Assembly (NCBI GenBank): GCA_001599975.1 | Contig: BCIO01000004.1 | Span: 905,434-969,433 of the forward strand | DNA length: 64,000 nt | Direction of reading: 5' to 3' | Source of the DNA: Cystobasidiopsis lactophilus | Taxonomy: Eukaryota; Basidiomycota; Agaricostilbomycetes; Agaricostilbales; Chionosphaeraceae | Shown: one piece after another, positions 1 to 64,000 of the stretch | Layout of the letters: each line of letters begins with the position of its first letter | How positions within the stretch are numbered: the stretch's first letter is position 1 | Program-made: the position numbers and the translations under genes | The notes under the pieces: generated by a model | What the model saw: only the letters and a program-made list of their open reading frames with translations | Database searches by the model: none | What the model was told of the DNA's origin: nothing

Positions 1-626
1 TTTCAGACCTATGCACCTCCAAGCCCGTCCCGACTACGCTCTTCCAATCTCCGCACTTGATTTTGCTCTCGCAAGACGAGGCGCAGAGCCTGACGGAGGA
101 CAAAATGGCCGTGTTCGCTCGCTGGGGCATCGGTTTGGAATGGTCTGATGAGGACTTTGGTGGTGGCAAGGACTATGTGCAGCTGGGTGTCACTGGTGTG
201 CCGACCGTGGTGGAGAAGAGGCTGCGCAATGAGCCTTGGCTGCTCCGGGAGATGATCGGTGAGGGTCTTTTCCTTTCTATCGTTGCAACAGCTCTGAGTT
301 GTGAGATCGGATACAGGACAGTTCTTGGTACAGCTGGATGAGCAGCCCCAAGCGGCGTCGACCGCCGCTCGCCATTGGACCTCGCAAGTTCGCCTCCTCC
401 CGCGGGTGCTCTTGGACCTGATCAACTCGAAAGCATGCCGAGGTGCGCTACCTTTCTGCTCGTTATGGTCATGGGCTCAAAGCCAGCTCAAGGGGCCATC
501 ATGTTCAACGACACTTTGGACCGAGACCAGTGCACCCGGCTCATCTCCGATCTGGCCCAGGCTAGCTTCGCCTTTCAGTGTGCGCACGGCCGGCCGTCTC
601 TGCATGTAGTAGCGTCGATGGCATGA
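1..626 (+). CDS. MLH3: DNA mismatch-repair protein MLH3, C-terminal part (gene runs off the left edge)
   Basis: The last exons of a MutL-family protein, which with MLH1 acts in mismatch repair and meiotic crossover resolution. The reading frame is open from the left edge to about 260, then two short introns (about 259-316 and 432-480) are removed. The joined C-terminus reads INSKACRGAIMFNDTL, then about 25 residues later FQCAHGRPS, ending at a TGA at 624-626. This pairing of a (C)xGAIxFND block with FQCAHGRPS near the terminus is the MLH3 form of the MutL C-terminal domain; MLH1 and PMS1 differ here. Upstream residues such as TGVPTVVEKRLRNEPWLL also fit the dimerisation domain. The ATPase and endonuclease-motif regions lie outside the window. 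The family call is secure; whether the gene is complete cannot be judged. Confidence 0.85.
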
Positions 627-805
627 AATTGATGATTTGCTTATCTCGAGATTACGAAGAAACACTGGAGGTCGTCGACCTTGTACAAAGCGGAAAAACC
701 GAAGGGCGAACCTCGCTCCCCCTCTTGACAGAATCTAAAGCGAGCGATTGACGTGCTGTGTATGTGTAGCATGGTGATGAAAGTGGGTTAGGGGGAAAGG
801 GGGAA

Positions 806-1722
806 TCAGAGCCGCCGAGTGGCCTGTCGCTTGGCCGGACGAGATTCGGAGGGCGGCGGTGGGGCCTCTGGCGTGTTCAACACGAACAGGGGCTGCTCTT
901 GCTGACCCATCATGGACTCCTCTTGCACCATCGCTTCCGGCCCGCCAGACGCCAGCTGGACCACTTCCGGAGCATCCCAGAGGTACGCCTTGCGCTTGAA
1001 GCCCGTGGCGGGCGGTAAGGCGTCAAAGCTCGAGTTGGGGGACGGGGGCCGCCTGGAGTGCTTGTGAGGCCTAGAAGACCTAATCGGGAGGGCCGGGGAG
1101 GAGGAGGAAGACGCCTCGGTGGTCGAGGCGGTGAAGGAGGTCGAGGCTGAGGGAGGGACAGCAAACGTAAAGTCGTGCGCGGCTGGCAGCGCTGACGGCG
1201 GGGCCGGGGACGACGTTGGTGGCGCCATGGCCGCACGGTGCTGCTGGGGTGGTGGCGGCGCTGGCCGCTGCAGGTGGTCGTCCTCGTTCTCGGACACGTC
1301 TGCCCTGAGCGATTCCTGCCTGGCCTGGGTTGCGTCAAAACAAACAATGAGCCTCCTCTGTTGACTCGCGGGTGGCGCTTCAGGGAAGCAAGCTGACCTC
1401 GATCCAGTTGAACAGGTGCTGCCTGCTGTGGCCGTCGTCGAGGCCGGACTGCAGAACTTGGAGGACTGCGAGGGAATCATCGATTTGCGCCGTTCAGCGA
1501 CCGGCCCGGCAGCTGAGCGTTGGGCGAGGGGGGCTCACTGTCTGTCAGAGCGTCGTTGTACCCAGACTCGTAGGCTTCCTTGTTGGACGAATGGGCGGAC
1601 TGGAGGAGCAGGGTAATCGCCTGAGCCGCTTGCCGGAAGCTCGCCTGCAGCTCCTTCGACCCTCGTCCTCGGTACTCCGGCCGCTCCGCCAACGCAATGC
1701 CCAGTCTCTTCATGCTGTCCAT
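806..1722 (-). CDS. HAPSTR1/C16orf72-like (DUF4588-type) nuclear protein
   Basis: Three exons: start ATG at 1722, introns at about 1453-1540 and 1330-1400, stop at 806. The joined N-terminus holds a helical block (ASFRQAAQAITLLLQSAHSS, then EAYESGYNDALTDILQVLQS, then LFNWIEARQESLRA). Human HAPSTR1, a HUWE1-binding stress regulator, has the same order of features: an FQNAATAVTNLY helix, a GY... helix and a short W...R block. The rest is Ser/Pro/Ala-rich and looks disordered. The tail carries a KRKAYLWDAPEVV patch and ends KRQATRRL, a likely nuclear localisation signal; HAPSTR1 also ends in a basic stretch. Choosing the acceptor that gives ALTDILQVLQSGLDD keeps the frame and extends the helix. 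The match is to a pattern rather than an obvious identity, so the family call is moderate. Confidence 0.45.
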
Positions 1723-1943
1723 CGCCGCTGCTGTCTGTGCTATAGGGGACCTGGGTCGATTGGGAACAAAAGGCAGAGGAGGGTGTCACGCGCAAGATTT
1801 GCGCAGGCTGAGGGGACTCTTGGTGCTTGTTGTCGATCGGCTCTGTCGGCTCCCATTTGCGATGGAGAACTCGGAACTAGGTACAATAGCAAGCTGGCGC
1901 AAGGAGGGAGGCTTATTTCAGACGGCCTTCTCTGAGCGTTTGT

Positions 1944-3934
1944 TTACAAGGTCCGCCAGTCAGTCGCTTGCTCGAAAGCGTCCCCGAGAAGAAGCAGCGT
2001 CAGCTCATCAAGCTTGCGTCCCACCAACATCATGCCGCAAGGCAATTTGAGATCTTTGTCCGATTCCGTCAGGATGTCGTCTGTCATTGGTGGCGTGAAG
2101 CCGCACGGGATGCTGATGGACGGATGGCGCGTTAGGTTGCTGGCTATCGTGTTACTGACGATTCCAGCTGTGTTGAAAGCTCATCGGCTGGGCTACGAGA
2201 TTGAAGGGAAATTGGGGCTCACGAGAATGTTGCGCCCAGGCCAGTGGACCAGCGTCGCTGGGCGGAAGCCTGCGCGCTGGCTGAGTCACTGTCGGCATCA
2301 AAATGGCGTCGAACTGAGTGAGCGCTTGGTCGTAGTCGTGCTCGAGTTGGCGGCAGAGATTGGCCGCTTTGCCATACGCCACCGGCGAAGCTGCCCAGGC
2401 GTACGCCCCTGACATCGCTGTCCCAGTGACAAAGTGCTTGGCCTTCTCCCACTTCTGCTGGTCCCAAGGAAGCAGTTTGGCCCAGTAGTCGTTCATGTAC
2501 AGTCCACGGCGTCCGGTTTGCAAACCAGATCGGGTGACGGAAGACCCTAGTTTGTTCAAAACGTGTCCGATGTGTCCCGCTTTGGAATGTCTGGGATTCA
2601 CAACCTGTCAGAAAGATAGCGAACCCCATTCTGCAAGGCACTTACAAAGGAATTGAACACTCCTTCACGGTAGCCCCGAGCTCTCGGAAGCACTCGATGG
2701 CCTTGCGCACCTGCGCTGCGACTTCGGCACTCATGCTCGCATCTTCAAAGCCTTCCCTAAGTATCCCGATTTTCATGTGCCCAATAGATCGAGACCTCGC
2801 CGACACGAGCTCTTTCGAATAGCGAGGCAGATTCTCTGGCAACGGGGCGCCAGCGCACCGGTCGTCAATGTTGTCATCCCCAGCAATTGCCTCTAAAAGC
2901 AGCGCAGTGTCGAATACTGTGGAAGCCATTGGCCCGATGTGGTCAACGAAAGGCTCGCTGCTCAGCTGCATTGGTAGGCCGGGTTCAGTATTGAGTAATA
3001 CCAAAGGAAAAGGCCCATACAACACCAGTGTACTGTAATAACGAGTTTAGAGCGAAAGCCTTCTGAGAACTTTGAACACTTACGGGAACGAGACCATGAG
3101 TTGGTTTCAAGCCGACGATCCCACAGAGGGCAGCTGGCTACCAGGTTTATCAGTGCTTGCTTATTGACCGTGCGAAGGCTTCAGCATACAATACGAATAC
3201 TACCGCCTTGGTCGCCGCCTTTGAATGTGGTCAGCGATTTCGCTAGTATTTTACAATGAACTCACCGATACCCATGTCAACTTGGCCGTTGCCTATCAAG
3301 GCGCCACAACCCGATGAAGACCCTCCAGCACTGAATCCATAAGCGAAGGGATTTTGTACAGGGCCGAACGGAGAAGAGAAAGAAGCTGGCCCGTGGCTGA
3401 AGTTCTCGCAGGTCGCTTTGCCGACAATGGTTCCTCCATTTTCCAAGATACGAGTGACGCAAGTGGCATCCAAGTGAGGCACGTAATCCACAAAAGCATT
3501 TGTGCCAAATAACAGCGGCACTTCCGCCAAAGCAACGGTGTCCTTTAACACGCAGCTTTTACCGGAGAGCAGGCCATCGGGAGATCCCGTCACTTTAGCC
3601 TTCCACGCCCAAGCTCTCGACACATTTTCGTCGGCAGAAGGCAGATGCACTGCCTCTCGAGGAAAGCGAGCAAGGTCCACTCCAGGCGTAAAGTCTGCTC
3701 CCGAATCGCATAAGAAAGGGCCGCAGGGCTCCCTATTTGACACACCTGGCAAAACCAAAACCTCGGAAACTGAGTCCTCTGGCCTTCAAATATCAACACA
3801 GCGCTTTCAAGCCATCGCTGATCCTGCTACTTACGAGTTGATTGGAGAAGGGCGCGATAATCGTCTAGGTGCTCTGGCGGCACAGCAAAGCGCATTTTGG
3901 CAGCAGCAGCAAGAACATCCTCGTGTGTTATCAT
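1944..3934 (-). CDS. amidase (amidase-signature family)
   Basis: A multi-exon amidase that hydrolyses carboxamides to acids and ammonia with a Ser-cisSer-Lys triad. The catalytic lysine is in [12 protein letters not shown] (about 3545), and the signature serines are in [15 protein letters not shown] (about 3300). Other family blocks follow in order: NENV...[57 protein letters not shown] and the C-terminal PFNL...P-GF segment. At least seven introns of 17-60 nt are needed; the first spliced exon reads [19 protein letters not shown], as in fungal amidases. The start is ATG 3934 ([13 protein letters not shown]); an in-frame ATG at 4009 would add 25 residues. No signal peptide is visible, so it is probably cytosolic. 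The substrate cannot be told from sequence. Confidence 0.85.
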
Positions 3935-4226
3935 CGTGGGAAGGCCGTTGTAGCGGGTAAAGCAGGAATTGAGAGCGCCAGACGAGATGCCGCCAAAATC
4001 ATGCCGCAAGCCTCGGTCCGGCTAGACACGCGCCTGGCCAATCCATGCGACAAGCGTCTGGATCAATGAACTTATACATCCATTCTGGAAGGAATCTGAT
4101 AAGCAGAGGCAGAGTACAGACACCGTCGGCTAGAGGCAACCAATCGCAGAAAGTGGCAGCGGGCAACTCGGGCAGTGGCAAAAAGTGGCAAATTGTTGCA
4201 TTATCCTAGAGGGGCTCAAGGACATT

Positions 4227-5265
4227 TTATGGCTTCCTTCCTACAACCAAACACGTCCTGAGATAGACGCCTTTGGCGAGAAGCTCTTCATAGAGCCCAG
4301 CCCGAAAGGCCTGGAGCGCTTCGAGGTCTCGGAGAGAAGGCGGCAAGTCTTCCTTCTTGGCGAGTTTTCCGGACATGGCGAACATGCTGTCGCACGAGAT
4401 CTGAAAATTTTTGGCAGATTGAGCCGGAAAATCATCGTCCAAGACCCCGACAGCGGCCTTTCCGACCGGAAAGTTGCGAGCTGTGGAAATTGTGTCAGGC
4501 CTCACGAAAGTTGAATTGTCAGACGGGACTCACTGTCAACAAGGATGTCTTGCAGGTCCATGCTCGCGCGGACGCGCTCCTCCAACTTCGATGCGCCCAA
4601 CCACTCCTGGACGCCGATCGCCTTCTCCAAGGCTCGGGCCACTCGATTGCCCTTCTCAGCAAGCTCTGGACTTGTAGGTTCTGAAAAAGGGAGCCATCGG
4701 ATGTCAATTTCCATCAATTGAATATAGCCACCGCTCTTGGTGACATCCCAAAGATGCTTGAAAATCGGGGCCCAATCTTCATCTTTGAGGGCTGTCACCA
4801 AGAAGCGCTGGTGAACGAACTGATGGAACGGGTCAGTAAAGAGCAGTGGCATAACAGCGGAGAGAACGCACATCGTATTTGGCAGTGTGCTCCGCGGGAA
4901 GTGGCTTCTTGATGTCATGCACGAACAGAGTCGATGCCCTCGGGCCAGAAGGAAACTGCGCATCAGAGATGTCGCTACCGACCAAGGTCGCACCAGGGAA
5001 CAGCTTCCCGACGTCCGCAAGCCAAATGCCAGTGCCAGTGGCGCTTTCAAACACTTGCGGCTTGGTGTCCTTGAGCGCCCATGCAATGGTTGGGTGAACA
5101 AATTTGTTGTCAAAGAGTCTTGTAAGCAAGGAGTGTTGTAGATCAAGCCTAAAGAGAGCGATGTCAGCCCCTGTCTAGCCAAATTGAGCCTATTGAGGTA
5201 GCATACCTTTCGGACTCTGTTGTCAGCCGGCCAAACGGGTAACTGTCCGTGATGTTGTCTGCCAT
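4227..5265 (-). CDS. SAM-dependent methyltransferase, LaeA/UMTA-like
   Basis: A class I methyltransferase of the fungal LaeA-like group. After splicing it starts MADNITDSYPFGRLTTESER and continues LDLQHSLLTRLFDNKFVHP. Motif I is VFESATGTGIWLADVGKLFP, followed by the acidic loop GSDISDAQFP, then VHQRFLVTALKDEDW (the HxRF region) and the post-motif WDVTKSGGYIQLMEIDIRW. The last exon carries RNFPVGKAAVGVLDDDFP and ends VVGRKP at 4227. The motif I glycines and the WxxxxxxLKPGG-like turn are intact, so it should be active. Members range from LaeA-type regulators to enzymes of secondary metabolism; no biosynthetic core gene lies nearby, so its role is open. ATG 5265 is the first in-frame start before the conserved part. 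Confidence 0.8.
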
Positions 5266-5404
5266 TGGTCGAAAAAGTGCTCCAAGAGCGGTTTTGGTGG
5301 ATTAGGGATGGAAGCAAACCGACTGCGGGCACCGCGGGGCAGCTGACTCAGCGCCATCACTAGCGTTGGGAAGGAACCGAAGCGCTCACGACGTGGAAGC
5401 AGCA

Positions 5405-6892
5405 TCACCACACATCTCCGTCGCCGCCATCGCTATCGCCTCCAGTCGCCCATGGGTCCTCCATCGTATCGGTTTGGTCGAAGGTCTCGTTTCGCGTCCA
5501 AGGGTCACTCAGATCTCTCTCTTGCGGGAAAGGCTCATCTTCCTCTGACCAGCGTCGATCTGCAGTGTGGGACCGAGGAAGCTCTGTGTCGCTTGAGTCC
5601 CCAGATGGTGTCGCAGGTGTAGCTTGTGGCTCTTCAGTATCGGCTTCACTTGAAGGGGTTGTCGGCCACATCATAGGGAAAGGCATCATATGGCCTCCTA
5701 TGCCGCTGCTATGTCGGGAAAAATAATCTATATCGGTGGTCATGGCCGTAGCCAACAAGATCGCGCGCTGATCCAGAGTAAGGCCGACATGAAAAGGCGC
5801 GATCTCCTTCGTGTGGACACTGCCGGCTTTGGCGCTGGGACCGGTGGAATTAGTTGCTTCGGGCCTGACGTTCTCCAAAGCGGCGGGGTCAGACTTGGGA
5901 CCGCTAGGATCGGTGGCAGTAGTTGCTTCGGGCCCGCGGAGGTCCAAGGCAGAGGCGTCAAACTTGAGAGCGTATTGTGATGTGTCCGTGAAAATCTCGC
6001 GACCGAAAGATGTCCAGTTCTTGTTAACGCTCGCCATCAACCTTGAATGCGACAGCGCACTGTTAGCGACACCCCCTCAAATCACAAAATTCCGAAACGC
6101 TCACAATCCCTCTGTGTCGTACACATGGAAATCCCAAGACAGTGGAGGTGTGTCAATTCTGCCAAACTGCTCATAGCCTTCGTTTCGTCGCTGAAAAAGA
6201 TTGTAGCGCCGCCTGAAAGGGTGCCACTCCTGCTGCACTTCTCCGACGATGTTTTCGGGATCGTTGCCCAGGGAGATGAAAGTGCGGGAATTGATGAAGG
6301 AAAAGGGTCGATTGATACGAAACAGGACCTCTCCGGTAGGGGCCAGGACTGTGGTTTTGAAGGGGCGGTGCGTGCGAAGCAGTTGTCGGCTGAGGGTGCT
6401 AGCCAGGCCCGATTCCTCCTCGGCAAGATAGCCAACGATGCTTCCGTCTTCATCAGAGATTTGATACCGATTGGCTTGCTCGAAACCGATAAAGACGTTC
6501 ATCATTTCGAGCTGCCTGGACACGATCAGCGCCTTCTGCCCCAGCAACGCTGCTTGAGGTCCAGATGCTGGGACCACTCCCGCTGGATCCTCGGGTATAT
6601 TTACGCTGATACTGGTGATGGGCGTAGGAGGAGGTGGAGTGGTGCGCTCTGCTAGTGGAGTCGAGTTGCCTGTGAGCGGCTGCTGATCGTAGGCATTCCA
6701 AGAAAAGCGAGAGCTCTCCGCTTGAGTCCTCAGCACTTCTGATGGCCGCTGAGGAGAGTGAGATGTGCTTTGAGTTGGGTTTGACACCTGGGCCGGGTGG
6801 CGAGGTGGCAGAGGCTTTGCAGCTCTCGAACCCCGAGGGCCGACAGCGCGAGCTTGGGTTCGGACGCCTCTCCAGTGCCTCGCTACGTTCAT
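5405..6892 (-). CDS. mitochondrial phospholipid scramblase-family protein (Aim25-like)
   Basis: Two exons joined by an intron at about 6043-6106. The core contains NVFIGFEQANRYQI, RPFKTTVLAP-TGEVLFRINRP, QQEWHPFRRRYNLFQ and DFHVYDTEGL, and across the splice ASVNKNWTSFGREIFTDTSQ. This is the scramblase 12-stranded barrel with its GREIFTDTGQY-type motif near the C-terminal helix (RAILLATAMTTDIDYFSRHS). The preferred start, ATG 6892, gives MNVARHWRGVRTQARAV, a good mitochondrial presequence; an in-frame ATG at 6991 would add 33 residues. An acidic Asp/Glu/Ser/Thr-rich tail of about 90 residues follows the barrel, longer than in yeast Aim25. Family members act in lipid and membrane homeostasis; in fungi the protein is mitochondrial. 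Confidence 0.82.
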
Positions 6893-7179
6893 AAGAAATT
6901 GAGATGACCTTGGTGTGGCGTCGTTTTGGGTGGTAGACAGGCAAGGAAGGTGTAGGGCCCTCATGCAGGGCGGCACCCGCTCGCTTCCCAAAATCTCATT
7001 GCCTTCAAGTTTTTGCTCTCTTGAAGTCCGTTTACTTTGCTCTAGCTACACCATGCCGAGGATGCGCTTTGGCTTGCTGGTGGTGCTCCGGCCTGAGACA
7101 TTTGGCGCAAAGAGTGAAATTCATGAGGTTTCCCCTTCCATATTGACTAATCATGGCACCTGAGATACCATGTCGCTCT

Positions 7180-9416
7180 TCAAACAGCCTTTTCAGTCTT
7201 CTCGGTGTGGTCAGTGAGCGCTTGAGGCTCCATTTCGATCTGCGCCTGCAGAACCGCCACCTCGTTGTCTTCGCCGAACTTGCGGGCCTGTGAGCTCAAA
7301 GACGCTCAGAGGGAGGCTCCTTTGGAAAGATGGCTTGAGCGCACGATTTCTTCAAGGGGCACCTGCTTGGTCTCGACGAGGAAGATCCAGCAGAGGATGG
7401 CGAGCCCGAACTCCAGTCCAACGAAGACGAAAGAGACTGTGAACCAGATTAGCCCCGACGCGGCAGCTCTGGTGATCATACTCACACTTGTAGCCAAGGT
7501 TCTGGTGTTTAGGAACCGAAGAACCGTCAGGCAAGGAGCCAGCAAAGCCAAAAATATGCCACGTACAGCAATGCCAGTCGGCCCAGCCTCCGTGGTCCAG
7601 ATGGCATTGAGGGTGATAGCTCCCAAGCCGATCATGATGCCCTTGGACCTAATGTGCAGCGGGAAAAGCTCGCCTGCCCAGACAGCCTTGAGTACGGCGC
7701 ATGCTGTTTGTGAGCCAGACACGCACCGATGTACACAAAGATGGGCACCTCGATGGTCAAGTAGCCTGCGCGACAACATGAGAAACAATCCGTCGAGACG
7801 AGTGGAGCCGGCACGCACCGACAAGGAACAGGAAGATGAAAGCCACGGCAGCTCCTTTTCCAGCCTGATTGTCAGAGTTGGCAAACTCCTTGACCAAAAC
7901 GGCGTATATGATCAAGGTGATCACGTTGAGAGCGGGCGAGAGGGTGATGAGAATCTTGCGGCCAACCTTGTCGACGATGAACTGCATGAGGATCGATTCG
8001 ACCGGCGCGACTGTGCATCTCGCTTGGTCAGACTACGTTGTCGATAGATAACGAAAAACAAACTGGTAATCCAGCCAGCACCGATGAGCAATTGTTGAGT
8101 CGGACCAAATCCGAGACCCGCATAAAGGGTGCTGCCGAAATTGGTGATAACCAAGATTCCGCTTGCTTGCTGCGAAGGGTCACAGGAAGGCAAAGGTGAG
8201 CAAAGGTTCGAACCATGTGAGTTGAGAAGCAAGATACCTGAGCAGTCGCGCAAACTTTTGGAAGGAACTCGCGGGCAGTGGCATTAGGCGGACGGTCTCA
8301 AAAAAAACAGACGACGAAGGCTCACGGATCACCAGTAATGCTCGCTTTCTGTAGCCCTTGTTCTTGAGAATGCCAATCCACGACGAATCCAGCGATTTTT
8401 GGAGTTCAGCTTGTTGGCGAAGTTGCTCGGCGTCAACCTTGGCCAACACGTCGTGGGGATCATCCCTAGATTGGTGCAGCTTGCGGAGCACTTGGAAGCA
8501 TTCGGCGTAGCGACCCTTGCCGGCGAGATAACGCGGGCTCTCGGGAATCCAGGGAAGGCCGATCAGGATCACCAGCGGAAACAGAATGCCGACCAACAGA
8601 GGGCCGCGCCAGGACGCTGAAGAATCCGAGTAGTAAAAGCCGACTCCAACCCACGACGCAATCGCGTAGGCAACGGCAACTGTTGAAAAATATGAGATGC
8701 AGAGTACTGCGTAGCCAAACAGGGAGCGACTTGCTCATAGCTCCAACACTGCCTGCCAAGAAGCCACGCGTGCTGGCCACTGCGACTTCGGATTGCCACA
8801 AAATCGACGCCATTGCCAAGCCCTGTTACGAACGATGAGACGAGCTTTGGGATGAAGTCTTAAGACGGACCCATCCTCCGAACCCAGCCAAGAAGCGCGC
8901 AAAACTGCGTTGGAAAGTAGGTGAAAACTGTGCCTAGGGTCAAAAGGAAGAGGCAGACATACATGAGCATGCCCCAGTTATCGGCGGAGCCACCACTTAG
9001 AGCTTGCCCAATGACAGAGACAATGCCGCCCATCAAGAAGCCAGCCTTGCGGCCCCATCTGTCAGAGACGATGCTCTGGGCGATGAAACCAATGAAGCCA
9101 CCAGCTACGTCACGCTCAGCTTTGGCTCTCACACAGCGCAGAGAAGGAACGAACCGTTGTAAAGCGAGGCAACCGCGCCCGTTTTGCCAGACAAGTTGGA
9201 CGTGGTGGCGAACTGGAAATATTCCTGCATACTTGGTTGAGCAAGAGACGAGCCAATGATGTTGGTCGAGTAGCCGTATGCCATGCCGCCAAACGTAGCC
9301 CAGATGTTGATCCACAGAATGTACTTGTTGAGCGACCTGGTGTGCTTTGCGTGCTCGTGGACGCGCGCAATCTCGTCGTGTCCCACATCGTGGAGCTTGA
9401 AGTCGACGTCTGACAT
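7180..9416 (-). CDS. MFS sugar transporter (sugar porter family)
   Basis: A 12-helix permease in many exons. The start ATG 9416 gives MSDVDFKLHDVGHDEIARV, a cytosolic N-terminus. The first helix is followed by GYSTNIIGSSLAQPSM. Sugar-porter hallmarks follow: SDRWGRKAGFL between helices 2 and 3, WIPESPRYLAGKGRYAE in the central loop, VDKVGRKILITL in the second half, and VETKQVPLEEIARKFG after the last helix, a variant of the family's (V/P)ETKGxxLEE. The last intron (about 7290-7345) was placed so that EEI joins ARKFGEDNEV. The protein ends in an acidic tail (stop at 7180-7182). Basidiomycete relatives carry hexoses or disaccharides, but no residue seen here fixes the substrate. Confidence 0.85.
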
Positions 9417-10352
9417 GGTGGGCAGCTACGTCTCCTTCAAGTCTGTTCGCGGAGCGGTGGCAAGCTGTGCTCCCTCCACACACAGAAGGGTAGGCAGTCC
9501 GATCGCGGGGTAGGCACTTGACAAAGACGAACGGAATTCCAAATGAACATAGAGGATGCAGTCTGTGGCAGCCTATAGCCCCGCGTCGATGTGCATGGCT
9601 CTCGGCAGGATCGGCACTCCTCTGAAATTATAAATACTGAAACAGTGAAACGCCACCAGTTGGCCGCTTCGCCGCCGAGAGCGGGGTTTTGAATCAGCGC
9701 TGGACTTGCCAGTGTGCCCAACCGACGCGGCCAGTGGTCCCAAGTCTTTATGTGGGTGCTGGTAATGTGCCGTTGATTTCACGCGCAAAAAAGTCGTGGT
9801 TCAGGCAAAATCAGGTGGCAAACGAACAGACTGGTACAAGCGACAATCTGGGTCTTCTAAAGTAGCTTGGCAAAGCCATTGTGCACCAGTCCAATTAGGC
9901 GTTTGCAAAGAGCACCACACAGTCTGAAGAGCAGCGAGAGCAAGCTGGCGAGCCAGCATCGATCCGAGAAGTCTGAAGCGTGCAATTCGGACTTGGCGGG
10001 AGGCATTCGCAGAGGCAGGTTTAAGGAGGGCGACAGCTCGCTGCTATGGAACAAGAACTTCAAGTATTGCCAAGCAACAGAAGAGGGGCACCGCCAAGTA
10101 GACCACTCTGAGGCCCTGCGAGAGCGAAGACGGCTAAATTTTGGTCGATAGTAAGGCTTTCCACTCGTGTGGGCGCTTTCGGCCAGGGCTTTCCGACTGA
10201 AAGGGTTTCAATCATGCCCACACAGATCCCGAAAGCAGAATATATTTGGCTTTCGTCGTCGTGCCGCTCCAAAACCGCTTGCCCTGCCACTGGCAGGATT
10301 GGAGCCCATCGGCGACGTGTCTCTCGCCTAACCTCTATTCGACTTGACCATC
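9417..10352. promoter_or_regulatory. divergent intergenic region between the sugar transporter and MDP1
   Basis: About 0.94 kb with no convincing coding sequence. A TATA-like TATAAATA lies at 9629-9636 (TATTTATA on the other strand), about 210 nt upstream of the transporter ATG, and could serve it. Nothing else recognisable. Confidence 0.3.
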
Positions 10353-11161
10353 ATGGATGGCAGTAAACATGATGCCTCAGCGACTGGCCAGATTGACCTC
10401 GAAGAGCCGAGTGTGCCCTTGACCATGCCTAAACTCTGCGCGTTCGACTTAGACTACACTCTTTGGCCCGCCTGGGTCGACACTCACGTCAATCCGCCAT
10501 TGAAACGACGAGGATCAGACGTGAACAAGGTGCATGATCGCAATGGCCAGGCATTGTCGTTCTATCCGGACACGCCGAGTTTGCTGTTGCGCATTAAAGA
10601 GGAGGACATTGTCATCGCGGCTTGTTCGAGGACGCACGCGCCCAAGGTTGCCATGCAAGCCCTTGAAGGGTGTGTTTCAATCTCCCTGTCTCATGGCTCA
10701 AGTCTCATGCGAGACTGCAGCCTTTACATCCCATCAAGCCTGGACGACGTTAAGACCAAGAGCAGTCTAATACCTGCCGTCACTCTGTTCGACCAACTGG
10801 AGATCTACCCAGGCAGTGCGTTCTCGGCCGTCCAGATGGTGGCCGCATCTCAATTGTGGAGGCTCGCAGGCAAGCTCACCCATTTTCGGAAATTGCATGA
10901 GAAAACTGTTCGTGTCCCTCTCCTTCTTTCGTTCTCCACTTGACCCAAATTCGATGATTGTAGGGCATCGATTATTCGGACATGCTGTTCTTTGATGACG
11001 AGCACCGAAATATCGAGACTGAAGAGCTCGGGGTCACTTTTATTCTCTGCCCGGACGGGCTGAACAAGGAGTTGTTTGAAGAAGGGTTGTTGACTTGGAG
11101 GGATCGCAAGTCTGGCAAGACTCAAGGCTCTCGGGGCAAGCGCACTAAGAGCCGTTATTAG
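10353..11161 (+). CDS. magnesium-dependent phosphatase MDP1-like (HAD superfamily)
   Basis: A small HAD phosphatase of the MDP-1 group, which acts on phosphotyrosine and sugar or protein phosphates. HAD motif I is CAFDLDYTLWPAWVDTHV (nucleophile and acid/base Asp in DLDYT). Motif II is IAACSRTHAPKVAMQALEG. After two further introns the sequence reads LEIYPGSKLTHFRKLHEKT, then GIDYSDMLFFDDEHRNIET, the MDP1 form of motif IV (FFDDExRN). Introns at about 10671-10731, 10815-10869 and 10909-10963 all keep the frame. The start is ATG 10353; an upstream in-frame TTG is not a start. It ends with a basic tail, KTQGSRGKRTKSRY. A cytosolic housekeeping enzyme; the family call is firm. Confidence 0.87.
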
Positions 11162-11233
11162 AGGGTCCATAATCCTTTAGACGATCACGATGATTCTAGA
11201 GCAAGAGCAATGCGAGTGTAAGACGGAAAGAGG

Positions 11234-11847
11234 CTATAGCGTGTTCTGCAATTTCCGGCTCTCCTTCAACGCCACCAACCGCTTGATAATCTCGTCCACG
11301 GGGATGGTCTCCGTGCGGCCCTTCTCGCCCGCGTGGTCCCGGTTGCGGACGTTGACGGACTGAGTCTCAAATTCTGTCTGGCCGACCACCAAAATAAAGT
11401 TGTACTGGATATCCTTGCTGTTAGCATCTTGGTTCACCCAAAATAGTGAGGAGTGAGAGCGCACCTGAGCCAGCTCTCCGTTCCTGATCCTCTTGGGCAA
11501 GGTGAAGTCAGTGACATCAGCTTCGGCGAACAAGCCCGCGTCCCAGAGCTTCTGGGCGATCTCTTGTGCGTACGGCTTGAAGGCGGCGGTGACGGGCAGG
11601 ACGACGACCTGGCGCGGGGAGAGCCAGAAGGGCCACTTGCCCGCAAAGTTTTCCGCCAGCAAGGCCACGAATCTCTGTTCGGGTAGTACACGCCGGAGTC
11701 AGCGCAAACAAGGGAAGGGCTAGGACAGGCATGGGCGAACGAACCTCTACTGAGCCAAGGATGGCGCGGTGGATCATGACCGGCCTTTTGCGGGCGTCGG
11801 CGTCGTCAGCGGCGGCTCCGCCCCCTTCTGCCGTGCGGTAGTGCAGG

Positions 11848-11879
<32 letters not shown>

Positions 11880-14133
11880 GATGGTGGCGCACTGGCGTTC
11901 CCGGCGGGTGGCGTCCAACAGCGTGATGCTGTTTAGTTCATCCGCTTTTTTATCAAAGAGAAATGGATGGGGGAAGATGAAACGAACTCAATCTTGGGGC
12001 CGTAGAAAGCGCCGTCGCCCTCCTTGACGTGCCACTTGCCGGGCACAAACTTCTCCAACGCCGTTCTCAGCACCTGTGCGAGAAAACTCAACATTCATCC
12101 AAAGTCAATGGATAAGGGAAGAGGGGCACGCACCCCTTCAGCGGTATCCCACAGCTCCTCGGACCCCATTCTGCCTTCCGGTCTGGTGGACAAGGCCAGC
12201 TTGAACGTGAACCCAAACAGGGCGTAGACGTCGTTGAGGAAGTCGAAGCAGCCGGCGACCTCCTGCTCGATCTGCTCGACGGTGCAAAAGATGTGCGCGT
12301 CGTCCTGCTGAAACCTCCGGACTCGCGTCAGCCCCGTCAGAGCGCCCGAAGCCTCGTTGCGGTGCAGCACGCCAAAGTCGGCCAACCGCAACGGCAGCTC
12401 GCGGTAGGACCGGTCGCGAGACCCAAACATCAAGCAGTGGCCCGGGCAGTTCATCGGCTTGAGGGCGAACTCTTCCTTCTCCACGTTGAAGACGAACATG
12501 TCGTCCTTGTAGTGGTTCCAGTGCTGGGAGGTCTTCCACAGCTTGGAGTTGAACATGTTGGGGCTGATGACCTCGGAGAAGCCGCGCTTGCGGTACTCGG
12601 ACTTCATCAGGTCCATCAGGGTGTTGTAGATGCGGGCGCCGTGGGGCAACCAGAAGCAGGATCCCGGCGACATTTCGTGGAAGAAGTAGAGCTCTTGTTC
12701 CTGTTCGTACGACACAATCGTTCATCAGCAATTGATGATAGGAAATGGGGGAGGTGAACGAACTCGACCGATCTTGCGGTGGTCCCTCGCGGCGGCCTCC
12801 TCGAGGAACTTCTTGTGCTCAACCATCTGCTTGTTGTCCGGGAAAGAGATGCCGTAAATGCGCTGAAGGCTCTCGTTGTTCGAGTCGCCAAGGAAGTAGC
12901 TCGACGAGTTCTGTTTACCATCGCCCTTCCAAGTTCAGAAGCAGAACTTGGAGGCAAGGCGAAGGACAAACCTTGAGGACAGCAATAGACTTGATGCGCC
13001 CCGTGTGAGGGATATGGGGGCCAATGCAGAGGTCGATCATGGGCCCGCAGCGGTAGACGGTGGTGGACTCGCCGTCCTTGATCTTGGTGTTGATCATGTG
13101 CAGCTTGAAGTGGTTGTATTCGAACATCTTTTGGAGGTCTTCCTTCTTCATCACTAAGCGTTCAAAAGGCTGCTTTTCCTTGGTCACGTTGGAAGCGACG
13201 GTTTCGAGGGCTGGGTAGTCGTTTTGGATCACCACTCTGTTCGATGTCGAAGTGCTCATAAGTAACTTTTTGCGGCTACTAGAAGTGAAAGGAGACAACG
13301 AACTTGTTCTCGGGCAGGGCCATCTCGTAGAAGAAGCCCTCGTCCGTGGGTGGGCCCAAGCAAAGGTGGGCGCCGTAGTGCCTCTCGGCCGCCTCACCCA
13401 AGACGTGGGCGGACGAGTGCCAGAACACTTTTTTGCCTGTTCAAGACGCTTGCACGTTAAGCCACTGTATTGGAAGGGGCTAAAAGGGAAGCAATGCAGA
13501 CGAACCATCTTCCGACTCGAAGTCTAGCAGCTCGAGCTTGCAGGACTTTTCTAAAGGCCGTTCTAAGTCCCACAGTTGCCCGTCGACCTGTTTTCACTTG
13601 GCTGAATCCAGATTCAATTTGAATAAGGCAGCAGCAAGTGACAAACCTTTGCAATGACCACTTTGTCCGGTAAACTTTTGCCTGAGTGCAATTCGTCGCC
13701 ATCAGACCGCTGTTGCCCGCTGTCTAAAGTCAAGTAAACACCCACTCAGAGACTTGGCAATGTCCATAGGCGACGTCTCCCAGCTCTGGCCTGGCACGAC
13801 TTTCCCATCCGGCAAGACGACCTCGATCTCCTCCCTCTTCTGGCTCGCCACAAACGCCTTGTACTCGACCAACAACCGATCAAACATGTCGATCCTGCTC
13901 TGGATGAAGCCAGCTGGCGGTGACAGCTCCAGTGCAGCCATCTGCCCGACCAGTTCAGCCGCGCCGCCCTTTTTCTTGGGTTTGACAGGTTTGGGAGGTT
14001 TGGACTCGGTCGCGATGGGCTTGGCTGCCGGCGTGGCCGCTGGTGCTGGGGCGGCCATGTTGTAGGTGCAGTAAGGTCGAAGGGGGAGCAAGCAGCGACG
14101 AGGGTGGAGCAAGGTGGACAGGCCAAGTCGCAT
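11234..14133 (-). CDS. threonyl-tRNA synthetase, probably dual-targeted
   Basis: A class II aminoacyl-tRNA synthetase charging tRNA-Thr. Domains run in the usual order: a TGS-like ubiquitin fold ([19 protein letters not shown]), the editing/SAD region near 13300 ([15 protein letters not shown]), the catalytic core with motif 2 ([20 protein letters not shown], then DDAHIFC), and the C-terminal anticodon-binding domain ([19 protein letters not shown], then [17 protein letters not shown]). The gene has about nine introns. ATG 14133 gives [20 protein letters not shown], rich in Arg/Leu and free of acidic residues, a strong mitochondrial presequence. A second in-frame ATG at 14058 starts [14 protein letters not shown], a typical cytosolic start. 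One gene may therefore make both enzymes; yeast uses two genes. The product call is secure, the dual start is inference. Confidence 0.92.
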
Positions 14134-14745
14134 GCAACTCCGTCGTCAAAGGCCAAAGAAATCGTTTGACTCAAGTCGGCGATCTCGCACACCTCGCTCG
14201 AGCTTCTGGTTCGACTGCTTAGGCTGAGAGGCGCGCTGTGGTGCGCACAGGCTGCCTGCGAGACGCTGGGGCTTGACTCGAATTGCTTCTCGAATTTAGT
14301 TTGGCTCTCCGAGTGGTGTCTCGCGACGCTTTGCTTTTCGCGCGCTCTCGCCTCGTCTCGCTGATTCTATGCGCATGTTAAAGTCGACTGGCCAAATCCC
14401 AAGATGATTCATTGAGGACTGATGGAGACCTATTGCTTCTCCGGACTGATACCAACTTGATGCGCTTCGCTCGCCTGGAGCTGACGTCGCTTGCTTCCCT
14501 CGATTATGTTCGGCGCATCTCTTTATGCATCTGTACGGCTAGGCGAGGACCCAGGAGTGTCGACCACTAGTGCACAGAGAGCGCGCTTGGCGGCTTGGTG
14601 AGGCCGACGATCTCCTTCCTCGAACGGCCAATCCGGTCTGCTGTGTTCGCTCTACCAACTTTGGTCACTTCCTACAAGCCTATTCAGCTATCACCCAACA
14701 GCGCACCTAGGGTTTCATACGCACTTGGGACGTAGCGCGCTCACC
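14134..14745. promoter_or_regulatory. divergent intergenic region between ThrRS and D-amino-acid oxidase
   Basis: About 0.6 kb between two divergently transcribed genes. No coding frame, RNA gene or clear TATA box was seen; it presumably holds both promoters. Confidence 0.3.
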
Positions 14746-16296
14746 ATGCCTCGAATCCTAATCATCGGCTCGGGCATCACCGGCCTGTCCATCGCCCACG
14801 CTCTCCCTTTAAACTATGACATTACCATCGTAGCCCGCGACCTACCCGAGGACACTAGCTCTCAAGCTTTCGCGTCTCCCTGGTTCGTTCCCCCTTCCCT
14901 TCAGAAGTTCAGTTCTAGAGATCCTGAGTGAGCGTTTTGGGGGAACAACAGGGCTGGGGTTTGTGTTTCGGGAGGCATGGGGGAAGACAAGCCGCTGTTG
15001 AAGGAGATGTGGGAGACCAATTTTCGGTTCTTCTGGGACCTGTCGGAGAACCACCCAGAGTCCAGTGTGAAAGTGAGCCCTTTCCCTTTCCCTCTTCATC
15101 TGCACTATGAGCGCTGATGTTGAAGGTCTTGGGTTCACAGAGGATACGTGAGTCTACATAGCGCCAGCTTCCGCGCGCTGTGCCAGAAAGCTTAAACCGG
15201 GTGTATGTACGAGCAACAGCCTGCCAGCGCTGGCGGGACAACAACTCTTCTGAGTCGGATGTTTGGGGTCGGGATTGGCTACCTGGCGTGCGTGCCCGTC
15301 CCTCTTCTTCATCAGACCACATCTGATATTGGTGGTTGGGCTCGCTCAGTATCGCATCATCCCACCCTCCGACCTCCCTCCCGACTCTCAAGCTCAAGTA
15401 GCAGTAGAATTCACCGGCTTCGTCCTCACTCCCACCTCCTACCTGTTCTGGCTCCAAGCGCGCTTACTGGCTCGCGGAGTGCGCTTCCTTCGAGCCACCG
15501 TCGAATCCATCTCCCAGGCCGCTTCTGGCACATACGGCTTTAAGCCGGACGTGGTCGTTAATGCCACAGGCGCGGATGCGAGGGTGCTGGGGGATGTGAT
15601 GGATGAGCAGGCGGTGAAGATTAGGTGGGGTGTTTGCGCTCGTTCTGGCAGCCTGACCTGGGATGCTGATAGTGATGCCCCAACTCACAGAGGCCAGACG
15701 ATTGTTTTTGCGGACCCAGAGCGGAAGTTTCAAAAGGTCGTGGTGCGGACTGGTAGTGTGCGTCTTCCTCTCTCGTTGAAAACCATGGCTGTGGCTGAGA
15801 TGGGACGACTGGCAATGCCTTACAGGACTACTGCTATGTCATCCCAAGACTAGACGGGACCGTGATCATCGGCGGTATCCGAGAAGAAGACGAGTTCGTC
15901 CTCCCCTCCCCTCCTTTCGTCTGGCGCAACTTTTGACCTTTGGGCTTCGCGAACAGTACGGAAGCTGTCAAACCGGACCAGCGACTCGATATCTGCCAAA
16001 GAGCACACCAGCTCGAACCTTTGCTTCCGGAAGACCCGAGCCAGCTATCGATCGTCACTGAGAACGTTGGCTTTCGACCTGGTCGGAAGACCGGATTGAG
16101 GGTCGAGAGCGAAGTCATTGGCGAAGGGATTAAAGTCGTGCATGCTTATGGGTGAGTGATTCCTTCAGATCCTGCCAATTGGCGCTTAGGCGGTTGGAAC
16201 AGGTCCGACGGCGAGGGCTTCGCCATCTCGCCTGGCGTCGCTCATCGAAGTGCACAGTTGATCGAGGGTTTACTGAGGGACAAGCCCCTAGTATAA
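14746..16296 (+). CDS. D-amino-acid oxidase (DAAO family)
   Basis: An FAD enzyme that oxidatively deaminates D-amino acids (or D-aspartate) to 2-oxo acids, ammonia and hydrogen peroxide. The start ATG 14746 gives [19 protein letters not shown], the dinucleotide-binding GxGxxG, followed by the DAAO hallmark [17 protein letters not shown]. Later exons hold [33 protein letters not shown], the [11 protein letters not shown] block across a splice, [20 protein letters not shown] and [18 protein letters not shown]. The last exon reads [17 protein letters not shown] and ends RDKPLV at 16294-16296. Most fungal DAAOs end in a peroxisomal SKL-type signal; none is present here. Exon ends around 14880-15290 are uncertain. 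Choosing between D-amino-acid and D-aspartate oxidase needs substrate-residue alignment. Confidence 0.82.
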
Positions 16297-16521
16297 TGAT
16301 CGGTCGTTGCTCCTTCGCAAATGATCCTCCTCGACTTCCGGGCTTTCAGCATCCGGACATCGTGATTGATGGTCGAATTTGAGATCTCTGCTCAATGTCC
16401 AACTCGCGTCTCAATTGCAGGCAGCAGCCACGGGGCGCAACTGAATAGATAACTTGATTTCATTTCGTGGCAAGCAAGCCCGACTGCGCAATGTGCGGCC
16501 CGTTGAATCCGCTCAGCCTGT

Positions 16522-17093
16522 TCAGAACTTGAATGTGTAGGCCTTGACGGTGTCGGCGACTTCACCGCGGCTATTGCCAAAATCTCCTGGCATGGCCCAA
16601 ACGTACTGTCCCTCCTCTGGTTTATGGTGCATGTTGCCAAAGTCGAGCCATTTCACGTCCATTGTGATAGCGTTCAGACGCATGAGATCGTCGCCCTTAG
16701 GACGCCACACGAAGACGACGTAGGCGCCCTTCTTGAGATCGGCGAGGCGAATGCCTGGGTTCATGGGCAAAAAAACCTAAAGAGAACTCTGGCTGAGTGA
16801 CCTGTATTAGGTCTCGATCATACTGGAAATCGCGACTTACGCTTTGGGAAGAGCCCTCTTTCCATTCTGTGCCCTGGCCGAGATAGTCGGCTCTTGCTAC
16901 TGGGCGGTGATCGGCCGTGGTGACGATGATCTCGAGAGCTGTATCCGAATCTTTGTTGTCACCGCCGAGGTCAAAGGTAAATTGGGCAATGCCCTAAGCC
17001 GTTGTTAAGCCCATCACGAAGGGCAAGAACGCTTAGTTGTAAACGTACGACAATAGTGCCAGGTCGCAGGATGGGAAGTTGCGATCTCTCCAT
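16522..17093 (-). CDS. small orphan protein, predicted beta-rich
   Basis: I do not recognise this gene. Two phase-0 introns (about 16781-16841 and 16994-17048) join three exons into about 150 residues: MERSQLPILRPGTIV, then GIAQFTFDLGGDNKDSD..., then VFLPMNPGIRLADLKKGAYV and on to VADTVKAYTFKF. It has alternating hydrophobic strands, no signal peptide and no membrane helix, and looks like a small beta-sandwich. The TGA/TAA pattern and both splice sites are clean, which argues that it is expressed. The frame upstream of ATG 17093 stays open for a further stretch (to about 17294), so a 5' exon cannot be excluded. It sits 3' of the decayed mannose-6-phosphate isomerase on the same strand. Confidence 0.55.
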
Positions 17094-17415
17094 TATACCA
17101 AGTCTACAGTTGGTCGACGCTCGCAAAAATGTAATGAAAACCGTGTGCTTGGAAGCGCAGGTGTGAGTTGATGTCTTCGGCTGATGGATGCAAGTGGCAG
17201 AGGAGGAAGGGCAAAGTCTGAGAGTTAGCCTTGCGGGGAACGTGGAGACCGATAGGTCGACCCCAATAATAGTAAACTCAAGACTCGTCGACAACTTTGA
17301 TCTTCATGATAGGGAACAATGAGGGGCGTCGTTCATCAGACACCAGCACGCGTGTTCTTTGGGGTACGTGGGGCAACAACGCCAAGGAGCCAAACGTATA
17401 CATAGTAACGTTGTT

Positions 17416-18300
17416 TCAACTCTGATGAGAAGAAGAAAACAGGGACGACAGCATAAGCGCATCAAAAAGGTCCTTGAGCGCGGTCTGGAGTTGAGCGACC
17501 ACTTTTGGTAGGAAGGCGGCATCGGAGATGAAAGTGGCGTTGCGCTGCAGGGTTTGCTCGGGAGCGGAAGACACGGAGGAGACGAAGCTGGTGGCGGTTG
17601 CCTCGCCAATGAGGGCTTTGAATTCGGGCACGGTCTCCAAGAATGCCTTGATCTCGCTCAGAGGCCTGAAGCCGCAGAAGCCAGAAAAGGCGGTCAGGGC
17701 AATGGCCATCTCGGGCGGCGCCATCATCAGACTCGGATCTGGGTTCTTGGGAAGGCTTGTGAACGCACTTTGTGGTTGGCATCTGTGCGCCGCCTCCGAC
17801 TTAGCATGCCCTTCGACCTGCTAAAGTAGCGAGTAGAACGCACCCTTGTAGACATCTGGGCGTTCCTTGTGCAAGCGCTGGCCGAGCTGCTTGTCCGGGT
17901 GGGCCTGGATGGAGAGCGCTTTGCCAATGGCGAGCACCTTGAACAGGTAAGGCAAGTCGTCGCCGAAGTGGGCCCTGACGCCTTCTCCTAGCAGCTCTGG
18001 CTGCTGCTTGATGCGGTCGGCCAAGCTCTCGCCGGTCTCGACGACCTTGGAGGGCAGCGAGGGGTGGGTGCCCATCCACAACTCGGCGTACGGCTTCGTT
18101 GGGTCGACCTGGAAGCCCTGGATCGTCTTGGCAAAGTGCGCGACCTTGGACGCTCCTCTGAACACATTGCTGAAGCTAGCATTGGAGGCAGCAAGGGAAA
18201 GCAAGCAAAGGCGCTCAAGGCGGATGGAGCGCAAGCCAATTTATGCTCGACTTCGTCCGCGATCAGTCTTCTTGCTGCCAGTTCTGAAGCGCGTACAGTG
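17416..18300 (-). pseudogene. mannose-6-phosphate isomerase (type I), decayed and C-terminally truncated
   Basis: The N-terminal half of a type I phosphomannose isomerase is unmistakable: GASKVAHFAKTIQGF, KPYAELWMGTHPSLPSK, FKVLAIGKALSIQAHPDKQ (zinc-site His), then across an intron DANHK and [19 protein letters not shown]. Three things look broken. First, between DANHK and PEMAIAL lies a 53-nt intron-like stretch that starts gtgcg but ends ccg, and other nearby AG acceptors all shift the frame. Second, after [10 protein letters not shown] the frame soon stops, and the cupin C-terminus with the ECMAxSDN...GLTPK blocks is absent. Third, the first exon shows only ALQN where QNYxWGKxG is expected. 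The enzyme is essential for GDP-mannose supply in fungi, so an intact copy should exist elsewhere in the genome. An assembly error is the main alternative. Confidence 0.6.
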
Positions 18301-18305
18301 TCAAT

Positions 18306-18697
18306 AGCCTCCTATAGGACATGTTGCTAGTTTAATCTGTGCCTCCCAAGACCTAAAGGAGCTTAATGAACTGCCTCCTGCTCTCGCAAACTTTTTGGAC
18401 CCGCGTTTGTTGATCGGGTCGCCAACCTGAGCTCTTCATACAAACACGTCCACTTCTATACGTCTCCAGCATGGACGACGCGTCTGTCGCTTAGGACAGG
18501 AAGGAGTCGGCACCCACCCCGCCCTTCGCTTCCTCCCGCCGGACCAAATTCAAGCGACTTTTCATGCGGTTTTCCTTCTTCCCTCTCGGCCGCCTGCTAG
18601 ACGTCAGAATCTCGACAGATTCTCTCTTTCGCTTTGCTCTTGGATGCCTCATGCTGGCCCTGAAGAGGGAGCGCTGCGTGCCGGTAGCCTCCACACC
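18306..18697. promoter_or_regulatory. intergenic, 5' of the MCT-like transporter
   Basis: About 390 nt upstream of ATG 18698. No coding sequence or clear TATA box seen. Confidence 0.25.
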
Positions 18698-20339
18698 ATG
18701 GGCGGCGACTCTGAATTCGAGCGTCAATCGGCTGATTCGGCTCTCGTCCTCAACGGCGGCTTCCGCCAGAAGGACGACCCTAAACTCGAGAGCGCTGTAA
18801 CTCCAGAATCAGACGGGCTCGCCAGGGTGCCAACCGACATCATTCCAGATGGCGGGGTCAGTCCCAATTCCGCGCTAGGGTAAATCGCATGCAAGTTCTT
18901 ATTATGGCACCTTCGCCCAACAGTACGGCTGGGTCATCGCTGGATGCTTTGCTGCCCAGAACGCCGTCAGCTGGGGCCTGAACAGCTGCTTTGGCGTCTT
19001 CCTCTCCTTCTTCCTCTCGCAAGACTTTTTCCCGGGCGCAACATCGTTGCAGTTCGCCTTCATCGGTGGCCTGTCCGTCTCGCAAGGGTTGATGATCGCT
19101 CCGCTGGCCAACTACCTGTCGAAGAGGTACAACTTCAAGGTGCCGATGATCTTGGGCGCCATCTGCTTAACTCTGGGCCAAATCTTCGCCGGCCTGTCGA
19201 CCGAGATCTGGCAGCTGTTCCTATCTGAAGGCCTCTTGTTTGGCTATGGACTGGGGTTGACGTTCATCCCTAGCTTGCCCATCCTGTCTCAGGTCAGTCC
19301 GCATAAGAGCGCGTGGCGAATGATGTCTCATTTGGCCATACAGTGGTTCTCAACTAAGAGGGGTATTGCCAACGGGATTGCTGCTTGTGGATCTGGTATT
19401 GGTGAGTGTCATGGCATGGTAAAATGCATGGCTTACTTTTCGGGCCTTTAGGCGGATTGATCTTCAACATTACAACCCGCATCGCCATTGAAAACATCTC
19501 GCTAAAATGGGCTTTCATCATCAATGGACTGGTCTCCGGCGCAGTCATGATCCCGGTGCTCATCCTCATGAAGGGTCGAGTCAAGCAAACCAATGCTCAA
19601 TTCGAACCGCTCGAGTGGCGTCGCCTGTTCGACCCGGGCTTCCGCTACGTCTGGACGTGGTCCTTCCTCACCATCATGGGCTACATCATCGCTCTCTTCT
19701 CCTTGGCGACGTACTCGACTCAGGGCGTAGGCTTGACCCAATCGCAAGGCTCGGTGGTGGCAAGCTTGCTCTCCGCCGGTCAGATCGTGGGCCGCCCAGC
19801 TTGCGGCGTCCTCCTCGATCGCTATGGCCGCATCAACATGAGCTCTTTGATTACTCTGATCTCGGGGCTCACCATCTTGTTGATCTGGATGTTCGCCCGC
19901 AACTATGGCGTGCTCCTGTTCTTCGCCTTCTTCCAAGGGTGTGTGTCCGGGATTTGCTGGAGTGGAATTGCTCCCATCACCACAGAGGTGGTCGGCATTA
20001 AGGGTGAGCGGATGTCTTTCCGACTTTGAAGGGCTTGCTTTATTGACATCGAATGCAGACTTGGGTTCTGCCTTGTCAATATTGTGGCTCGTCCAGGTGG
20101 CGCCCGCTACAGTCTCTGAAGTTGTGAGTTGAATCCTCTGGGATGGCCTTCTCGTGTGCTCACTTGCTCTCGCAAAGATTGCCCTGAGTTTGGTGGACTA
20201 CTCCCGCTCGCACCTGAACCGCGAAGGCGCGGACGCCTTTTTGATCAGCATTGGCTTTGCTGGCGGGTGCTACGTAGCAGCATCCATCTTATTACTGGGC
20301 GCCAAGCGGCATGTCCAGGGCAACTGGAAGATCTGGTGA
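18698..20339 (+). CDS. MFS transporter, monocarboxylate-porter (MCT/Mch) family
   Basis: A 12-helix permease of the MCT family. ATG 18698 starts a charged cytosolic N-terminus of about 50 residues. The first intron (18859-18922) joins IIPDGG to YGWVIAGCFAAQNAVSWG, giving the family's (D)GGYGWV signature at helix 1. Later pieces are GLSVSQGLMIAPLANYLSKR, WFSTKRGIANGIAACGSGIG (the RRxxAxGxxxxGxxxG motif at helix 5), GRPACGVLLDRYGRINMSS and SGIAPITTEVVGIKD. The final exons end KRHVQGNWKIW at a TGA (20337-20339). Fungal relatives carry monocarboxylates or riboflavin-like solutes, or have no known substrate, so the substrate is open. The neighbouring genes give no hint. Confidence 0.83.
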
Positions 20340-20466
20340 GGACAATTGAAGCTTTCCAAGTGGTAACGAACGATCTAAGTTGGTTTTACAACAACAACAG
20401 GCAAAAGACCTAAAGAGCCCCAATCTATCTATAACGAAGGTTTAAACGAAGCTCGACTGCAGCGAG

Positions 20467-23160
20467 CTAGACTTCGACCCAGGTCGGCGGAGCAGGAGCC
20501 TTCTTGCTCTTGCGGCCAAAGAGCTTGGAGAAAGCGCCCTTCTTCTCCGGCTTTGCGTGCACCTCTTCTTCGAAAATGGGTGCGAACGATGTCAGCGGAC
20601 CGGCGCTGGGCAAAGCGGGAGTCGGGATGGTCGTCCGGTCCTGGCGAGGCGTGGTCATCAGTCTCGGCTTGGCGGACCTTGTGCCGGAGGCTGGGCTGAC
20701 AGTGCTGGCAGAAGGTTGAGGCGTTGTAAAAACAGCGGTCGCGGGACCGTGAGCTGCTGGTTGGCGGTTGCCTTTGGGGACCGAAATGGACAAGTCTTGA
20801 GGGGTGCGTTTCTTGGGCCGAGGGCGTTCCATCGCTGACCATGGCCCTTCTGAAGCAGGCGGCCTGCTGTAGCTGGAGGTGGAGATGGCAGAGGCCGGCG
20901 GTCTGTTGAAGCTCGATGTCGAGAGGACTGACGGCGGAACGCGGTTGGAGCTCGAACCCGAAATCGCAGACAGGGCGGAGCGGGGTGGTGCTGGCATTGG
21001 CATTGGAGGGTAGAATTGCTGGAATGGAAAGGGTCCGCCCGGCATATTGTAAGCGGGCATCGGGAACGCGGGCTGAGATTGGGCGGACATGTTGGATTGC
21101 TGAGAGCGGCGGCGCTTGCTCTTCTTGCTGCTGCCGCTGGCGGTGCGCTGCGCAGGGTTGGGCAAGGCTTTGGATAGGTATGGCGCGCTTGAAGGAGGCA
21201 GCTGGAAGGCCAGTTCAAGCCTGGGCGCATTGGCGTCGACGACACTGGCCCGCTTGCTGGCCCGCTTATTGGTGTAAGACGAAGACTGGCGGTTCTTGAG
21301 CTTGACTAGAGGCTCGTCCCAGCTGATGATGTCGATGGTCCTCTGGTTGCCGCTCCAGAGCGTGCTGTTTTGAGATACGTTATCATGATGCGTGAGGGTC
21401 CGCTCGGAAACCGACGAACCTGTTGTAGGATTTGACGAAGACCTTATTGCTCAAACAGTTGCGCGGCTTCTCCGGTCCGAGTTTGAGCCAGTCTCGGGTC
21501 GTTCGCTTCTCTGTGTAAAACATTTTGTTGTAGTCGCTCGAGAAGCGCTTGTACTTCTTGCGGTCGATCTGAGGCCTTCGGTTTAAGAGACTGCCACCAA
21601 GCAAAAAAAAGGAGAAGGAGCCTACCTTGACCACTGGGACGCGGCCTTCTTGAAAGTTGGGAGCCGGTGAGCTGGCCCGTGGCGGGGCAAGAAAGCTGGA
21701 GCGCTTGTATTGGAATGAATTGCGCTGAGCTGCAGTTGGAGTCTTCCCAAAGCTGTTGCGAGGCGACGCGCCAAACTGCTTGGAGAGCCGCAAGGTCGAC
21801 GAAGGCCGCGATGCGCCATACGAAATGCGCTCGCTGGTGAGAAAGTTCAAGCTGTCCCGATTGTCCGGAGGCGCTGGAGATTTGAAGCCAGAGGACGAGT
21901 GGCTTCGGAGCTGCAGCAGCTTGGTAATCTTGTCTTCCGCTTCGCGATCTGGTGAAGGAGGCCGCGAGAGCCAGGTTCCATCGCTTAAACGAGCCGCAAT
22001 AGGTGCCATAAGCCCCGTGTCACCGTCAAGGTCTGGTTCCGGAAGTTGCAAAGACGGGCGGTCGACTCGGACAGGTGTCTGGACTGGCGTAATGTCCTCC
22101 CACAAAGGTGCAGATGGATCGACTTGGGTTGGGGAGAATGAGGAGAGACGGGCACCAAATTTCAGCTAGACAAGCAATGTGAGCGTCTGAAGATGGGCAG
22201 TGAGTTAGTCCTCACCTCTTGCAAAGGGACCTGATCTAGCTCGTCCTCCGAATCGGGATCTGGCAAATCCCCCTCTTCCGCTCGCTCCATTTCATCTTGC
22301 TCGACGTCCATGACAGATTCTTGTTCATGGACAGAAGAATGGGGGAGAGAAGGAACGGGCCGGCTTGGGGCCGAATGTCGTGAAACGGGGACGGGCGACC
22401 GGATTTCCGCAGTCTCGACGGTGTAAGCTGAAATGGAGCTTCTGCGCGAGTCTGGGAGAGACTTCTGTCCGGGCTGAGAGTAGAACGTCTGACGAGAGGG
22501 TGGAACGCTGCCATTCTTCTCGGAAGCATAAGGCAGTTGGATCCACGAGAAGCTGTTCTTGCGCGAGGAGGCACTCGAAGAGCAGCGAGAGGGCATAACG
22601 TCAGGGTCTGAATCTTCGCCATCGTCGGAGCGGACTGTTTCTTCTTCGTCCATCTGGCCAATCACCGCCCGCTGAATAGCGGACCAGCGCTTTTGAGAGT
22701 GGCCGTTGGTAACGGTGCTATCAATCTGCTCTCGGAGCTCTTCGGGGCACCCGTTGCTGTTTATGCTGTCCTGGCGACCTATGAAACCAGGTCAGTCTTG
22801 CCAGGCAAAGAATAGAAGGTGGGCGTACGAAGGTCTGATGCCAGCTTGAGAGGCTGCCAAGGACGATAGCCGTCCGTAGATCCAGATCTGGAGTAGCCGT
22901 CGCCCATGCTGGTCGCAAAAGTGGTGTTGGAAGAAGCCTCGGACGTTGACGAACCGGCGTCATCGCTCGAGTCGGATAGGGAGCTGTCAGACAATGCCCT
23001 CTGGAGAGTTGCACGCAACTGTGACCGAGCTGGGCGTGGGGGTGGAGATACAGCCATTAGGAGTGGTCGTAGAAGGAACGGAGGAGTCAGGGCAGCCACG
23101 GCGTCTGGCCCCAGGGAAGCGAACAGACGCCATCCCTTTGTAAAATCCGGTCGAGGCATG
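20467..23160 (-). CDS. large Ser/Pro-rich protein with a polybasic C-terminus, unknown function
   Basis: I do not recognise this gene. Introns near 22787-22835, 22157-22205, 21571-21630 and 21375-21420 join five exons with consistent frames into about 800 residues. Most of it is low-complexity Ser/Pro/Arg with acidic patches (EEETVRSDDGEDSDPD). The best-ordered part is RKKYKRFSSDYNKMFYTEKR, then WLKLGPEKPRNCLSNK and TIDIISWDEPLVKLKNR, which may be a folded or binding segment. The end reads PEKKGAFSKLFGRKSKKAP and finishes WVEV: an amphipathic basic stretch typical of membrane-surface or nuclear targeting. ATG 23160 is the first good start, but the frame is open further 5' and a first exon may be missing. 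Many SP/TP sites suggest phosphorylation. Confidence 0.6.
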
Positions 23161-23738
23161 TTGGTAAGTGAGGCATGTAGAGACGGTGCATCAGGTACAG
23201 TCTCAGAACGGGAGACACGTCTTCTGGCCTCGGGCAAGACAAAGGGGAAAGGCTTCGGGGAGCCTCTGTAAGCGCGACGCTCGTACAGGCAACAGTGGCA
23301 CCGGTATTGTCCAAGTCACAGGTAACACAACACCAAAGACTGTAAATGGGGGCCCTGTTGCGTGAGCAAAGTTCGCAAGTGAAGGCCCTCAGCCTCCATC
23401 CAGCGGCGTCAAAAACATCATGGACGGCCAGAGTCTTCTTCCGCGCCCGCTCTTCGTGCAGTATCCAGCCAAGGACGACTCAGAAAAGCTCTGAGAAGCG
23501 TCTTCTTTCATGCATGGTTTCACACAGCGGAACCATTTTAGGCCGGGTGGCTGTTTCCAGAAGAGCCTGCTTGAAGCCGGGTGGCGCCCTCTGGCTGGCT
23601 AGAATCGCGAGAAGGGAGGAATGTGGGCATCCTCCGTCTCTAGCATCTATGGTATCAAGACAGCTAATGGTATACCCTTAAGGGCCAAAGAGCGTTCGGG
23701 GTTTGCCAACCGCCCGTCTTGTCCTCGGTCCCTTTGCT
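23161..23738. other. unassigned stretch between two minus-strand genes
   Basis: About 580 nt. Both strands have short open frames but none matches a family I know. It may hold a 5' exon and the promoter of the Ser/Pro-rich gene, and the 3' UTR of the FAD oxidoreductase. Confidence 0.25.
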
Positions 23739-25069
23739 TTACCCATGCAAAGCTCCAGTGGCCTTGACCCACTCTGGTACTACTTTTCGCAAGAACTTGT
23801 GAAATTTGAACCTGGGAACGAGCAACTAAGCCTGCGCTTTGGCATAAAAGAGAGAAAGAAAGAACGTACAGCCCGACCGCAAACTCGACATTGCCTTCAG
23901 GGTCGGTGACCTTTTCAGGCCAAGCAATCCCACAGCCATAGAGTCCAGGCAGACCATCTCCGACCGCGCCAGAGAGAGGATTGTAGCTGGCGACTTCCAC
24001 CTTGGACTCAGCCTTGCGGGTTGTGGGCAGAGGATTGCGTTTGAAGCCGACACAGGAGATAAAATGGGTGCATCCTGGCAGCCACTGGTCGTAAATGGGT
24101 TGAGGGTCTTCTTCAGCTGGCGTTTGGACTCTCTTGATCAAGGCTGACGTAGGGTTCTCCAAGTTGTCTCTTGCCCAAGTATTGGCCATCCCCTTCAGAC
24201 CAGTGTTGTCGTACAAGATGTAGCCCTCTTTGTACTCAGCGTACTTGAGCGGGTGGCGGTAAAAGTTGACAAAAGGAACGCCGAGGTCGACAAAGTTCTT
24301 CATAACAAGGACCTGCGATTGTCCCCGCGCTCAATTGGGACGATTTCACTTCTTGAGCAGAATATTGTCCTACAGCGGAATGCGAAGCACCAATGACAGC
24401 AACCTTAGCGCCTTTGTCCTTGAGGTTCAGCTTCGCCAATTTAGACGGGGTCAGGGCGGTTACGAGATCGATCTGCTGCAGGCCTGTGGGAGTAGAAAGT
24501 GCCAGCGGTTCGCATCCTGTCGCCAGAGTGACCAACGGAGTCGTGAAAGTGTCGCCCGCCACCGTGAGGGACCATGTCTTGCTGCCGGCCTCTTGTTGCA
24601 TGGCATCGACCCGGCCTGCTTTTGATGTAACTGATGGATTACTGGAAATACCACTCTGCAGCATTACGACTGCATCGGCAGCATACGCAAGCGGGCATTC
24701 TTTCGTCGCAGGTAGGCTGTTCAGCGCGTCGATGGCGTTAGGCGACTCGGTTCGAGCCGTAACCTCTTGGAGGGCTTTCGTGCCAGCGAAGGTATCCAGA
24801 AACGTCGAGACGCGAGTGTTAGACGGCACTTCACGCCACTCTTGGTTTAGTCGCCCGCCCTTGAAGCCCTCATCGATCCAGAGCACCTTCTTGAGCCCTT
24901 GGTCTAGCAGATGACCCATCGCGATCAATCCTGCAGGCCCTGCCCCTAATACTGCTGCTTGAAAGTGTCGATCTGTCGCGGCAGACGCCAGCATGCGTTG
25001 GTGGGCTCGGCTGGAGGTAAGAGAGCGCACTGCCCTAGCCACTGCCCGCGGACGTAGTATGGGCGCCAT
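23739..25069 (-). CDS. FAD/NAD(P)-dependent oxidoreductase with mitochondrial presequence
   Basis: A two-dinucleotide-binding flavoprotein. ATG 25069 gives MAPILRPRAVARAVRSLTSS and an Arg-rich stretch to about residue 30, a clear mitochondrial presequence. The FAD motif is AAVLGAGPAGLIAMGHLLDQ; a second Rossmann motif, AKVAVIGASHSAV, probably binds NAD(P)H. An intron at about 24310-24375 joins ASHSAV to LVMKNFVDLGVPF. The C-terminal part has FISCVGFKRNP and GLYGCGIAWPEKV (the G-x-G-x-A block contacting FAD). The last intron (about 23816-23905) gives FAVGLFKFHKFLRKVVPEWV and a stop at 23739-23741. It resembles fungal pyridine-nucleotide-disulphide oxidoreductase-like proteins of unknown substrate. 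No CxxC redox pair is seen, so it is not a thioredoxin-reductase type. Confidence 0.75.
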
Positions 25070-25246
25070 ACTTCCGGCTGCGTGTTTCGATTCTCAAAGA
25101 GCGTAACGAGTCAATATAGCCTATGAAAGCAAGTAGAAAACCTCAGGTGATGGACAAAGGACAAAAGTCGAAGATCGCGTCTTGGAGCGCAACAGTCAAA
25201 TAAGTAGCTAGTGGTCACCTTTTGTGGACGTTTTCCCTGCTTTAAC

Positions 25247-25935
25247 ATGTCTGTCAATGATCCGACGACCAACTGTGGGTTTTGCGCTCGGTCGTCTGCT
25301 GCGATTTGCGCCCTCACGCAAAATTTGCCTTCGAAAGTGCTGCTGCCGCCGACAGATGCCACTCTGACGATTCGGGTTGTCAAATCCTTTGTGTATCGCA
25401 CCGTCAAGCCCTACATCGCGAAGCATGTGGACCTAACAACGGTCACGGTGGCGAATTTGCAGCAATTGGTTCGCGAAGGTAGATGCCCATCCTGAAGTGG
25501 TGGCAAATGCTGTCTTTCTGATGCCATCGCTCCAGAGATCAGCAAAGTGCCGGCCTGGAAAGCGTATCGCACCGCGACCTTTGGTGAGGCCCAATTTCTC
25601 GCCGCTGTGTCATAGAGCTAAGATGTGATTCAGATACCATGAAGCTCTATACGGTTGCACACGGGCACAAGGTATATACCGTCACCCCTTGTGTCAAGGC
25701 TTATCTTATTCTACCTACAGACGACCAACCTGGTCATCAACGTTGAGGACGAGCCGAGTTTGTGGCTGGACAAGCTGGACGCCACTCTCGACTCCTTTGG
25801 TATCGGTCAGTCTCGCCCTGCTCACCTCAATATGCATGCTCCTTATGGTAAAAAGCAGAGAACGAAACCGAAATCTCCTTCTTTAACAAGGCGCTGTACG
25901 AAGAGTATGTGGCAAATCCGGAGTCGAAGTGGTGA
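25247..25935 (+). CDS. UPF0538 family protein (C2orf76 homologue)
   Basis: A small conserved eukaryotic protein of unknown function. Five introns were removed; all gt...ag and in frame. The product is about 130 residues: a short N-terminus (MSVNDPTTNYATLTIRVVKS), then KPYIAKHVDLTTVTVANLQQ, VPAWKAYRTATFDTMKLYTV, TTNLVINVEDEPSLWLDKLD and the end ETEISFFNKALYEEYVANPE then SKW. Human C2orf76 shows the same blocks in the same order: TLTVRIIRSFEHRNFKP, a VNLD turn, KTNELVLSLEDDDRLLL, and ETEIAFF ending in NPISSW. The structure looks like a ubiquitin-like fold. It is transcribed divergently from the FAD oxidoreductase across only 177 nt. Confidence 0.88.
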
Positions 25936-26087
25936 CCTAGGGAATTCTCAGGAGTTGGCATACCCTTTCATATGGATATCAACAAACAGTGTATTAGATG
26001 CAACACCCACTTGTAGACTTGCTTTGCTTGCTCACACGCTGCCTCGAAATTGTTGCCTCTCTGCTCGTCACGGCGACTTCCTCTCTA

Positions 26088-26905
26088 ATGGCACTTCCTC
26101 GGCTGGTTTCGAAATCTCCTCAACTCGTCTCAGTTGTCTGCCAGGCGAGCAGATCTCAGGTCGCTGGGCCATCAAAGTGCCTGCCCTCAGCCCGAAGATT
26201 TTTGCACGCCTCGACTTCTCTGCAGTTTCCAAGGCGAAAACCTGCCCAGCGGCGAGCGGAGGTGTACTCGGCCTACCACGTAGAAGAAGAAGAGGAAGGC
26301 AACGAAGATAGACTAGCTCAGGACTCAGACTGGTACATCGATGCGGACTACCTGCCCTCAGCTCGAGCGCAAGCGCAAACCGTGCTGGAGCCCAAATTGC
26401 CGCCTGCGAATATGCCCTCAAACTTGGCCACCTTCTTCAACGACATGCAGAACAGCCCTTTCTTCTCAGAAGTCACCGTCATCGACGCGAAAGCGCTGCA
26501 CGAAGACGGCACAAATTTCTGCGACTGGATCTTCGTCGGGGTGTTGAAGGAAGGGCGGGAGAGGTCGATCCGAGGCGCAACTTTCAGAGCACAGCATGAA
26601 GTAGGTGTCCATTTGCCAGCTTTCACAGGGCGAATCTCATGGCTTCGGCGTAGCTGGAAAATGCGCTCAAAACCGTCGAAGGGACGGAGCTGCAAAAAGT
26701 CTCTATGGAAGGACACGATGCGCTTCAGCCCGTATGGACTTGTAAGTCTCACTCAATTCAACAGCTCGCCGAAGCTGATGTAGGGACAGTGCTGGACGCG
26801 GGCAACGTTTTGGTCCATGTGATGACGGTGGCGGCGGCGCAGAACTGGGACGTGAGGCAGAGCTGGCGAGGGGCACCGGGAGGCATGCCAGACTTTGACA
26901 ACTGA
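26088..26905 (+). CDS. mitochondrial ribosome-silencing factor RsfS / Atp25 N-domain protein
   Basis: An RsfS-family protein (DUF143), which binds the large mitochondrial ribosomal subunit and affects its assembly. ATG 26088 gives MALPRLVSKSPQLVSVV and an Arg/Ser-rich presequence with a likely cleavage site near RRFLHAS. The domain includes NLATFFNDMQNSPFFSEVTV, then IDAKALHEDGTNFCDWIFVG, and after two introns KVSMEGHDALQPVWTWTVLD, then AGNVLVHVMTVAAAQNWDV: the W-x-x-x-D-x-G-x-x-x-V-H core. In Saccharomyces the domain is fused to an mRNA-stability domain in Atp25; here the gene ends about ten residues after the domain (stop 26903-26905), so only the RsfS part is encoded. An in-frame ATG at 25998 is an alternative start. 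Confidence 0.78.
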
Positions 26906-26957
26906 GAGAGGGGAAACAAGAGGGAAAGGGATCGTGGACACCGTGGAGGAGTTTATT

Positions 26958-29465
26958 TCAAGATATCGGGTCGGCAACACTCTGCAGCTCGTCCTCTTCG
27001 GCCAGCGTGCCCAAGATGCTGCCCTCTGGCATGCCATAGAACCTGCCAGGCTCTGCACTGGCGAACAAAGGCTGCACGCCGTTGACCAACTTGCGCCGCT
27101 TGTCCATCGCCATGAGCAAATTGTCTGGCAGCGGCGGTGGGCGCTTGGTTTGGGAGGCGCCCAAAGCCAGCTGGGACGGTTGCTGAGACGACGAGGGATC
27201 CTTGTCCTTCTCTTTGTCCTTGTCTTTGGACGTGCCCTTCTTCTTGAGGTTGCGCAGGCGCTTGAGGTAGCCGCTCTCGACCGTCTTCTCCAGCCCGTCC
27301 CGCAAGTTCTCGTACTCCTGCCTGGCCATCCGGTCCTTGACCCGGTCGACCAGTTTGCCCTTGATGGCCTCATTGCTGCTGATCTGCTCGGACAGCAGCC
27401 GCTGGCAAGCCTTGAGCTCGGCTGAGATCTCGTCGTCCGTCCGGGTCGACCAGTCGATCTCGCCGTCTCGAGCTCGATTGCCCGGCAAGCCTTGAGGATT
27501 GCTGGGGAATACGCCGATGAAGCGCAGCTCGCGGCGAATGCGGTCTTCGAGCTCGACGGCGTCCATCGGCGCAGGGGCCGTCGTCGGGAATGCCTGAGCT
27601 GGGTTGGACGATGGTCCGGCCACCGGCACCACAGGAGAGGAAGGTGGCACCATAGCGTCCATGGAGATGTCGCCTAGCGCCAAAGGCTGGGCTATCGACG
27701 AGCTCGTGGATTCGTCGAGCGCCACCACCGGCGGGGGCAACGGTAGCGACGGTTCCGCCTGCATCTCTTGCCCTCCTTCAAGCTCCTTCTCCAGTGGCGA
27801 CGGCTCTGTGGAGTCGGACAAGGCGGCGATGAGCCTCTCGGCTAATGGGCCGAGGTAAATGTTTTCGGTGGGCAGCTTGTCGTCGGACACGTCTTCAGCT
27901 CGGAAGCGTTCCAGCTGCGGTGGATCCAGAACGGAGCCATAAGAGTCGTCAACATCCGCCCAGGCTTCGGTATAGTGCCGACCCAAGGCGGGAATTAAGA
28001 AAGGCGTCAAATCGTCCGACTGAGCGACGGAGACCACGACCTCAGTGTTCGTTCGGGAGCACTGAAAGGCAGATTGGTCATCGCACCTTTTGGGACAAAT
28101 AAGCCACGTCGTCCTCTCCAAAGTTGCGCAGGTACGGGTCGAGGAAGTTTTGGAAGGTGTTGAAGGGCGTCTGGGCGCCGACTTTGATCTTGGAGAAGTC
28201 CTCCTCGACGTCCTTTTGGTGTTTGGGCAGCGACTTGGGCGGCTCGGAGATGCGCTTGGGCGGGACTTGGGTGCGATAAGTCAGTCTGTAGGTGAACTTT
28301 CCGATGAGCAACAATTCTTGCTAGGTGGGAGTCAACGCACGAGAAGTCATCCGCTACACCAGGTTGCGGTGGAGCTCTGGGAGCAACGACAGAGATAGTA
28401 GGCGGCGGCGGTGGTGTTTGACTGAGGGCCTTCTTCGGGCCGAGCGTGCTGAGTTTGAGCTTGAGGGAGGGGGCCGCCACCGGGGTGGTTTGGACCGGTG
28501 CGGCGGGCGCGGGCGGTGTGGGCGCGGGCGATGGAGCGGGTGAAGCAGTTTTTTGTTTGACATGGTTCGGTGGGGCAGCTAAGGACGGAGGTTGGGGAGG
28601 TTGAATGGGTTGAGGGGTGATGGCTCTCGCCACCGCTGCTGGTGTGGCTGCTGGAACGGGCAGTGGCGGCGCTGCGGCCGTGGTGGAAGATGAAGATGCT
28701 GTGGAAGATGCAGGTACAGAAGGCACAGAGGGAGGCTGAGGCACAGTCTTGCGAGACTTGGTTTCTGAGGGCGTCGATGCGGGCCGCTCTGTTAGTGATA
28801 CTGTGCGACGAACCACGCCTTGAGTCCCAGTCCACAGTGAGGTGATGTAAGAGAGCCAACGCACAAGGTTCACCCTCAGAGAAATCGTCGTCCGAGTCCT
28901 CGATGGCGCCGCGTTTGCGCTTCCGCTTTTTTGGGTCACTGCTGCATGGATCCGTCAGTTTGCCACCCGCCTAGAAGCCGGGCCAGAAGCTGGACACACC
29001 TCTTCTTGCTCTTGATGATAGACTCTGCTTCTGAGAGCTCCGGCGTCGATGAGACTGTGCGTCGACGCTTGATGAGAAATGTTTACTTCGCGAGCAGAAC
29101 CACATAAACACACCACTCGAGTCTCTCCGGACCCTCTGCAAAGGCTTATTGTCTGGCGTAGGCGCGCTGTTGTGTCCATTGGTGGTGGCCAGGGGCTGTT
29201 GCTGCTGGACGACCGGGCTGGGGGTGGTCGCTTTGGGCGGCGGCTTGGGCTTTGTGGGCTTCCAAGTCTTGAGCCGCTCCTCGTCCGCCCTGAGCCTGGT
29301 CTTGCGCTCGCCGAGCTGGCCTTGAAGCTGGCGCAGTTCACCCTCGAGGGCGCCGAGCTCGGCGGCGGGCGGGATGGCGTTGGAGGTGGACGCATGGGTG
29401 TGGAGGAGGGCAGAGTGGGAGATGGAGTAGGGCGCGAAGGCCTTGTCCTTGTCCATCGCTTGCAT
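26958..29465 (-). CDS. NGG1: SAGA/ADA histone acetyltransferase subunit Ada3/Ngg1
   Basis: Scaffold subunit joining Gcn5 and Ada2 in the SAGA and ADA acetyltransferase complexes. The C-terminal third is diagnostic: TDDEISAELKACQRLLSEQI, DRVKDRMARQEYENLRDGLE and KTVESGYLKRLRNLKKK, the conserved Ada3 helical domain. The N-terminus (MDKDKAFAPYSISHSALLH, then a coiled coil GALEGELRQLQGQLGERKTR) is followed by a lysine-rich nuclear stretch (SKKRKRKRGAIEDSDDD region, about 28900) and a long Pro/Ala/Ser-rich linker. FGEDDVAYLSQKVR, a second family block, lies at about 28100. At least four introns. Starts at ATG 29465 or 29456. It ends 52 nt from the stop of the convergent RsfS gene. Confidence 0.82.
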
Positions 29466-30300
29466 GGCTCAGCCTTTGCTACCATCGACCAGATCCACTG
29501 CCAGTCGCACGGGAATCACACGCGCGCAGGAGGGGGATGGACGAGGTCGGCCGGGCTATGCCGCCCGCTTGAGCTGGCGGCGGTCGATGAAATTGGATTG
29601 CGGCGCCAAGCCCTTAGGCAGTCGACCCTGCAAACAGCACCGTTGGGCAGCTGGGAATTTTGTGAGGCTTTTAAGCTGGCTGGGCGGGCGCGGGCGAGGG
29701 AGCTGGCTGAGATTGGGTCGTGCCGTCAGCGACGATGCACGAGGTGGCCAGGCGACCTCGGAAGCCAAGCGGGCCGGTCGTCGTCGCTTGCAATAGGAAG
29801 CCGGTCACCGTCTAGGCCACCTGCGACCGTCGATGGCGAGATCAAGCCAAAGGTGTCGCGCTGTGGACCTCCAACTCAACTCGAGGGCTCTGGAGGCGGC
29901 GGAATTCGTGTGAGAGGTGAGTCTGGCACAAAGTCCTGCTGGCCACCATTTCCTCATCTTGGACCCAACCGTCGACCTGAGCTCTCTGGTCCGCCTCGGG
30001 GACGATGAGTAGGACTCATGTGAGCGGCTGGTGACGGTAGAGCCTGCCGTGCCCTTGAACCTCGTTGCGCCCTTCGCCTTTGAGCTCTCGGAATGATTAC
30101 TGCGCCTGCAGCGTCCAGCCTGTCGTTCTCTGTCTCTGATGCTCAATTTATTGACCGTATATATGTCGCCTAACATGTTGTCGCTTCATTTCATCATGCT
30201 CAGAGCCTGCTGTCTCGAACCTGCCTCGAACTTGACTTCTTGCCTGGCGGTCACCCTTCTATCCCGAGGATGATGTTTCGACAAATGAAACCAGTATCAA
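29466..30300. promoter_or_regulatory. divergent intergenic region 5' of Ada3 and of the A/B/C small-gene family
   Basis: About 0.8 kb. Long open frames exist on both strands, but their composition looks like GC-driven chance and none matches a family. No TATA box recognised. Confidence 0.25.
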
Positions 30301-31147
30301 ATGGTGTTTGAGCGGGAGCGCGACTGCCCTGTTTCCAAGTGGGAGAGCAAGGTCTTGTGGATGGAGCATTCGGAAGCCTTCGCAAGGCTACAAAATCGGC
30401 TGCCTTCCTCTCGTTAGCCCATTGAATTTCCGGTCCGATCCCACTTGTCCCAACTTCACCTAGAAACACCAGCTCTCCATGCTCAACAAAAGGCTTGAAA
30501 CCTTTCTGAACATACCCCATGACAAGTGGCGGGAAGGCTTTAAAGTGGCTCTTTCCGCTTGCTTTAGCTTGCGAAATTGGTTTTGACTTCGGTTCAGGAA
30601 CTCGTCCAACTTTACAAGCAACACAAGGGTACACCTTGGGATTTTCGTACGTTCGAAGGCGACTTGAACCTAGTAAGGGGCAACAAACCGCAAGACGCCT
30701 TGATCCTGACGCACAAGATGCAGGCTCTGCGTCAACCTCGCTCTACCCCTGAGGAGAGGTTGCTTTTTGAGGCGCGATTGATATCGCGGGCAACAAAGGT
30801 TCGTTCGGGTGCTCGGAGGGGATCTATTCGGTGGAACTGAAGGCCTTCGGCATTCAGGTCGCCTTTCTTCCACTGACGATGAGGATGACAATCCTTCTCA
30901 GTAAGAACGAGGAATCGATCAGAGCCTGTGAGAAACCGTTCCTCGAAGCTACTGCCTACTCGGCATGGGTGAGCATCCTATCCCCGTCCGCCGTTGTGCA
31001 GCTCAGTGACATTTGTTTCAGTTCCAAACCATAGTCATCTGTGCGGCCGAAGCGTCCCGTGATCCCTTGAAGGAACCCATGTTTATAGAAGCCAAGGAAG
31101 CGGTGGTCAAAGCGCTGAAGGATTTGGAGGTCGTCTTTCCTTTTTGA
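30301..31147 (+). CDS. small helical protein A of a three-gene tandem family, unknown function
   Basis: I do not recognise the family. A likely first exon from ATG 30301 reads MVFERERDCPVSKWESKVLW. The next exon reads MLNKRLETFLNIPHDKWREG, then across an intron (30543-30595) FKELVQLYKQHKGTPWDF and RGNKPQDALILTHKMQALRQ. Two further phase-0 introns lead to VAFLPLTMRMTILLSKNEES...SAW and a last exon FQTIVICAAEASRDPL...EAVVKALKDLEVVFPF. The order of helices and intron positions matches genes B (31538-32360) and C (33269-33967) downstream. The join between the first and second exons is unresolved; ATG 30479 is the alternative start. No signal peptide or membrane helix. Confidence 0.5.
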
Positions 31148-31537
31148 CTTCTCCGAATTTGTACTGCTCCCACCGTCATGCCTCGTGTTTTTCGTCGAAG
31201 CTTCAATGCTACAAGAACTGCTTTGCCCCTCATTCATTACCAAAGCTGTCATGCTGCCTCCTCGAGTTCCTCTTCTTGCTTTTTAGCCTACCTGCAGTTT
31301 TCGACGCTTGTGCGTTGCGAATCGACTCTACCATGAAGACAGGGCTTACTCTTCTGTGCTACGGTGACGATTCCGGCGGGCCTTACCTCCAACCGTTTCA
31401 AGCCCACCTCGGAAGTGGCCTTCTGAACCGGTCTCGCTGCTTCCATTCTGCGCGCTCTGCTCGTCTCAAGAATTGTGGTTTCGGGGCATCCTCGGCTCGA
31501 CAGCAACTACCCTGTTTCCAAAAGAGAGGACCAGATC

Positions 31538-32360
31538 ATGCGGGCGCTTCTGTCGGATGTATTCCCTGAAGTCGACGAAATGGCTCCCTCACTGCTCCTT
31601 CCTTCATCTGCGCTTGCTTCGAGCATTTTAGAACAGTCTTGCTGCTCAGCGACTCCCCCTTGCCCGTGGAATCTTTGGGCCAAGTCTGGGAGATGGAAGA
31701 ACATGTACAGCGGTCCAAACTCGGCTTTCTGGTAACGTTCTTGGCCCACCTCTTTTCGGCAAGCAACTCTGATGTGTACTAGAGCAGTCATTATGCACGA
31801 TCTACTACAAATACCGACCTAAAGATACCTCGGACGGCTCCAAGTACGGGCTTCGTGCTCGATTGGCTACAATGCAAAGGGTGAGCCTCGGCTCTATCGT
31901 CCATCGAGATCTCGTTGATCAATTTGTACCAGGGGCTGCAGATGGCTCCCAAGACGCCGGCCGAAATGGAAGTTTGCAGACTGGAGCCTTTCGCCAATCT
32001 CATAGAGGTTCGCCCGCCTGTCTGCCTGGAGTCAAGCCAGTCCTGACCATGTACCATCATTCTTAGATTACTTCAATCCTGTCCAGCATGCGAGACCATC
32101 TCCTCTACCACCCAGACTTCGCCTCCGACTACGACGACGTATGGAAAGAATATGCCCAGGCGACAGACTTGATCTCCTATGTACGTCTTTCTGCATCGAG
32201 CGATTGGACAAGATGATTTGAACCATCGCAAGGGCAGATGGCCAAGCAAGCTCTAGCCAGCTTGGTCGTCCGTCCAGAAGAAGTGCCAGTCGGCAGCACA
32301 AAGCAAGAGCTCGTCGCCCTCTTGAGAGGCCTTCTTCCTCACATTAATCAAGAGCTATAA
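31538..32360 (+). CDS. small helical protein B of the tandem family, unknown function
   Basis: Second member of the tandem family. Just upstream of and into the gene the frame reads DSNYPVSKREDQIMRALLSD, resembling RDCPVSKWESKVLWMEHSE in gene A. Exon 2 gives HFRTVLLLSDSPLPVESL...MEEHVQRSKLGFL, then QSLCTIYYKYRPKDTSDGSK, then KTPAEMEVCRLEPFANLIE, ITSILSSMRDHLLYHPDFAS and MAKQALASLVVRPEEV, ending KQELVALLRGLLPHINQEL. The stop is at 32358-32360. Intron positions around the last three exons match gene C. One junction near 31890-31935 could not be joined in frame with standard splice sites, so either an exon is misplaced or the copy is damaged. Soluble, helical, acidic; no function inferred. Confidence 0.45.
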
Positions 32361-33268
32361 TCTGCCATCGTTCTAATCGCTAATGCCGGTGCTTGCGCCT
32401 CGGGTTGGCCTTTGCCACCCGAAGCGCTTTTGTCTTACACCTGTGTAATCTCTTTAATTCCGTTCCTAGGCTCCCTCGTCTTTATTCTCTGGTCATCTTG
32501 AGCAATAGTGACGAATGAGGGTGCATTGAGGAGCAAGCGGCAAATTCAGGCGGGTGGCGGAGGGCGACCGCGCTTCCTTCACTCGAGACGCTCAGACTAG
32601 CGGATTGCAACAGGCGCCTCAGAGCGATAATATAAGAGAATTACTTGGTCCTGTGCAACTCGACGCAAGCTACCGCCACTCGGTCCCTTCTCCCAACTTG
32701 CTCGGCTGCCAAAGGCTTGGACCGGGCCTTCCATAACGTCTCAGTCTCCCCTCGCCCGTGTCTGCTTTTTGAGAGGTAAGAGAAACGCTGGCTTGCACTT
32801 GGACCGAAGAAGCGCCTCTTCCTTTGCTCTGAGCTTTTGGGTGGCTCAAGCCAAGTCAAGGCCAATCCTTGCTCCCGGGTTCTGATGGGCTTTCACCTCT
32901 CAGTCTTCCGGCAGAGAAATGCTCTTTTGATGTCCTGGGCGGCCCTCTTGTGCCAGAAAGCTGCCCGCGCCTTGACTGCATGCAGCCGTTTCAAGCCCGC
33001 CTCGAGCCTGCCTTCTTGTCCTGCTCCCTACAGTTTCACGACAGACTGGGTGGCTCGGCCCACGTATCAGGTTTTCAGACCGTGTTTGAGCGAGGAGCTC
33101 AAGTTCTGCGTCTGGAGTAAGGCAGAGAGCCTAGGGCCGGCGTCACCAGGCCCTTTGTTCGGAGAGGTTCCCGTGGACCAGGGAGCTGCTCGCTCCTCCT
33201 CTCTTCTTGCCCCTGCTCTCTATCACTTCTCTATTTCGAGAAACCTTCTCAAAAAGAGCTGCTCCGTC
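32361..33268. other. intergenic between tandem genes B and C
   Basis: About 0.9 kb. At 32982-33000 it has cagccgtttcaagcccgcc, nearly the same as caaccgtttcaagcccacc at 31391-31409 upstream of gene B, suggesting duplicated 5' flanking sequence. It may also hold an unrecognised 5' exon of gene C. Confidence 0.3.
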
Positions 33269-33967
33269 ATGACCTGCTCGATGCCGCTTGCTCCCCTCTC
33301 TTCCTTGCCCGAACAAGAGCGGTGGGAGGAGTGGACGGACGCCTTCCAAGTGAGCTCTTGCCTCTCTTCAGTACACGATACAGATCCTTGAATTCTTAGA
33401 TAGCTCTTATATCGTCAAGGCGAAGACCTGAAGGGCATTCGTGGTTGCTGGCTTGGCCTTCAGCAGGTACGTTCGCTCAGCTTGCCCCTGCAGGCTCGCC
33501 CGACTAGTCTCCTATATCTGACTGCCGAATACAGACCCTGAATGAACGTGGCGATGGCTCATCGCAGACCGACGCCAACGCAAACTTGACCCGGTGGATG
33601 CTTCAGGTTAGTCTGCTTCCTTGAAGGGCAAGACGGGCAGGCTCCCTGTGCTCATTGCTGCCCTTATCATACTTAGCTGAGCGTGAAGACCATGGGAGTT
33701 TGGCTGCGGGTCCGTGAAGAGACGCACGAGAAGGGCCTGGCGGTCGTGGCGGTCGACAACGCGCTCGGGCACGTCGCGGCCTGCACTCTCTGGGTAGGCT
33801 CTTGCCACCTTGCTTCTTCAAACATCCCTAACGTGCTCCACTAACAGCTGCAAAGTCTTGGTTTCTCGATCATTGAGGCGGAGGACGGTCGTTTTATCGA
33901 AGAGAACAAGAAGACCCTGCTCGAGCTCTTGGGTCGCCTTCTCACGCGGTTTCCTGAGAGGATTTGA
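33269..33967 (+). CDS. small helical protein C of the tandem family, unknown function
   Basis: Third member and the one with the cleanest gene model. Five exons, all phase 0: MTCSMPLAPLSSLPEQERWE...DAFQ; LLYRQGEDLKGIRGCWLGLQ; TLNERGDGSSQTDANANLTR...MLQ; LSVKTMGVWLRVREETHEKG...CTLW; LQSLGFSIIEAEDGRFIEEN...LLELLGRLLTRFPERI, with the stop at 33965-33967. About 150 residues, mostly helical, no signal peptide or membrane segment. The last exon lines up with that of gene A (FQTIVICAAEASRDP...KALKDLEVVFP) and of gene B (KQELVALLRGLLPHI), and the exon before it ends in a tryptophan in A and C. I know no domain with this pattern. Confidence 0.6.
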
Positions 33968-34369
33968 GGCTCCTACTGTTCTCGATGTGCTTGTTGCTTG
34001 TTCCTTCCGGGCGTGTCCTTTGTTGAGATTTTGGAAGTGCCCCTCGGGACACCTCATTACGAGGGTTCTTTGTGTTCTCGCCCCGTGCCAATACCTTATT
34101 CATTTTATTTCTTGCACTGGATGGTGGGATGCTTTACTCACCAATTGCGTTCGATGGCGACTCCCGGGCTGCAGGCAGTGTTCTCGATCATTCGCCACAA
34201 CTTGGAACGCTTGCACCCCTTCTTTGGACACGCCCAAGTAACCCTCAGACCGCTATGCCACAGACTAGACGACCGAACCTGTGACGTTGGACGGCATCTG
34301 AGTTATTCGTATTCCAAAGCACACCGGAATGGGTTTCGATTCTTTGGGCTCTCCTCCCACTCTACAACT
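33968..34369. promoter_or_regulatory. intergenic, 5' of the first GT32 gene
   Basis: About 400 nt, pyrimidine-rich on the plus strand. Open frames here do not resemble protein. Presumed promoter and 5' UTR. Confidence 0.25.
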
Positions 34370-35417
34370 ATGCACGCCTGCCGCAAGCTAGTCTGCCTCT
34401 CGTTCGCTCTTTTAGTGTTGATCTTGACTCTATGTCTATCGACCTTGTTCGCGGCTCGGCATCTGCTCTCCACTGCGCAAAGCTTGATCTCCCTCCAAGA
34501 CCTCGACCAGTGGACCTCCAACCTGACCGTCCCTCATGGACCGCGCAATGGCTCATCTCTATACGAAGAGAAAGTCCCGAGGCTCGTACATCAGACTTGG
34601 AAAGACTCGACTATTCCAGAACGGTGGCGACCCTTGCGGGAGGACTGCATGGCAATGAACCCCAACTTGTACGCGGGTCCCAGTCAGGCCTTTTACTCTC
34701 TCTGAACGGTTTTCTCTCCAGTCGCTACCAGCTATGGACCGATGTCGAAGCTCGCGACCTTATTGCCGCCTCCTACCCCTGGTTCCTTTCAACGTACGAC
34801 AACTATCCCTATCCTATCCAGCGAGCCGATGCCATCCGCTACTTCATCTTGCATAAGCTGGGCGGCGTCTACCAAGACCTTGACGTCGGCTGCAAGAAGC
34901 CCTTGCTGCCCCTCCTCTCCTTCGACATCGTCCTTCCGCAAACCTCGCCAATCGGCGTTTCCAACGACGTTCTCTTCGCTAGTCCAGGCCATCCCTTTAT
35001 GGAGCACGTCATCCGAAGCCTGCCCAAATACAGCTACAACCTGCTGTCGCCGTTCGCTACAGTCATGGCCTCCACCGGCCCCACCTTCCTTACGGTGCAG
35101 TACAGCCTCTGGAGAACCGACGACGTCCGAGTCCTACCCGAAGAGCTGTATGGAAATGCAAAGGATTCATTTTTTCGACACGTCCCGGGCTCCACTTGGC
35201 ACGCCGGCGACGCTCGCTGGTATCTCTTTGTGGGTCTCTCGAGAGCGCAAAGGTAGCCCTTAGGCTCATGATGCCACCACCTTTGATGCATCTAAACACG
35301 CACGGCATTCGTTTCATTGCGGGCGCGGCGCTGATAGTGGCTTTTGGGGCCGTCTCCGTCCTGCGCCACTGCTGCTCCAGAACACGCAGCGCGTTGTATC
35401 TCCCAGCGTCGGCCTGA
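34370..35417 (+). CDS. GT32 mannosyltransferase-like protein 1 (OCH1/MIPC-synthase family)
   Basis: A membrane glycosyltransferase of family 32, related to Och1 and to the Sur1/Csh1 enzymes that mannosylate inositol-phosphoceramide. ATG 34370 starts a type II anchor (KLVCLSFALLVLILTLCLST). VPRLVHQTWKDSTIPERW is the family's N-terminal block. After an intron (about 34668-34721) come YQLWTDVEARDLIA, PIQRADAIRYFILHKLGGVY and the DxD metal site in QDLDVGCKKPL. PEELYGN and GSTWHAGDARW follow. A 44-nt intron (about 35219-35262) then restores a frame with a second helix (RFIAGAALIVAFGAVSVLR) and a short basic tail; without splicing the protein would stop at 35256. A two-helix layout is typical of Sur1/Csh1. 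Golgi location is inferred. Confidence 0.8.
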
Positions 35418-35551
35418 AGCATGCACGATCGACTCCGAGGAACAAGCGCTCTCTTCGACTTGACCAGACCGGTATTGCCACCGTAACGGGGGCGTTCGTC
35501 CAGCGAAGGAAACAGAATGTCATCTTCTTTTCTGCCACCGACGAGTCAGCC

Positions 35552-36638
35552 ATGTTGCATTGCCGCAAGATCTCATCCACGTTCCTCTTTTGCTTCGCCA
35601 TTATCCTCACTGCCAGCCTTGGCGCGGTCTTCGCCATTCGAAACTTCTTGTCCGTTGACCGCCAGGCGCTTATTTCCGCCGAAGAGATTGACCGATGGAT
35701 AGAGTCCCCGAGCGCTCCATTTGGGACTTCAGAGGTCTCGGCCGCGTTTGGGCAGGTGGAGCAAGTGCCGAGGCTTGTCCACCAAACATGGAAAGTCAAC
35801 ACTTTGCCGGGGCGCTGGCAGCAACTGCGAGACGGTTGCATCGCCATGAATCCGGAGTTGTGAGTTTCCATATTGACAAGCAATTGCCTTGTTCTGACGA
35901 GAGCAAGGATGGGTGTCCAGTGAGTACGTCTTTTGGACGGACGTCGAGGCTCGCAACTTGATCGCCGCAGCCTACTCTTGGTTTCTGCCAGTGTATGACG
36001 GCTACCGCTATCCGATACAACGGGCTGACGCCGCTCGGTATTTCATTCTGTTCCACTACGGTGGCGTCTACCAGGATCTGGACGTGGGCTGCGAGAGGCC
36101 GCTGTTACCGCTTCTGAACTTTGACGTCGTCCTGCCCAAAACCTCTCCGGTCGGCGTCTCCAACGACTTCATCATTTCAAAGCCTGGCCACCCCTTGCTG
36201 GGCGCCGTCATCCGCAGCTTGCACAGCTACAACTTGAACTGGATCACCACCTACCCCACGGTGATGCTCTCTACAGGCCCGCTCTTCTTCAGCGCGCAGT
36301 ACAAGAAGTGGTCAAAGACGAGTGGAGTCGGTGAAAAGTCGGTCCGGATCTTACCCGAAGAACTGTACGGCAACACGCCACACTCGTTCTTTCATCATGC
36401 TAGAGGATCGACTTGGCACGGCGATGACGCTGTATTCGTGCTCTTTGTGAGACTCTCTACTTGCATTGCTCATTCGGGTGCTGAGAGGAAGGGACGTCAG
36501 CTGGGGAGATACCTCTCGCGCTTCGTCGTCGCCTTCGCTGTCCTGCTGGTGCTCAGCTCCCTCGCGTCGATTCTCTGGCACTTTCGCGGATCCAAAGGCT
36601 ACATCTCCCTCTCTCCGAAATCTGATTCTCCAGCTTGA
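35552..36638 (+). CDS. GT32 mannosyltransferase-like protein 2 (tandem paralogue)
   Basis: Paralogue of the gene just upstream, 134 nt away in the same orientation. ATG 35552 leads into FLFCFAIILTASLGAVFAIR, a type II anchor, then VPRLVHQTWKVNTLPGRWQQ. The intron (about 35861-35921) sits at the same place as in copy 1 and gives NPEFEYVFWTDVEARNLIAA. Then PIQRADAARYFILFHYGGVY, the DxD in QDLDVGCERPL, PEELYGN and GSTWHGDDA. The C-terminal helix is FVVAFAVLLVLSSLASILWH. The frame remains open through the place where copy 1 has its last intron, so that intron may be absent or optional here. The catalytic motifs are intact in both copies. Same inferred role: Golgi mannosylation of sphingolipid or glycan. 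Confidence 0.82.
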
Positions 36639-36882
36639 ACTCGACCCTCCTCCAAAACAAGTGCCTTCACGGCCAGCGCCACCGATTTCCCTCGGAGCTT
36701 CTTTCTCGCTCGCCTGCTCCCAATTTGGCTCTAATTGTATTAGTATGGCTTCTAGGAAGGGTCGTGGGTGCAATCCAAGCCGCGAACCAGCAACGCGAGA
36801 CTCCCCGGCCTCTTCCGCACCGGGGGTCTGGCCAGCCAATGGCTGCTCTCTGATTTGGCCCACCAACAGTCTGTAGTAGCGA

Positions 36883-39800
36883 ATGCATCGGGCGGCGTCC
36901 ACGTCCAAAGTGCTGAGGCCATGTTAGTCCTGCTGCTAAATCGGCCGCCGCGTCGACGAGGGCTGAGGGTGGTGGATTCATGCAGGCAAGCGCGGGCTGC
37001 ACTCCAGCAGCGCCCGGCGGCAAGTGATTTTCTCGCAGCCTTTGCGGGCTAAGGAGGCGCCTGTGAGTGCTGTCCTATGCTGCTCCTCCAAGCTGCGGAC
37101 GGCGAGCTGAAGGCGATGCCGGATCGGGTTCCCCCAGTCTTTTATGAGCTCCAAATGTTTGTCGCCCTTCTTTTGACCTCCCATCCCGGCTGTGGATAAC
37201 GATTGGATACGAGATAAACAGACCCTGTGATTGATCATGAGTACGACGCTATTGTGGTGGGCGCGGGCGGCGCCGGTCTGCGAGCGGCCTTTGGTCTAGC
37301 GGAATCGGGCCTCAACACGGCGTGCATCACCAAAGTGCGTTTGCAGGTTCACTTGAGCTCGATGCATTGAGCTAAAGGTGTATTCGTCATGCACAGCTTT
37401 TCCCTACAAGATCGCACACCGTCGCGGCGCAGGTGAGTCTTGATAGTTCAAGATGGCGATCCGGCCGATTTATTCATATCGATTCGGCGTCAATCAGGGT
37501 GGCATCAACGGTAGGTCTTGGCTGACTTACATTCAAAGTAATTGGATCACTCAGGAAGATGCTCTACAGCCGCACTGGGCAACATGACGGAGGACGACTA
37601 CCGATGGCGTTTGTTTTCTTGCCTTTCTCCCGCTTTTGAGGATGCGTGGCTAATATGTTGAAACCCAAACAGACTTTTACGACACGGTCAAGGGTGCCGA
37701 TTTCTTGGGCGACCAGGATGCGATTCAGTACATGTGCCGGGAGGCCCCTAGGACCGTCATCGAGCTCGAGCACTTTGGCCTGCCCTTCTCCCGCACTGAG
37801 GAGGGCAAGATCTACCAGCGCGCTTTTGGCGGCCAGTCGCTCAAGTTTGGCAAGGGAGGCCAGGCCTATCGCTGTGCCGCTGCTGCCGATCGAACCGGGC
37901 ACGCCCTCCTCCACACCCTCTACGGCGTAGGTTTTGGGCTCTTCCCTTCAGCTTTCAAGTCAACATGCTAAGCTATTGCGATTTTCCAAATCTACAGCAA
38001 TCTCTTCGCCACAACACCAACTTTTTCATCGAGTACTTCGCCCTCGACCTCATCATGAACGACGCCGGCGAGTGCGTTGGTGTTACCGCCTACAACCAGG
38101 AGGACGGCACGTTGCACCGTTTCCGCGCCCACAAGACCGTCCTCGCCACCGGAGGCTACGGCCGCGCCTACTTCTCCTGCACCTCGGCCCACACCTGCAC
38201 AGGCGATGGCAACGCCATGGTCGCCCGCGCTGGCTTGCCCCTGCAGGATCTGGAGTTCGTCCAGTTCCACCCGACCGGCATCTACGGCGCCGGCTGCTTG
38301 ATCACCGAGGGCTCGCGCGGCGAGGGAGGCTACCTGCTCAACTCGGAGGGCGAGCGCTTCATGGAGCGTTACGCCCCTACCGCCAAGGATCTCGCTTCCC
38401 GTGATGTCGTTTCTCGGTCAATGGTTCGTTCTCGCATCTTGACTTCAACACTTTCGTCGATCGAGACTCAAAATTGCTTTGCTGTGTGAACAGACCGTCG
38501 AGATCAGGGAAGGCCGCGGTGTGGGCCCTGAAAAGGACCATGTCTACCTCCAGCTCTCCCATTTGCCCCCTGCCGTCCTCCACGAGCGCCTGCCCGGCAT
38601 TTCCGAGACGGCCTCCATCTTTGCCGGCGTCGATGTCACCAAGGACCCGATCCCTGTTTTGCCCACCGTCCACTACAAGTGCGTGTCGTCCCCTTTGACT
38701 CTTGTTGAAATTGTCGTATTGACGTGTGCCACTGCACAGCATGGGCGGCATCCCCACCAAGTACACTGGTGAAGTGCTGCGCGTCAACAAGGTGCGTTTG
38801 CGGCTCCCTCTAGATTCTCCGCACTTCTGATTCGGGACTGTCATCAATCACACAGGAGGGCAAGGATGAAGTCGTTCCCGGCTTGTACGCTGCCGGTGAG
38901 GCCGCCTGCGTGTCAGTGCACGGCGCCAACCGATTGGGCGCCAACTCTCTGGTGCGTAGTGCTTCCTCTTTTAACCGATCATGGTTTTCATGATGGTACA
39001 TCGCTCAGCTGGACATTGTTGTCTTTGGCCGAGCATGCGCCAACCACATCAAGGAGAACTTGGACACCGGCAAGCCGCACGCCAAAATCTCCGAGGACGC
39101 CGGTATGCAGTCCATCCGCGACCTTGACCAGGCACGCACCTCGGACGGGCCGAAGCACACCTCTGAGATCCGCCTGGACATGCAAAAGGCCATGCAGACC
39201 GACGCCGCCGTCTTCAGGTGAGGCGGCTTCCCTGCCTTTAGCCGCGATCAGACCTTGGCTAAAGGGCTCCGCTCCCGTCACAGGACCCAAGAGTCATTGG
39301 ACGATGGTGTCAAGAAGATGGACGCCATTTACAAGTCGTACTCCCAGGTCGGCATCAAGGACCGCTCCATGATCTGGAACTCGTGCGTGTCGCTCTCTGC
39401 CCTTTATCAGGTCATTCTATCTGATATGGGTGATGTTTCTTGCACAGTGATTTGGTCGAGACGCTGGAGCGTGAGTTGACTTCGTTATCCAGGGGTCTCA
39501 AACTGGGTTCTGACTTTGTACATCTCACAGTCCGCAATCTGCTCACCAACGCCTGCCAAACCGTCACTGCCGCTGCTGCTCGCAAGGAATCCCGTGGTGC
39601 TCATGCCCGCGAGGATTTCCCTGAGCGCGACGACGAAACTTGGATGTGAGTCGCGATTCTCTTTTAGCTTCGGACCCCCGTTCTGATTGGAATGGCGACT
39701 CTTCAGGAAGCACACGCTATCTTACCAAGACCCCAAAACTGGCAAGGTTACTCTGTCCTACCGCGATGTTGTGAACAAGACGCTGGACAGCGAGTGCGAG

Positions 39801-39893
39801 ACGTGAGTCGCCCTTGTTTCTCTCTTTTAAGCCTTTATTCCTTGTTTCTTATCAATTCTACATAGAATTCCCCCGTTTAAGAGGGTCTACTAA
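36883..39893 (+). CDS. SDH1: succinate dehydrogenase flavoprotein subunit, mitochondrial
   Basis: FAD subunit of complex II, oxidising succinate to fumarate in the TCA cycle and respiratory chain. Two short 5' exons encode [20 protein letters not shown] then [19 protein letters not shown], a textbook presequence; a 160-nt intron follows, longer than its neighbours. The mature part begins [37 protein letters not shown] includes the His that holds FAD covalently. Further signatures: [40 protein letters not shown], and [20 protein letters not shown]. More than ten introns. It ends [10 protein letters not shown] at 39893, close to the usual C-terminus. All active-site blocks are present. Confidence 0.96.
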
Positions 39894-40546
39894 GAAGAAC
39901 GCGCCACTTCTTGCCTCTTTTTGTTTCTGTCGCAAGAACACTTTCATATCGCCGTGCTACTTTTAGGACTTCGCGGTCTTGGTCCCCTCGCAATGTTATT
40001 GTGTAGACCGCATCATACAGAGCGTATGACAGTTGCAATCTAGGGATCAAACTTCTTGTACTGCAAGCGCCCAAGCCTTGATCGCCACCCAAATTCGCCA
40101 CCTGAACTTTTTCCACTGCCGCCATCCTGACTCTCATCTCCTCTTCGCATTCCTTGTCTGTTCCATCTGTCACTTCTCTTTTTTGTAGCCTGCTTGAAGC
40201 TGGTCCTTGCCAAAGTCCTGGGCAACGCCGGAAGGACTTGCCCCCGATGATGTGCCTCAGGCGCCTCACGTTCATGGCGCCTCAGCGATACCATTTGCGC
40301 GACTCGATGCAGCCCAAGCGCTTTCACATTCCTTGCATCAGATGATGAGCGACTGGAGCGTCTTGCCTTTCAAAGTTTCAGATGTCGGAGGCCTCCTCTC
40401 CGCTTCATCAAGGTGCTTCGCGTGATGCCCAAATGGGCTCTCTGCTTCCTTCTTGCCTCGCCGCCTCTTCTTCCTCATCAACCACTACACCAACCCCTCC
40501 TTGAACCTACATACACTCGTTACTTTTTCGTGCCAAGCAGCCCTCA
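39894..40546. promoter_or_regulatory. intergenic between SDH1 and the GH76 gene
   Basis: About 0.65 kb holding the SDH1 3' UTR and the GH76 promoter. Pyrimidine-rich just upstream of ATG 40547. No other feature seen. Confidence 0.25.
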
Positions 40547-42334
40547 ATGCTGAGCATCATCGTACCGAGTCTCGCATTGCTGTCTGCCGTGCTCGGGAGT
40601 CAGGCCCTCGACTTGTCGGACAAGTCAGCCGTCCAACATGCAGCGGCAGCCGTGATTTCCAACCTCCTGAAGTTCTACGAGCCCTCGTCTGCTGGCGTCT
40701 TCAACCAAACGGACACGCCTTGGTTCGCTTCGGCCCAGATCTTTGATATGATAATGGACTACGAGCGTTGGTCTGGTGACAAGCAATTCGGCAAGCTAGC
40801 ACTCGGAGCAGTGAGCTCCCTTCTCTCGCGGTTGCCACCTAGACCCTTCACCTGACGGCTGTCCCCAAGCTGGCGAACATTTCCTACGGGCCTGTTGCCG
40901 ACATTTTGGACGGACACTCCACCGATCCTGAAGGCTTGGTCAATCGCTGGAACGACGATAGTGCGTGAATTTTACGAGGAACGGGTTAGGAAAATCGCTC
41001 ACTGATGAAGGCAGTTCTCTGGCGTGAGTTGGGCACCAATGAATGCTAGCCAACCTTTTTCTGAGGCCCAAAGCTTTCGACAGCTTCGTTGGCGATCATG
41101 TCTGCGGGAGAAGTGTATGGTGTCAACAAGCCGGAACCTGGGCTTGGAGGCGCCAACTTCAAAGTGGTCCCTGCCAAGACTATGGAAGAAGTGCTCCAGC
41201 AAGAAGACTCTGCTTGTGGTGGAGGGTAGGTACTCTCGACTTTGACTTGGAATTGGACCATTGGCCTCAAGTCAGCCGGCGCCACAGCATCTACTGGAAG
41301 CGAGATCGACCTATCCCAGGCGGTCTCTACAAGGCGGTCATCAGTGTGTTTGATCATTCTCTTTGATAAGTCGCAGTAGGCTCAGTCTCTCGAATCCAGC
41401 CAACTTACAATTCACCCACCTCTCCGCCCGCATGTATCTTCACACGCTCAACCAAACGTTCTTGGGTAAGCCGATTCTCTTTATCTGTGGGCTTTCTAAA
41501 GACCCTGAGATTGTATTTCAGACTCGTTCGACCGCATCATGGCCTGGACTTTCAACACGTCCGGCCTCGTCGACCCTTCGACGGGCGTCATCTTTGACGG
41601 AGCGAATGTTGACGCTTGCCAGTCTTACACAACCAACGAATGGACCTACTCGAACGGCCAAGCTCTTGCCACTCTCGCTTGGATCAGTAAGGCGACGGGC
41701 AACAAGCATTACCTGACGATGGCGTCGCCCTTCTTGGCCCATGCTATCGACCTGTTCGCGCCCGGCAACATTGCCACCGAGTTATGCGAGGCCGATGCTT
41801 CGTGCAATAGGGACCAAAAGCATTTCAAAGGCAACTGGCTCCGCAACATGGCATACCTTTACCGACAGACCAACATCGCGGCGGACAAAAAGGCCATTCG
41901 GGCTGTCATCCGATCTTCGGTGAAGGCAATGCTGGCAAACTGTGACAAGCATTGGCACTGCGGTGTGAGTGTATCTAAAGTGGCGCCTCGCAAGACTTGC
42001 TCTCATCCTCCTTCTCTAGTCTGCCTGGTCTACGAATGGCGGGCCGGCTAACACTCCGGCCGTAGGTCACTCTTTATTGGTAGAACGTCTGTACCAAAAC
42101 CAGGTTCCAGGATCTACACGCCTCAGCGTCGCTCCTGGTGGCGACTCTTGGGGTCTTCCCGAGCGACGACAGCGATTCATGCGGCAAGCTCCAGAGGCGA
42201 AGCGTCCGCCGTCATCCTCGTCGTGGACACTGAAGGGGTACATCATATCTATGAAAGGGAACTTGTTCCGCGAGAGGGCCCGCGATGGCGTCTTGGAAAT
42301 TTTGGGAAAAAAACTCGATCCCTCGTTGCAATGA
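40547..42334 (+). CDS. secreted GH76 alpha-1,6-mannanase-like protein (Dfg5/Dcw1 relative)
   Basis: A glycoside hydrolase family 76 protein; fungal members Dfg5 and Dcw1 cross-link GPI-mannoproteins into the cell wall. ATG 40547 starts a signal peptide (MLSIIVPSLALLSAVLGSQA). Helical-barrel blocks follow: NQTDTPWFASAQIFDMIMDY, RWNDDILW with the Asp-Asp pair expected at the active site, then LAIMSAGEVYGVNK, CGGGIYWKRDRPIPGGLYKA, TNLQFTHLSARMYLHTLNQT, NEWTYSNGQALATLAWISKA and FKGNWLRNMAYLYRQT. About seven introns; those at 41026-41066 and 41226-41290 are least sure. The C-terminus after HWHCGSAWSTNGGPANTP is uncertain and no clear GPI signal was found, so end 42334 is provisional. Confidence 0.75.
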
Positions 42335-42445
42335 CTCAAAAGGGCAAGTTGAGCGAGCAGAGGGAAAGAAGTGACTCTGAAGGAATGAAAAACTGTATTC
42401 TGGAGTGGGCAGAGTGGCCGGCCCATTGAGTATCTAAGAGGAAAT

Positions 42446-43240
42446 CTAGATTTTGGCTGGAAGAGCTTGAGGCAGTTCCTTCATGACAGCAGTCATTCGA
42501 AGGTATGCCTTGCCAGCTGCTTCAGGCGATGAAGGGGGTTTCATGGTGGACACACACTCCTTCAGCTGGCGAAGACCTTGTCAAATGTTCCACGGAGTCA
42601 AATGATCCAAAACCCAAACCTACACAAGTGACAAAAGCCTGAGACTTTTGGACCAGGCTGTGTTCCCAAGTATTGGAGCCACTCTGATGTACAACCAAAA
42701 GGCACCATGAGTACAGAAGCGTTGCGACGGATCAAATGCTAGTCACCTGGATATTGACTGGTCCGTTCTGACTCATCTGAACGTTGTAAGCGCCAGATAC
42801 ACGCATGTGCATGATATTGACGTCGATTTCAAGCTAATATCAGAACTTTCGGGTTGGCATTGGCACGAAAGACGCAGGGCTGCAACCCACCTGGGAGAGC
42901 AAGAAGCCGATTCTATCAAGATATTCTCCCCCTATGCTTCGCAGGAGTTGAACAAGAGGTAAATCCTAACACGGTATCAGCGGGAGAAAAAAGCAACGGT
43001 CAAGGCCAAAACTCACAGCGCATATCATCTGCATGCGAGAATGGAGATCACAGGTAGCGGCGGTTGTGCCACTCCCGACGGATTGCATGAGAGGAGCTCC
43101 TCCTCTGGCGTGATAAGAGGTGCAAAGAGCCTGAACCCCGACATGAGATAAGAGCGCTCGCTACCACCAGCGTTTAGACTGACCACGAAAGCCTCTCGGT
43201 TCTGCCAGTCGTGTTGCGCTTGGGTGAGTTGACCAGCCAT
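42446..43240 (-). CDS. small protein in six short exons, unknown function
   Basis: I do not recognise this gene. It has no long open frame, but consecutive minus-strand exons join in frame: MAGQLTQAQHDWQNREAFVV (from ATG 43240), MQSVGSGTTAATCDLHSRMQ with ICA, DLPLVQLLRSIGGEYLDRIG, LEIDVNIMHMRVSGAYNVQM, SGSNTWEHSLVQKSQAFVTC and LRQLKECVSTMKPPSSPEAA, ending PQALPAKI (stop 42446-42448). Introns at about 42970-43021, 42833-42887, 42687-42749 and 42571-42618 have proper gt...ag ends and agree in phase. The first intron (about 38 nt) is short for this genome. The product is about 170 residues, soluble and helical. It converges with the GH76 gene. Confidence 0.55.
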
Positions 43241-44008
43241 GACGCTTATGCAGTGAGGCAGATGCGGGTTTTTGGATGCCAACGAAGAAGAGATGGAGGA
43301 AGGGGAGCAAGAGGTCTCGAGTCGGCCTGCTTGCGCTCGAACGCCACTCCCTTTGTTGTCTTTGCCTGGCCGCAAAAATGACAAAGATGAATTCCATTCG
43401 CCTTGGGTCTCTCTGCAGAGTGCTCTCTTCAACACGCAAGGCTTGGTTGAGAGGCGAGCCACTTGGTCGGCCGCTGTCTCGCTTCAAAGCTGCCAATGAC
43501 ACGACGGCTCGCAGGTGATGCACCGAAACGCGTTTGACACCCCAATAAAGAAAGGAAGAGGTCAAAGACGTTGAAACATAGACAGCCCAGAAGGCATAGG
43601 GAAGGGCGAGCCAAGCCCAAGTTTGAAGTCGCAGCAAAGGAGGCAGAGCGAGAGGGCAAGGCTTGAAGAACTGAGTGAACCGGCTGGCTTCTGGCCACCT
43701 CGCGCGCATGCCGAATGGAGGCAGAGGAGAACACTGTGCTCTGAGTAGCAAAAAGGGAGGCAAGCCGCCACCGTGAGCGCAGGCGCAGGCAGGCACGCTG
43801 AGAAGCCTGAGTCTCGGCCTCTCAAGCCGCCCAGCCCTGCGCGACCTGCTCACTCTGAAACAACATTCAGCAAGCACACAGCCATCGTCGACCTGCCCCA
43901 AGCGACCAACCACGCCACCTGGTTGCCGCCAAGCTCATAACCCGCTGCTGCGCTGCCAGAAGCGAAGCCGTCTCCTTGCCCTCGTTCGTCCACCCCAGTC
44001 TGCAGCCA
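43241..44008. promoter_or_regulatory. divergent intergenic region 5' of the tetraspan gene
   Basis: About 0.77 kb. A long minus-strand open frame crosses it, but it is Leu/Ser/Arg-rich, lacks splice or family support, and is read as chance. Presumed bidirectional promoter. Confidence 0.25.
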
Positions 44009-45313
44009 ATGGAGACCAGCCTACCGCCTCGACGAGAAGCGTTCGACGAAGCGCCGCCGCCGTACGTGGCGACCATCAACCGGTAAACGTCTGCGCAAAC
44101 GCTGGGCAGATCTTGTTGTGTTGACGTGGGATTGGGCGCAGGGTGTACAAGAGGTCGCTGACAGGCCCGATCCTCCTGGTGACCTGCCTGGCCTGCTTGT
44201 GGAGCTTGCTGGTCTCCATTTCCTACTTCAAAGGCTTGGGAGACTTGGGCGAGACGACAAAGCTCAAAGTGAGGCGCTGCTGTCCGCTCAGCCCTCGTTC
44301 GCGACGGAGGCTTAGTCGCGATGGTTGGCCCACAGCTCACGGACCTGGTCTTTGCTATCTTGTGCTTGATCGTCGCCGTCATTGAGGGCTTTGGCATCTT
44401 TGCAGCGTGCGTTGCCAGGTCTCCCCTGAATCTCTGTTGGGATAACGTCTGAGTCTGCCCCACAGTGCGACGGGCCGCTTGAGCATGATCAAGATGTTCA
44501 ACTTCTTGTCCTTGATCAACGTGTTCATCATCCTCGGGGTGCGTTCTTGCCATGACTACCACTTTCATCTTGGCCTGAGGCCTTAGATGTCGGTTTCGTT
44601 GTGGGCACAGATCGGCGTGATCAACGTCGTGTTCCACTTCACGAACAAGAACGACATCATCCAGCAGTGCGTGCTCAACAACACGGGCGACGTCGACAGC
44701 AACGGCACCCTGCTCTCCAACGCCACCTTGAACGACTGGTGCCACTCGCGCTGGAACAGAGCCACCATCGGCGACATCGCCTGGCTCATCGGGCTCATCG
44801 TCTTCGCCGGCTTCTCCTAGTGAGCCTTGGCTTTCACTTTAGAAATCGTCGACGCTTTTCTCAAGCCTGTTGCCCTTTCTCACAGTGTGCTCGCCTCAGC
44901 TTACTACCACCAGGCCAAGAACCCGGCGAACAACCGCATGTCCGGTGTCGGCGCGCCCTCAGCCGCCTATCGCATGAACCCGTACGGCGCCGGCGACCCG
45001 CCCTTCCAACCTCCAAACTTCCCACCCTCTTCTGGCTTCGCCCCGCCCTCCTACCCGCCGCCACAAGGAGGCGACAAAAACGCGCCGCCAGAATATGTTC
45101 GTCGCTGTCTTCTACCGCATGAGGCTGTTGCTTAAGCAGGCAATCCTTGATGAACAGGCCTCTGGTGGCTATTCGGCCGGCCCGGAAAAGGACGGCGGCT
45201 ACGGCACCCAGCACGACAACGAGTCGACCAACACGCTCAAGGCGGTCGACCTCAGGGGCGGCTACGACACGGACGAGGCGCAAAGGCGGCAGGACAATGG
45301 GCATGTGGTGTGA
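44009..45313 (+). CDS. four-helix membrane protein with three PPxY motifs
   Basis: I know no named family for this. ATG 44009 opens a short N-terminus with EAPPPYVATINR. Four helices follow: ILLVTCLACLWSLLVSISYF, LTDLVFAILCLIVAVIEGFG, FNFLSLINVFIILGMSVSLW and IGDIAWLIGLIVFAGFS. Between helices 3 and 4 is a loop with several N-glycosylation sites (NNT, NGT, NAT) and cysteines, so it probably faces the lumen or outside. The C-terminal tail, about 120 residues, is Pro/Gly/Tyr-rich and includes FAPPSYPPPQ and NAPPEY. PPPY, PPSY and PPEY all match PPxY, the ligand of Rsp5/Nedd4 WW domains, and both ends should be cytosolic. A role as a ubiquitin-ligase adaptor or substrate is inference. Five introns; the one near 45095-45140 has two possible in-frame acceptors. 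Confidence 0.65.
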
Positions 45314-45482
45314 TTCTGGTGACCCTTCCAACTCGACAGGCTTGGCCCATTTTTTGGCGAGAGGGCATTGAGCCTTCTTTATGTGCACAAAGAATTCCCT
45401 CCATTGTAATCACACAACCACCACCATTTTTTGCATTTGTTTTGAACGCGCCGCACGACTTTCGATCTTCATCAGCCAAAAA

Positions 45483-46615
45483 ATGCAGGATCTGTTCAGC
45501 GACTCCACGCGCCCGCCCTCGCCCGGACTTGACCCCGAGGAAGATGTCGAGGAGGAAGAGGAAGAAGAGTCGACGGGCAAGCGGAAGGCGCGCTACCTGG
45601 GCGAGAGCGACGGGGACGAGGATGCGGGCGCCTTGAACGCGTTGTTCGAGGACCTGGACGACGTGTTCCGCGCCGCTGGCCAGGCCACCGCCAAAGACAA
45701 GGACAAGGAGGACGAGGACGCAGGGGACTCGGAGCTCGGCAAGAAGAAGCGGCTGCCCAGGGCCAAGATTGACGAGGACCGCCTGCTGGCGCCGAATGGC
45801 TTCCCCAAGCTGCTGCTCGAAGCCAAGGCTTTCAAGATTGGCGGCAAAGGCAAAGAAGTCAGCAGTTGGATTCATCTTGTCGAGAGAACAAAGGCTGAAA
45901 GCAGTTTCGGACAGAGGGACGACCTCAAGAGGATGATGACCATGTATCAGCTCTGGGCCCACCAGATGTTCCCAGCCTCCAACTTCAACGACACCGTTTT
46001 TCGGATCGAGCAGACGTGCAAGAAGCGACGAATGGCCGTGCGTTGACCTCTCCCTCTGTCATGCTCCCACTATGCGTTCTTAAGTTTGCGAAGAGCGCCT
46101 TGAAAGACTTCCGAAGGGAAGCCAGCGGCAAGAGCATAATCTTGCCCCCTCCAGCTCCCGAACAAGAGCAAGCCGGCTCGGACAAGGCGCCAGAGGAGGA
46201 GCAGCCGCCCGAAGACATGGACCCCTTCGAGGACGAAGAGGCGGCCATGGCGGCCATGGACGCCGAGCTCGCCGCTCTGCCCCCTCGCACTTCTCAAGCT
46301 TCTGCGTCTCAACTCGATCCCGGCTCGACCTCGAAAGGTGCAGACTTTGAAGACGACTTTGATATGGACGACATGGACGAAGCGGCGTTGGCCGAGATGG
46401 ACCTCCTAGAGGCTACACCTGCGGCGGCTGGCGTTCCCACTACGTCCCAGGCTGCTACTTCGATGGCGCTTTCAGAGGAAGAGCCGCCAATAGACGAAGA
46501 CTTCGCGGACGAGGAGGACATTCTAAGGGAGTTGGAGCGGGAAGAGGAGGCCGCGGGGGCCATTAATGACGAAATTGACGAGCAGCTGGCGGAGAAAGGG
46601 CTGCCTAAGGCCTGA
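45483..46615 (+). CDS. replication fork protection component Csm3/Swi3 (TIPIN homologue)
   Basis: Partner of Tof1/Swi1 (Timeless) in the complex that stabilises paused replication forks. ATG 45483 starts an acidic N-terminus. The Swi3 domain reads LPRAKIDEDRLLAPNGFPKL, then LLEAKAFKIGGKGKE, and after an intron (about 45858-45921) DDLKRMMTMYQLWAHQMFP, then NFNDTVFRIEQTCKKRRMA. These match the family's P-R-x-K-x-x-x-x-R-L-L, YQLWAHxxFPK and FxDT blocks. A second intron (about 46036-46088) leads to ALKDFRREASGK, then a long Asp/Glu-rich tail ending LAEKGLPKA. It ends 14 nt from the stop of the convergent Coq11 gene. Confidence 0.85.
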
Positions 46616-46629
46616 ATTAGAACTACAGT

Positions 46630-47895
46630 TCATGTCATCTTCAACTCCTCCTGATTCTGCCAGACCGGGTCATCCTTGAACCCTACTAGCTGCCGCATTT
46701 CTTTCACCCCAACCACCTCCGACTCCTCTTGGTGCATACTACCTCTTTCGATGAGGCGACAAACAGCCTCTGCGATCGTATCGACGTGAATCGGAGGAAT
46801 TGAGAGCAAGTTGGCCATCGATTGAGTGAACAAAGGCAGCTCGGCGTTCTTGGATGGCGGCAAGAAGGAGGCCAAAGTAGGCGAAAGTAGAGTCGCTGTT
46901 TCCAGGGCCGATGACAGGGTGGTCGCTTTCAGCGGCGATGGCAACCGCTTTTGCAGGCTTGCCGACAGGTCCAGCAATGTTGCGGGAAGAGGCGACAGCG
47001 GTCGAATGTGGGGGTGATAGATCAGGCCTAGGCGCTCAATACTTATCAGAGAAGTTGAGTGAAGAAGGGCAAAGGCGACACTCACTTGGCCGAACGAAGT
47101 AAGGACGGACAGGGTCGCCTGCGCCCTCAGCGGCCGCCGACCTGAGCCGTTCTATGTCGACTTCAGCTTGTCTCTTGGTCGCAATGTATCCGGAGGGCAC
47201 AATCGGGCGGAAAATGTCCTCGGCAGAGAGATAAAAGAAGGAACGAGGTGACTTTTGCAACGGGTGGGCGCTTTGGAAGGCTTCGAAGACCGAAAGGGCT
47301 GCCAACATCTCCCGTGTTGAGAACTTTGGAGCCTTTCTGATAGATCAAGGACTCGCCTGTATCATGATTGACAATTTTGTACCGACTTCCTGCTTTCGAA
47401 GCTGGGTTTGGATCGAGCGGATCGTCGCGAAGCGTTTGGGCTGTTGCAGGTGCGAATCGTTTGGCCAAAGAAGAAATCAGAGAGGATACGCCCTGTGCCT
47501 TGTAGTCGGACTCGAGCAAGATGCCGAGCGTGTGCACAACCGAGGTGCAGGACGGCAAAAGGTCATGAAAAGTTGAGGGATCGAGAGCTGACCCGGCTCG
47601 CCAGTCGACCTTGCATTTGAGCCGTGTTTCTTTTTTGAGCAAGAGACTCGCAAAACAACAGGAGGAACGAGGGAGGTACTCACCTGATGCGCCCAAGCTG
47701 GCCGATGCCCTTTGGCCGATTCGTAGGGCTTGCCCGACCGACTTAAGCTGGTCACTTTCCAGCCTCGGGAAACAGCCTGCTTGCATACGGCAGAGCCTGC
47801 GCACTTGGCTGTTGAAGCTATCGACCCGTTGAGTAGGTAAGACGGCACTTGCCAACGAATCCATTGCCGCCAACAACTAGCAGACTGGGCACCAT
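46630..47895 (-). CDS. COQ11: Coq11-like mitochondrial NAD(P)-binding SDR (ubiquinone synthesis)
   Basis: An atypical short-chain dehydrogenase, homologue of yeast Coq11 (YLR290C) and related to NDUFA9, associated with the CoQ synthome. ATG 47895 gives MVPSLLVVGGNGFVG; an intron then joins SSAVCKQAVSRGWKVTSLSR and SGKPY, matching the Coq11 opening of FGGNGFLGKRIC...VVSVSRSGK. Further matches: VDWRAGSALDPSTFHDLLPS, CTSVVHTLGILLESDYK, and FFYLSAEDIFRPIVPSGYIA, then TKRQAEVDIERL; the YIxxKRxAE motif replaces the usual YxxxK. The C-terminal exon includes IPPIHVDTIAEAVCRLIE. Four introns. The N-terminus lacks a long presequence, as in yeast. Confidence 0.85.
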
Positions 47896-48080
47896 GGCGG
47901 CTTACGGCTGCTGCTGCGCTTTACAAAAGCGTATGATGAGTACAATAGAGCCAGCAAACGCGATGTTTTCTTGGAAGGAAGCCGAGAAGGTGGTGGACGC
48001 AGACAAGCAAAATTCGCTCCCTCAGCACGGTGGCGTTGGGCTCGATGATAAATTTTTGACTTGTGTTACAACTAAGTGAA

Positions 48081-49623
48081 TTACACTGCCTGTGAGGACA
48101 GATCCGGTAGACCGAGAGACTGCCGCTCCGGCTCATCCTGTTTCGGCTGGCTCTTGATCCACACTGAGTCGTAGTCGACGGCGGTCAGAGTCACGCTATC
48201 GATGCGAACTTCGTGCTGCTGAGCCTGCCTCGTCAAACGGCTGCTGGTGTCGAAGTAAGAGCTCGTTCCTTTTGAGGCCTGGGTGGGATGAAGCGCAATC
48301 GCCGTGGCACGGTGGCTTGAAGACTTGGCATGCGTCCAGACGAGAAAGGTAAACACATAGGAATGGCCGATAAGCGGGTCCTGATGGAAAGGCAAATCAA
48401 CGAGAGAACACACTGAAGCTCTGTGCCAAAAAAGGCCGGCCTCACAATCAAGCTGTCACCAGCGTTTCCTGTAAACTGAATTGAGCAGGGGCCTTAATCT
48501 GTGTGGACCCTACTCACCCAAAAAGTAGCACATCATGCCCAACAAGCTCAGCACAGTGGTCAGGAAGTTTGTTGTTACTGTCAGCACGCAGAGTCGTGTG
48601 AGAAGAGCGCCGGTTCTGCGAAGAAGACAACGTTCAGACTTCGTTCAGATAGAATAAAAGCCACTTACTGAGCTGGAAGCAGCTTTCGTCGCCCTTTGAA
48701 GAGATTGCAAAGCATGAGGGAGGTGATCAAGATGTCGTTGACTGCCCCCTCAAAAAGGTGTTGAGTGTCCAGAGGTGGATTGAGTACGAGAGCAGAACCA
48801 ACCGGAAGGTGCGATATAGAAGACACCTTTTGTGGATGAGCTGCGGTGGTGCAGCCAAAAGCGAAAGAAGCCCACCTTGCTTGACTAGAGTCCCTATGGT
48901 CTGTTTCGCCGACGACCCATAAAGGAACCAGAGCTCGACGGCCGACCATGTGCCCAAACATAGGGTGGCCAGTGTTGAAATGCCACAAGCTCCGGCCACC
49001 AAACGCGACTCGTGATAGAGGTGCCAACAGCTTTGAAAGGAACTCCTTATCAGCCGCGTTCCTTGACAAAGAAAAATGCAAGCACACCGCCATCCGTAGA
49101 AAGCCAGGACGGTGGAGCTCGTGAGGACGTTGAAGACCTCAGCGACCACATACGCCAGGCCGACATTCTGCACAAATTTAGTGGCTGGGGCTGAAGAGTT
49201 GCGCACAGGTAGCACTGGTACTGACATCCACCCAGTTGAGATTTCCGTAGTACACAGCGAAAGAGTAGCATCCGTCAACAAGAAATGCAACCATCTGACC
49301 GCCAGTAAGACCGAACAACATCCAGGCCGTCCATCGAAACGGGGCTTTGTCGTTCTTGGCGCTATCCGAATTGGCATAGATCCACCTGAACCGTGAGTTC
49401 GATCAGAGTTGCCTGCCGGGACTTGAAGGCAACAGCTCACAGCCAGGCCAAAAACAAGGGAGCAAGCATCAACGAGAGTGCGTTGCCTGTGGAAGGACTG
49501 TTATCGAACGCTGTGAAAACAATGAACACTTTGCGTACCCATGTAATACAGGACCAAGTAGGAAACCCATGATGGATCTAACAAAGGGTATTCCGGATCG
49601 TTTGTTGGGTCGTAATGCACCAT
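48081..49623 (-). CDS. TM1: seven-helix membrane protein, array copy 1
   Basis: ATG 49623 starts MVHYDPTNDPEYPLLDPSW, then helix 1 (YLVLYYMG, continuing across an intron). WTAWMLFGLTGGQMVAFLVD, VVAEVFNVLTSSTVLAFYG, VAGACGISTLATLCLGTWSA and NDILITSLMLCNLFKGRRK follow, then LCVLTVTTNFLTTVLSLLG and DPLIGHSYVFTFLVWTHAKS. The tail, about 80 residues, holds HEVRIDSVTLTAVDYDSVW (coded around 48160-48222), the most diverged form of the tail motif, and ends LPDLSSQAV. About eight short introns. The FYG...ND(x)L(I/V)...TGxxT layout resembles the basidiomycete DUF6534 family of seven-helix proteins, whose function is unknown. Closest to TM2, with which it shares the DPxxDPxxxxLD opening. Confidence 0.68.
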
Positions 49624-50021
49624 AGCCCTTGCAGAGAGCCCTAGGTGGCTTTGCGCTTGTTCCGATGGCGCGTTGGCGTCAACTCGTCGTTGAAATAGTT
49701 CAGGCCGCGCTTGGTCGACTGCTCCTACTCCATGTACTCGGGCAAGCTGCCGAATCAACAAAAGAAGGCCGGGGCAGAGAAAGGCATCTCGATCAGGTAA
49801 TTTTGCGCAACAAGTCGACAAAGTTTGTTATTCGGGTAGGCGCGACTAGTCTGCAATCAACATTTTTGACTGTAGCCGAAGGATGTGACTGTCCTATCAT
49901 AGTCGCCGTCGAGTTGACAATGAAGACGCGCCGGCCGCCGCTCTGAGGAGCGCGGAGGGATGTCGCCTTCGGCTCGTCCGAAAATTTGCCACTGGCAAGG
50001 AAGACTATGCATCATGAAGCG

Positions 50022-51434
50022 CTACACGTTTGAGCCCGGGGGCTCGGGGAAGTGGTAGAACGAGGTAATTTCTTGGCCCTGCCGACTTGGAGACCTCGAA
50101 GGCGGTCGACTCGCCGCTTTCGGCAGCGTCCCAATGTAATCCTCGTCCGTATCGACGGTTGAACAGTGATCCACCGAGATCTGGACTTCCAGATGATGCG
50201 ATCGGAGGCGGTGGTGGCTGCCCAGGCCGAGCTTGGAAGCCAAGCTCTTCGTTTCTTGACGAGGTTCGCTGAGGGTGACCGTGGTCGGCCCTTGCATCCT
50301 GCCTGATGACTTGGCATGGGTCCAGACGAGAAACGCCAAGCAGTAAGAGTGGCCGAGAAGTGGGTCCTGTGCTGGCTTTCAGCATCTTTCGGTGACGTTT
50401 GGCTCCGCTGCCATCAGTCGGGAAGGTGGAGAACTCACGATGACGCTGTCGCCGCCGTTCCCTGTAAAGTAACACGCCATGCCGATGAAATTCAAGCACG
50501 TGGTAGCTCCGTTGCTAACAATGACGAGGTAGCAAAGGTGCTTGATGAAGGCGCCGGTTCTGCCCAGCACCGTTAGCGCGCATGAGGTGCACAAAGGGCA
50601 ACGCATTTACTGGGAAGGTATGGTCTGCCGTGCGCCTTTGGTCAGGGCATATAGCATGAGTCCAGCAACGAGCAGGTCGTTGACTGTCCATGATTTTAGA
50701 GCGGTCAAATTCGAGGCGAAGGCACGAACCAGCGGGAGCCAAGTAAAAAACCCCAAGCTGGAGCAAGGTGCTTATTGTTTGGTCATCCGATGAGCCAGTC
50801 AAGATCCAGAGGTCAATGCTGGACCACATTCCGCCGGCGAAGCTGCGAACAAATTGAGCTCGAGGCGAGATTGCGCGAGAGAACGTACGTTGCAAGAGTG
50901 CAGATACCACAAGCTACTGCGATGACAATCGACTTGTTGAAAAGCTGCCAGCACCGCCATCTGTTTGAGAAAGGAGACTGGTAAGATAGCTCCAATTGAT
51001 GTGGCGAGGGCTTACCCGTAGAACGTCAAGACGACCGTCGATGTCACTGCGTTGCTGATTTCGGCAACCATGTACATCAACGACGCATTGTTGATGTAAT
51101 TTATAGAACCGAAGAAAAGACAGAAGGAATAGATTGAATCGACCATGAAAGCGACCATCTGGACAAAAGTGGCGCCGAACAGAGCCCAAGCCGTCCCTAC
51201 TCGACATGTCAATAGCGCTCCATAGCATCGAAGCCTGAAGAGGTATACCGTACATCGAAAGGCAGCTCTGTCATTCTTTGCACTTTGACTGGTTGCATAG
51301 AATGCAAGCCAAATCAAAAGGATCGGGGCGAGCATCAGAGAGAGCATATTGCCCATCATGTACTGGACCAAGTACAGTTTCCATGCCTTGTCCAAAGGAT
51401 GAAAGTCGGGGTCATCGTTGGGGTCATAGGCCAT
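50022..51434 (-). CDS. TM2: seven-helix membrane protein, array copy 2
   Basis: ATG 51434 starts MAYDPNDDPDFHPLDKAWK, then helix 1 (YLVQYMMGNMLSLMLAPILL) and FYATSQSAKNDRAAFRC. Later exons read WALFGATFVQMVAFMVDSIY, YMVAEISNAVTSTVVLTFYG, SIVIAVACGICTLATY, NDLLVAGLMLYALTK, LCYLVIVSNGATTCLNFIG and DPLLGHSYCLAFLVWTHAKS. The tail motif is HHLEVQISVDHCSTVDTDED (coded around 50138-50200). The protein ends FPEPPGSNV at 50022. The exon layout follows TM1. The helix order and the ND-L-(V/I) and TGA-x-x-K elements resemble DUF6534 proteins; no ligand or enzymatic motif is visible. A plasma-membrane sensor or scaffold would be speculation. Confidence 0.7.
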
Positions 51435-51855
51435 CTGGCCTTCTGCAGCCCGCCACGGGAGGCGGGCAAGCAACTGGAGACGGCTTCTCTTGCGCTGCCA
51501 GGGCAGCGATGAGCTCCACTCTCGGAAGCAATGGTAAAAGGTCGTTGAGCTCTAAAGAGCTTCAAGAATCTAGAGCAGCAAAGGACCCGGCACCAGGAAC
51601 ATCGAGCAAAGTTTAAAACACCCCGAGTCCGAGTGGAAGCTGGTTGCTCCATCGAGCGGTAGAGAGGAGCACTATTTGCAGCGACTGCAGTAGTGCATGC
51701 ATGCTGCAACTTAAAAGGCGAAGGGATCCCTCTTGGTGAGTTGCGGTCAACTGCCACTGGCATCTGATGCGCCCGGGTGGGAGAGAGCGCGCCACTTGTT
51801 TTGACTATTATACATACATACATCCTTGTGTACAATTTCCCTTCAAACACAAGTA
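51435..51855. other. spacer between TM2 and TM3
   Basis: About 420 nt, including an AT-rich patch with attatacatacatacatcc near 51808. No gene seen; probably the TM2 promoter and TM3 3' UTR. Confidence 0.25.
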
Positions 51856-53174
51856 CTACACTAAAAGCTCTCCGCCGAACGGTACTCCGACCTCTGGCTT
51901 GCGGTCTGCTTCGGCTCTTGATGTCCGATCCCCTGCGTCTGTATCTACCGAGGACGAGCGGTCGATGGACACTTGAACTTGAAGGTGGGAAGAGGGAGCT
52001 CGCTTGAGGTTGATGGCCTGAACCTTCTCCGCCTGGTCGACGCTCGCTGCTGGACCCCTTGTCTTGGCGTGCATCCATCTGCGACCGGGGGCGTGAGCAG
52101 ACCGGATGAAGGCCATTGGGAGCACATTACTTACACTAGGAAAGTGACAGTATAGGCGTGCCCAAGCAGGGGATCCTAGACGTTGTCCAAAGAAATCAGA
52201 AGCTACCAAGGAACCGCCAAAAAAACGCATACGATGATGGAGTTGCCACTGCTGTTCGTGACATAGCACAACAATCCGGCCAAGTTCACGATGGACGTAA
52301 AGGCATTTGTCGTGATGGACAAGATCAACAGCCGCTTGACCACGTAGCCACCCTTGTTCGCCATCGTCTTCTTCTGTTTTTTCCTCAAGTTCCAACACAT
52401 AAGCACCGTTATTAGCATGTCATTGACTAAGCCATTTTGTCAGCTCGGATCAGCAGACTCTTCAAGCAGAGAACTTGCCCGTCGGCGCCAAATAAAAAAT
52501 GGATTCAGCCCATTGTCTGCTGGCTGGAAGCTCGTAGATCCCGCTTTCCCATACAACATAGCCATCGTAGCATGACCAAATACTGCCGCCGAATGTTGTA
52601 ATTGTGCAGATAGCACATAGGGCAGCGACCACATAAGACTGGCCGAAAAGGTGAAAACAGCGCCAGCTTTAATAGAATGTTGAGCAACAACCAGAACAAT
52701 TATGAGTGAGTGCCTACCCGTAAAAGCTGAGCACGACGCTTGCCATGACCACGTTGAAGACTTGCATGGTGGTGTAAGCTGGAGCCGCGAGACATGTCTG
52801 TGAGCGCGGAAGGCAAGTGTAAGACAGGCTACTCACGAGGAGTGGACGAATATATATAATCCAAATTCCCAAAGTTGTAGCAGAACGAAAGGACAGTGTC
52901 GACGTAGAGCGAAATGAACTGGCCGACGTTCAACGCCAGGAGACTCCAAGCAACCCCTGTCGCGCTGTGGTCAGATCCCCTTCACGATCTGGACTTTGAG
53001 CAGCTTACAGAGGACTTGAGGCCGATCAGACTTCGCTGCTGGACTGGTCGCATACCGAAAAAGCCAAACAATCAAGGGCCCTCCAATCCCGAAGCTTAGG
53101 GAGTTGCCAACGAAGTAGACGACGAGGTAGATCAAATCGGACTGGGACCACGGAGCCCAGATCGTGGAGTCCAT
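51856..53174 (-). CDS. TM3: seven-helix membrane protein, array copy 3
   Basis: ATG 53174 starts MDSTIWAPWSQSDLIYLVVY, continuing FVGNSLSFGIGGPLIVWLFR and YATSPAAKSDRPQVLC. Then LALNVGQFISLYVDTVLSFC, TTMQVFNVVMASVVLSFYG, ALCAICTITTFGGSIWSCYD, NDMLITVLMCWNLRKKQKK, LLILSITTNAFTSIVNLAGL and DPLLGHAYTVTFLV. The tail reads KRAPSSHLQVQVSIDRSSSV, then DTDAGD, a nearly ideal tail motif (coded around 51931-51990), and ends PFGGELLV at 51856. Closest to TM4: the FGIGGP(L/I)IVWLFR block is the same in both. Seven or eight introns, all short. Confidence 0.7.
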
Positions 53175-53890
53175 GGCTGGCGCTTTTGAGCGAGAAAGAA
53201 AGGGCCGGCGTCAAGGATGCAAGCTTGCAGCGGTGCGTCGGCTTAAAGCCTCATGAACGGCAGTACTTCGGTTGAAACAGTCAACAGCAGCTATTCGACA
53301 CTCCTGTAAAACCAGTATGAAGGAAAAGTAGTAGGGCAGGGTCAAATCGACGGGAATCGACCGAAAGAAGACAACAGCCGGGAAAGTTTAAGGTTTCGAC
53401 GTGGGCGCGGACTGGGCGCGGCGGCGATCTTGGCCAGGGCATGTACGGCGCAGCCTTCATCTCAAACGAACGAGGTCACGAACAGGCACGAAGGGAAGCA
53501 ACATCACGCTGCTCGCCATCAACGTCGAATTCAGAGCCTGGGGCCTGGCCCCAGCGCGATGCCAGGTTATGGTACACGCAGGTCACAGCTCAGGTTAACG
53601 AACAGCAGCATGTAATATATTGTACACCGAAAGGGATGGTGGCCCGGTTGTTTGACGCAGCTGTCAGAAGCCGCCAAGGGGCTCACTTTGAACTTTGCAT
53701 CCTTGGGTCCACCCGTCATTTGAGGCCTACAGGCCATTTTCTTAGCTAGATTTTGAATAAACTCACGAGAGAAATAGGGTCGTACAAGTCACACCTTTGA
53801 CATGAATGCAAAGTGTGCGTGGCGGTGGCGGCGCCGTCGCTACCGCGCCCCATGTTGCTTGCGACGTGCGCAGCACACATGGCCTACCCC
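53175..53890. other. spacer between TM3 and TM4
   Basis: About 0.7 kb. No coding sequence, repeat or leftover array copy recognised. Confidence 0.25.
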
Positions 53891-55267
53891 TCAACTGGGA
53901 TGTACAGTGTCGAATGGGCCTTCTGGGGGGAGATCGGTGCCGCCTTTGGACTCTCGCCAACTTCTGGAGGCTGCTTGTTCTTCGCTAGTGTCGATGGATG
54001 AGAATCGGTCCACGGACACCTTCACTTGGAGGTGGGCGGAAGCCATCCTTTTCGGCTTGAAAGGAGCGGCTTTTTCGACGTCCATGCTGGACGCTCTGCG
54101 GCCGCTCGACTTGGCGTGCATCCATCTGTGACCGGGGTGTGAGTTAAAGAATTCTTTGGGAGTCGAGGCTTACACCAGGAACGTTAGGGAGTACACATGG
54201 CCGAGCAGAGGGTCCTACCGGGGCCAAACTCAGCCGTTGGCAGCCAGGAACAAACAAGAACTGCACACCACGATAGAGTTTCCACTGCTCCCGGTCAAAA
54301 AGCTGACCAAACCGGCGATATCTATAGCGGAAAATTGAGCATCGATACGAACAACACGCATGGAGGACTTTACTTACTCACAGCTGAGGTCAGGGCGTTG
54401 GTGGTCACAACCAGTATTAAAATCCTTTTAATGACGGATCCCCCTCTGTTTAGGTTATTTAGAAGCGCGCTCACGTACAGATCGAGAGAATGCCTTACTT
54501 GTGCCCCAAAGTTTTCCGCTTCTTGCGCTTCAGGTCCCAGACCATCAAGCAGGTGATCAAAAGGTCGTTAGCTGCCCAAAGCACATGAGGGCTTGACAGG
54601 CTTCCAACGGCATGCACGGCGCACCAGTCGGGAACAGATAGAAGATTGACTGCGACCATAGCTGCTTAGGCGAAAGGGCGTAGATTTCCACCTTCCATAA
54701 GATGTAGATCTGGCATTCGGACCACAGCCCACCCCCTAGCGTCCCCAAAGTGCAAATGGCGCATGTAAGAGCCACCCATATTGATCGGTTGTAAAGGACG
54801 AAGCAACGATAGCTATTGAAGCCATCGTCAGAACTTCGATGAGGGTAGGGTAGCGGCCAAATTACCCGTAGAACGTCAAAACTAGTGTGGCAATGAGAAC
54901 GTTCAAGAGTTCCATCGTGATATACGTTGGTGTTGCTGAGTATGCGTAGGCGATGTTGCCGAAGTTGAGACAGAAGGAGAGCACACTGTCGGCATACAGA
55001 ACAAGGAACTGCGTTGCGTTTAATCCGAGGAGAATCCATGCGATCCCTATGTGTCCCTCAGCGATATCCTAAAAACAGAGAGAAAGGCATACAGCGAACG
55101 TGAGCCTTGTCACTTTTGGCTGCTGAGCTGGTGCTGAAGCGAAACAGCCAAACGATAATCGGTCCGCCGATGCCAAAGCTGAGCGAGTTCCCCAGGAGGT
55201 ACCATACGAGCCACTCCAGATTAGCAGTGGACCATGGGACCCAAGGTGCTGGCACTGCTGCATCCAT
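53891..55267 (-). CDS. TM4: seven-helix membrane protein, array copy 4
   Basis: ATG 55267 starts MDAAVPAPWVPWSTANLEWL; helix 1 is LGNSLSFGIGGPIIVWLFRF, followed by STSSAAKSDKAHVRC. Then ILLGLNATQFLVLYADSVLS, TMELLNVLIATLVLTFYG, VALTCAICTLGTLGGGLWSE, NDLLITCLMVWDLKRKKRK, ILILVVTTNALTSA and DPLLGHVYSLTFLV. The tail reads MASAHLQVKVSVDRFSSIDT, then SEEQ (coded around 53977-54036), and the protein ends PFDTVHPS at 53891. The two Arg/Lys-rich stretches after helices 5 and 7 mark cytosolic faces, which puts the tail motif in the cytosol. Sister copy of TM3. Confidence 0.7.
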
Positions 55268-56251
55268 GTGTCGACTCCGAAGACGGGGATGCCGATTCGG
55301 CGAAGCGTTGTGTCCGCCTGGTCGTCTTTAGCTAGTCGAAGAGGGCGACTTAGGGACTCTTTTATCCTAGAACACCCTTGAAGAAACAGGCAAAGAGGGT
55401 TCCAGTAGTAATCCCAGCGCCAGCCAGCGCCTCGCAGATCGCGACCGAGATTCACCAAAAGCAGAAGGACAACAAACCCCACCTGATTGGCACGAGCAAA
55501 GTTAAATCTTGTCGGGCACTACTCGTCGCTTCCACCAAGGCACGAGAGCAAAGCAAAGAGCGAACGGAAGGCACTACATTGTTATAAGCTGGTGGTGGTC
55601 ACTGACGAAGAGTCGATGTTGCCGCCATCATTGTTGAGCTTTGTCAAGGTGCCATGCTAACAACTGTGGTATTCCATACAAGATGTACCCGTACATAGTA
55701 CAATGCAGTACATAATTTCCAAGTCTAGTAACTGTGTTCATATGACTTGGCGCCACGCAAACCGGGTGGGTTCGTTTCCAGTCGATCTTTTGCCTGCCCT
55801 TGCGACGCCTTGTATTGTGTGGCACCGAGGAACTGATTCCAATCTACAGGCGCCTGGCGACGTAGAGATGGAAGGGCGCGTGCGCGCTGGCTTCAGGGTT
55901 TATATTGCGCGTGGTGGAAAATCGTTGTCTGGTCTCTGTGCCATCTGCAAAGCTACAGATAAGCCATCCTAGTCTTGTATTAACCTGATGGGGCGGCACG
56001 AGAACGTACCAAAGCAAAGGACGGTGAGCGTTTTCGTCCCCAATCTTTTTCCAGCGACCAGATTGCCGAGTGGCACTGACGATACATCCCAAGATGTGCC
56101 AAATTTGATGGTTTATTGACCTCTTTGGCTCACTTCGGTGGGGCTAAAGGCGCTTGACGATGCCGGAATCGGATTTTAGCCTGGTCGCGCAGTGTTCCTT
56201 CGAGATCGGTACTCACCGGGGCGCAAGGAATGAAAAGGAGGACCTGATCTT
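55268..56251. other. spacer between TM4 and TM5
   Basis: The longest spacer in the array, about 1 kb, rather AT-rich in 55640-55760. Only short chance frames; no remnant of a lost copy recognised. Confidence 0.25.
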
Positions 56252-57771
56252 TCATCTAGGAACCACAGCCTGGAACGGCGCTGCTAGAGAGAGAGTAGCG
56301 GCCGGTTTGGATTCGCGCCAGAATTTGGAGATGGTCTGGCCCTCGCTGGTGTCGATGACGGAGTGGTGATCTATCGATACTTGAACATGATGGTGAGCGG
56401 ACATTGTACGCTGTAGTCTCAGTACGCCATGCTTTGAAAGGCGCTGGCCAATCGTTGGAAGCGCCGGGCCTCTTGACTTTGCGTGCATCCACCTAGGAGT
56501 TTGCCAACAGGGTAAGACAGATATGGGCAGGAAGATGTCATTGACATACACTATGAAAGTGAAGCTGTAGGCGTGGCCCTAAGAGAGTTGTCTTTGAGTG
56601 AGTGGGTGCCGGAAAGGTGACGCAAGACGCTCACCAAAAGCGGGTCCTATATCATACACAGGTTATTAGAGAGCCAGTGTAAGAGATGGAGTACAAATCG
56701 ACGAACCATAATGAGAACACCGTTGCTATGCGTCAGGAAGGATATCCAGCCAGCCACATCTAGAGAACCCGCGCATTAGCTCGCTGTCCAAGTTGTTGGA
56801 GGCAAAGTGCACTTGCTGACCGCAGTTGTAAACGCATTCGTTTGAACAACAAGGACAAAAATTCTCTTCAAGACCGAGCCCTCGCTTTGCTCCGCGAAGT
56901 CAAAGACCGCTGCAAGCGGCAAAAACAGACAGGCAGGCTCACTCGTCCACTACCCTCTGGCGGTTCTTCGTGTGCAAATTCCACAACATCAAGCAGGTAA
57001 TCAGAACGTCGTTGACTGAGATCTCGTCAGGGCAAAATCAGAGCACAGACATCGGCTTATGCTCACCAAGGGGTGCCAGATAGAACAGCGATTGGGTCCA
57101 CAGCACATTAGGGCCGAGGGTGTATATACCGTCCACCCAGAGCGTGTAGCTTGAGTAACACGCCCAAATGCCACCGCCGAAGGTGGCGCAAGTACAGAGA
57201 GTGCAGGCGGCGGCAATCCAGAGCGAGCGCTGAAACATGGAAAAACAGCGATAGCTGGGCTCCCGCGTGAGTAAGGTATGGAAGGACTTCTTGGAGGCCC
57301 ACCCGTAAAACGCAAGCACCACGGTGGCCATCACGACATTGAGGATCAAGATCACGGTGTATTGAATGCTTGCTTTCTGAGCATCGCCAAATCAGCGATC
57401 CCCAAGGTCAAAATAAGTAAGAAGCCTTGCATTCGAGTACGCAAGGTTCCCAAAGTTAACGACGAACGACAAAGAAATGTCGGCGTAGAGCGTTAACGTT
57501 TGGCCCAGATTGAGGCAGAAAAGGGTCCATGCGATGACTGAGAACGCGCGTTTAAGGACACACTGCTCGTATGCCAGGCAATGAGCAGAAGGAAGGACGC
57601 CTCACCTCTGAGATGGGGCTTGTCTGCTCTGGCCGCGCGCGAGGTCGCATAGCGGTAAAGAGACATGCCAAGAAGGGCTCCGACCACCAAGCTCAGAAGG
57701 TCACCGGTCATGTATAGCATCATAAACGTCAAGGTGGGTTTATCAAACGGAACCCAAGTGGTTGAGTCCAT
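56252..57771 (-). CDS. TM5: seven-helix membrane protein, array copy 5
   Basis: ATG 57771 starts MDSTTWVPFDKPTLTFMMLY, then MTGDLLSLVVGALLGMSLYR and YATSRAARADKPHLRG. Further pieces: LNLGQTLTLYADISLSFVV, ILILNVVMATVVLAFYG, AAACTLCTCATFGGGIWACY, NDVLITCLMLWNLHTKN. DPLL and GHAYSFTFI are split by an intron exactly within the DPLLGHxY signature. The tail holds MSAHHHVQVSIDHHSVIDTS, then EGQ (coded around 56338-56397), and ends PFQAVVPR at 56252. The RTPxWMHAKSRGPA segment before the tail is shared with TM3 and TM4 (RWMHAKxxG). Small exons near 56640-57000 make the middle of the model less certain. Confidence 0.65.
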
Positions 57772-58185
57772 TTCGGCCACACGAGGGGTCGGATGGCAGC
57801 AGCCTCGCCGGGCAGCAACAGCAACAGCGGACGTTGTCGTCGTTCGGGGTCTGGTGATCTGACCTGGAGGTAACACCCTTTGGCCGAAAGAAGACAACAA
57901 AGTTCCAGGAAAGTTTAGACTTTGTGCTTGCCCAACGCACGAAGGCTAGCCGCGCTTTGAGCGACCATCGGGTCGAGCTTGCCCATGCACAACTACGCCG
58001 TCACGAGAGCAGTAGTCGAGTAGCGAGTAAGGCAGACCCAAAGGAAAGGACCGAAGTGTGGCGATTTTTGTCAAAGTTAATGGCACCGGAGGTGGCGCCG
58101 AGAGGGTGAGAGCGGCGACGGCAACAGTGGTATGCGATGGTATTACAACATGCAAATTCTCGTGTGTTACTGATGGGCAGAATGA
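57772..58185. other. spacer between TM5 and TM6
   Basis: About 410 nt; no gene or repeat seen. Presumably the TM5 promoter. Confidence 0.25.
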
Positions 58186-59938
58186 CTATACGGAGAAGAG
58201 GTCGTCGGGGCGTTCTTTGGGTCGTTGGGGCACAGTCGGGCTGAAATCGTCTTCAAGGTCTGAAAAGGACCCTCGATCAAAGGCGATTTGAACGTCCTAT
58301 CGGTTCATTTCAGCTCTGCTGTTGCCTTTGTGAGAACAGGAGGGATAAGATGCTCACCAGATGGGGGTTCGATCTTGGTCTGGCCCGTGATCTCTGGCCC
58401 AACTTGGACTTGTGCTCTGTAAATTGATGAATCGGTTCTGGCTCGGGTGTCATTATTGGCGTGAGCGCGGGCGTGTGGGCGATGGACGGTGGCGCCGGCA
58501 TCAGGGTCATGTTGCGTGTCGTTGGCAGGTGCTTCGTTTTGGTGCTCACTGTGAAGCCACACATGAGGCGTCAGCACGTTCGTAGCGGTTTAATTAGTGC
58601 TGTTGAGCTCACCGAAGCAGAGGAAAGAGAGGCTGTACGCGTGCCCGAGTAATGGGTCCTGTTCGGCGCGTGAGCACTGTTTATTCGACCCAGAACTGAG
58701 GCTTACCAAGACCGAGTCGAAGTCGTTATGTAGGAAGTCTGCAATATAAGAGGCTTTCAGAACCTACTCTCGGGTAGGGGAGCTTTTAGAAGGAAAGCAG
58801 ACGCACAGCAGACCAGAGCGGCAATCGTGAGGCAGGTCGTCAAAACGTTACAGGTGATGAACAGGCCAAAGACGCGCTTGACAAAGGCTCCAGCACTGTG
58901 TTTTTCGGCGTCAAGGCATTCCGCAGAGCGACGAATGAGGGAAAGCAAAGAGCGCACGTTTTGGGCATCGGCCTTCGCTCTCGATACGTGTGGAGGACCA
59001 TTAGAATTACCACCACCACGTCGTTGACTGATCGCCGAGTGTGAATCAGCATCAGGTGAAGCGCGCAGAATAAATCGAACGAGGACTTGCAGGCAGGGGC
59101 AATCTGTGCGCACCACCAAGATGTCAGCTCTGTGCATTGAACCCCCAAAAATCGCGAATGTAACTTGCGTAGAAAAGTCCTTGCTTGGCCAGCGTGGCTC
59201 TGGATTTGCTCGACGTCGCTTGAAACCAAAAGAAGAACTCCATCCCTGACCCTGAGTGCAGCCATTCGACAATCAAACGCTTTTCCCACTCAGACGCAAG
59301 AGAACCGCGTACAATAGAGACCACCACCAAGAGTGCAGAAGGTGCAAAAGGCGCAGAGGAGGCCGACCAGCTTGGATTTGGAGAACATGTGGAACAGCCG
59401 CCACCTGTACACCGTCTTTGAGTGACCTAGCTCGCAACGAAGAAAGTCTAGCGCCAAACGCACCCATAGAAAGCCAGGACGACGGTGGCGATGAAGGCGT
59501 TGCAGCACTCGGCCATGAGGTAGACCAGTGAAACGTTCTGTGCACCAGCTGTCCATTGAGATCACAATCGGATCATAAAGGGAACGTAAGGCGCACATTG
59601 AGGTAGTTGTAACTCTCGTGGTTCTGCGGTCGGTTCAAGATGCCGTCGGCGTAGAAGAGCGCCACTTGTAAGATGGTCAAGCCGAACAACGCCCAAGCCG
59701 TCCCTGTGTCCAAGGCTCATTCTTCAGATCTCAGTGGTCTATGACTGAAGGAGAACGTACATCGATAGAAGACCTTGTCCCACCGGACCCGGAGGGAAGG
59801 CGAAGTGGCATAGGCCCAGAGCCAGAGCAAGAGCGGGGAGGCGACCAGGAAGCTGAGCGCCGTGCCGGTGTAGAAGGCGAGGTATTGGACCCAAACTGAA
59901 TTCGAGCCCGAGTTCCAAAAGGTGGGCTCGTCAGCCAT
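58186..59938 (-). CDS. TM6: seven-helix membrane protein, array copy 6
   Basis: ATG 59938 starts MADEPTFWNSGSNSVWVQYL, then AFYTGTALSFLVASPLLLWL and AYATSPSLRVRWDKVFYRC. Later: WALFGLTILQVALFYADGIL, LMAECCNAFIATVVLAFYG and LVGLLCAFCTFCTLGGGLY. DPLLGHAYSLSFLCF leads by splicing to VSTKTKHLPTTRNMTLMPA and a Pro/Thr-rich stretch ending RPRSNPHL. A phase-0 intron (58297 to about 58358) then joins a short last exon, DVQIAFDRGSFSDLEDDFSP...RPDDLFSV (58186-58296). The splice rebuilds the array's tail motif as HL-DVQIAFDRGSFSDLEDD. Without that exon the frame would stop soon after the intron start, so the conserved motif supports this model. The most diverged copy in the membrane part. Confidence 0.68.
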
Positions 59939-60819
59939 TCCTCTCCTCTCCAAAAATTTGCCCGGCCTTCAAACGAGAAGATCAGGCAAAGTCGAACAAG
60001 TCAACTCTTAAGGACCAGCAGAGTCGATCTGCAACGGAATGCTAGGGATGAAAAAGAGACGAGAAGGCAAGGAGGGGTCCCGAGGTTTGAACCAGCAAAC
60101 TCAGGTGGACGACCCAAAAAGGGAGCGGGCGATTCAGAGGAGGCTGATTCGATTCCTGTTGGGACAGAGAGAGCTGTCGTCTCCCGATGAATTCACAGAC
60201 ACAAGCAAGCAAGCAGGTTGGTTGGAGGCAGACACAAGGCGAGTCTGTAGGCAACCAAGTTGCGGATGCCAGAGTTTGCGCCGGACCTGGCAATCCTCGA
60301 ATTAAGCTTCCAAACGCCCAGAGGGTGGGATTGGCGTTAAGGCAGCGACGCGTTCAGCCACCTGTAGACCAATCTTCTAAACATGATATTGGTCTAGATG
60401 ACGCGCACTTCGAGCGTGGAGCAAGAGCAGTGAGCGCAATGGGGCGAAGTGGTGGCCTTGGAGGAAGGGTTAGAAAAGGTCTCCCGTTTCGCTTCAAATT
60501 TGGCATGCGACTTCCTCTTGACCTCTTTGGTGCTCTTGCATGGTCGCAAGCTGCACGAAGCGACCAGCTCATGCGCATGAAATGTCGCCACCAAGCCGGG
60601 TTGATTACGTTATCAACTTGGCCTTTCAACTTCCACCCGTCAGGCCTTTTGAGGGAACGGCCAAAGCTTCGCCTGTTTGTTTGTGTGCACCCAGCGACGA
60701 CCCACCCACACTCCTTTGGACCAGCCACACTCGTTTATAAATCGTGGCCGCTCGCAAGCCTTCACGGTGCGTGGGCGCTCGCCAGAGGATCGAGCGAATT
60801 TATAAACAACGAGTTGCAG
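59939..60819. promoter_or_regulatory. divergent intergenic region between TM6 and the Ace2/Swi5-like gene
   Basis: About 0.88 kb. TATAAA occurs at 60736-60741, 79-84 nt upstream of ATG 60820, and again at 60801-60806, only 14-19 nt upstream of it. The first is well placed for a promoter. The plus-strand frame of the zinc-finger gene happens to stay open back to 60187, but those residues look random and would include the TATA boxes, so they are read as non-coding. Confidence 0.45.
60736..60741 (+). promoter_or_regulatory. TATA box of the Ace2/Swi5-like gene
   Basis: TATAAA within gtttataaatcg, about 80 nt before ATG 60820. Its position supports that ATG as the true start rather than the open frame further upstream. 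Confidence 0.45.
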
Positions 60820-63263
60820 ATGGCCTTTGCTGCGTCCGAGTTTGAGTCTTTGGACACCCAGTTCAGCCTGTCAAGCAGCGCTACGTTCGACTACTTGGAT
60901 CCCATCATGTTGGGCGATGGAGGACAAGGGGGAGGAGGAGGAGTGCAGGCGATGAAGAAGCAGCTCGACGGCGTTGGGCACCACGGCGGCTTCCTGACCT
61001 CGCCCATGTCCAGCCTCAACAGAGTCTATGGCGACTCGGTCATCACCATCCCCATCTCGCAGCCACCCCCAGCCAAGGCGGCGGCGGCGCCGGACACGAT
61101 TTTGATTTCGACCGGCGACGTCTTGGACGAAATCAACAGGTTCGCCTTGGCCACGGTCAACAACCACTCGGCGCCCTCCAACAACCAGCAGCAGCCACAG
61201 CAGGCGCCACAGGGGCAGAAGGGCTTGGGGATGGACATGATGGGCGCCGGCGACTACAACAACCCGAACCTGAGGATCTACGGCCTGCCCATCGGCAACA
61301 ACGAGAATCAGCCGCTGGGTGCTGGCGGCAACACCAAGGGCGGCAACAACGGCTGCGGTTTCCTGCCTTACCCAGACCACTTGCCTACGGTCACTTTGGG
61401 CCGAGGCCGGAAGAACGTCAGGGATGTTGGGCCGCTGGATGCACCCGCGCTCGCTCAACAGCAACAGCAACAGCAGGGCCAGCAGTCTCATGCGCCACCA
61501 CCGCCCAATATCCCGATCCAGTCACCCATCCTCTCGCCTCCCCAGCCGCCGCGGGTCCGGCGCAATAGGAAGCAGCTGTCTGTCCGCACCAACGACGGCG
61601 CCCCCTCCACGCCCAAGCACCAGCGATCCGTCACTTCCCCTGCCCTCCTGAACACTCCAGTGTCAGCGCACATCGGCTCGTTCGACATCTATGGCGACCC
61701 CAAGGTGCCGTTCAACACGCCGGTCGCCCACTCGCACACGCCGAGCACCTTCTCCATGCCTTTCTCCTTCGACGACTTCCTCAACCTTGGGTTGGTCGAT
61801 GCGGATGGGCAGGGGCAAACGCAGGACTTGCTAAGGTCGCCTTCGGCCCACCACGACCCGATGCAGCTCTTGGTCGACCCGCCGTCGTTCACTGCCGATA
61901 GCAACTTTCTCGGAGGCAGCGGCGAGAAAAACGGCTTGGACTTCTCGCTCCTCTCCAGCCTACCGACTCCGGGGTTGGTGGACTCGTCCTGCCTCTCCAG
62001 CCCGGCGTCGGTGTGGTCCAACTCTCCCCTGCTGTCACCAGGCGGCATGATGCCTGCATACGCGCCTTCCTACTACCTCGACCCCAACCTGCCTCTACCT
62101 CAAAGCCCGCCCGTGCAACATCCGATGTCGCCACAAAGGCCGCATGCCGCCTTGCCTCGGAATCGCTCCACCTCCGCCCAGCCTCACTCGCCCTTCCAAG
62201 CCGCGCCACTCTCGCCGTTTCCTCAGTCGCCATTGATGTCACCTCAGCACTCCAATAACGGCAACCAGTTCGCTTTCCTAGACCACGACCCGTACGGCTC
62301 TGCGCCCGGCTCAGCTTCCACCATTCGCGCCGCCCCATCAAGGCCGAATCGGACGTTGGCGCGCAAGCGGTCGCGGATTGACTTTGAGGAGGACAACTCG
62401 GAGGAGGAAGAGCAAGAGGACGACGACGGGCAGAGCGAGTACGGGGACGACGGCGAGGACTCGGACTACAACCCCTCTGGCGCGGCCGCTCAACATTACA
62501 ACCAGTTCGGCAACGATGACATTATCGACATCTCGGCCTACTCCAACGCTCAAGCGCCGGGAAAGCGGCAGCGGGTGGTCTCTGCCCCCATGGTCCAAAA
62601 CCGCCGCCTCAAACCCGGGCCAAAGCCACGCCGCCAGGCCTCGTCCAACTCGCTCAACTCCCACTCCTCCTCCAACAACTCGGCCGCCGCGCCAGTGTCC
62701 AACCCGCAAGACTTCATCGCGCAAGCCATGCGCCAAATGTCGGCCGACGCCGAGTCGGAAGGCGACGACCTCACCGAACCGGGCGCCGTGCCCAAGGCTG
62801 TCATCCGCTCGCTCTACTCGTCCGTCGCCGCCGGCTCAGGTGGCGCCAAGAAGTACCTCTGCCTCATTGAGGGGTGCGGTCGCACTTTCCCGAGGAAGAG
62901 CGCCATCGAGAGCCACATCCAAACCCACCTCGAGGACAAGCCGTTCATTTGCTCCCAACCAGATTGGTGCGTTCTTCATCCTTCCTTGATCAGGTCCAAC
63001 CCGAGACTGATTAATCGGTGGTACTCACGCACAGCCGAGCGGCATTCGTCAGGCAGCACGATTTGAGACGGCACGAGCGGATCCATTCGGGCTCCAAACC
63101 TTTCCCTTGCCCGTGGTACGTCACTGTCTGCCTTTCACCTCCCTTGACTGAGCTTATGACTCGCTTCTTGTACAGTGGCAAGGGGTTCGCAAGAGGCGAC
63201 GCCCTCATGCGCCATCGCCAACGCGGCATCTGCATTGGCTCCGTCGTCCCTCGTCGCTCTTAA
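60820..63263 (+). CDS. C2H2 zinc-finger transcription factor, Ace2/Swi5 type
   Basis: ATG 60820 starts MAFAASEFESLDTQFSLSSS. Some 680 residues of low-complexity Gln/Pro/Ser/Asn-rich sequence follow, with a basic patch (LARKRSRIDFEEDN), an acidic patch (EEEEQEDDDGQ) and KRQRVVSAPMVQNRRLKPGP, likely nuclear signals. Three fingers sit at the C-terminus, across two introns (about 62966-63034 and 63117-63177): CLIEGCGRTFPRKSAIESHI; CSQPDCRAAFVRQHDLRRHE; CPCGKGFARGDALMRHRQRG with ICIGS. The SHIQTHLEDKP linker, AFVRxHDLxRH and the CPCGKxFxRxDAL...R-x-x-C third finger are the Swi5/Ace2 pattern rather than Crz1 or Msn2. In yeast these factors drive G1-specific cell-separation genes. Many SP/TP sites suggest CDK control, as in Swi5, but this is inference. 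Confidence 0.83.
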
Positions 63264-63570
63264 ACCTCTGATTCACAGCTCACGACTCTTTACAACCTTC
63301 GAACGATACTTCACGGACGCTGCCTCTCCTTCTCCTCTAAAGCTGGTTCTTTATTTCGACGCCATTCGTGTTCAATCTCTGTTATAATACCAATACCCCC
63401 ACACGCCACACTTGTTCTTGTACCCTAGCCCTAATTTATCACTTCTAGAATAGCGTCTCCACTACCTACCTTCGCAGTTTTTACTATTCCCTTCCTTGCA
63501 ACTTGACATTTGTTTTGGGTCATTGGGACTCGTTGGTTCATATTACAAACGTCCTTTAAGGGTTCCGACA
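63264..63570. other. convergent intergenic region
   Basis: About 300 nt between two convergent stops, T-rich; holds both 3' UTRs. Nothing else seen. Confidence 0.25.
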
Positions 63571-64000
63571 CTACTTGATACCAGTCCGCACCTCTTCACT
63601 CTGCTCCTTCCGAACCATTTCGACTTCCCTTGCCGGTTCTCTCCGCTTGTCCTCCTGCCTGAATACTTGGTGTAACGGAAGCACCACCCAAAGAACCAAC
63701 GATACAGCCACAGGCATGAATTCGAAGACGCCAAACAGACTCTCGTGCGAGTAAGCATACCCAAACACGCCTTTGTGGCAAATGAGCCCGCTCAGGCCAA
63801 AGGGGGAGATCACCCACCTTGCGCTGTCTCCGCCGATCGAAACAATGTGCGGGTCAAAAGAAGAATGGAAGCCGCAGCTAGCGTGTAGAAGCCAGTCATG
63901 CAAGCGGGCGATGCACTTGATCGAGCGCGGCGAATGGTGAGAGCCAGGATGACCAGGAAGGTGAGGAACGAGGCGCACTTCAGAAATAAAGTCAGTACAC
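63571..64000 (-). CDS. RTA1-like membrane protein, C-terminal part (gene runs off the right edge)
   Basis: The last two helices and tail of an RTA1/Rsb1-type seven-helix protein; family members confer resistance to 7-aminocholesterol or act in sphingoid-base export. An intron (about 63771-63817) joins LLTRTLFRSAETAQ to GVFGYAYSHESLFGVFEFMP. This is the family block in which an R-x-x-(F)-R-x-x-E helix is followed by G(Y)xxxHE and then a helix starting (Y/F)-x-F-(D/E). The final helix is VAVSLVLWVVLPLHQVF, and the cytosolic tail is charged (RQEDKRREPAREVEMVRKE), ending at 63571-63573. A helix TFLVILALTIRRARSS lies upstream near the window edge. The N-terminal five helices are outside the window. 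Confidence 0.72.
   Translation of the reverse strand, partial: CTDFISEVRLVPHLPGHPGSHHSPRSIKCIARLHDWLLHASCGFHSSFDPHIVSIGGDSARWVISPFGLSGLICHKGVFGYAYSHESLFGVFEFMPVAVSLVLWVVLPLHQVFRQEDKRREPAREVEMVRKEQSEEVRTGIK

Follow-up and report, generated by a model that had tools for sequence, protein, structure and literature searches.

Five of the six proteins encoded by a tandem gene array (TM1 to TM6) have in common, in their C-terminal tails, a block of 18 residues that reads approximately HLxVQ[IV]S[IV]D[RH]xSx[VI]DTxE. Judged from the sequences of this one genome, the block is very probably a functional motif kept by selection. The array lies in the window, by which we mean the whole 64,000-nucleotide stretch of Cystobasidiopsis lactophilus DNA that was analyzed.

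All six genes are on the minus strand and gave intact spliced models, from start to stop, for proteins of 330 to 361 aa. The curated cut-off of DUF6534 (Pfam PF20152), 28.2 bits, was exceeded by TM3 (51856..53174, 7 exons, 330 aa, 41 bits), TM4 (53891..55267, 8 exons, 337 aa, 35.1 bits), and TM5 (56252..57771, 10 exons, 336 aa, 28.7 bits). The DUF6534-like protein TM1 (48081..49623, 10 exons, 347 aa) scored 27 bits, just below it. TM2 (50022..51434, 7 exons, 361 aa) had no DUF6534 match, and TM6 (58186..59938, 12 exons, 361 aa) had no match to any Pfam family. Hydropathy gave seven helices in each of the six proteins, which can all be aligned with one another over their length and are clearly paralogous. 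These models bore out the tail reading frames of an earlier note on this DNA. Since the Pfam match stops at the last helix (residues 179-261 in TM3, for example), the tail motif lies outside the Pfam domain. A C-terminal valine is present in TM1, TM2, TM3, and TM6.

The motif reads HLEVQISVDHCSTVDTDE in TM2 (50142..50195), HLQVQVSIDRSSSVDTDA in TM3 (51934..51987), HLQVKVSVDRFSSIDTSE in TM4 (53981..54034), and HHHVQVSIDHHSVIDTSE in TM5 (56342..56395), all on the minus strand and each identified by shuffles and a held-out profile. In TM6 (58249..58363, minus strand) it consists of HL followed by DVQIAFDRGSFSDLED; a 61-base intron (58357-58297) between exons 58548-58358 and 58296-58186 separates HL from DVQIAFD. 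The distance from the motif to the last helix varies between 25 and 58 residues. When the full tails of TM1 to TM6 and of P66, a paralogue outside the array, were searched together, the best 17-residue gapless block was HLEVQISVDHCSTVDTD, with a score of 269. Shuffled tails averaged 98.8 and reached 124 at most, so that none of 500 attained the observed value. Each protein was also scored with a profile from which it had been left out and which was built without TM1; for TM2, TM3, TM4, TM5, TM6, and P66, none of 2,000 shuffles of the protein's own tail reached the held-out score. For the trio of TM1, TM6, and P66, taken without TM2 to TM5, the best block was not significant, its score being reached by 180 of 500 shuffles; with TM2 added, 0 of 500 reached the block score.

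The earlier note had assigned the motif to all six array proteins. The strings that it quoted were found in TM2 to TM6, but the positional remnant in TM1, QHEVRIDSVTLTAVDYDS (48165..48218, minus strand), was at chance level: its score was reached by 265 of 2,000 shuffles of the TM1 tail, and its held-out profile score was 1.1 bits. We therefore count five of six. The remnant retains V4, I6, a threonine at the S12 position, V14, and D15. At the two widths tried, the best tail block between TM1 and its closest relative, TM2, had p values of 0.12 and 0.24. As the motif has been lost from TM1 while the gene is intact, it appears to be dispensable for some members.

Copies outside the array

P66 is an intact paralogue, spliced from start to stop, at 173-174.5 kb of contig C4, which is the contig of the array, about 779 kb away. 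A 5'-truncated relic with the motif lies on another contig (C5:644.6 kb), where a TM7-like segment adjoins the motif. When the whole genome was searched with four tail queries, the only matches apart from the query itself were family copies; neither TM6 nor TM1 was recovered by any of the four. The relic, previously unsuspected, came to light through one of these queries. Viral contigs were scanned as well and gave 8 pattern matches, none of which was confirmed as a relative.

Across 127,711 scanned bases (about 128 kb), held-out profile scores were 22.8 to 40.8 bits for the seven copies (TM2 to TM6, P66, and the relic), and the best score elsewhere among 157,094 six-frame windows was 10.1 bits. 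Six of the copies lie in single exons (TM2 to TM5, P66, and the relic); that of TM6 is split by its intron. The earlier note had asked whether the motif always follows a DUF6534-like membrane domain; every copy in the scanned bases did so, except that the relic keeps only a TM7-like piece of that domain.

Ten more distant DUF6534-type tails of the same genome contained no recognizable copy. The motif therefore marks, in the sequence examined, what is by its sequence one subfamily of DUF6534-type proteins. Alternatively, the block could be the local form of a broader, diverged tail element present in most DUF6534/DUF6533-type 7TM proteins, with nothing special about the array. Such an element, which we regard as possible though doubtful, would be compatible with the docking role considered below. 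It is suggested by strand-like and then acidic segments in a tandem pair at locus L072 (GLTEVSVDVDTSAD and GLTEVSVDLETEGG), in L068 (VPIEYVDLDHRSDTE), and in L073 (NHLSVSMDDSDKE), and by combined shuffle p values, at three motif widths, of 0.011, 0.015, and 0.024 for the ten tails, some of whose models were picked by eye among splice options. However, the 18-position profile gave p < 0.05 in only one of the ten (L071), and the best-scoring windows often differed from the proposed strand-acidic segments. Tested on these distant tails, a family-wide version of the motif gave a weak combined signal and no clear motif.

Tail features and possible function

The positive-inside rule supports the prediction that the tail is cytosolic. 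Lysines and arginines number 15-27 on the tail side as opposed to 1-4 on the opposite side in the six array proteins. P66 was assigned 8 segments, one of which is probably spurious, and its tail is likewise on the positive side (20 versus 7).

The earlier note described the block as an alternating beta strand. The alternating valines and isoleucines fit an extended strand, but AlphaFold2 placed no strand in the isolated tail exon. In that model, two blocks at the motif had pLDDT values of 64 and 75, as opposed to 39-55 elsewhere in the disordered tail. S/T12-x-x-D15 is present in all seven aligned proteins and in the relic (eight aligned tails), and D9-x-x-S12 in six of the seven proteins. Acidophilic kinases favor Ser/Thr with Asp at +3, and the pattern fits the earlier note's suggestion of a docking or phosphorylation site. 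Each protein has 2-4 acidic residues at positions 15-20, and a lysine follows the motif by 4-12 residues in 7 of 7, an observation made post hoc that is matched by 1.4% of shuffles.

Among known signals, SUMO-interacting motifs have a hydrophobic core of the form ppxp or pxpp, where p stands for V, I, or L. No such match lay in the motif of any of the 7 proteins; a single one fell in the TM5 linker. Consensus strings for PY, [DE]xxxL[LI], NPxY/NPxD, YxxPhi, FFAT-like, and 14-3-3 signals were absent from the 7 tails with two exceptions, YDSV within the TM1 remnant and RPRSNP directly ahead of the TM6 motif. None of these known signals accounts for the block.

The best explanation, which we hold tentatively and on sequence grounds, is a selected short linear motif that acts by docking, in the predicted cytosolic tail of one DUF6534-type 7TM subfamily. 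The alternating hydrophobic part (L-x-V-x-V/I-S-V/I) would bind a partner as an extended strand. The conserved Ser/Thr, with Asp at -3 and +3, could then be phosphorylated by an acidophilic, casein-kinase-type kinase, and the phosphate would reinforce the acidic D-T-x-E patch. A trafficking or desensitizing adaptor, most plausibly an alpha-arrestin that together with a ubiquitin ligase would act on the nearby lysine, might read the charged patch. This specific combination of strand docking, kinase, and alpha-arrestin-type adaptor is a conjecture that may well prove wrong. Arrestin-N domains matched at 2 places in the genome, and G-alpha matches were many. It is likewise conceivable, if on the unlikely side, that an undescribed strand-plus-phosphoserine motif defines one subfamily of a fungal receptor class that has been little studied, and recruits one dedicated regulator common to the motif-bearing array members. 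If so, receptors with different sensing halves would feed a single common regulator.

The acidic, strand-like segment could also fold back as an intramolecular latch against the third cytosolic loop, which is basic, or against G-alpha, holding the receptor inactive until displaced. The motif is acidic, the six array proteins have 3-9 K/R in the loop ahead of the sixth helix, and the variable linker length (25-58 residues) allows folding back. Nevertheless, a purely electrostatic latch needs no hydrophobic strand core, and co-variation of the motif with the loop would be expected. We consider such a latch rather unlikely.

Selection on the tails

Among TM2 to TM6 and P66, nonsynonymous difference (pN) was lowest in the motif (0.335), slightly higher in the membrane core (0.399), and much higher in the remainder of the tail (0.636), whereas synonymous difference (pS) was alike and saturated throughout (0.819, 0.778, and 0.783, respectively). 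The difference in pN between the rest of the tail and the motif was 0.300, with a bootstrap 95% interval of 0.189-0.410. With TM1 included, pN was 0.395, 0.397, and 0.632 for motif, core, and rest of tail. Saturated pS, together with a motif pN near that of the core and far below that of the rest of the tail, indicates purifying selection rather than recent duplication, in agreement with the earlier proposal of a conserved tail element. The best 18-column tail block was 48.5% identical, as opposed to 20% for the best nonoverlapping block. The remainder of the tails had been described as having next to nothing in common. This held for the linkers, whose score was reached by 114 of 200 shuffles, but not for the C-terminal ends, which are weakly similar (0 of 200, z 4.1). 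The best block among these ends is centered on TM4.

Plain recent ancestry, with tandem duplicates too young to have diverged or tails homogenized by gene conversion, would suit a tandem array of clear paralogues. It is contradicted by synonymous sites that are saturated in the motif, the membrane core, and the remaining tail alike, by flanking linkers at chance level, and by motif copies at a distance of about 779 kb and on a different contig, and is very improbable. Chance or an out-of-frame reading, an option for TM1 (265/2,000 shuffles), is more improbable still given the shuffles of TM2 to TM6 and P66 and the complete models.

Comparison with known systems

A new class of GPCRs has been proposed for DUF6534 proteins (PMC12842992). 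These candidate receptors made up 96% of the largest cluster of 7TM proteins without a prior GPCR assignment when 1357 fungal species were surveyed (PMC12842992). The array proteins resemble them in the Pfam matches above cut-off (TM3, TM4, TM5), the seven predicted helices, and the tail predicted to lie inside; they differ in that TM1 falls just short and TM2 and TM6 lack the match. The consensus GPCR predictions of that survey all fall within Agaricomycotina, which may weigh against the favored explanation here, and G-protein coupling is a published prediction for the DUF6534 family only (PMC12842992). The main text of the survey uses none of the words motif, tail, C-terminal, and arrestin. 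In the accessible text of the literature on DUF6534, PF20152, and DUF6533, a tail motif is nowhere described, and the corresponding text on DUF6534 proteins names no known partner. The compact selected motif offers a handle, since an 18-20-residue peptide could serve as bait for partners of DUF6534-type proteins, and it marks which members would have a partner in common.

SNB1, a DUF6533 seven-helix protein required for fruiting-body patterning, is likewise a basidiomycete 7TM protein of unexplained mechanism with an intracellular C terminus; it belongs to another DUF, and the portion of the report available to us does not mention a tail motif (PMC10949477).

Six of the seven proteins fit the spacing S/T-x-x-D-x-x-[D/E/S/T], which TM3 breaks. 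This is the spacing of the arrestin phosphorylation code; to our knowledge, fungi have no visual or beta-arrestins. Phosphorylation codes in GPCR tails are read by arrestins (PMC6424980).

The nearest published analogue is the C-terminal acidic, phosphorylatable endocytosis signal of yeast that is read by an alpha-arrestin (PMC7449699). There, Art2 recognizes acidic sorting signals at the C terminus that have phosphorylation sites close to them, and it guides Rsp5 to lysines near the signal (PMC7449699). The array motif is like it, with no threshold preset for likeness, in its acidic patch in a predicted cytosolic C-terminal tail, its phosphorylatable Ser/Thr, and its nearby lysines. We know of no conserved alternating beta-branched strand in the yeast acidic sorting signals; in the array, by contrast, an alternating hydrophobic, strand-like stretch comes before the patch, which has a conserved D-x-x-S-x-x-D core.

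Gene models and the tail block

All six array genes lie on the minus strand of the window (G000:C4:905434-969433; genome of 22.1 Mb in 8 contigs, whose genes suggest a basidiomycete-like fungus). Their predicted spliced models span 49623-48081 (TM1), 51434-50022 (TM2), 53174-51856 (TM3), 55267-53891 (TM4), 57771-56252 (TM5) and 59938-58186 (TM6). The hand-built TM3 model served as the template for a purpose-written spliced aligner, TM6 was completed by hand, and every model was closed from start to stop, which bore out the tail frames read in the earlier note. The proteins are 330 to 361 amino acids long, 33 to 51% identical to TM1, and contain seven hydrophobic segments. Positive charge lies on the same side as the tail in each of them, which by the charge rule predicts a cytosolic tail. 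Pfam DUF6534 was matched above the cut-off in TM3, TM4 and TM5 and just below it in TM1, with no match in TM2 and TM6. Five of the 48 modelled introns, in TM3, TM5 and TM6 (window 48081-59938; predicted splice sites), start with GC (GCAAG) instead of GT, exceeding the usual ~1% of GC-start introns.

A 972-codon open frame without a Pfam match at E values up to 0.001 adjoins the array (60148-63066, plus strand). Domain matches were found in three of the ten open frames tested in the window: Scramblase (6104-7045, minus strand), Ada3 (26961-28280, minus strand) and Gly_transf_sug (34285-35253, plus strand).

Seven tails, those of the array and of P66, an intact paralogue on the same contig, yielded one outstanding gapless block, whose score was reached by 0 of 500 shuffles. 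The motif region is contained in a single exon in TM1-TM5 and, in the predicted TM6 model, is interrupted after HL by a 61-base intron. When TM2-TM6 and P66 were held out singly, their scores were reached by 0 of 2,000 shuffles of their own tails, as opposed to 265 of 2,000 for TM1. TM1, TM6 and P66 alone gave no significant block (180 of 500 shuffles reached the score); with TM2 joined to them, 0 of 500 did.

A profile was built from TM2-TM6, P66 and a relic copy on another contig, each held out in turn for its own score. The held-out scores were 39.6 (TM2), 40.8 (TM3), 37.2 (TM4), 31.1 (TM5), 22.8 (TM6), 28.3 (P66) and 29.6 bits (relic), and TM1 scored 1.1 bits. Thus, the proposal that all six array proteins share the motif stands for TM2-TM6 but not for TM1. 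We scanned 157,094 stop-free windows from the six-frame translation of 127,711 bases (the window and eleven further stretches, ~128 kb of the 22.1-Mb genome), where the intron-split TM6 copy cannot appear. The six one-exon copies ranked top and the best other window scored 10.1 bits; the maximum over 20 residue shuffles of the scan was 18.1 bits. At the level of sequence, the analysis shows the position of the motif, its cytosolic side (by the charge rule) and, for the stretches examined, its specificity.

Copies and relatives outside the array

Protein searches and the spliced aligner placed P66, a 334-amino-acid homologue with the tail motif RLELQISEDHRSSMDGEE, at C4:173-174.5 kb, ~779 kb away from the array. 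Its tail identified one further locus, C5:644579-644704 (E 0.038; reciprocal search, E 0.0036). The 1.7 kb examined there (G000:C5:643200-644900) contain, at about 1197-1514, a TM7-like segment, HFTFTFLVW, before a tail with the motif RLDLQITLDRSSSTDTER. An open frame, presumably leucine-rich-repeat-like, occupies the expected place of most other helices upstream. We take this locus to be a 5'-truncated relic of the array gene family, judging by these remnants. Besides themselves, four tail queries (E up to 10) found, among the best candidates, to which scoring was confined, only array genes, P66 and the relic, and none found TM6 or TM1; these counts are therefore lower bounds. No relative was found in viral contigs.

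Ten more distant DUF6534-type tails (L065, L067-L071, two from L072, L073 and L074) were read from splice options. A combined shuffle test over them was weakly positive (p 0.011, 0.015 and 0.024 at three motif widths). When scored by the full profile, L071 alone fell below 0.05. L072 (G000:C1:4495000-4501000) holds a tandem pair with a different common tail block, GLTEVSVDVDTSADNSLE / GLTEVSVDLETEGGALE, around GLTEVSVD, and 51% identity over 67 residues of last helix and tail. This block is perhaps a parallel motif of another subfamily; other subfamilies may therefore have tail elements of their own. Mushroom DUF6534 tails may contain strand-like segments.

Constraint and anatomy of the motif

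Over 21 pairs, pS was saturated (core, 0.773; motif, 0.784; rest of tail, 0.779), and pN was 0.397, 0.395 and 0.632, respectively. Without TM1, pN was 0.399, 0.335 and 0.636, and the rest-minus-motif difference was 0.300 (95% interval 0.189-0.410, column bootstrap). Since motif pN is close to core pN and rest-of-tail pN is higher at saturated pS, these substitution patterns show selection on the motif about as strong as on the membrane core, inside an otherwise drifting tail. The suggestion that the rest of the tails share almost nothing held for the linkers, which carried no shared signal (114 of 200 shuffles reached the observed score), but not fully for the C-terminal ends, which do have some similarity (0 of 200, z 4.1); the best block there centres on TM4. 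The terminal residue is valine in four of the six array proteins (TM1, TM2, TM3 and TM6), and three residues follow the last valine in TM4 and two in TM5; the SNV end of TM2 resembles a PDZ-type C-terminus.

The motif begins 25 to 58 residues after the last helix and is followed by 19 to 39 residues. L2 (H in TM5), Q5 (K in TM4) and S7 (replaced by A in TM6 and by T in the relic) are conserved, positions 4 and 6 are V/L and I/V, position 8 is mostly hydrophobic (E in P66), and T16 is present in TM2-TM5 and the relic. D9, R/H10, S12 and D15 are also among the conserved positions. The motif serine is therefore flanked by Asp at -3 and +3, as found in six of seven aligned proteins; TM1 retains just T12-x-x-D15 of this pattern. 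A lysine lies 4 to 12 residues past the motif in all seven (shuffle frequency 0.0137, a post hoc observation).

AlphaFold2 was run on the contiguous tail exon of TM2, aligned with those of TM1, TM3, TM4 and TM5 but not of TM6 or P66. It predicted no strand in the TM2 exon (mean pLDDT 55.9, pTM 0.19). pLDDT was 39-55 along the tail but 64 in block 51-60 and 75 in block 61-70; the motif begins at residue 58. Such a profile could come from a short motif lying within a disordered tail; it says nothing beyond that.

Candidate mechanism and precedents

Published work puts DUF6534 proteins forward as candidate GPCRs forming a class of their own, and its consensus GPCR predictions are confined to Agaricomycotina (PMC12842992, in its available text). 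No tail motif is described in the available text of the literature found on DUF6534, PF20152 or DUF6533. Short linear motifs in receptor tails are familiar as a kind; the present form matched no described motif found, and all evidence on it is drawn from one genome. G-alpha matches occurred above the cut-off at 11 places in the 22-Mb genome, plus one weak match, and two pairs of matches each lay within a few kb. Most fungi have three or four G-alpha genes, fewer than the 11 places with matches here.

The motif may dock as an extended strand, S12 would be phosphorylated by an acidophilic kinase, and the charged patch would be recognised by a partner. In the main rival reading, the motif latches onto the basic third loop of its own protein. 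For recognition by a partner, the best published precedent found is the C-terminal acidic sorting signal of yeast, and arrestin-N matches are present at at least two places in this genome. In the available text of that work, a basic patch of Art2 reads the signal, adjacent phosphorylation sites promote endocytosis, and Rsp5 ubiquitinates lysines nearby (PMC7449699).
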